Positions 1 through 22,091 of a stretch of DNA of 22,091 nucleotides are shown piece by piece. The stretch is from a virus. The stretch is from IMG/VR virus record IMGVR_UViG_3300042446_002409, positions 1 through 22,091 of that record. One strand, written 5' to 3'. A model generated the notes under the pieces. It saw only the letters and a program-made list of their open reading frames with translations, ran no database searches and was not told the DNA's origin. A program made the translations under genes and the position numbers. How positions within the stretch are numbered: position 1 is the stretch's first letter; each line of letters starts with the position of its first letter.

Positions 1-48
1 CTCAATAAATGCGTTGAGCTCGCCACGACGAATTGCTGTTCCTTTCAT
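1..48 (-). CDS. 5' end of probable major capsid protein (partial)
   Basis: Only the first 16 codons are in the window, reading off the left edge from an ATG at 46-48; the peptide begins MKGTAIRRGELNAFIE. The leader is AT-rich with no obvious Shine-Dalgarno, like the genes beside it. Identity is inferred from position: in lambda-like and HK97-like head modules the major capsid gene follows protease/scaffold and decoration protein, as here. Too little protein is visible to test this by sequence, and another head protein is possible. Confidence 0.45.
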   Translation of the reverse strand, partial: MKGTAIRRGELNAFIE

Positions 49-84
49 AATAAAAAATTAGTTGAAATTGTTTGTTGTTAGATT

Positions 85-447
85 TTAGTAATAGCAGACA
101 CGCACAATGTCACCGGCTGCGGAAGCACCATCATTAGGGCTAGAATCCACAACTACACCAATGACCGCACCAGCAGTCTTCTTGACAACGCGGCCATTGG
201 CAAAACCTTCGATGGTGTCACCTGTGGCCAAAGCTGTAGCGTTACCCACAGTAGCGAAATGGATGCCAAACGTGCGGCACTGCACAGCTCCCTGCTCCAC
301 GTTCAAGTCACCATCTTTCGAGGTTCCGATAAAAGCATCCGTAGCGTCAGCCAAGGCCAGACCGCCAGCGATCACTTTTACACGAACGAAGTCCGCAGCA
401 TTTGCTGGCACCGCCCAAGGGAGAGAAATAATAGAATTATTGTTCAT
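85..447 (-). CDS. Capsid decoration/cement protein candidate (DUF2190-like)
   Basis: A 120-aa protein rich in Gly, Ala and Val, with alternating short beta-type segments (FVRVKVIAGG, GAVIGVVVD, GDIVRVCYY) and few charged residues. This is the character of small capsid-decoration proteins such as the DUF2190 group or lambda gpD, which bind the outside of the mature head and stabilise it. It lies 42 bp downstream of the protease/scaffold gene and 36 bp upstream of the presumed capsid gene, the usual place for such a gene. No palindrome precedes it, so it probably shares the protease transcript. The ATG follows AT-rich sequence (ataacaatATG) without Shine-Dalgarno. The fold call is by general resemblance, not a specific motif. 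Confidence 0.6.
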   Translation of the reverse strand: MNNNSIISLPWAVPANAADFVRVKVIAGGLALADATDAFIGTSKDGDLNVEQGAVQCRTFGIHFATVGNATALATGDTIEGFANGRVVKKTAGAVIGVVVDSSPNDGASAAGDIVRVCYY

Positions 448-489
448 ATTGTTATTTTTTGATTTTGAAAATAATTGGTTAGAATGATA

Positions 490-1605
490 TTAGCCAAGGT
501 TACGCTCACGCAGCGAACTCAAGTGTTTCTGGTAACGAGTAGGATTTTCCTTCACAGCAAGCATGATGGCATCCGTTTTCGCTTTGCCAGCAGCTTCCAA
601 CTCCACTACGCGATCTTCAAAATCGGTACCAGCAGACTCATTGGCTCCCAGGACGCGAGGAACGAACCCGCCCTCACTGCCTGCACTGAACTCAACGGTC
701 GTGCCAGTGAGTTGTTCGAACTCTTGGAGAGCTTCAGCCATCGCAGCATTCTCGAAAGAGAGTTGCTCGTTTATTTCTTCAAGCTGAGTAATGCGCTCAT
801 CGAGTGAGGCAAACGCGCTATCCAGTTCATGCTGTGCTTCACGCTCATCAGCTTCGAGGAATTTTGCGGAGAGATGACGGACGCACTGTTCCAGACGACC
901 AAGCTCGGTATCAGGCACTTCGCCTTCCTCCTCCTCTTGTTCTTCTTCTTCCTCACCGTCTTCTTCGCCATCAGCGAATTCGTGAAGACTTTGTTGGAAC
1001 GCATTAAATTCATTCCGTTGGACGGCTTGTTCATTCTTGATCGTGCCAAGCTCGGTAGCAATGCCAGTAATCAAGTCCTTCAATTCTTTGAGATCATTTT
1101 CCATATCATCCTTGTTTGTGTCGTCAACTTTACTGCTAAACAAGCCACTCGGATTAGCCGCCGGAGAGGAAACGAGATCCACGGAAATCACATCGTTGCA
1201 GCGCGCATGTTTACGACCGCCGATCAATTCATCCTTGCCGGTGAAGGAAGCAGATAATCCAACATTTTGAGGCATTTTTTCTGCCATCTCCATCGCGTGA
1301 TCGTAACGCTCATGGCTCTTAAGAAGATGCCAATCGGCCTTTAATTTCTTGCCCTCGATGCGGAAGTTTTTTAAGTAACCATTCACGGCATCAGCACCAG
1401 TTTTATGATTCCACTTTACCGATACCTGGCCTTTCTCCACGCACTTCTCAAACATCTGCATCACCGTGGTATCATCCACCTCCAGATCGTGACCGCGTGC
1501 AGTGACACCGCTTGTGATAATGCTCACACCGCGCACGATGCCAGCCGCCGTATCTACCCCCGCACTCTCTAATACCTGATCGAAAAAAATCGTTGTTTTT
1601 GACAT
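490..1605 (-). CDS. Prohead serine protease fused to acidic scaffold-like domain
   Basis: 371 aa. Residues 20-155 resemble HK97-type prohead proteases: H67 in SVKWNHK is the likely catalytic His, S118 or S120 in NVGLSASF the likely nucleophile, and SVDLVSSPAANPSGLF (141-156) matches the conserved 'vd.PAANp' stretch after the active-site strand. Residues 165-371 are coiled coil with a run of Glu around 217-228, typical of internal scaffolding tails that the protease later destroys. Such proteins drive prohead assembly and then mature it. The ATG at 1603-1605 touches palindrome 1606-1621, and a terminator lies just upstream (1631-1692), so the gene probably has its own promoter. The stretch TTVEF in the scaffold part recalls the V-x-[EH]-F motifs of the 560-aa protein. 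The protease call is firm; exact catalytic residues are less sure. Confidence 0.85.
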   Translation of the reverse strand: MSKTTIFFDQVLESAGVDTAAGIVRGVSIITSGVTARGHDLEVDDTTVMQMFEKCVEKGQVSVKWNHKTGADAVNGYLKNFRIEGKKLKADWHLLKSHERYDHAMEMAEKMPQNVGLSASFTGKDELIGGRKHARCNDVISVDLVSSPAANPSGLFSSKVDDTNKDDMENDLKELKDLITGIATELGTIKNEQAVQRNEFNAFQQSLHEFADGEEDGEEEEEQEEEEGEVPDTELGRLEQCVRHLSAKFLEADEREAQHELDSAFASLDERITQLEEINEQLSFENAAMAEALQEFEQLTGTTVEFSAGSEGGFVPRVLGANESAGTDFEDRVVELEAAGKAKTDAIMLAVKENPTRYQKHLSSLRERNLG

Positions 1606-1621
1606 ACCGTTGCGTAACGGT
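1606..1621. promoter_or_regulatory. Palindromic element copy 1 (variant)
   Basis: ACCGTTGCGTAACGGT on the plus strand, one base off the consensus in the central four. It directly touches the protease start codon on the minus strand and carries the flank that, read on that strand, gives GTTG before ACC. There is no room for a Shine-Dalgarno between element and ATG. Confidence 0.85.
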
Positions 1622-1630
1622 CAACCCACC

Positions 1631-1692
1631 AAAAAAAATGGCTGCCCAGCAGTGTCCCCCGGAAGTGCGGTCGGAGTGACGTGCTGGGCAGC
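1631..1692 (-). terminator. Rho-independent terminator upstream of protease gene
   Basis: Read on the minus strand: an 11-bp perfect stem (GCTGCCCAGCA at 1682-1692 read in reverse complement, pairing with 1641-1651), a 30-base loop, then CA and a run of eight T (1631-1638). It follows the 57-aa ORF and ends 25 bases before the protease ATG, separating the two units. The loop is longer than usual for an intrinsic terminator, so an alternative regulatory hairpin is possible. Confidence 0.65.
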
Positions 1693-1732
1693 GTTGGTGT
1701 CAGGCGCATCTGCGCCCGAAGTCTTTCAGAAA

Positions 1733-1906
1733 TTATTTCGGCTTTACCGCAGTTTCTACAATGGTGCCATCGCGTTTGAAAACCTTCACGACAGGAGTAG
1801 CAGCCTTAACTGCCACCTCCAAAGGGGAAGGAGTGCCTACCACGATAGGAGCCGGTGCAGTTGCTTTTTCTGGTTTGACGGATTTGGTATCTTCAGTAGT
1901 GCTCAT
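1733..1906 (-). CDS. Small Pro/Val/Lys-rich protein, 57 aa
   Basis: ATG at 1904-1906, TAA at 1733-1735. The protein begins MSTTEDTKSVKPEKATAPAP and ends FKRDGTIVETAVKPK. The N-terminal half is Pro/Ala/Thr/Lys-rich and looks disordered; the C-terminal half has a short beta-like segment. No family recognised. It lies between the 187-aa gene and the protease, with palindrome copy 2 (1940-1955) upstream and a terminator downstream, so it appears to be a one-gene unit. Position in the head module suggests a small virion or assembly protein, which is inference only. The clean palindrome-gene-terminator layout is the best argument that it is real. Confidence 0.6.
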   Translation of the reverse strand: MSTTEDTKSVKPEKATAPAPIVVGTPSPLEVAVKAATPVVKVFKRDGTIVETAVKPK

Positions 1907-1939
1907 TTTGTTAGTGTATTTCTTTTAGTTTATCGTTGC

Positions 1940-1955
1940 ACCGTTACGTAACGGT
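1940..1955. promoter_or_regulatory. Palindromic element copy 2
   Basis: Perfect ACCGTTACGTAACGGT with the late-class flank (GTTG before ACC on the minus strand). It stands 33 bases upstream of the 57-aa ORF start and 11 bases beyond the stop of the 187-aa gene. It is the only late copy not touching an ATG. Confidence 0.85.
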
Positions 1956-1966
1956 CAACTGTTCCA

Positions 1967-2530
1967 TTAGCCGCGTATGATCAATTTGCCCGCACGATTG
2001 AGCAAGCTAGAGCCAGCACCAATCATCGCTCGCCGCGCACCTGGCACAGCAGCCGCGACAGCTCCCGCACCTAACAATCCCGCACCAGTCACCTTTCCGA
2101 TTTTCTTTTTGTAAGCCATCGCCATGTCATCAGGATTCGCCGCCACACCAGAGATGAATTGCCCACCATCATTGCGGCTGCGATCGGCGAAGTTTTTTAC
2201 CCGCAACCGAGCAAAGAAATCTTTCTTCTTCGTCGCTGGCTGTATCACCGGCACCAACTCGCTGATGGAAATATCGGCCCCGTAGGTAGGCTCATCATCG
2301 CGCTCATTCACAGAACGATTGCGGATCTTGTAGCGCACCGTCGCCGTGCCCTCTTTCGCCATCGACATCAAGGAACCATCCTTAACCCCACTGACATAAA
2401 GCGAGGGAGCTGAAGAACCACAAAGACTAGGGTAATCGCTGTTCTCATCGCGCTCTAACGAAATGAATTCCCGAGTCTTCAATTTTTCTGCGAAATTACG
2501 CATTTTTCGTGCCAGATACTTTTTGTTCAT
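1967..2530 (-). CDS. Basic protein with Gly/Ala-rich C-terminus, 187 aa (possible internal virion protein)
   Basis: No family recognised. Residues 1-146 are mixed and basic, with repeated aromatic-basic pieces (KMRNFAEKL, LRVKNFADRS). Residues 147-187 are a Gly/Ala-rich hydrophobic stretch (TGAGLLGAGAVAAAVPGA) ending in basic residues, like the hydrophobic segments in the two genes upstream. It is the last gene of the 560-321-187 unit, 20 bp after the 321-aa gene. The gap contains a short odd palindrome (GAAAAGTAACTTTTC) but no Shine-Dalgarno. Position between portal and protease, with Gly-zipper-like segments, suits a protein packaged in the head and ejected with DNA; this is inference. Confidence 0.7.
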   Translation of the reverse strand: MNKKYLARKMRNFAEKLKTREFISLERDENSDYPSLCGSSAPSLYVSGVKDGSLMSMAKEGTATVRYKIRNRSVNERDDEPTYGADISISELVPVIQPATKKKDFFARLRVKNFADRSRNDGGQFISGVAANPDDMAMAYKKKIGKVTGAGLLGAGAVAAAVPGARRAMIGAGSSLLNRAGKLIIRG

Positions 2531-2550
2531 AACGGGAAAAGTTACTTTTC

Positions 2551-3516
2551 TTAGCGGCGGATGTTCGCACCAAAGTAGCTATCGCGGTTCAATTTCTCAC
2601 CGCTCATCTTGGTTCGCTTGATATGCTCGGTGTAAGGAGTGCCGAAATTTCTTCCTTCCAAACGCGAGCTCAATTCATGCACAGCATTCTCCAGCGACGA
2701 TAGACCCACTAGCTTTCGACCTTTGCCAATCACCTTCATGATCCCGCCTTTGGATTTCTCCAAAATCTCACGACCACCTTTCATTGCTTTGCCTTTTAAT
2801 CCCGCACGGAAAGCAGGGTCTTTCATGCTACCGTAGCCAGACTGCACGCCTTTTTTCGCACTGGTATAACCAGACTGCACCGAGCTTTTTGCCTTGCCGT
2901 AGCCAGACTGCACCGCACGTTTCGCGTCACGACCCGTCTGCTTTGCCGCATCGACATACTCGTTGCCAGGAATCGAGTCACCAACAACTCGGCGCAATTT
3001 AAGATTCCCCATATACGCTTTGCCACCTCGGTACGCACCGTAGCCAGCAGCACCAGCACCCACGGCAATCGCGCCGTCACGACCGATGTTACGTTCGCCA
3101 TCTTGCGCAGCCAGACCATACATTTTGCCACGGCCTTTGGAAATGCCAGAAGCAGCCTTGCGCAGCAGGCTAGAAGATTTTGCCATCACATTTCCAGCAG
3201 CATCGCGGAGCTGGCCTTTTGCCGCACCGGGGAGAGATTTGATTTTTTTCTTGGATGCCTCAATCGCTTGAGCACCAGCCTTTTTATACATGCCCTTACG
3301 CGCTACGAGTTTGCCGTAATCATCCACCGCACCCGCCGAGTTGATCACTTTATTACGAATCGTCTTGCCACCACGGTAAGCACCGTAGCCAGCAGCCCCC
3401 GCCGCCGCACCGCCAGCAATAGTCTGTGCAGCGCGCTGGTCAGCGTCATCGGTGAAATGTTTCAAGCGAGAATCCAGTCGAGCTGCCAGTGAGTGAAGTT
3501 TACTATGTTGTTTCAT
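2551..3516 (-). CDS. Basic, repeat-containing protein, 321 aa (possible internal virion/ejection protein)
   Basis: No family recognised. Two Gly/Ala-rich hydrophobic segments (about 32-50 and 148-165) each end in the same nonapeptide GYGAYRGGK (43-51, 158-166), suggesting an internal duplication. A second repeat, VQSGY plus six residues, occurs three times at exactly 11-residue spacing (202-228), visible in the DNA as a 33-bp period. The protein is rich in Lys and Arg throughout. It sits in the middle of the three-gene unit, 21 bp after the 560-aa gene, with AT-rich spacing and no Shine-Dalgarno. Positive charge plus glycine-zipper-like segments would fit a DNA-contacting internal head protein that enters a membrane on ejection, but nothing proves it. 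Confidence 0.75.
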   Translation of the reverse strand: MKQHSKLHSLAARLDSRLKHFTDDADQRAAQTIAGGAAAGAAGYGAYRGGKTIRNKVINSAGAVDDYGKLVARKGMYKKAGAQAIEASKKKIKSLPGAAKGQLRDAAGNVMAKSSSLLRKAASGISKGRGKMYGLAAQDGERNIGRDGAIAVGAGAAGYGAYRGGKAYMGNLKLRRVVGDSIPGNEYVDAAKQTGRDAKRAVQSGYGKAKSSVQSGYTSAKKGVQSGYGSMKDPAFRAGLKGKAMKGGREILEKSKGGIMKVIGKGRKLVGLSSLENAVHELSSRLEGRNFGTPYTEHIKRTKMSGEKLNRDSYFGANIRR

Positions 3517-3537
3517 AAATAATTTTGCTATGCACTT

Positions 3538-5220
3538 TTAGTTTCTGTCAACCTTCACGGACGGAGCCGCCACACCGCCGTTACGGGAGTGATACCCTCC
3601 GCTGGCAGTCGCCGCTTTTGATGCCGTCTTGCCCATCGCTTTGCCTTTCCGCATGGCACGGCCACCAGCCAGCCCCGCGACCGCCGCCGCCGCTACTGCA
3701 CCCTTCCAGAGCTTGCGCTCGTTCTCCGCTTTCTCATGCCAGCGCTTGTCGCGGCGATCGCGCTTGCCAGCACCAGGAGCAAACACCCGCGCCGATCTGC
3801 CGCGAGGATCCCGCACGTCCCAACCAGCATCGTAGGCCGTGTCATCGAAGTGAAACACACTAGATGCCGGTGTGGAAAATTCCTTGTTCAGCACGCGGCG
3901 GCTTTGGTTGTTTTTGCGAAAATTATCCACGACGCTTCCCGCCATCAATCCACCCACACTGCCGATCAATGCACCTTGCTTCATCCCCATTCCTTTTCTT
4001 CCTCGCAGCGCGCCGACAGCAGCACCACCGACGAGGCCAGTGTATCGCCCAGCATTTCGCTTCGCCACTGCCTTGCCACCTTTTTCTTTCTCGGGGCTGA
4101 CATGCACCTGTCCATCATAGCCGACACGATGAATAACTTTATCTCCCCATCCATCTTTGAATTCAATCACCCGCGCCGCCGGAGTAGCGTAACGCGCACT
4201 CATGTCGAAGGTATCAGGCATCACGCTGTTGACTTTTCTTTTCACGTAATCACTTCCTTTCCGGAATCCACGATCCACTTTGCCACCAGGGTTCTTCTTG
4301 ATGTGTCGTGCACCAATTAGCAGACCGCCACCGATCGCCGCCGACTCTACACCTTTACGAAACCATGATTTTTCCCACTCGCGCTTTTTCTTGCGACCGC
4401 TGGCATCCACCTCACGCGGCTTGCCACGCAGCACCGCCACGCTATCCTTAGCCAAGGCCCCGCCGCGATTCGCCACCTTGCGGATTGTACCAGCCTTATT
4501 GACTGCGGCTCTCACTACCTGAGCGTGCATCACCGGCACATCGGCAACAATCGGACGACCTTCCGTATCTTTTTTATAATAAGATTTCTGATAGCCTGCT
4601 GCTGTCTTGAGAGGATTCGCATACTGGTTCGTGGAGACATCCTTGAGCTGCTCTTTTCCTCCAAAATGATAAACGCTAGATGCTGCCGTGGTGAATACTT
4701 TCTTTTTCAAAACGCCACCGATATTTTTGCCCCAACGCGAAAACGTCGGCACGTAGTCTTTCACTACTTTCTTTGCACGATCGCCCACTTCATCGATCAC
4801 GGCCGCCGCGACTTTCTTCGGCTCATACTGTTTTTTCAAACTGCGGATCGAGTGAACGCCGTAAGCACTGGCACCAATGCCAGCCGCCCCAGCTCCCACG
4901 GCCGCCGCCGTGCGCATGTTTTCATGAGCGGTGGATTTCTCTTGCCATGGTTTGCTGGCAAACTCAAACACCCGCGATGCTGCGGTAGATGCACCAAAGC
5001 TCGCGCTCTGCAATTTCTCAATCTCAGCACGCCGACGCGGATTACTCACCGCGCCATAAATGCCGCCCAATGCTGCGCCCACTCGCGCACCTTTGTAGCC
5101 GCTCGCGCCGCCATGAAGCTGTCCACCTAAAAAAGCACCAGCCGCCGAGCCCACAATCGCATTGTTCAGCCGCGCCCCACGGAGCTTCTTTTTCTTTTCT
5201 TCAGAAATTTCATTCGCCAT
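3538..5220 (-). CDS. Large basic Gly-rich protein with four-fold 10-residue motif, 560 aa
   Basis: No family recognised. Glycine-zipper-like hydrophobic segments occur near 21-58, 104-122, 293-304, 394-430 and 506-521, separated by Lys/Arg-rich linkers. A distinctive motif, [ST]T[AP]A[SA][SR]V[FYI][EH]F, occurs at 78-87, 177-186, 345-354 and 449-458. The ATG touches palindrome 5221-5236, so this is the first gene of a unit with the 321- and 187-aa genes. In a lambda-like order one expects only the protease between portal and decoration protein; these three are an insertion of unknown function. Internal virion (ejection) protein is the most economical guess because of position, charge and membrane-active-looking segments. 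Tape measure is less likely, given the position among head genes and the absence of long coiled coil. Confidence 0.8.
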   Translation of the reverse strand: MANEISEEKKKKLRGARLNNAIVGSAAGAFLGGQLHGGASGYKGARVGAALGGIYGAVSNPRRRAEIEKLQSASFGASTAASRVFEFASKPWQEKSTAHENMRTAAAVGAGAAGIGASAYGVHSIRSLKKQYEPKKVAAAVIDEVGDRAKKVVKDYVPTFSRWGKNIGGVLKKKVFTTAASSVYHFGGKEQLKDVSTNQYANPLKTAAGYQKSYYKKDTEGRPIVADVPVMHAQVVRAAVNKAGTIRKVANRGGALAKDSVAVLRGKPREVDASGRKKKREWEKSWFRKGVESAAIGGGLLIGARHIKKNPGGKVDRGFRKGSDYVKRKVNSVMPDTFDMSARYATPAARVIEFKDGWGDKVIHRVGYDGQVHVSPEKEKGGKAVAKRNAGRYTGLVGGAAVGALRGRKGMGMKQGALIGSVGGLMAGSVVDNFRKNNQSRRVLNKEFSTPASSVFHFDDTAYDAGWDVRDPRGRSARVFAPGAGKRDRRDKRWHEKAENERKLWKGAVAAAAVAGLAGGRAMRKGKAMGKTASKAATASGGYHSRNGGVAAPSVKVDRN

Positions 5221-5236
5221 ACCGTTACGTAACGGT
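5221..5236. promoter_or_regulatory. Palindromic element copy 3
   Basis: Perfect ACCGTTACGTAACGGT touching the ATG of the 560-aa gene, with late-class flank. On the minus strand a weaker hairpin (about 5275-5305) and a T6 run (5256-5261) precede it, repeating the terminator-palindrome-ATG order seen at the protease. Confidence 0.88.
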
Positions 5237-5255
5237 CAACCGTGAGGGTCATCAC

Positions 5256-5305
5256 AAAAAAGATGGAGAGGGGCGGGGGGTATAGGCACTCCCATGCCAC
5301 CCCCT
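5256..5305 (-). terminator. Possible imperfect terminator upstream of the 560-aa gene
   Basis: Read on the minus strand: outer GGGGGT/ACCCCC and inner GGCA/TGCC arms around a TGGGAG loop with a small bulge, then a C-rich spacer of about 14 bases and T6. The long spacer makes it a weak intrinsic terminator. It is recorded because it repeats the layout at 1606-1692. Confidence 0.3.
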
Positions 5306-5341
5306 ACTGCGCTCTTGCGCATCGCCCACAACTTTTACGGG

Positions 5342-5488
5342 TCAATCATCCGTGTCACCTAATGGCAATTCGGGGTGAGGTTCTACCCAAGAACTTTCAG
5401 CGCGGAGTTTGTCTTTCACTCCATGCACTAGCGTATCGATCACCATGCTGTCATGCACACTGATGGTCAACGAGTGCGAGATCTTCAC
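5342..5488 (-). CDS. Possible small ORF coupled to recombinase remnant, 48 aa
   Basis: GTG at 5486-5488 overlaps the stop of the recombinase remnant as GTGA; stop at 5342-5344. The peptide begins with a GTG-coded residue followed by KISHSLTISVHDS and ends LPLGDTDD. No family recognised. The 4-base overlap is the only argument for it, and since the upstream gene is a remnant it may be meaningless. The rest of 5237-5484 shows no other convincing gene. Confidence 0.25.
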   Translation of the reverse strand: MKISHSLTISVHDSMVIDTLVHGVKDKLRAESSWVEPHPELPLGDTDD

Positions 5489-6051
5489 GCGGATGGAATC
5501 TCATGACGACATGAGAATGCTTTCAGCCGCTCCCGCATGGGTGGCATTGTGGACTTCGGAGCCCAACCAGCGGGAGGCATGATGGAGAACCATTCCCGGG
5601 CATCGTTTTCGTCCACAATTTCGCGGTAGTGGCGGAAGATCATTTTCGGGGAGTTGCCTGCCTCCAGAGAGGTTCTTGCGACATCGCCAGTCTCTGCTAC
5701 CCGATAGCTGATGAACGGGTGTCTGAGGGCATTCTGACGCCAGCCACCCGGGATCTGTGCTTTCACGGCAGTATCACCCAAGGCACCGGAGTAGTCGTTG
5801 ATGGTGAGTATCGGACCCGTATCTTCTCGCCATGGGGCGAGCCATGCCTTGAGGTTCTCGGAGAGTGGCACCAGTCGCCGTGCGGCGGTCTTTGCTTTGC
5901 TTCCAGCGATCTCGATGTGTCCTCGATCCCACTTGATGTCCTCCCAGTCCAGTCTCGCGATTTCTGCTGACCGGATGCCGGCGAATCCGCCAATGGCAAT
6001 CAGAGGTAGGAGCGGGAGGGCAATGAGCTGATGGTGCGTTTTTCTTCGTAT
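5485..6051 (-). pseudogene. 5'-truncated tyrosine recombinase (phage-type integrase) remnant
   Basis: The open frame runs from just after a stop at 6052-6054 and has no ATG upstream of the catalytic domain; the first plausible start (GTG at 5869-5871) lies inside it. The translation carries the catalytic half: FAGIRSAEIARLDW (box I Arg), SKAKTAARR (beta-hairpin Lys), NALRHPFISY (box II Arg; the usual His three residues before is Asn), EAGNSP (Asn where His/Trp is common) and MIFRHYREI with the nucleophile Tyr. The N-terminal arm-binding and core-binding domains, usually about 150-200 residues, are missing; upstream frames show nothing like them. The pattern matches integrases I recall from Verrucomicrobia. 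It is probably a non-functional relic of an integrative element within the late module. Confidence 0.8.
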
Positions 6052-6763
6052 TCATGGTCGTTTGTGCGTTGGTATGTTGACCGTGGTGACGCAGGGTGCG
6101 CGTTCCTATACGGCCATTTTGTGTGAAATCCGTGTGGAATTGCTGGAATTCTGTCGCGGATCTCAAGGGAATGTGAGCCCTGACCAGCAGCAGCCAGCTC
6201 CCCGGAAATCCGGTTATGCTGGCATGTCGGCTTTGAGTTCTCATTCATCTGTCACACATCTGCCAGATTGGTGCCTTCGATCAATGTCTTTTTTCGCATG
6301 CATAGACAGCGTTCCAAACTCTAGCTCTATTTTTCATAATCACTGGACCCAGAGATTTGCTTTTGGAACTCGCGGAATCACTTTTTTGCTTTACTAACAT
6401 CCAATGTGGGTATAGGACATTCTTGCGCTTTGTCATCAAATAAATGAATGTAACGTAGGCCGGAACAAGCATTTGATTGCTAGTATACCAGCTTTGAATC
6501 ACCCTGATTACGTTTTGATAGGGGCGATTGGCATGGAGAATTTTGCTGAACCTCGCATGAGAAAAATATTCGAAAGTGGCCGCCCCCCATTTCAATCTTG
6601 ACTTCAATCTCATGATTAACTATATCCACTTGTTACCAAACAACAAACATTTATTAAAACATCAAAGTGCGAAAACTATGAATTCCAATTCAAAGAAAGG
6701 CAAAATTCGGCCGGATGGCTTGCGAACTTCCATTGCCTGTGTAGTATTTCATTTACCGACATT
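6052..6763. other. Intergenic stretch of 0.7 kb, no convincing gene
   Basis: This stretch lies between the recombinase remnant and the coiled-coil gene. It becomes AT-rich to the right of about 6250. Open frames exist on both strands (110 codons on minus at 6281-6613; 29-63 codons on plus ending at 6767), but none has a recognisable domain or supporting context. The plus frame ending at 6767 overlaps the next ATG as ATGA and could be a short leader ORF starting at 6679. No palindromic element of the phage type is present. Confidence 0.4.
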
Positions 6764-7174
6764 ATGAATCAGAATTTTGAGCAAATACTCGTACCTCAAC
6801 TTCTGAAAGACATTGAGCGACCATACAATATTCTTTTAAAATACCCAGGGTCTGTTCCTGACGAGGTGTTCAAATTGACAAAAAAAATTGATTCGGTATC
6901 TGCTAAAATTGCCGATTATCATCAAATTAAATTGAACCAAGCAGAAGGTGAGACTGAATCCTTAATTGATGCGGTTGTGACGGAAATCAATTCATTGCAA
7001 GCAAATCGCCGGAAAAAAAAGTTAGTTCGCTTACTAAATCTCATACAAGTACTAGGAGAAAGAAAAAAATCATTACTCGAGTGTCTCAATAAACGCCTAG
7101 AAACTATGACAGATCTTGTGTATGGAAGGCCGCCTGGTGATAACATCACCGAAGATTGGAGGGAACAGTTATAG
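6764..7174 (+). CDS. Coiled-coil hypothetical protein, 136 aa
   Basis: No family recognised. The protein is almost entirely helical in character, with heptad-like Leu/Ile spacing from about 10 to 120 and a basic patch (NRRKKKLVRLL). It ends in a short Gly/Pro segment. The start, gacattATG, has the CATTATG context shared with several plus-strand genes further right. It lies on the opposite strand to its neighbours, between the recombinase remnant and the HTH gene, so it is probably cargo of the same integrative relic. Low GC relative to the late genes supports separate origin. Confidence 0.6.
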   Translation: MNQNFEQILVPQLLKDIERPYNILLKYPGSVPDEVFKLTKKIDSVSAKIADYHQIKLNQAEGETESLIDAVVTEINSLQANRRKKKLVRLLNLIQVLGERKKSLLECLNKRLETMTDLVYGRPPGDNITEDWREQL

Positions 7175-7195
7175 TCACTTGGTGTCGAGTCTGAC

Positions 7196-7462
7196 TCATT
7201 TCACCGAGTCGATCTGGTATTGCTTCCGCAGCGTATCGAGAACAGCAGCGGCATCGTAGAGGAAGAAACGATTCCCGAGTTGCAGGTAGGGAATTTTGCG
7301 CTTGCGCGTCCAGTCGTCGATGGTGCGAGTGCTGACCGACAGACGCTTGGCGAGTTCTTTCTTTTTGATCAGAACTGGAGCACTTGTGATGGTGGCTACC
7401 GATGTTTCGACCGGGTGGCTACTATTCATTGTGGTGTGGTTCGTTGTGATTACAGCTTTCAT
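7196..7462 (-). CDS. Excisionase-like helix-turn-helix DNA-binding protein
   Basis: 88 aa. After a Thr/Ser-rich N-terminal tail, residues 31-80 form the compact winged-HTH typical of MerR/excisionase-type proteins: KKELAKRLSVSTRTIDDWTR is the HTH, followed by the wing around KIPYLQLGNRFFLY. Such proteins bind att or promoter DNA to direct recombination or transcription. ATG at 7460-7462 is used here; the second ATG (7427-7429) is equally possible and would remove the odd tail. It is oriented toward the recombinase remnant, a common HTH-integrase pairing, with the coiled-coil gene in between. It follows the 48-aa gene by 21 bp and could be read from the portal transcript. Confidence 0.8.
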   Translation of the reverse strand: MKAVITTNHTTMNSSHPVETSVATITSAPVLIKKKELAKRLSVSTRTIDDWTRKRKIPYLQLGNRFFLYDAAAVLDTLRKQYQIDSVK

Positions 7463-7483
7463 GGTTACGCATGGATAAGAATG

Positions 7484-7630
7484 TCAACGAATGGCCTCTC
7501 TGTTTTCTTCCTGCGCAATATTGCTCGCCTTGTGAATATCGCGACGAATGCCATCACGCGCTTCAAACAACGCCGTGCGGTATTGCGCCACACTGCGTTC
7601 TAAAATCTTATCTAGCAAATCATCTTCCAT
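7484..7630 (-). CDS. Small helical protein after portal, 48 aa
   Basis: ATG at 7628-7630, TGA at 7484-7486. The protein begins MEDDLLDKILERSVAQYRT and is charged and helical throughout. It starts 24 bp after the portal stop, on the same strand, so it is probably part of the portal unit. No family recognised. Coding character (charged heptads, no rare breaks) and tight spacing support it; function unknown. Confidence 0.55.
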   Translation of the reverse strand: MEDDLLDKILERSVAQYRTALFEARDGIRRDIHKASNIAQEENREAIR

Positions 7631-7654
7631 ACACTCATTCTTTACCGTCAACCG

Positions 7655-9310
7655 TTACTGCAAAATGCTTTGCGCCGTGGCGTAATCCACGCCGTAAACA
7701 CTCACCAAAGTATTGCGCGCCGTATCACGATCGATCTCGCCTTTGCCCACACTCGCCAATAGATCGATGATCTGTTTCGCGCCCTTATCGCCGATCTCGC
7801 CAAACAATCCAGGCGGCGGGGGAGGGGTGTCGCTAACGCCGCTTTTCGCTTTCTCCATCGCCGATAGCAACTCGGTAGGATTCCCCAAGCTCTGCACCAG
7901 TAACTCAAGGGGGACGCCATCACGCACAGCGATCTTTTTAAGAAGCTGAATCTCCGCACTGGCCTCGTTCGCTAGGTCGGCAAAATCACTCCCTAACTCA
8001 GCCGCCCACTTGGTGCGAGTTTTCACGCCATACTGCACCATCGTCGCATCGGCCTGTACCTGATGGCCCACATCGCCGGTGATCGTCGGTCCAAATTGCC
8101 AGTTTCCTTTGTTCCAGTTTTTCGTGGCACGGATGTCTTTCTTGGCAATGCCGATCAGCAGCACCCGCTTTTTCACGCGCTCCAGTAGAGTGTTGACGAT
8201 GATCTCCTGCCAACGACGAAACGTGCGCTGCGCTTGTTGCACTTCCAGACGTGCGGTGACACCGCCAAAGCTCGCCATGTTATAGACAAAGCCATACGGT
8301 AAATTCATCCCGATCGCAATCTCGCGGATGATCGCATCCACCAGATTCATAAACGCACCATTCGGGCGTTGCGTGCCGGGGGCAAAGTCAATGCCCTCAC
8401 CATCGGTCAGCCGCACCACAGATCCCGCTTGCGCGGCAAACGTCGGCAAGCCGCCAGTCGTCTTACCCGCTTTGTCCCAGTCCAGTCCATTCGTAGCATT
8501 CGGATCCTTGAGACGAATGAAAGCCGCCCAGCTCGATGCGAATTTTGCCGCGATTTTCTCAAAACCAAAAAGCTCATACAAATCCTGCGCATGAGGAATC
8601 ACCGGCTTCAAAATCGAAACGCCATGATACTGATCACTACGCGTCGGCTTGAACAGATGGATGAACCGCCCAGGTGTGATGTCGCCCTCTTTTTTATACT
8701 GGTTGTTCAGCGTGCGCTGGTAGATCTCGTAGTGTTTCACTTTTCCACGATCATCTAGCACGATGCCATTGATATTCGTCTCTGACTGGACATGCTGTTG
8801 AGGATTGCCGATGCGGTCACTCTCGATCGCTTGCAGTCGATACTCCATCGTCTTGGGATCGAAATGCTCCACCCATCCATGCTCACCGTCGCGAATCGTG
8901 GAGCGCAACCCCAGCTCGGCCATGCTACGCAGACGGTGACGACCCGTATAGTCGCACTCGCCGCACCAGTCATGGAAATATTCTTCATACTCGGTGTCGG
9001 CCTTTTCATCACCGGTAGCCGCCTGATACTCCAGATTGCCCACGGTATACATCGCGCATCGATCCAGAATACCCGCGACGATACAGAAAACTTCTTCCAT
9101 TTCCCGCGCCGCCCAGATTGCATTGATACGATCGCGCTGTTTCCTAGGTGCTTCGGATGCTCCCTGTGAATGGCCAGTGGGGGATGCTCCACGCGCTCTG
9201 CCGCCGCCAGTATCAAAGTTTTTCAGATTCTCCCGCGCCTGCGAACGCCGCACAGCCGCCGTCGGAAAGATCATGCCTAGCTGACGCTCATACCAATTCA
9301 GTTTACCCAT
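7655..9310 (-). CDS. Phage portal protein, lambda gpB family
   Basis: 551 aa from the ATG at 9308-9310. An in-frame TTG at 9320-9322 lies inside the palindrome and is less likely. The portal forms the dodecameric ring at the head vertex through which DNA enters and leaves and to which terminase and neck proteins bind. Evidence: the arginine-rich N-terminal region with RDRINAIW; a central GRFIHLFKPTRSDQYHGVSI (the 'r..q.RGvs' signature of lambda-type portals); then AFMNLVDAIIREIAIGMNLPY and FGGVTARLEVQQAQRTFRRWQ (stem and wing helices). A Pro-rich break (DTPPPPPG) separates a C-terminal helical tail that may be a lineage extra. Length is close to lambda gpB (533 aa). It lies downstream of the gpW-like gene as in lambda. 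Confidence 0.92.
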   Translation of the reverse strand: MGKLNWYERQLGMIFPTAAVRRSQARENLKNFDTGGGRARGASPTGHSQGASEAPRKQRDRINAIWAAREMEEVFCIVAGILDRCAMYTVGNLEYQAATGDEKADTEYEEYFHDWCGECDYTGRHRLRSMAELGLRSTIRDGEHGWVEHFDPKTMEYRLQAIESDRIGNPQQHVQSETNINGIVLDDRGKVKHYEIYQRTLNNQYKKEGDITPGRFIHLFKPTRSDQYHGVSILKPVIPHAQDLYELFGFEKIAAKFASSWAAFIRLKDPNATNGLDWDKAGKTTGGLPTFAAQAGSVVRLTDGEGIDFAPGTQRPNGAFMNLVDAIIREIAIGMNLPYGFVYNMASFGGVTARLEVQQAQRTFRRWQEIIVNTLLERVKKRVLLIGIAKKDIRATKNWNKGNWQFGPTITGDVGHQVQADATMVQYGVKTRTKWAAELGSDFADLANEASAEIQLLKKIAVRDGVPLELLVQSLGNPTELLSAMEKAKSGVSDTPPPPPGLFGEIGDKGAKQIIDLLASVGKGEIDRDTARNTLVSVYGVDYATAQSILQ

Positions 9311-9326
9311 ACCGTTACGCAACGGT
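9311..9326. promoter_or_regulatory. Palindromic element copy 4 (variant)
   Basis: ACCGTTACGCAACGGT touching the portal ATG, with the late-class flank. The change is in the central four bases only. Confidence 0.85.
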
Positions 9327-9340
9327 CAACCACCGCTGAT

Positions 9341-9634
9341 TTATAAACCACGGCGGCTCACCCCGCTGAAATCCACCGTGCCGCGCCGTCCACGGTACGG
9401 CGCTGGAGTCGCGGGCTCGGAGCCAGGATCGCCGGATGGAAACTTTTCATTCTTAATCCGCGTCGCCGCCTGCAGCCGATCACGCAGTTCATTCACATCT
9501 CGCGAGTGGTTGACGTTACTCGATCCTTGGCTCACGAATCCACCGGCCAGAGATTTCTTCAGTGTCACCAGCTCGGCCTCCAGCTCCGCTTGTGTAAATC
9601 CACGATAAATTTCTTCCCACGCCCCTGTCGCCAT
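9341..9634 (-). CDS. Small head-completion candidate (gpW-like position)
   Basis: 97 aa. The first 65 residues are predicted helical (EIYRGFTQAELEAELVTLKK, then NELRDRLQAATRI) and the tail is Gly/Pro/Arg-rich and disordered. Size, alpha-helical N-terminal domain and place immediately before the portal recall lambda gpW, which closes the packaged head and accepts gpFII. Sequence similarity to gpW itself is not obvious, so the call rests mainly on position. ATG at 9632-9634 touches palindrome copy 5. It is the first gene of the late module; the terminase expected before it is not present. Confidence 0.55.
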   Translation of the reverse strand: MATGAWEEIYRGFTQAELEAELVTLKKSLAGGFVSQGSSNVNHSRDVNELRDRLQAATRIKNEKFPSGDPGSEPATPAPYRGRRGTVDFSGVSRRGL

Positions 9635-9650
9635 ACCGTTACGTAACGGT
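9635..9650. promoter_or_regulatory. Palindromic element copy 5
   Basis: Perfect ACCGTTACGTAACGGT touching the ATG of the gpW-like gene, with the late-class flank (minus strand GTTGACCGTTACGTAACGGT). A T6 run precedes it on the minus strand (9665-9670), without a clear hairpin. Confidence 0.88.
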
Positions 9651-9708
9651 CAACATTCCCCCACAAAAAACACCTTGCCCTCACCGACGGACACGCTACC
9701 TTTTACTC

Positions 9709-9927
9709 ATGCCGAAAAAACCATTTCGCCTCCCTCTCTGGTTCGCCATACCTGCATGGACGGCGGTGATCGTCACCATTATCATTGCCAGCAAGCCGAT
9801 CCCCAAAGACAAAGATCCGCGCACGGCTCGCGAAAAACGCATCAACGCAGAAGACCAGCTCCGCCAAGAACGCCTCCAGCGCGCCGTCCAAGATGAGCTC
9901 ATCCGCATCGATCAAAAAAATCATTAG
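9709..9927 (+). CDS. Small single-pass membrane protein, 72 aa
   Basis: A short basic N-terminus (MPKKPFR), one strong transmembrane segment at about 9-27 (WFAIPAWTAVIVTIIIA), then a charged helical tail rich in Arg, Glu and Gln. This resembles small membrane proteins of lysis cassettes (holin or spanin-like) or superinfection exclusion, but no family is recognised and no endolysin is nearby. It diverges from the gpW-like gene. No Shine-Dalgarno is visible. The clear membrane topology argues for a real gene. Confidence 0.5.
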   Translation: MPKKPFRLPLWFAIPAWTAVIVTIIIASKPIPKDKDPRTAREKRINAEDQLRQERLQRAVQDELIRIDQKNH

Positions 9928-10022
9928 TCTTATTCGTCCCATCAGTCCTATTTCTTTCCGACGGCCCAGGTCAATTCGCGAGCGGACGGATTTACGTATA
10001 GTTATGATTAGTTAAGCATTTC

Positions 10023-10038
10023 ACCGTTGCGCAACGGT
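10023..10038. promoter_or_regulatory. Palindromic element copy 6 (doubly changed)
   Basis: ACCGTTGCGCAACGGT: both members of one symmetric base pair are changed relative to consensus, so the palindrome remains perfect. Flanks extend symmetry (TCACC...GGTGA). It stands five bases before the 67-bp repeats. Confidence 0.85.
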
Positions 10039-10043
10039 GATTT

Positions 10044-10244
10044 ACTACAAACATAGTAGTTTGTAACTGTCACACGTGAAACGTATAGAGGGTAGAGAGA
10101 CAGTCTCTCTACTACTTTTGTAGTAGTTCGTAACTGTCACACGTGAAACGTATAGAGAATAGAGAGACAGTCTCTCTACTACTTTCGTAGTAGTTTGTAA
10201 CTGTCACACGTGAAACGTATAGAGGGTAGAGAGACAGTCTCTCT
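10044..10244. repeat. Three phased 67-bp direct repeats (iteron/centromere-like)
   Basis: Units start at 10044, 10111 and 10178 with no spacer. Each contains ACTAC-N5-TAGTAGT, a parS-like TGTCACACGTGAAACG (10068, 10135, 10202) and the odd palindrome AGAGAGACAGTCTCTCT. Junctions of units 1/2 and 2/3 form perfect hairpins CTACTAC-TTTT-GTAGTAG and CTACTAC-TTTC-GTAGTAG. Against the chromosomal parS consensus TGTTTCACGTGAAACA the 16-mer matches at 13 positions. Differences between units are few. Function as origin iterons, partition site or operator array is inferred from structure and from the gene that follows. Confidence 0.85.
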
Positions 10245-10277
10245 ACTGAAAATACTTTATAAAGTCATGGAAGAAAG

Positions 10278-10307
10278 TTGACAATTGTATGTAAAATTAC
10301 ATACAAT
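10278..10307 (+). promoter_or_regulatory. Sigma70-type promoter with overlapping 13+13 bp operator
   Basis: TTGACA (10278-10283) and TACAAT (10302-10307) are 18 bp apart. A perfect inverted repeat, CAATTGTATGTAA and its complement separated by AA (10282-10309), covers the whole spacer and the -10. A dimeric repressor bound there would block polymerase; the orphan gene just downstream is an obvious candidate for autoregulation. Confidence 0.75.
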
Positions 10308-10333
10308 TGCGCCCCCACAAGGGGCATGAAATT

Positions 10334-11287
10334 ATGATTACCACTACTTCACTCACTGGATTGCTTGCGGCGCAAGCAATGAAAAATGAATCTAACGAAA
10401 AAGTCTGCGCCTTGCGCGAAAAAATCGGAAACGATTTGGTTTTTTCATCGTTTCCCTATACGGGAAAAAATGAAGACATCACGCCGCGAAATATCGGAGA
10501 CATTGCGCAAGTCATAGAAAACGTCACCCGCTACGTTTCCAAGCAAATCGCGAAATCAATCAATAAAAGCACTTCATTCGGAAAAGAGTTTTCTTCACTG
10601 GATGCGGGCGCAAGATTGATTCAACGCGCGAAAGAAAAAAGCAAGGCAAGCGGAAATTTTTACGCTTTTTCAGAACACGATTTGAACGAAATTCGCGGCG
10701 CAGTCTCTCTATACTTTTCCGCCTATGGCGTGTTTACGTTGCGCCCTTTCAACCTTGCTATCCCAAGAAATTTACTCATGCTTATAGTGAATCACGTGAA
10801 ATCGATTGATTGCCTAGAGTTGAATCGATTTCGCAAGGGTAAACATTCTTCACTGGATGCGTTGCAAGGTGAAAAAAGCGACAGCCTAGAAAGTGAATTT
10901 TCAGATGATGATGAATTTTTCAACCCTAGCAATGAAATTTTCACGCCGCAAGATTTCGCGGAAGATTGCGACGATATCGCGAAAAATAATGAAGATTTCG
11001 ACTCCCTAGCTGAAAAAATTGACGCTATCAATTCAATGATTGATTGCTATCACGATTGCAGCGACTCCCGCAGAAAAGAGGGAGACAGAAAAAAAGACAA
11101 GCAATTTTTTCAAGATTGCCTAGCAATGAACGCATGCGGAAACGGTGAAACCAACGAAAGTTGGAGACAGAAAAAATCACGATGGGTGAAAATAGTCGTG
11201 CGGGGGCATGAAATTATGCGCGAAAATTCAAATGATGGAAAATCATTCAATAATTTTTCCCACCTAGCCACACTTTTCAAATCCTAA
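10334..11287 (+). CDS. Orphan AT-rich gene; candidate replication initiator or regulator, 317 aa
   Basis: No family recognised. From the ATG at 10334-10336 the protein has a mixed alpha/beta N-terminal half (residues 1-170, with helices around ITPRNIGDIAQVIENVTRYV and LNEIRGAVSLYFSAYG), a very acidic middle (about 195-250) and a basic C-terminus (RQKKSRWVKIVVRGHEI). A TTG at 10307 would add nine residues but overlaps the promoter. AAGGGG nine bases before the ATG is a rare plausible Shine-Dalgarno here. The gene has its own strong promoter/operator and terminator, and repeats upstream, so a replication initiator, partition or master regulatory protein is suggested by context alone. Base composition is markedly more AT-rich than the flanking genes. 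Confidence 0.75.
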   Translation: MITTTSLTGLLAAQAMKNESNEKVCALREKIGNDLVFSSFPYTGKNEDITPRNIGDIAQVIENVTRYVSKQIAKSINKSTSFGKEFSSLDAGARLIQRAKEKSKASGNFYAFSEHDLNEIRGAVSLYFSAYGVFTLRPFNLAIPRNLLMLIVNHVKSIDCLELNRFRKGKHSSLDALQGEKSDSLESEFSDDDEFFNPSNEIFTPQDFAEDCDDIAKNNEDFDSLAEKIDAINSMIDCYHDCSDSRRKEGDRKKDKQFFQDCLAMNACGNGETNESWRQKKSRWVKIVVRGHEIMRENSNDGKSFNNFSHLATLFKS

Positions 11288-11293
11288 CATCTG

Positions 11294-11327
11294 AAAAAAG
11301 GCGCGAAAAAAATCGCGCCTTTTTTTT
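11294..11327 (+). terminator. Strong intrinsic terminator after orphan gene
   Basis: GGCGCGA (11300-11306), loop of six A, TCGCGCC (11313-11319) and eight T. A run of six A before the stem allows function on the minus strand too. Confidence 0.9.
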
Positions 11328-11376
11328 AAGATCAGGCAAGCCGTCCGCGCTCGCCATGCGATTTCTTCACTACCTC

Positions 11377-11429
11377 ACCGTTACGTAACGGTGAAACGAA
11401 AAAACACTTTTTCACCGTTACGTAACGGT
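11377..11429. promoter_or_regulatory. Paired palindromic elements, copies 7 and 8
   Basis: Two perfect ACCGTTACGTAACGGT copies at 11377-11392 and 11414-11429, 37 bp apart start to start, upstream of the Ala-rich coiled-coil gene. Both extend outward (TCACC...GGTGAAAC), unlike late copies. The second ends 26 bases before the ATG. Confidence 0.88.
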
Positions 11430-11455
11430 GAAACAATCAACGAAAAACAAACATT

Positions 11456-12526
11456 ATGGCAACACGTAAAAAAGCGGAACCATCCGCAAGCAGTCATGGC
11501 TTTGGTCTAACCATCGCCGCCGCCCTCCTCCTAACACCTGACCAAGCAGCAGATGAATTTGCTGAGCGTGCCAACGTGCGCCGTCTCTGCTTTCAAGACC
11601 AAGGAAAGCTGATTCACTCCATGAATCAAACCGGCTTGCCATCTGGCGAAACGGTTTACGGAATCCTCCGCGCTCGCGGCGTGGGAGAGTCTAGCATCCA
11701 GAACGCCAAGCGCGCTGCGGATGTGATCGCCGAGCTGGTCGCCTCCGAGCTGGTATCGGAAGCCGAACTCGATGCCGTGCTGACTCACCGCTTTGCGGTT
11801 GACTACAAGCGTTGCATCGCCGGAAAAATCACCGCTGAAACAATCGCCGAGATTGTGAAGCAGCCGAACGCTGCCGCCGAGATTGAATGTCTCGCCGCCA
11901 ATGGCAAAACGCTCTCTCAAATGGCTGCCGATGCCGAGACGAAAAAAGCCGCCGCCGCGCAAGCGATTGTGGACAAGCAAAATGCCGATTCCACCGCTGC
12001 CGCCGATGCCGCCGCGAAAGCTGCCACCGCGAAAGCGGATGCAGAGAAAGCCAAGGCCGCCGCCGCCGCCGCGAAAGCGGAAGCAGACAAAGCCACCGCT
12101 GCCGCCACCGCCGAAAAAGCGGAAGCGGAAAAAGTCAAATCTGCCGCCTCTACGGAAAAAGCGGAAGCCGCGAAAGCCACCGCCGATGCCACAAAGTCGA
12201 AAGACGATGCCGCCGCCTTAAAAGCGGAAGCGGAAAAAGTCAAAGCTGCCGCCGCCGCTGAGAAAGCTGCTGCTGAGAAAGCCACCGCCGATGCGGAAAA
12301 ACGCCTGGCAGAACTCGCCGCCGCTGAGAAAGCTGCCGAGAAAGCTGCCGCTTCATCCAAGCCGAAAAAACCAACGCCGGATGACATACTGCAGAATCTC
12401 GCCGCTGCGCTTGCCGCATGTTTCAATCTGCCGATGGACTCCTTAGCGGGCGTCCCGAATATGCTCCTCGCTGCCGCGGAAGAAATCGAAGCCCATCTTG
12501 AAGCCTCCACCTCGAAAGCCGCTTAA
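11456..12526 (+). CDS. Ala/Lys/Glu-rich coiled-coil protein, 356 aa
   Basis: Three parts. Residues 1-155 are a normal globular-looking domain with helix-rich sequence (LPSGETVYGILRARGVGESS; SELVSEAELDAVLTHRFAVDYKR). Residues about 160-305 are a long low-complexity Ala/Lys/Glu region of near-heptad repeats (KAEAEKVKAAAAAEK), TolA-like in composition. Residues 306-356 form a small helical domain (TPDDILQNLAAALAACF). No family recognised for the ends. The start has CATTATG context and lies after paired palindromes; a strong terminator follows, so it is a single-gene unit. It may be a bridging or structural protein, and function is not inferable. The 197-codon minus-strand frame opposite is a compositional shadow. 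Confidence 0.8.
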   Translation: MATRKKAEPSASSHGFGLTIAAALLLTPDQAADEFAERANVRRLCFQDQGKLIHSMNQTGLPSGETVYGILRARGVGESSIQNAKRAADVIAELVASELVSEAELDAVLTHRFAVDYKRCIAGKITAETIAEIVKQPNAAAEIECLAANGKTLSQMAADAETKKAAAAQAIVDKQNADSTAAADAAAKAATAKADAEKAKAAAAAAKAEADKATAAATAEKAEAEKVKSAASTEKAEAAKATADATKSKDDAAALKAEAEKVKAAAAAEKAAAEKATADAEKRLAELAAAEKAAEKAAASSKPKKPTPDDILQNLAAALAACFNLPMDSLAGVPNMLLAAAEEIEAHLEASTSKAA

Positions 12527-12544
12527 AAATTCGAGCATCCCCCC

Positions 12545-12585
12545 ATGCCCCGCACTCTCCAAAAGAGAGTGCGGGGCATTTTTTT
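12545..12585 (+). terminator. Strong intrinsic terminator
   Basis: A 15-bp perfect stem, ATGCCCCGCACTCTC (12545-12559) with its complement (12565-12579), loop of five bases, then seven T starting with the last stem base. Confidence 0.92.
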
Positions 12586-12620
12586 GTGACGGGCTATCCG
12601 TCCGTGAACTCCAACACATT

Positions 12621-12797
12621 ATGCAAGTAGAAATTGAAAACAACGTCCTAGTCATCCGTATGCCCATGAACGAGCCGCGCCCTAGTGCCAGCGGCAAAAC
12701 TCTGGTCGTCGCATCAAGCGGTGGAAATCAAACCACCACCGCTGTCGTCAATGGTAAGAAAGTCATCATCGGACTCAACGCTTACATCCCTCGTTAA
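12621..12797 (+). CDS. Conserved small phage-type protein, 58 aa
   Basis: Starts at the ATG at 12621 (acacattATG); longer frames reach back through the terminator and are rejected. It has a beta-rich start (MQVEIENNVLVIRMPM) and the stretch SGKTLVVASSGGNQTT followed by VVNGKKVIIGLNAYIP. I recall this pattern (SGKTLVVAST.GN ... G..v.+GLNAYI) from many short hypothetical proteins in phages and mobile elements; no function is known to me. It sits between a terminator and paired palindromes as a unit of its own. Confidence 0.75.
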   Translation: MQVEIENNVLVIRMPMNEPRPSASGKTLVVASSGGNQTTTAVVNGKKVIIGLNAYIPR

Positions 12798-12802
12798 TTC
12801 CT

Positions 12803-12849
12803 ACCGTTACGTAACGGTGAATGTCAAAAATTCACCGTTACGTAACGGT
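12803..12849. promoter_or_regulatory. Paired palindromic elements, copies 9 and 10
   Basis: Perfect copies at 12803-12818 and 12834-12849, 31 bp apart start to start, just upstream of the clamp-like gene. A longer reading frame starting at 12821 would translate copy 10 and is judged unlikely. Confidence 0.88.
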
Positions 12850-12871
12850 CACACTTTCACTGCATCACATT

Positions 12872-13930
12872 ATGATCACACTCCCAATCCCTTTCCTTTC
12901 CGCTTGTCGGCACCTCGTCAATCCCGCCTATCGCATCTTTGAAAATAAGGTCGAGTGCGCAGAGATTATCCAGTCTCGCGATGGCACGTCGATCTATTTC
13001 GGCGATGTCATCATCACCGCCGATCTGCTGCAATCGCATCCGGACACGGAATTTTTTCGCATGAAGAAATGGCCGTCCATGGATCCTGGCTGCCTCACGA
13101 TCAAGAATGGCACTCTGCACTATGCCTACAAAAATCACCGGCAAACCACCATGGTCGAGCCGATAACTCAACCAGAAGCAGCACTCCCCGAAATTGTCTG
13201 GTCAGAAGAAAGCATCACGCCTGATCAATCTGCGCCGCTCATGTCCATCACCCCTTTCCAAAGCAAAGATGAAACACGCTACGTGCTGATCGGTGCGCTC
13301 TGCTCGGATGCCTACATCGCCACCGATGGCCGCCGCCTGCTCAATCTGAGTAGCAGTTACACCGGCACTCCTTTCATCATGCCGTCTGCTATCTTAGCCG
13401 TCATGATCGCGCTACACCTAAAAAAGCCAGCCGCTTACTGGCGCTGGAATACCCTCATCGATGATAACAATAGTGTGACCACGGCAAAAATCGAAACAGA
13501 TTCTTACACCGTCCAGTTCAAAGCCGTCTATGGCAATTTCCCAAACTGGAAGCAAGTCATCCCTGCGATTGACTACGCCACCAGCAATGTCAAATTCATC
13601 CCCAATCCGTCCTCGATCGATTCCATGGCAACATGGCTCCGTGGGCGAGCTGGCTGTATGTTCATTCCTCATGAGGGAAATATCTTACTCTACGACGTGA
13701 CTCTGAAAAGCCACGCGATTTTCCCGGGCTACCTGTCCACCACCTGCTGTTATAATGGCACATGGTTTAAGGACATGCTTTCCGTCCCTGGCTTCCACCA
13801 GATGTATTCGGTAGATAAAGAATCACCCGCCATTTTCGAATTCACCGGAGGCATGGGCGTCCTCATGCCTATCCGCTCGACTGTTGACGTGGAAGCACTT
13901 CTTGAAGACTACGCACTCACTACCGCATGA
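12872..13930 (+). CDS. DNA polymerase beta sliding-clamp-like protein (DnaN-like)
   Basis: 352 aa from the ATG at 12872 (cacattATG), close to the usual 360-380 aa of bacterial beta clamps. Recognisable pieces: DAYIATDGRRLLNLS (the central-domain 'vaTDghRLa' signature), VYGNFPNWKQVIP (matching 'fPdy.rviP') and, at the end, SPAIFEFTGGMGVLMPIR (matching the C-terminal 'rPv.i...d....lMPmr'). The first domain is diverged. Clamps encircle DNA and tether polymerase; a phage copy would serve element replication or recruit host polymerase on its own terms. No polymerase gene is in the window. The stop overlaps the next ATG as ATGA. Call is by motif order, without a search. Confidence 0.8.
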   Translation: MITLPIPFLSACRHLVNPAYRIFENKVECAEIIQSRDGTSIYFGDVIITADLLQSHPDTEFFRMKKWPSMDPGCLTIKNGTLHYAYKNHRQTTMVEPITQPEAALPEIVWSEESITPDQSAPLMSITPFQSKDETRYVLIGALCSDAYIATDGRRLLNLSSSYTGTPFIMPSAILAVMIALHLKKPAAYWRWNTLIDDNNSVTTAKIETDSYTVQFKAVYGNFPNWKQVIPAIDYATSNVKFIPNPSSIDSMATWLRGRAGCMFIPHEGNILLYDVTLKSHAIFPGYLSTTCCYNGTWFKDMLSVPGFHQMYSVDKESPAIFEFTGGMGVLMPIRSTVDVEALLEDYALTTA

Positions 13931-14088
13931 ACCATTCATCCACACCCGCTCTACTCAGCCTCCCGCTCACCATCCTCACCCGTGAAAGCACCATTCTTCA
14001 CGAACGCGCTTTGCCCGATGGCAAAGGTGATGGAGCCAGCCCTTACACCAAAGTTTATCCGGAACCAACGCCTGCTGCACAGCCGTAA
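13927..14088 (+). CDS. Small ORF coupled to clamp-like gene, 53 aa
   Basis: ATGA overlap with the clamp-like stop; TAA at 14086-14088. It begins MNHSSTPALLSLPLTILTRE and ends in a Pro/Ala-rich tail. No family recognised. The 4-base overlap and the terminator-like hairpin shortly after its stop favour translation. Confidence 0.55.
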   Translation: MNHSSTPALLSLPLTILTRESTILHERALPDGKGDGASPYTKVYPEPTPAAQP

Positions 14089-14122
14089 GCTGAGCAGACA
14101 TTACTGACTAACTATAACCAGT

Positions 14123-14150
14123 CGGCACGGAAGCAATTCCGTGCCGTTTC
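14123..14150 (+). terminator. Intrinsic terminator-like hairpin
   Basis: CGGCACGGAA (14123-14132), GCAA loop, TTCCGTGCCG (14137-14146), then TTTCTGTTTATTT. A good stem and stable tetraloop, with an interrupted T tract, so some readthrough into the DUF3150 operon is likely. Confidence 0.7.
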
Positions 14151-14183
14151 TGTTTATTTCTGCAACCGCTAAAAATCTTCATT

Positions 14184-14990
14184 ATGCACGCACTACTCAT
14201 TCGACTCCGTATTTCAACGATCACCACCAGCCGCAAGGACAAGTATCTCACCGAGTCCACCATCGCCGCCAACAATGCCGCCGCCGATGCCGGACGCTGG
14301 ACAAATACCCTATGGCCTGCAGAAGCTCTCCGCCCGATCAAAGCAGCGGAAGCAGCTCTCCGCGCTCACACTTATCTGAAAACCGCGCCGTTCTCTGACG
14401 TCGGCGATCGTATCTTGCCGTCGGTAAAGTTTTTCGACTTCATGGAAACCTACCGTGAACTTGAAGCCGAGCGCATCAAGAAATGCGAGGAGTTCATCAT
14501 GAACTACGATCGCTGGGTGAACAAAGCTCTCCACATGCGCGGCTCGCTGTTCAATATGGACGACTACCCGACAGCAGTGGAAGCCAGTCGCTCGTTCTCC
14601 GCAAAGATGGACACCAAGCCGGTGCCTGAATCCTCACACTTCCCTAGCGATATCTCCGCTCTGGATGAAATCAAAGCCAGCCTCAATGAGCAAATCGAGG
14701 AGGGCATCAACAATGCCAAGCGCGATATCTCCATGCGCATCATCAAGCCGCTAGAAGCTTTCTTGGAGAAAGCCAGTTCTGACATTGGCACCATCAGCGT
14801 GACCACCGTGAAAAGTATCACCGAGATCGCCGACATCATCGCTGACCTAGATTTCGATGGCAGCTACACCGCCACCATCACCGCTCTCCGCGCACTGAAT
14901 CTGGACGCCGCAGAACTCCGCACCGACGAATGGGCTCTCAACCAAGCCAAGCGCAGCGTCGATGATATCCTCACAAAATTTCTCCCCTAA
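14184..14990 (+). CDS. DUF3150-like protein
   Basis: 268 aa. The series of features matches what I recall of DUF3150: an early DAGRWTNTLWP (near 'DaGryNk.L'), SDVGDRILPSVKFFDFM (near 'D.G.R.LP...y..f'), a helical stretch of Arg/Glu, DDYPTAVE (near 'dYP') and PVPESSHF, followed by a helical C-terminal half. DUF3150 genes are found in phages and plasmids next to CobS-like AAA+ and CobT/VWA genes, exactly the neighbours here (34 bp to the MoxR gene). Function is not known; partner or substrate adaptor of the ATPase is a fair guess from linkage. The start has CATTATG context. Confidence 0.75.
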   Translation: MHALLIRLRISTITTSRKDKYLTESTIAANNAAADAGRWTNTLWPAEALRPIKAAEAALRAHTYLKTAPFSDVGDRILPSVKFFDFMETYRELEAERIKKCEEFIMNYDRWVNKALHMRGSLFNMDDYPTAVEASRSFSAKMDTKPVPESSHFPSDISALDEIKASLNEQIEEGINNAKRDISMRIIKPLEAFLEKASSDIGTISVTTVKSITEIADIIADLDFDGSYTATITALRALNLDAAELRTDEWALNQAKRSVDDILTKFLP

Positions 14991-15024
14991 GCATCCACAC
15001 TGATCACTGATCACTTCAACTACC

Positions 15025-16023
15025 ATGTCACCATCCACACTTAGCAACACTCTCACCACCGCCTTTGGCAACAACATCAAGATTCTGATCAAAGGTGCTC
15101 CGGGCATCGGCAAATCAGAAATCGTAGAAGCCGCGGCGAAAGCCAACGGCATGCCAGTGGTGCTCATGCACCCTGCCGTCTCTGACCCGTGCGATTTCAA
15201 AGGGCTGCCAGCCCTCACTCCTACCGGCGCGGAATTCCTGCCCTATGGCAACCTCCGCGACCTCATCAACGCTACAGTGCCTACCGTCTGCTTCATCGAT
15301 GACATTGGGCAAGCCGCCCCCGCCGTGCAAGCCGCCGTCATGCAGCTCATCCAAGCGCGTCGCATCGATGGCGTGGCAATCTCTGACCATGTTCTCTTTG
15401 TGGGTGCTACCAATGACAGCACTCACATGGCTGGCGTCCAGTCACTACTGGAGCCGGTAAAGTCACGCTGGCATTCGATTGTCGAACTCACAGCGGATCT
15501 CACCGACTGGGTGGACTGGGCTTCGAAAAATAAAATCGCGCCTATCATCATCGCTTTCTGCCGATTCCGCGGCATCAAAGCACTCCATGATTTCACTCCT
15601 ACCCGAGAAATAAAAAACTCCCCATCACCGCGCACCGTCGCCGCCGCCTCTAAGCTCTACCTCTCGGGGCTCACTTCTACGGAAGTGATCGCCGGAGCCA
15701 CGGGCGATGGCTGGGCGGCTGAATTCTCCGCCTACGAAAAAATCTGGCGGCAGATGCCAGACCCAGATGACTGCATCAAGAACCCTACCACCGCCACCGT
15801 CCCACCATCGCATGACGTCGCCACTTGCTACGCCATCAGCGTCGCCATCAGCCTACGCCTCAATCAAGGCAACATGGCTGGCGGCCTTGCCTACCTGACG
15901 CGACTGGACAACGAGTATTCCGTCCTCGCCATCGCCGATGCGCGCCGCCGCGATAACGACATCACCAACACCAAAGCCTTTGTGGATTGGGCAGTTAAAT
16001 ACGGACACCTTTTAGCACGATGA
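15025..16023 (+). CDS. MoxR/CobS-type AAA+ ATPase
   Basis: 332 aa. Walker A GAPGIGKS at 24-31, Walker B VCFIDDI with D92-D93 (a DD in place of the common DE), sensor 1 FVGATND with N130, and an arginine-finger region EPVKSRWH. The MoxR character also shows in CDFKGLPAL (near 'd..G.p') just before Walker B. MoxR ATPases act as chaperone-like remodelling motors with VWA partners; phage CobS/CobT-like pairs have no proven cobalamin role. The stop overlaps the SymE-like start as ATGA, and two genes downstream is a VWA protein, so a functional complex is likely. The long C-terminal part (150-332) is helical, as in the family lid and extra domain. Confidence 0.88.
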   Translation: MSPSTLSNTLTTAFGNNIKILIKGAPGIGKSEIVEAAAKANGMPVVLMHPAVSDPCDFKGLPALTPTGAEFLPYGNLRDLINATVPTVCFIDDIGQAAPAVQAAVMQLIQARRIDGVAISDHVLFVGATNDSTHMAGVQSLLEPVKSRWHSIVELTADLTDWVDWASKNKIAPIIIAFCRFRGIKALHDFTPTREIKNSPSPRTVAAASKLYLSGLTSTEVIAGATGDGWAAEFSAYEKIWRQMPDPDDCIKNPTTATVPPSHDVATCYAISVAISLRLNQGNMAGGLAYLTRLDNEYSVLAIADARRRDNDITNTKAFVDWAVKYGHLLAR

Positions 16024-16178
16024 AAAACAGAAAATCCACCGTCGTCCAGGACGTGAACCGCGCTCCATTTCTTCGCCTCCGTGGGAAATGGCTCGCCGCG
16101 GCGGGATTCCCCACCGGAACCCAAACCACCGTCACCGTCACTCCTAACGGAATCTTGATAACACCCGTATTACCATGA
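16020..16178 (+). CDS. SymE-like mini-protein between AAA+ and VWA genes, 52 aa
   Basis: ATGA overlaps at both ends (16020-16023 and 16175-16178), so it is tightly coupled to both neighbours. The core APFLRLRGKWLAAAGF followed by TTVTVTPNGILIT matches the SymE-like pattern ('p.L.L+G.WL..aGF..G..v.V.v..g.l.i'), an AbrB/SpoVT-type swapped-hairpin fold. E. coli SymE is an SOS-induced nucleic-acid-compacting toxin; many homologs in mobile elements are uncharacterised. Here it is shorter, about half the length of E. coli SymE, and consists of the fold alone. It could be a toxin, a DNA-binding adaptor or an operon regulator. Real by overlap and motif; function open. Confidence 0.72.
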   Translation: MKNRKSTVVQDVNRAPFLRLRGKWLAAAGFPTGTQTTVTVTPNGILITPVLP

Positions 16179-17293
16179 CCATCAATGACCGTATCTCTAA
16201 GGCGAGGATCTCCATGATTCTCGATATGCCTTTCTTCGGAGCCCTTGCTTTCAAGCTCGGCACCGTGATCGATAATTCGATCCCCACCGCCTGCACCGAT
16301 GGCAAGGTAATCCGCTTCAATGAAGAATATGTAGCGTCCCTCTCCAATCCAGAACTCACTGGACTACTGGTAGAGGAAATAGGGCATTGCGCGTTCGGGC
16401 ATATTTGGCGCATGGAAAACCGCGATCATGAACGCTGGAACGTGGCGTGTGATCAAGTGCTTTGGCGCATGATCGCCCAGCTCGGCGAGAAAAGTAGTCT
16501 ATGCAAACTCTCTGCCGACTGCCCAATCAATCCGCGATTCGATGGGCTTTCCGCAGAAGAAATTTACCATTTATTGCCAAAACAAAAAGACTCACCGCGC
16601 CCCACTCCATCACGCGGCGAAATGGCTCCCGCTTCGGCAGATCCAGAGCAAGCAGAGGAACTCAAAACCGACTGGGAAACCGCCGTGCAAGGCATCGCCA
16701 CCGCCGAGCGCATGAAAGGCAAAGGGCAAATGCCCGCTTGGATGGAAGAACTCGTCCATGCGTCCATGACTCCCAAAATCCCCTGGACGGATACGCTCCG
16801 CGACTTCGCTCGCATCGCCGCCAAGGACGATTACTCCATATCGCGCCCTAACCGTCGCTACCTGCACTCCGGATTCATCCTGCCGTCACTTTACTCTGAA
16901 AAATTAGGAACCATCGTCGTCGCCATCGACACCAGCGGCAGCATCAACATGGACATCCTCCAAGAGATGCTTGCCGAGCTCCAGTCCATCCTCGATAGCA
17001 GCCGTCCCCAGTCCATCACTTTGATCGATTGCGACAGCCGCATCAATCAAACCAGAGAATTCACACCGGGCGATAATCTCGCAGAATTCAGAGTGAAAGG
17101 CGGAGGCGGCACAAACTTCCGTCCTGTTTTCGAGCATGTCGCCGAAAAACAAATTGACCCCGCTTGCCTCATTTACCTCACCGATCTCGACGGCTCATTT
17201 CCAAAAGAAGAGCCGCCCTATCCCTCGCTCTGGATCAACTATGGGCACCCAAGACAAGTCGCCCCTTTCGGACAAACCATCAATGTCGCGTAA
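16175..17293 (+). CDS. VWA-domain protein with degenerate zincin-like N-terminus (DUF2201-like)
   Basis: 372 aa. The N-terminal domain has LLVEEIGHCAFGHIWRM (H71, H76), like the 'HEllH...gH..R' motif of DUF2201 putative metallopeptidases, but with Glu where the first His should be. The C-terminal VWA domain carries a complete MIDAS: IDTSGSIN (D252, S254, S256), GGGGTNF (T313) and YLTDLDG (D337). An acidic and proline-rich linker lies near 135-175. VWA/MoxR pairs act together, the VWA protein usually selecting the substrate. The start overlaps the SymE-like stop. The missing His suggests the peptidase part is inactive or uses other ligands. Confidence 0.85.
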   Translation: MTINDRISKARISMILDMPFFGALAFKLGTVIDNSIPTACTDGKVIRFNEEYVASLSNPELTGLLVEEIGHCAFGHIWRMENRDHERWNVACDQVLWRMIAQLGEKSSLCKLSADCPINPRFDGLSAEEIYHLLPKQKDSPRPTPSRGEMAPASADPEQAEELKTDWETAVQGIATAERMKGKGQMPAWMEELVHASMTPKIPWTDTLRDFARIAAKDDYSISRPNRRYLHSGFILPSLYSEKLGTIVVAIDTSGSINMDILQEMLAELQSILDSSRPQSITLIDCDSRINQTREFTPGDNLAEFRVKGGGGTNFRPVFEHVAEKQIDPACLIYLTDLDGSFPKEEPPYPSLWINYGHPRQVAPFGQTINVA

Positions 17294-17346
17294 CAAAAAA
17301 CGCACTCAAAAGATGACACGATAACATAATTAACCTTTTAATAAAA

Positions 17347-17571
17347 ATGAAACGTATCGACATCATCACTAACAAAAATCACTACATCGCCGTTTATCGT
17401 CACCCCGCCATCATTTGCTGGAAGCCGATCAAACTCCCTTTCTGGTCACTGATTTTTCCCTCACCGTTACGTAACGGTATCGCCCATCGAATCGCTATGA
17501 AAAAATGCCCCCCTAACTGCATTTTCCAATACCTCACAACTTCTCTCACCACCGGACTCCTACGCCAATGA
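17347..17571 (+). CDS. Hypothetical protein containing a palindromic element, 74 aa
   Basis: No family recognised. It begins MKRIDIITNKNHYIAVYRHP and becomes hydrophobic and aromatic in the middle. Palindrome copy 11 (17463-17478) lies inside the frame, so either the element is tolerated in coding sequence or the true gene starts after it at the ATG at 17497 (24 aa). The stop overlaps the next ATG as ATGA, in favour of translation to this end. The 53-bp gap after the VWA gene is AT-rich. Confidence 0.4.
   Translation: MKRIDIITNKNHYIAVYRHPAIICWKPIKLPFWSLIFPSPLRNGIAHRIAMKKCPPNCIFQYLTTSLTTGLLRQ
17463..17478. promoter_or_regulatory. Palindromic element copy 11
   Basis: Perfect ACCGTTACGTAACGGT, with TCACC on the left flank only. 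It lies 89 bases upstream of the 111-aa gene start, within a possible 74-aa frame. It is the rightmost copy and helps mark the extent of the element. Confidence 0.85.
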
Positions 17572-17903
17572 ACTTTGCAGAATCAGCACTGAAAGGCTAC
17601 CTCCAGGAGTTAGCCAGAACCCGCCAAACTCATGAACGTATGACTTCGTTAGAAACTCGCGTTTCAAGAGTGCGTCTTGCCAGCCTCATCACTGCTCGCA
17701 TGATCGAGCTGAACGGTGCATGGAATCCATTCGAGGACATTCGCCTCACATGGGCTTTTGAGTTTGGCAGATTTTCAGAAGAAGGGGGATCATTAAAATG
17801 CGAAAATGAGGATGCGATACTTTACCTTATCACCGGAGATACTCACCCAGCTAGTCACTCCCAGGGCCGCGGATGGGCCGTTAATGCGACGCGAGATTCG
17901 TAA
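17568..17903 (+). CDS. Hypothetical protein, 111 aa
   Basis: No family recognised. The N-terminal half is helical and basic (GYLQELARTRQTHERM), followed by a mixed segment with WNPFEDIRLTWAFEF and a short polar tail. ATGA overlap with the preceding frame suggests coupled translation. It is the last plus-strand gene before the host-type FGE genes; the element right boundary should lie between its stop and 17990. Confidence 0.6.
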   Translation: MNFAESALKGYLQELARTRQTHERMTSLETRVSRVRLASLITARMIELNGAWNPFEDIRLTWAFEFGRFSEEGGSLKCENEDAILYLITGDTHPASHSQGRGWAVNATRDS

Positions 17904-17919
17904 TTTTTTAAGAAAAGTC

Positions 17920-17996
17920 CACAAACCCAGCGGAATAGCATGTTTTCGTGAATTTTCATACAGAATGTAGAATGTAGAATGTTAATTATCTTATTT
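17920..17996. repeat. Shared 3' flank of FGE gene 1 (repeat with 19808-19871)
   Basis: About 65-75 bp similar to the sequence after FGE gene 2: ACCCAGCGGAATA, CATGTTTTC, GAATTTTCAT, then the stop-proximal TTATTTTTC, with a few substitutions. This copy has a three-fold 7-bp repeat (GAATGTA type) that the other has once. It could be residual gene duplication or the initiation and hairpin sequences of a diversity-generating system. Confidence 0.75.
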
Positions 17997-19544
17997 TTCG
18001 GATGGAACTAGGGCGGGACGGAAGCCGAGGATGATGACCCGGTAGTCTTGGCCGCGCCTGTCCCGGTTGGCCGCGCGGCAGCCATCGGCGCCGTGATTCA
18101 GCGAGCCGCCGCGAAGCACGCGGCGGACGCCCGATGAATGCCCTAATGGATCAGTGCCGCCCGGCAGCTCATTGCCATACCAGTCCAAACACCACTCCGA
18201 CACGTTCCCATGCATATCGTGCAGTCCCCAGGCATTCTGCTTCTTTGTTCCTACGGGGTAGGTCTTAATTCCGCTGTTTTCATCATACCATGCTACTTCA
18301 TCGATCGAACCGCCTGAAAATGGACCCTTTTCTCCTGCACGACACGCATACTCCCACTGTGCTTCGGTTGGTAAGCATACTTTCCAGCCAGCAGGAATCT
18401 CTCCGCTCCCATTCACCTTCTTGATGAACTCCTGAGCGTCAAACCAGCTAATGTTCTCCACAGGCAGGTTATCTCCTTTGAAAGTGCTAGGGTTACTCCC
18501 CATCACTGCGCTCCATTGCGCCTGAGTTACCTCTGTCTTTGCCATCCAGAAGGCTTTACTTAGGGTTACGCTTACCTCATTTTCGTCGTCAGAACGACCG
18601 TCTTCCGTCGACGGACTTCCCATCGTGAAAGATCCCGCCGGACAAAAGGCAAAGGGCATGACCCACTTTCCAGCCAACGGTATATCCAACGTGGCTCCTA
18701 CTCGCCCGGCGCCAATTTTGTGGTATAGTTTGGCCTTTGCTTGAGCAGCTTGTTGCTCAGCCTTGAGTTTTGCTTGAGCAGCTTGTTGCTCAGCCTTGAG
18801 CTTTGCTTCAGCAGCTTGTTGCTCAGCCTTGAGCTTTGCTTCAGCAGCTTGTTGCTCAGCCTTGAGCTTTGCTTTAGCGGCTTGTTGCTCAGCCTTGGCC
18901 TTGGCCTCTACAAATTGTTTGTGTTTGTTTTTAGCTCTCAACCCAATAATTAAAGTTATAATCACTGTCAATGCCGCGATAGTAACATTGATGTAGCTAA
19001 GCAATTGATTCTGATCTTGTTTAGCTCTAAAGCTAATGACTGAAGTCACACACACTATCAATGCCGCGATAGCAACAATGATATAGATAAACATCTCTAT
19101 ATCGGCGCACTTCTTGCAAGTATTATCAGTGATTATTAAATCAGTTTGGGGAACACGACAATTGCATTTTTTGCACTCTACGACACGCGCTGCGATTTCA
19201 GACTTTAGTTTTCTGGCCTTATCTCTCGACATTTTTGCCTCCGCTTGCTGTTGTAGCCATTTCTCTGTACTTTTCCTTTCTCTGTATTCTGCTTCTTGGG
19301 GCTTGTAAGGTAAGCCGTCCACCCATGATACACCAGAGGTACAATGTTGGCATTTATCGCATATTCCCGGCAGCGCCCCGCCGCACCAAGGACATTGCCT
19401 GTTCTTAGGAATTTTTTGCTGTTGATTCTGTGCGTTGATCATTCTTTGCCGCTGCAGCATTGCTGCAACAGCGGCTTGATCTTGAAAATCATTTGGATCG
19501 TAAGACATATAAGGATTGTAATTCAAAGATGATCGATGTCGCAA
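17991..19544 (-). CDS. Membrane-anchored zinc-ribbon/FGE-sulfatase-fold protein 1, with variable region
   Basis: 517 aa from the ATG at 19544; an ATG at 19508 (MSYDPNDF) is an equally good start. Order: Gln-rich N-terminus; zinc-ribbon cysteines C51/C54 and C62/C65/C68; a second set C124/C127/C129 and C143/C146; two transmembrane helices (about 150-172 and 181-203); five copies of an 11-residue coiled-coil repeat (AEQQAAEAKLK); then an FGE-sulfatase/formylglycine-type lectin domain from about 280, with MPFAFCPAGSFTMGSP, LPTEAQWEYACRAG and HGNVSEWCLDW. The C-terminal RVLRGGSLNHGADGC block and the following 25 codons form the likely variable region. The catalytic cysteine pair of true FGE is not complete, suggesting a binding protein rather than an enzyme. 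Confidence 0.85.
   Translation of the reverse strand: MRHRSSLNYNPYMSYDPNDFQDQAAVAAMLQRQRMINAQNQQQKIPKNRQCPWCGGALPGICDKCQHCTSGVSWVDGLPYKPQEAEYRERKSTEKWLQQQAEAKMSRDKARKLKSEIAARVVECKKCNCRVPQTDLIITDNTCKKCADIEMFIYIIVAIAALIVCVTSVISFRAKQDQNQLLSYINVTIAALTVIITLIIGLRAKNKHKQFVEAKAKAEQQAAKAKLKAEQQAAEAKLKAEQQAAEAKLKAEQQAAQAKLKAEQQAAQAKAKLYHKIGAGRVGATLDIPLAGKWVMPFAFCPAGSFTMGSPSTEDGRSDDENEVSVTLSKAFWMAKTEVTQAQWSAVMGSNPSTFKGDNLPVENISWFDAQEFIKKVNGSGEIPAGWKVCLPTEAQWEYACRAGEKGPFSGGSIDEVAWYDENSGIKTYPVGTKKQNAWGLHDMHGNVSEWCLDWYGNELPGGTDPLGHSSGVRRVLRGGSLNHGADGCRAANRDRRGQDYRVIILGFRPALVPSEK
18024..18120 (-). other. Candidate DGR variable region of FGE gene 1
   Basis: Compared with gene 2, flanking codons (RGGS, CRAA, GFRPALVPSEK) are conserved, while the codons between differ almost only at positions 1 and 2 and mostly end in C: CAC/CGC, GGC/AAC, GGC/AGC, AAC/TAC, GAC/CTC, CGC/AAC, GAC/GGC, TAC/GGC, GTC/GAC, ATC/TAC, ATC/TCC. 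That is what adenine mutagenesis of AAC template codons leaves. Confidence 0.7.
18736..18900 (-). repeat. 33-bp tandem repeat, five copies, in FGE gene 1
   Basis: TTGTTGCTCAG recurs at 18750, 18783, 18816, 18849 and 18882, exactly 33 bp apart. It encodes the 11-residue coiled-coil unit. Near-identity between copies indicates recent slippage or unequal exchange; copy number may vary between strains. Confidence 0.9.
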
Positions 19545-19547
19545 TTA

Positions 19548-19742
19548 CTAACAGACACTTTTTGCACTAGGCTGCAATGCAGAGTCATGAATCACATAGA
19601 CGTCCAGTCCACCCATCTTGATGTTTTCTCTGGATTTCGTGACAACAAAAATCTGCCTGGTGACATCAACCGGTTTCTTAGAACAGGCTGGTATGATTGA
19701 TAAAAAGACAAGTGCAAGGAGGCAAGATTGAATAAGTTTCAT
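19548..19742 (-). CDS. Small putative lipoprotein, possibly truncated, 64 aa
   Basis: A lipoprotein signal is clear: MKLIQSCLLALVFLSIIPAC with the lipobox Cys at residue 20, followed by SKKP. The rest (DVTRQIFVVTKSRENIKMGG, then LDVYVIHD) resembles the start of longer verrucomicrobial envelope proteins I recall with 'QIFVVTKgrENiKlG', which continue well beyond this point. Here it stops after SALQPSAKSVC, four bases before FGE gene 1. It may be a real short lipoprotein or the stub of a longer gene cut when the paralogs recombined. Confidence 0.6.
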   Translation of the reverse strand: MKLIQSCLLALVFLSIIPACSKKPVDVTRQIFVVTKSRENIKMGGLDVYVIHDSALQPSAKSVC

Positions 19743-19807
19743 GTTCGTTTTTGTTTAGATCTTCTTGATAGCATCAGCAGTGATTAACTGGACAGGAGGA
19801 CGGGTTT

Positions 19808-19871
19808 TTTACAACCCAGCGGAATAACATGTTTTCATGAATTTTCATGTAGAATAGTAATTGTCTTATTT
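19808..19871. repeat. Shared 3' flank of FGE gene 2
   Basis: Matches 17920-17996 over most of its length. In the coding direction it contains CATGAAAATTCATG, a perfect 7+7 inverted repeat within ACATG...CATGT, and then GGGTT...AACCC (complement of 19799-19818), a weak terminator-like hairpin. Confidence 0.7.
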
Positions 19872-22079
19872 TTCAGATGGAACCAGCGCGGGGCGGAAGC
19901 CCAGGGAGTAGTCCCGGCCGCCCGGGCCGTTCCCGAGCCGGTAGGCCGCGCGGCAGCTGGCGGCGTTGCGGTCCCAAGAGCCGCCGCGACTCACGCGGAG
20001 GACGCCCGATGAAGGCCCAGATGGATCGGAGCCACCCGAAAGCTCGTCGCAATACCAATCTTCACACCATTCCCACACGTTCCCGTGCATGTCATGCAGC
20101 CCCCACGCATTCGATTTCTTCGTCCCAACGGCGTGAGTTTTGCTTCCGCTGTTGTCGTCATACCAGGCCACTTGATCGATGGTCCGACCAGAATAGGCCC
20201 CTGTCTCTCCAGCTCTGCAAGCATACTCCCACTGAGCCTCAGTTGGTAGAGCCACTTTCCAGCCTTCTGGGATTACGCCGCTATCATTAACCTTTTTGAT
20301 GAATGCCTGAGCGTCATCCCAGCTCACATTCTCAACCGGTAAGTCATCACCATTCAAGTTGCTGGGGTTATTACCCATAATCGCCGTCCATTGTGCTTGC
20401 GTAAGTTCTGTTTTCGCCATCCAAAATCCTTTGGTTAGCGTCACCTTGACTTGTTTTTCGTCGTCAGAACGACCGTCCTCCGCCGACGGACTTCCCATCG
20501 TGAAAGATCCCGCCGGACAAAACGCAAAGGGCATGATCATCTTTCCCGCTAACGGCACACCAATGGCGACTCCTACTCGACCAGCGCCGATCTCGGTGGA
20601 GAGTTTGGCCTTGGCTTCTGCTGCCTCTCTCTCTGCTTTCGCATTTGCCTCTGCTGCTACCAATTGCGCTTTTTTTTCTTCCTGAATTACATAAGCACTC
20701 AATGATCCGATCGCTACCACGATGAGAAAAATCACGATTGATTTTGTCATCAAAGATTTCTTGCGTGCTTGATGATGAGCATCAATCGTACGCTCAATTT
20801 TTTGATTAAGATCTGAGATTTCAGTCGCGAGTTCAGAATCTTCTTTTATGTCAATTCCTTTGACTTTTCGCAGATTTTCGCGCGCGTCCCTAAAGTTACC
20901 AGCATTTATTTGTGCTTCAAGATCAGCAAATTTTCTCCATTCGGCTAGTTGTCTCTGAAGAAGATAATCAACTTTCTTGTATTCGATGTCAGGGAATCTC
21001 TGCTTGTCATAGATTTTAATCACTCTCTCCGCGCTGCGGAAATTTTCATTGGCTAGATGTGCCTCCGCCTCGACCAGTAACGCAAGGTGTTTCTCGTGCA
21101 GGCTTATGACCTCATCGATGCGTTTATCGACCTTGCCAAGGTGGCCAATCACTTGGTCGTGTGCTACGCCTTTAGAGTGTGCGAACTCATATTTTTCAGC
21201 GCAGGATCCAGACTGTGGTAGATATTGGCGATAAGACTTTTTTCTACCAGGAAGAATAATTCCACCAGTTGACTCACCTCGGTCTTTGATTTCTTGCCGG
21301 GGCATGATTTCTGCACATATCCGCAGTTCCTGATGTAAGTCTATAGAACTTCCAATGATGCACCAATCCAGTGGATTGAGCATGCCACGCTGACGCGCTT
21401 GAGTGCTTGGAAGTTGATTTTTGAGTTCAGCCAATTCCGTTTTGGCGTGCTGCAATTCCCCTAGGCTAACTTTCGGGAATTGATTCAACCAATCGGCTTT
21501 CCAGCCAGATAGTATATTCAATTCCGCATCAGATTGAATGAAAAACGCCTTTAGTGATTCCAAACGATCCTTGATGATTCCCAAAGGATTGTCAGGCAAA
21601 TTACCACTGGCTGATTGTTCGGAGATAAGTTCTGACAGGCTTGAGCGGAAGAGTCGCAGCTCTTTCATGTCCGACATGTCGGTGAGAATGTCAGACTGGC
21701 TTTCCAAAATTTTCAACTGAGCTTGAAGCGCGGCGGTCTTCCTCAAAGCACTATCCTTTGATGCCTCATCAACTGACCGAACTGCGAGAGATTTTTTGAC
21801 CGACTCCAGCGTATCCATGCTATCGACCATTAGGTTGCGCAGTTGCCTGACTTGTTCTGCCTGCTGCTTGCGCATCTCACGCTCAAGTTCATCCGCCTGC
21901 AGTCGTTGTTGTTCGATTGCCAAACGCTGGCGCTCGATCTGGGCACGGTCTGCCTCGATGCGGTTAGCTTTCTCTAGCTCCGCCGTTTGCTTGCGGATCG
22001 CTTCCGCCTGCTCCTTCTGCTGGGCGATCTGTTGGTTGCGCTGGCTGATGGCTGCCATGTGACCCATGGCGTTCAGCAT
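19866..22079 (-). CDS. Coiled-coil, membrane-anchored FGE-sulfatase-fold protein 2, with variable region
   Basis: 737 aa as seen. The frame stays open to the window edge (ENDG before the Met at 22077-22079), so the real start may lie outside. Residues 1-130 are a strongly charged coiled coil (Gln/Glu/Arg); 130-430 are helical, with more coiled coil around 335-425; a transmembrane helix lies near 443-465 (SIVIFLIVVAIGSLSAYVI); a short Ala/Glu/Lys helix follows; the FGE-type domain runs from about 505 to the end. It shares GAGRVG...PLAGK, MPFAFCPAGSFTMGSP, EDGRSDDE, LPTEAQWEYACRAGE and GFRPALVPSEK with protein 1. The topology suggests a cytoplasmic coiled coil and an exported sensor or binding domain. 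It is the first gene of a minus-strand group with the lipoprotein and gene 1. Confidence 0.85.
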   Translation of the reverse strand: MLNAMGHMAAISQRNQQIAQQKEQAEAIRKQTAELEKANRIEADRAQIERQRLAIEQQRLQADELEREMRKQQAEQVRQLRNLMVDSMDTLESVKKSLAVRSVDEASKDSALRKTAALQAQLKILESQSDILTDMSDMKELRLFRSSLSELISEQSASGNLPDNPLGIIKDRLESLKAFFIQSDAELNILSGWKADWLNQFPKVSLGELQHAKTELAELKNQLPSTQARQRGMLNPLDWCIIGSSIDLHQELRICAEIMPRQEIKDRGESTGGIILPGRKKSYRQYLPQSGSCAEKYEFAHSKGVAHDQVIGHLGKVDKRIDEVISLHEKHLALLVEAEAHLANENFRSAERVIKIYDKQRFPDIEYKKVDYLLQRQLAEWRKFADLEAQINAGNFRDARENLRKVKGIDIKEDSELATEISDLNQKIERTIDAHHQARKKSLMTKSIVIFLIVVAIGSLSAYVIQEEKKAQLVAAEANAKAEREAAEAKAKLSTEIGAGRVGVAIGVPLAGKMIMPFAFCPAGSFTMGSPSAEDGRSDDEKQVKVTLTKGFWMAKTELTQAQWTAIMGNNPSNLNGDDLPVENVSWDDAQAFIKKVNDSGVIPEGWKVALPTEAQWEYACRAGETGAYSGRTIDQVAWYDDNSGSKTHAVGTKKSNAWGLHDMHGNVWEWCEDWYCDELSGGSDPSGPSSGVLRVSRGGSWDRNAASCRAAYRLGNGPGGRDYSLGFRPALVPSEK
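19893..19986 (-). other. Candidate DGR variable region of FGE gene 2
   Basis: This covers RGGSWDRNAASC to RDYSLGF. It is GC-rich and its variable codons end in C (GAC, CGC, AAC, AGC, TAC, CTC, AAC, GGC, TCC), unlike the mixed third bases in the rest of the gene. See the matching block in gene 1. Confidence 0.7.
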
Positions 22080-22091
22080 CCCGTCGTTTTC

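Follow-up and report, generated by a model that had tools for sequence, protein, structure and literature searches.

An orphan gene with its own promoter, operator-like repeat and terminator as a possible moron in a phage of Verrucomicrobiota

The Locus and Its Phage

The window analyzed here is the entire 22,091-bp IMG/VR record IMGVR_UViG_3300042446_002409, a phage fragment. It carries an open reading frame (10334-11287) with promoter, operator-like and terminator sequences of its own, a shift in composition and an array of repeats, and the encoded protein had no relatives in any collection searched. The features at this locus are as follows.

10023-10038, unstranded: variant ACCGTTGCGCAACGGT of a phage-wide palindrome, at the left edge of the cassette
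10043-10247, unstranded: three direct repeats of 67 bp; every copy carries the near-palindromes GTAGAGAGACAGTCTCTCTAC and TACTAC(N5)GTAGTA as well as the word TGTCACACGTGAAACG
10278-10307, plus strand: sigma-70-type promoter, TTGACA-18-TACAAT, matching the consensus at 11 of 12 positions
10282-10309, unstranded: candidate operator, a perfect inverted repeat CAATTGTATGTAA-AA-TTACATACAATTG (13+2+13) that overlaps the promoter
10311-10325, plus strand: small leader stem GCCCC/GGGGC holding the ribosome-binding AGGGG (10320-10324), by direct sequence reading
10334-11287, plus strand: focal gene for a 317-aa orphan protein, basic-acidic-basic, from its open reading frame, composition, charge and searches for relatives
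11294-11327, plus strand: intrinsic terminator after the stop codon, a stem (11294-11325) plus a T-run
11377-11429, unstranded: tandem phage-wide palindromes (11377-11392 and 11414-11429) that precede the next gene (11456), at the right edge of the cassette

Elsewhere, the window encodes a lambda-type portal (7655-9310), and family profile searches also identified an AAA ATPase, a DUF2201 metallopeptidase/VWA pair and a clamp-like protein. Two metagenome contigs overlap the window. One matches positions 1-8288 at 99.8% identity and ends before the focal gene, and the other matches from 16600 on, being 97% identical at first with parts further on at 90-94%. The focal gene lies between these limits and is covered by neither contig.

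A tyrosine-recombinase remnant (5485-5871) shows mostly 66-89% identity to integrases of Akkermansiaceae and other Verrucomicrobiota MAGs, and distant relatives of the portal occur in 48 of 260 Akkermansiaceae genomes. Based on these two results, the phage host most likely belongs in or near Akkermansiaceae. The remnant points to such a host and also to a temperate past.

The Focal Gene and Its Protein

The sequence-only reading had described a 317-aa, AT-rich gene with an acidic middle and a basic end, and this description held. The frame runs for 317 aa from an ATG at 10334 and has 41.6% GC. A longer start option, TTG at 10307, falls within the -10 hexamer of the promoter, so the ATG is the likely start. 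Most other genes of the window have 49-59% GC (about 53% in the surroundings), the exception being gene 6764-7174 with 37.5%. The focal gene is thus an outlier in the window in GC, and it is also one in codon usage. Net charge is +6 over residues 1-180, -18 over residues 181-245 and +7 over residues 246-317. The acidic stretch itself, about residues 182-241 (60 aa, net -18), lies between two basic parts.

The focal gene re-uses DNA words far beyond what synonymous shuffling gives. It contains 83 repeated 8-mers, compared with 22 ± 5 in synonymous-codon shuffles (z about 11), while the same test gave z of 0-5 for window genes without evident tandem repeats. An exact 16-bp repeat occurs inside the gene at 10591 and 10846. 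Its ribosome-binding site and start codon, GGGGCATGAAATTATG, recur in frame at 11203-11218.

Searches for relatives left the protein as an orphan. The focal protein matched no family in Pfam, PHROGs, NCBIfam or PADLOC and no sequence in the PDB. Neither the gene nor the protein had a relative among 50,697 phage and 72,556 plasmid records at the protein or DNA level. Peptide words from three different parts of the protein found no relative in IMG/VR, and words from the whole protein found none in GTDB contigs. A full search of about 645 Verrucomicrobiota genomes also returned no relative of the focal protein; as a positive control, it recovered distant relatives of the portal and VWA proteins in Akkermansiaceae, with 28-34% identity. 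Scattered weak genome matches (E up to 1) look like chance, as the open reading frames, read singly, were unrelated proteins or antisense frames. AlphaFold2 run on the single sequence gave a pLDDT of 39 for the whole protein and 45 for residues 44-181, too poor for fold comparison, and Foldseek with these models gave best E values of 0.7-1.0. The modeling suggests a mostly helical protein.

Control Sequences, Repeats and Phage-Wide Palindromes

An own promoter, operator and terminator and an upstream repeat array had been claimed for the gene, and all four were found as sequence features. When the region was shuffled 1000 times, inverted-repeat arms of at least 12 bp never appeared. The placement of this repeat over the promoter suggests a repressible unit, and control of the cassette probably runs through the candidate operator, exerted either by the cassette's product or by a regulator from host or phage. 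The terminator forms 13 perfect pairs (-22 kcal/mol, z -6.5). A scan with Rfam gave sub-threshold chance matches only. The stretch from the end of the repeat array to the gene (10248-10333) is AT-rich, with 34% GC.

The 67-bp units are 89-94% identical to the reference copy, and each contains a near-perfect palindrome, either GTAGAGAGACAGTCTCTCTAC or a one-base variant. No further copies occur in the window, and the exact 21-mer was not found in viral_contigs. An imperfect inverted repeat (9977-9992 and 11338-11353, 81%) flanks the cassette and might mark insertion ends.

The 16-bp palindrome ACCGTTNCGNAACGGT is found phage-wide, often abutting start codons, at these positions.

Window: 1606, 1940, 5221, 9311, 9635, 10023, 11377, 11414, 12803, 12834, 17463
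Contig L004: 3791, 9918
Contig L006: 3053, 6334, 6668, 9280, 9535, 17335, 18024
Contig L007: 1416, 2147

Many leftward structural genes are preceded by GTTG-ACCGTTACGTAACGGT-ATG, in which the palindrome touches the start codon at the expected place of the ribosome-binding site. The rightward genes 11456 and 12821 are preceded by TTCACC...GGTGAA-like pairs spaced 37 and 31 bp from start to start. The palindrome is a candidate operator, stoperator or translational hairpin.

Possible Functions of the Cassette

The context of the gene had been read as initiator-like. Under this explanation, the protein would bind an origin formed by the three 67-bp repeats, melt the AT-rich stretch 10248-10333 and repress its own promoter via the inverted repeat, acting as a replication initiator or copy-control protein. 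Plasmid Rep proteins repress their own promoters in such a manner, and the cassette shares with iteron plasmid replicons the order of repeat array, AT-rich stretch, autorepressor-like promoter under a palindrome and single gene. However, the repeats differ from iterons in size and number: where several direct repeats of ~20 bp with DnaA boxes would be expected, the cassette has three 67-bp units, out of phase with whole turns of the helix. The interval 9900-11460 contains no DnaA box, and the GC skew shows no lasting change of sign around the cassette. Sequence searches of Pfam, PHROGs, NCBIfam and the PDB matched no Rep or winged-helix family, RepA and ParB were likewise unmatched by sequence, the low-confidence structure models gave no fold match, and there was no plasmid relative. 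The orphan status of the gene holds in every collection searched. The initiator reading is without positive support, nothing ties the gene to DNA replication, and we consider this role unlikely. A novel kind of self-contained module for replication or switching, in which an orphan family of a verrucomicrobial phage would bind its own promoter operator as well as the three 67-bp double-palindrome copies of the array, appears similarly improbable.

The location in a divergent control region, flanked left and right by palindromes, would also suit a lysogeny or lytic-switch regulator that binds the phage-wide ACCGTTACGTAACGGT palindromes, its own operator or both. Many-site repressors of such style exist, acting at stoperators (PMC9283540), and the mycobacteriophage L5-type repressor system resembles this phage in that one short, operator-like site recurs many times between genes. 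The site here differs in being a palindrome, and the focal gene is only a candidate for encoding its binding protein. The gene's own promoter bears a different palindrome, no helix-turn-helix family was recognized, and foreign composition would be unusual in a core regulator. We hold such a switch role to be rather doubtful. A divergent sigma-70-like factor is far less plausible. By eye, resemblances occur in the right order and spacing, with region 2 at about residues 52-165, 'SSLDA..GE' and an acidic linker at 172-200, and a helix similar to the recognition helix of region 4.2 at about 270-290; the SSLDA segment is also the best match to verrucomicrobial alternative sigmas. Against 30 sigma factors (primary, alternative and ECF) from host-like genomes, however, the hhalign score was below the best null, and the HMM single-test p values of 0.025-0.065 lay within the shuffles. 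The region 4.2 scan chose a different place (single-test p 0.03), and neither region 2 nor region 4 gave a significant profile match. Because the profile scores stay within the shuffles, we do not claim a sigma factor. The tandem structured repeats upstream of the gene would fit a type III toxin-antitoxin system, with the repeats as RNA antitoxin and the protein as toxin, but here the strong promoter does not precede the repeats; it separates them from the gene, and the antisense-strand fold of the repeats is the more stable one. ToxN-type toxins have about half of the 317 aa of this protein. Neither PADLOC nor Pfam gave a ToxN-, CptN- or TenpN-like match, and this explanation is the most remote of those considered.

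Phages often pick up extra genes. Our best explanation, to which we give an even chance, is that the unit of about 10043-11330 is a moron, an accessory cassette of one gene carried by the phage. Described morons consist of a single open reading frame with its own promoter and terminator, have a foreign composition and sit between phage genes (PMC4378225). At the sequence level, the focal cassette agrees in each of these respects, with one coding region between promoter and terminator, and with 41.6% GC and deviant codon usage next to the portal (54.8% GC) and gene 11456 (58.9% GC). The moron reading is further favored by the operator-like palindrome exactly over the promoter, by the position between divergent gene blocks with the phage's palindromes on both sides, and by the integrase remnant, which indicates a temperate past and a host in Akkermansiaceae. 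The genome search, which found distant portal and VWA relatives and none for the focal gene, fits as well. The cassette differs from morons in its extra 3 × 67-bp palindromic array, which is not a usual moron part. A further trait of morons is insertion between genes that adjoin each other in close relatives, which lack the moron; sister contigs covered the window up to 8288 and from 16600 on, and the prophage relatives were distant. The composition of the gene could also reflect constraint instead.

As a moron, the cassette would have arrived recently from an AT-richer source and settled in an Akkermansiaceae phage or prophage, in the divergent control region that separates the leftward structural genes from the rightward ones. 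The strong promoter would transcribe it on its own, a repressor on the 28-bp inverted repeat would occlude this promoter, and the terminator would isolate the cassette from the phage operons. Expression from a prophage could thereby be possible. The least certain step is the role of the protein, which we guess to be a nucleic-acid-binding regulator or an accessory protein. It may repress its own promoter and perhaps bind a second region, the 67-bp array.

To our knowledge, phages of Verrucomicrobiota have hardly been studied, and the phylum has few genetic parts. A role as regulator or initiator would mean a new protein family, potentially useful as a tool in Verrucomicrobiota. As an accessory gene, it would be a further member of a very large class of orphans.

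Additional Features of the Phage

Inside the structural gene block, the stretch 5485-7462 holds the C-terminal fragment of a broken tyrosine recombinase, together with a small protein of excisionase-like HTH_17 type. This pair adjoins the other AT-rich gene (6764-7174), and the stretch is likely a second insertion.

Three proteins with variable C-termini are candidate targets of a diversity-generating retroelement.

17991-19526, minus strand: candidate target protein
19866-22079, minus strand: candidate target protein
Contig L002, 1425-3653, minus strand: candidate target protein

No reverse transcriptase was found in the three contigs. We take the C-termini of these proteins to be FGE-sulfatase/C-type-lectin-like. 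Their last about 45 residues differ at scattered NNC-type codons in an otherwise conserved frame, a pattern also seen in targets of diversity-generating retroelements. On the same sister contig (L002), outside the window, positions 4548-10553 read as one block encoding a helicase-like protein and a large DNA-methyltransferase-like protein, possibly a restriction or defense locus.

Follow-up and report, generated by a model that had tools for sequence, protein, structure and literature searches.

We identified a divergent bacterial-type beta sliding clamp (DnaN) encoded at 12872-13930 on the plus strand of a phage sequence. The reading that we favour, and consider fairly probable, is that the host polymerase III (Pol III) works on this phage-encoded, DnaN-type clamp, which would be loaded by the host and would probably act early.

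The phage and its family

The window, that is, the whole stretch of DNA analysed, comprises an entire IMG/VR record of 22,091 bases and is a fragment of a tailed-phage genome with a portal gene (PHROG 21, 3.1e-48). Contig G008 overlaps window positions 1-8288 at 99.8%; the right end of the window is covered piecewise by G007, the best pieces at 90-97%. Genes for an integrase, a Cro/CI-type repressor, a terminase and an SNF2-type helicase are present on G007, and the phage is therefore probably temperate. Neither of the two contigs extending the window phage carries the clamp. Querying the viral contigs directly with the window clamp returned nothing, and family contigs were recruited through the AAA neighbour gene; five related contigs and one distant contig keep the clamp in its cassette, and most of the contigs are fragments. 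The host search of genome contigs gave a single distant match, a contig of a Draconibacterium metagenome-assembled genome (MAG). The 65-kb relative G002 encodes a CHC2 (DnaG-type) zinc-finger primase and an SNF2-type helicase.

Several other features were observed in these sequences. The 65-kb relative carries a Mom-family DNA modification gene (L013 9189-9932, minus strand), and an overlapping phage contig (L021 3-5678) encodes an MmeI-type restriction-methylation protein, a DEAD helicase and a T5orf172 protein in a row, likely a defence island. In the window, three tandem 67-bp repeats with inverted repeats (10043-10247) precede the gene at 10307 and are a candidate origin or regulator site. 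By eye, the structural region contains the C-terminal part of a tyrosine recombinase (5485-5871, minus strand; no NCBIfam match), perhaps an integrase remnant. Two tandem paralogous coiled-coil genes occupy 17991-22079 (minus strand), with C-termini that resemble formylglycine enzymes by eye; across this stretch, the sequence of the overlapping contig L008 departs from that of the window.

The frame encodes a DnaN-type clamp

The clamp gene and its domains, whose boundaries are approximate, are as follows.

12872-13930, plus strand: beta-clamp (DnaN-like) gene, 352 aa (ORF, PHROG, Foldseek, VIA-align and relatives' profile)
12872-13192, plus strand: domain I, about residues 1-107
13193-13555, plus strand: domain II
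13556-13927, plus strand: domain III

The open frame extends over 12821-13930 (plus strand), with an in-frame stop immediately upstream of 12821. Codon usage favours a start at 12872 rather than 12821: the codon log-odds were -0.34 over 12821-12871 and +0.18 over 12872-13192 in frame, and over the latter stretch they were negative in both other forward frames. Codon use was coding-like throughout the clamp frame, domain I included, with a training set that contained clamp domains II-III and left domain I out.

The clamp assignment of the initial annotation was borne out by sequence and structure searches. The window protein matched PHROG 947 'DNA polymerase processivity factor' (5.4e-7) and TIGR00663 (0.002, far below the cut-off), and a clamp profile built from five relatives, with the window left out, matched it at 2.8e-32 over model positions 94-370; because of this last match the identity is firm. 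It also matched PHROG 3007 'RusA-like Holliday junction resolvase' (1.2e-7). A resolvase function was rejected, as the Bcep781 and Sciku members are annotated as clamps (a note 'DNA Pol III b subunit fragment' in Bcep781, sliding clamp in Sciku); given these annotations, the RusA-like label of PHROG 3007 (L033, L034) looks wrong. In Pfam, the window copy alone had no match, and the whole 22,091-base record held no Pfam-level match to the DnaN C-terminal domain. All four relatives tested exceeded the cut-off for the central domain (PF02767), and PF02768 was below cut-off in three of them and not reported in the remaining one.

A single-chain AlphaFold model built from a 22-row alignment had a mean pLDDT of 72.3, and most of domains II and III scored near 90; a second run with six close rows was worse throughout (mean 43.4) and was set aside. 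The best 50 PDB rows from Foldseek were all DnaN clamps or DnaN-containing complexes (top E 6.2e-15). VIA-align placed the model on DnaN with Z 21.1 and an rmsd of 3.2 over 258 residues, superposing up to about residue 336, with approximately 11-19% identity to DnaN in structural alignments. T4 gp45 was absent among the structural matches listed by Foldseek and VIA-align. At the sequence level, phmmer with the window clamp found no PDB match, and the profile of the 22-row alignment, which is dominated by relatives of the window clamp, found 55 PDB sequences (best 6.6e-76), all beta clamps by molecule name, including two MutL fusions and one SMT3 fusion. Alignment A4 left out 10 of 31 loci (L049, L057, L058, L059, L060, L064, L065, L067, L070 and L071). 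In the model, domains II-III have the DnaN fold, and domain I is not confidently predicted.

The peptide-binding cleft is conserved

Conserved columns of the 22-row alignment showed that the window clamp retains L139, T151, G153, L156, P224, V229, M332, P333 and R335, which we take to be the residues of the E. coli beta peptide-binding cleft and to have the same role. The C-terminal MPxR end (V330-L331-M332-P333-I334-R335) is aligned with the family, and a Q stands where E. coli has R246. Scans of phage proteins for clamp-binding motifs, which the initial annotation had proposed as a check, gave no partner above the level of shuffled sequence; this was a weak test, and the patterns of the second scan miss QLVLGL and QLSLPL, two motifs known from the literature.

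Domain I is diverged

The initial annotation had described the N-terminal domain as diverged, and the results agree. Window domain I has about 107 residues versus about 135 in relatives (approximately 27 shorter), the pLDDT is below 50 at residues 1-43 and 48-107, and the relatives' clamp profile aligns to the window copy only from position 94. The domain-I profile of the relatives found nothing in the window clamp, and a PDB sequence search with window domain I returned no convincing relative (one row at 0.83). We also rejected a frameshift within domain I, as the domain-I profile matched none of the other forward frames and codon usage agrees with the frame.

In a normal beta clamp, domain I forms half of the dimer interface. 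This domain was neither recognised nor modelled in the window copy, so that ring closure is putative, a point against the favoured reading. An open protein that forms no ring, and instead titrates host clamp-binding proteins or blocks host replication, would explain why an unrecognisable and shortened domain I accompanies a conserved cleft; however, relatives at the same position keep a DnaN-like domain I, with PF00712 reported in 4/4 tested, all below the curated cut-off (1.6e-4 and 2.1e-4 in L003 and L005, just below it), and we regard such a decoy as improbable. It is very improbable that the gene is a decaying copy losing function from its N-terminus. The lost domain I similarity and the palindrome pair directly before the gene would fit decay, but the frame is open over 352 codons and coding-like in all three domains, and the cleft residues are conserved.

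Shorter clamps occur elsewhere. L048 (7968-8714) and L049 (7926-8657) carry DnaN-type clamps of about 245 aa that lack domain I and apparently consist of domains II and III only, and clamps that are still shorter (173-204 aa) were found in the PolA-encoding phages L033, L034 and L070. A 963-aa ORF in L065 (7923-10811) contains two clamp-like stretches and is perhaps a clamp fusion or an interrupted clamp. A two-domain, perhaps trimeric, clamp class among phages is possible. That phage beta clamps are losing domain I, with the window copy unrecognisable and L048/L049 apparently two-domain, seems to us a long shot. If two-domain clamps still ring DNA, another closure would be needed, for example three two-domain subunits as in PCNA or gp45, and trimeric closure, if true, would be a dimer-to-trimer transition inside one clamp family.

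Polymerases and clamp loaders in clamp-bearing phages

We surveyed clamp-bearing records for polymerases of families A (PolA), C (DnaE) and B (PolB). None was found in G000-G008, nor in G009 or G010, and all three were absent from the six close clamp-bearing family records (window included, fragments among them). Across 46 clamp-bearing virus records, DnaE was found in 0/46 and PolA in 3/46; PolB was found in none of the 20 tested. The 26 further clamp-bearing contigs yielded one PolA (G035, below cut-off) and no DnaE, and the 14 named phage records yielded PolA in two (Sciku and Bcep781) and neither DnaE nor PolB. The named phages were hand-picked from 32 records listed; the omitted records comprised those of Salmonella and Campylobacter, which are probably cellular DNA, along with duplicates, fragments lacking annotation and a number of others. 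The 46 records are not 46 independent cases, because they include near-copy pairs (L056/L057, L055/L064, L066/L067, L061/L062 and L048/L049).

The PolA carriers (W07, W08 and G035) are all records with clamps of 173-204 aa, and short clamps without PolA also exist (L048, L049). PolA and DnaE were undetected in every full-length-clamp phage record tested. Eleven named records with full-length clamps (Pyei1, AmM-1, 16-3, Psul1, Mae-JY04, Rivra, X2_25, NV1.1.1, TM3_3_14B, yong2 and CL131) are described as complete genomes or complete sequence, and polymerase absence there is therefore no fragment artefact. As the window is a genome fragment, it speaks by itself only for the vicinity of the clamp; the initial statement that no polymerase lies near holds for PolA, DnaE and PolB, both in the window and among its relatives. 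ORFs called or matched as 'DNA polymerase/primase' occur in phage 16-3 and in G002, the latter a partial match of the profile's C-terminal part to PHROG 19930 with no Pfam match, so a primase-polymerase may be present; this class was covered by a Pfam scan of some ORFs only. The clamp loader (PF13177) was found in 0/10 records, fragments among them.

These results best support host-polymerase recruitment, one of the two roles that the initial annotation had suggested: full-length-clamp records, including the 11 complete ones, lack PolA and DnaE, and the cleft is conserved. Given the conserved cleft, the missing polymerase and loader, and the other replication genes of the family, the simplest reading is use of the host Pol III and loader. 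The clamp would probably act early, during phage DNA replication: the host clamp loader would put the phage ring on phage DNA, the host Pol III core would bind the clamp cleft, and host ligase or repair proteins may also bind there. Phage DNA would thus be copied by the host polymerase on a phage-encoded clamp.

The clamp lies in a conserved cassette

The cassette around the clamp gene contains the following features.

12545-12579, plus strand: strong hairpin resembling an intrinsic terminator, with a 15-bp stem and a T run, upstream of the cassette
12621-12797, plus strand: g12621, conserved cassette gene of 58 aa, directly before the palindrome pair
12803-12818: palindrome ACCGTTACGTAACGGT, first of the pair before the clamp gene
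12834-12849: palindrome ACCGTTACGTAACGGT, second of the pair
13927-14088, plus strand: 53-aa ORF overlapping the clamp stop (ATGA), from the ORF list
14123-14146, plus strand: terminator-like hairpin (10-bp stem, T-rich tail) that closes the clamp unit
14184-14990, plus strand: g14184, conserved cassette gene of 268 aa, function unassigned
15025-16023, plus strand: MoxR-type AAA ATPase (AAA_5; PHROG 1297)
16175-17293, plus strand: VWA protein with an N-terminal putative metallopeptidase domain (DUF2201_N and DUF2201; PHROG 1314)

Between the two terminator-like hairpins lie g12621, the palindrome pair, the clamp and the 53-aa ORF, which is probably co-translated with the clamp. On our best explanation of this layout, the clamp would sit in its own small transcription unit behind an operator-like palindrome pair. 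A small SymE-like ORF lies between the AAA and VWA genes (16020-16178, plus strand).

The order g11456, g12621, clamp, g14184, AAA, VWA is common to the window, L002, L003, L004, L005 and L026, and the more distant L053 has g12621, clamp, g14184, AAA and VWA all present. The clamp was inside the locus in 7/11 AAA-gene loci. In G005, a 25-kb family fragment, the cassette is present and the clamp was not detected; no clamp turned up when the whole records of G005, G006 and G010 were searched. The Draconibacterium genome behind L025 gave a single clamp match, on another contig, which is probably the cell's own dnaN. A role of the MoxR ATPase as clamp loader was unsupported, as it matched AAA_5 and reached only 0.0097 against PHROG 168 (clamp loader).

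The neighbours bear on another role, in which the clamp serves as a toolbelt in phage recombination, repair or nuclease steps and not in bulk replication, recruiting host ligase, MutS/MutL or Pol I-type factors. In some named phages, seen in Rhizobium phages 16-3, X2_25 and TM3_3_14B, the full-length clamp lies near exonuclease, Cas4-like nuclease, Sak4-type annealing or helicase genes. Beside the window clamp, by contrast, Pfam and PHROG recognised no recombination gene, the neighbours being MoxR/VWA and unassigned genes, and we consider this role unlikely.

Palindromic start elements

The initial annotation had tied the clamp to unusual late-gene start elements, a link that found no support: the elements proved to be palindromic, and two of them precede the clamp gene. 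The clamp-gene pair consists of perfect 16-bp palindromes with two-fold symmetry, and the same palindromes precede other plus-strand genes as well. The late minus-strand genes share one start element, and four palindrome copies in the window lie immediately next to the ATG of minus-strand genes (starts 1605, 5220, 9310 and 9634). The pattern CCSTTNCGNAASGG has 11 copies in the window versus 0 in shuffles and 13 copies in the 70,000 bases of G002 tiles, with overlaps counted, and it is absent from the G005 tiles and from L053, L046, L025, L027, L007, L069, L047, L028 and L029; G005 carries a different repeated palindrome. By eye, 5/5 close relatives have at least one palindrome of the same plan and different letters between g12621 and the clamp or the preceding small gene, and L002, L004 and L026 have two such copies each.

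Near-perfect palindromes stand before many genes, with ACCGTTACGTAACGGT in the window phage and ACCCTT(G/A)CG(C/T)AAGGGT in relatives; they are spread over window 1606-17478 (11 copies), L010-L017 and L022-L026. The late genes of the window and overlapping contigs often follow the plan TTGAC, palindrome, ATG, which leaves no space for a Shine-Dalgarno sequence.

Because the palindromes are symmetric and precede the clamp and other plus-strand genes, they look more like the operator of a DNA-binding protein that acts as a dimer than like a late promoter dependent on the clamp. Judged from sequence, they are probably the co-evolving operator of one phage regulator.

The second role suggested initially, a late-transcription platform as in T4, was thus unsupported. 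In this role, a phage-encoded accessory protein of RNA polymerase would hold the loaded clamp, which would activate late promoters. It was proposed by analogy with T4 gp45, which activates late transcription through gp33 and gp55 (PMC2988020), and the late minus-strand genes do have a common start element. The T4 model requires gp33 and gp55, and none of our results pointed to either. However, that element is the palindrome found before the clamp and other plus-strand genes, no sigma-like match at a convincing E-value was found among the window proteins scanned, and the 79 called ORFs contained 0 T4-like clamp-binding tails (0.24 expected, so a weak test). We therefore regard this role as highly improbable and retain host-polymerase recruitment as the favoured reading.

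Relation to known systems

The window clamp resembles E. coli beta (DnaN) in fold and cleft and differs in its unrecognisable domain I. Kazlauskas and Venclovas reportedly surveyed viral replicases in 2011. DnaN-like clamps are annotated in many phage records, and polymerase-less phage clamps are an uncommon but already known, annotated arrangement. Those of the temperate phages compared (Rhizobium phage 16-3 p081, Aurantimonas phage AmM-1 gp50, Paracoccus phages Psul1 and Pyei1, and Rhizobium phage RR1-A) are annotated as DNA polymerase III beta subunit or processivity factor and, like that of the window, are full-length and DnaN-like. As in the window family, no PolA, DnaE or PolB was found in these records; the clamp of relative L003 is 26-29% identical to theirs. 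Unlike the window, the temperate-phage clamp stretches examined showed no MoxR/VWA cassette.

The clamp of cyanophage vB_AphaS-CL131 (ORF145), which its authors report as a beta subunit (PMC6293099), directly adjoins a MoxR-like ATPase and a VWA protein, and no polymerase was found. This clamp has 469 aa, and g14184 and g12621 were not found in the 6.7-kb stretch examined. The MoxR-like ATPase, VWA and beta clamp thus stand in a row outside the window family (L040 1-4056). The same MoxR-vWA(metallopeptidase) domain pairing occurs in jumbo phages, where a MoxR ATPase and a vWA protein with an N-terminal metallopeptidase have been described and a function in virion assembly proposed; unlike in the window, the accessible sections of that source link the pair to no clamp (PMC7824862).

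T4 gp45 is likewise a phage-encoded sliding clamp (PMC2988020, PMC9690074), but it is a two-domain trimer with its own polymerase, loader, gp33 and gp55, whereas the searches with the window clamp point to DnaN. Viral clamps have already been classified into cellular and viral homologues (PMC9690074). Our literature search matched no paper on a phage clamp with a host polymerase, nor on MoxR with a sliding clamp. As far as the literature was searched, only the window family, its cassette and the altered domain I are new here.

Implications

The MoxR/VWA cassette, also present beside the cyanophage clamp, is a lead to the function of that pair. The window phage offers a testable case of a phage with its own clamp apparently borrowing the host polymerase. 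With a clamp of its own, the phage could give its forks an advantage or evade control acting on the host clamp, and the identity of the clamp, rather than that of the polymerase, could decide whose fork is served.
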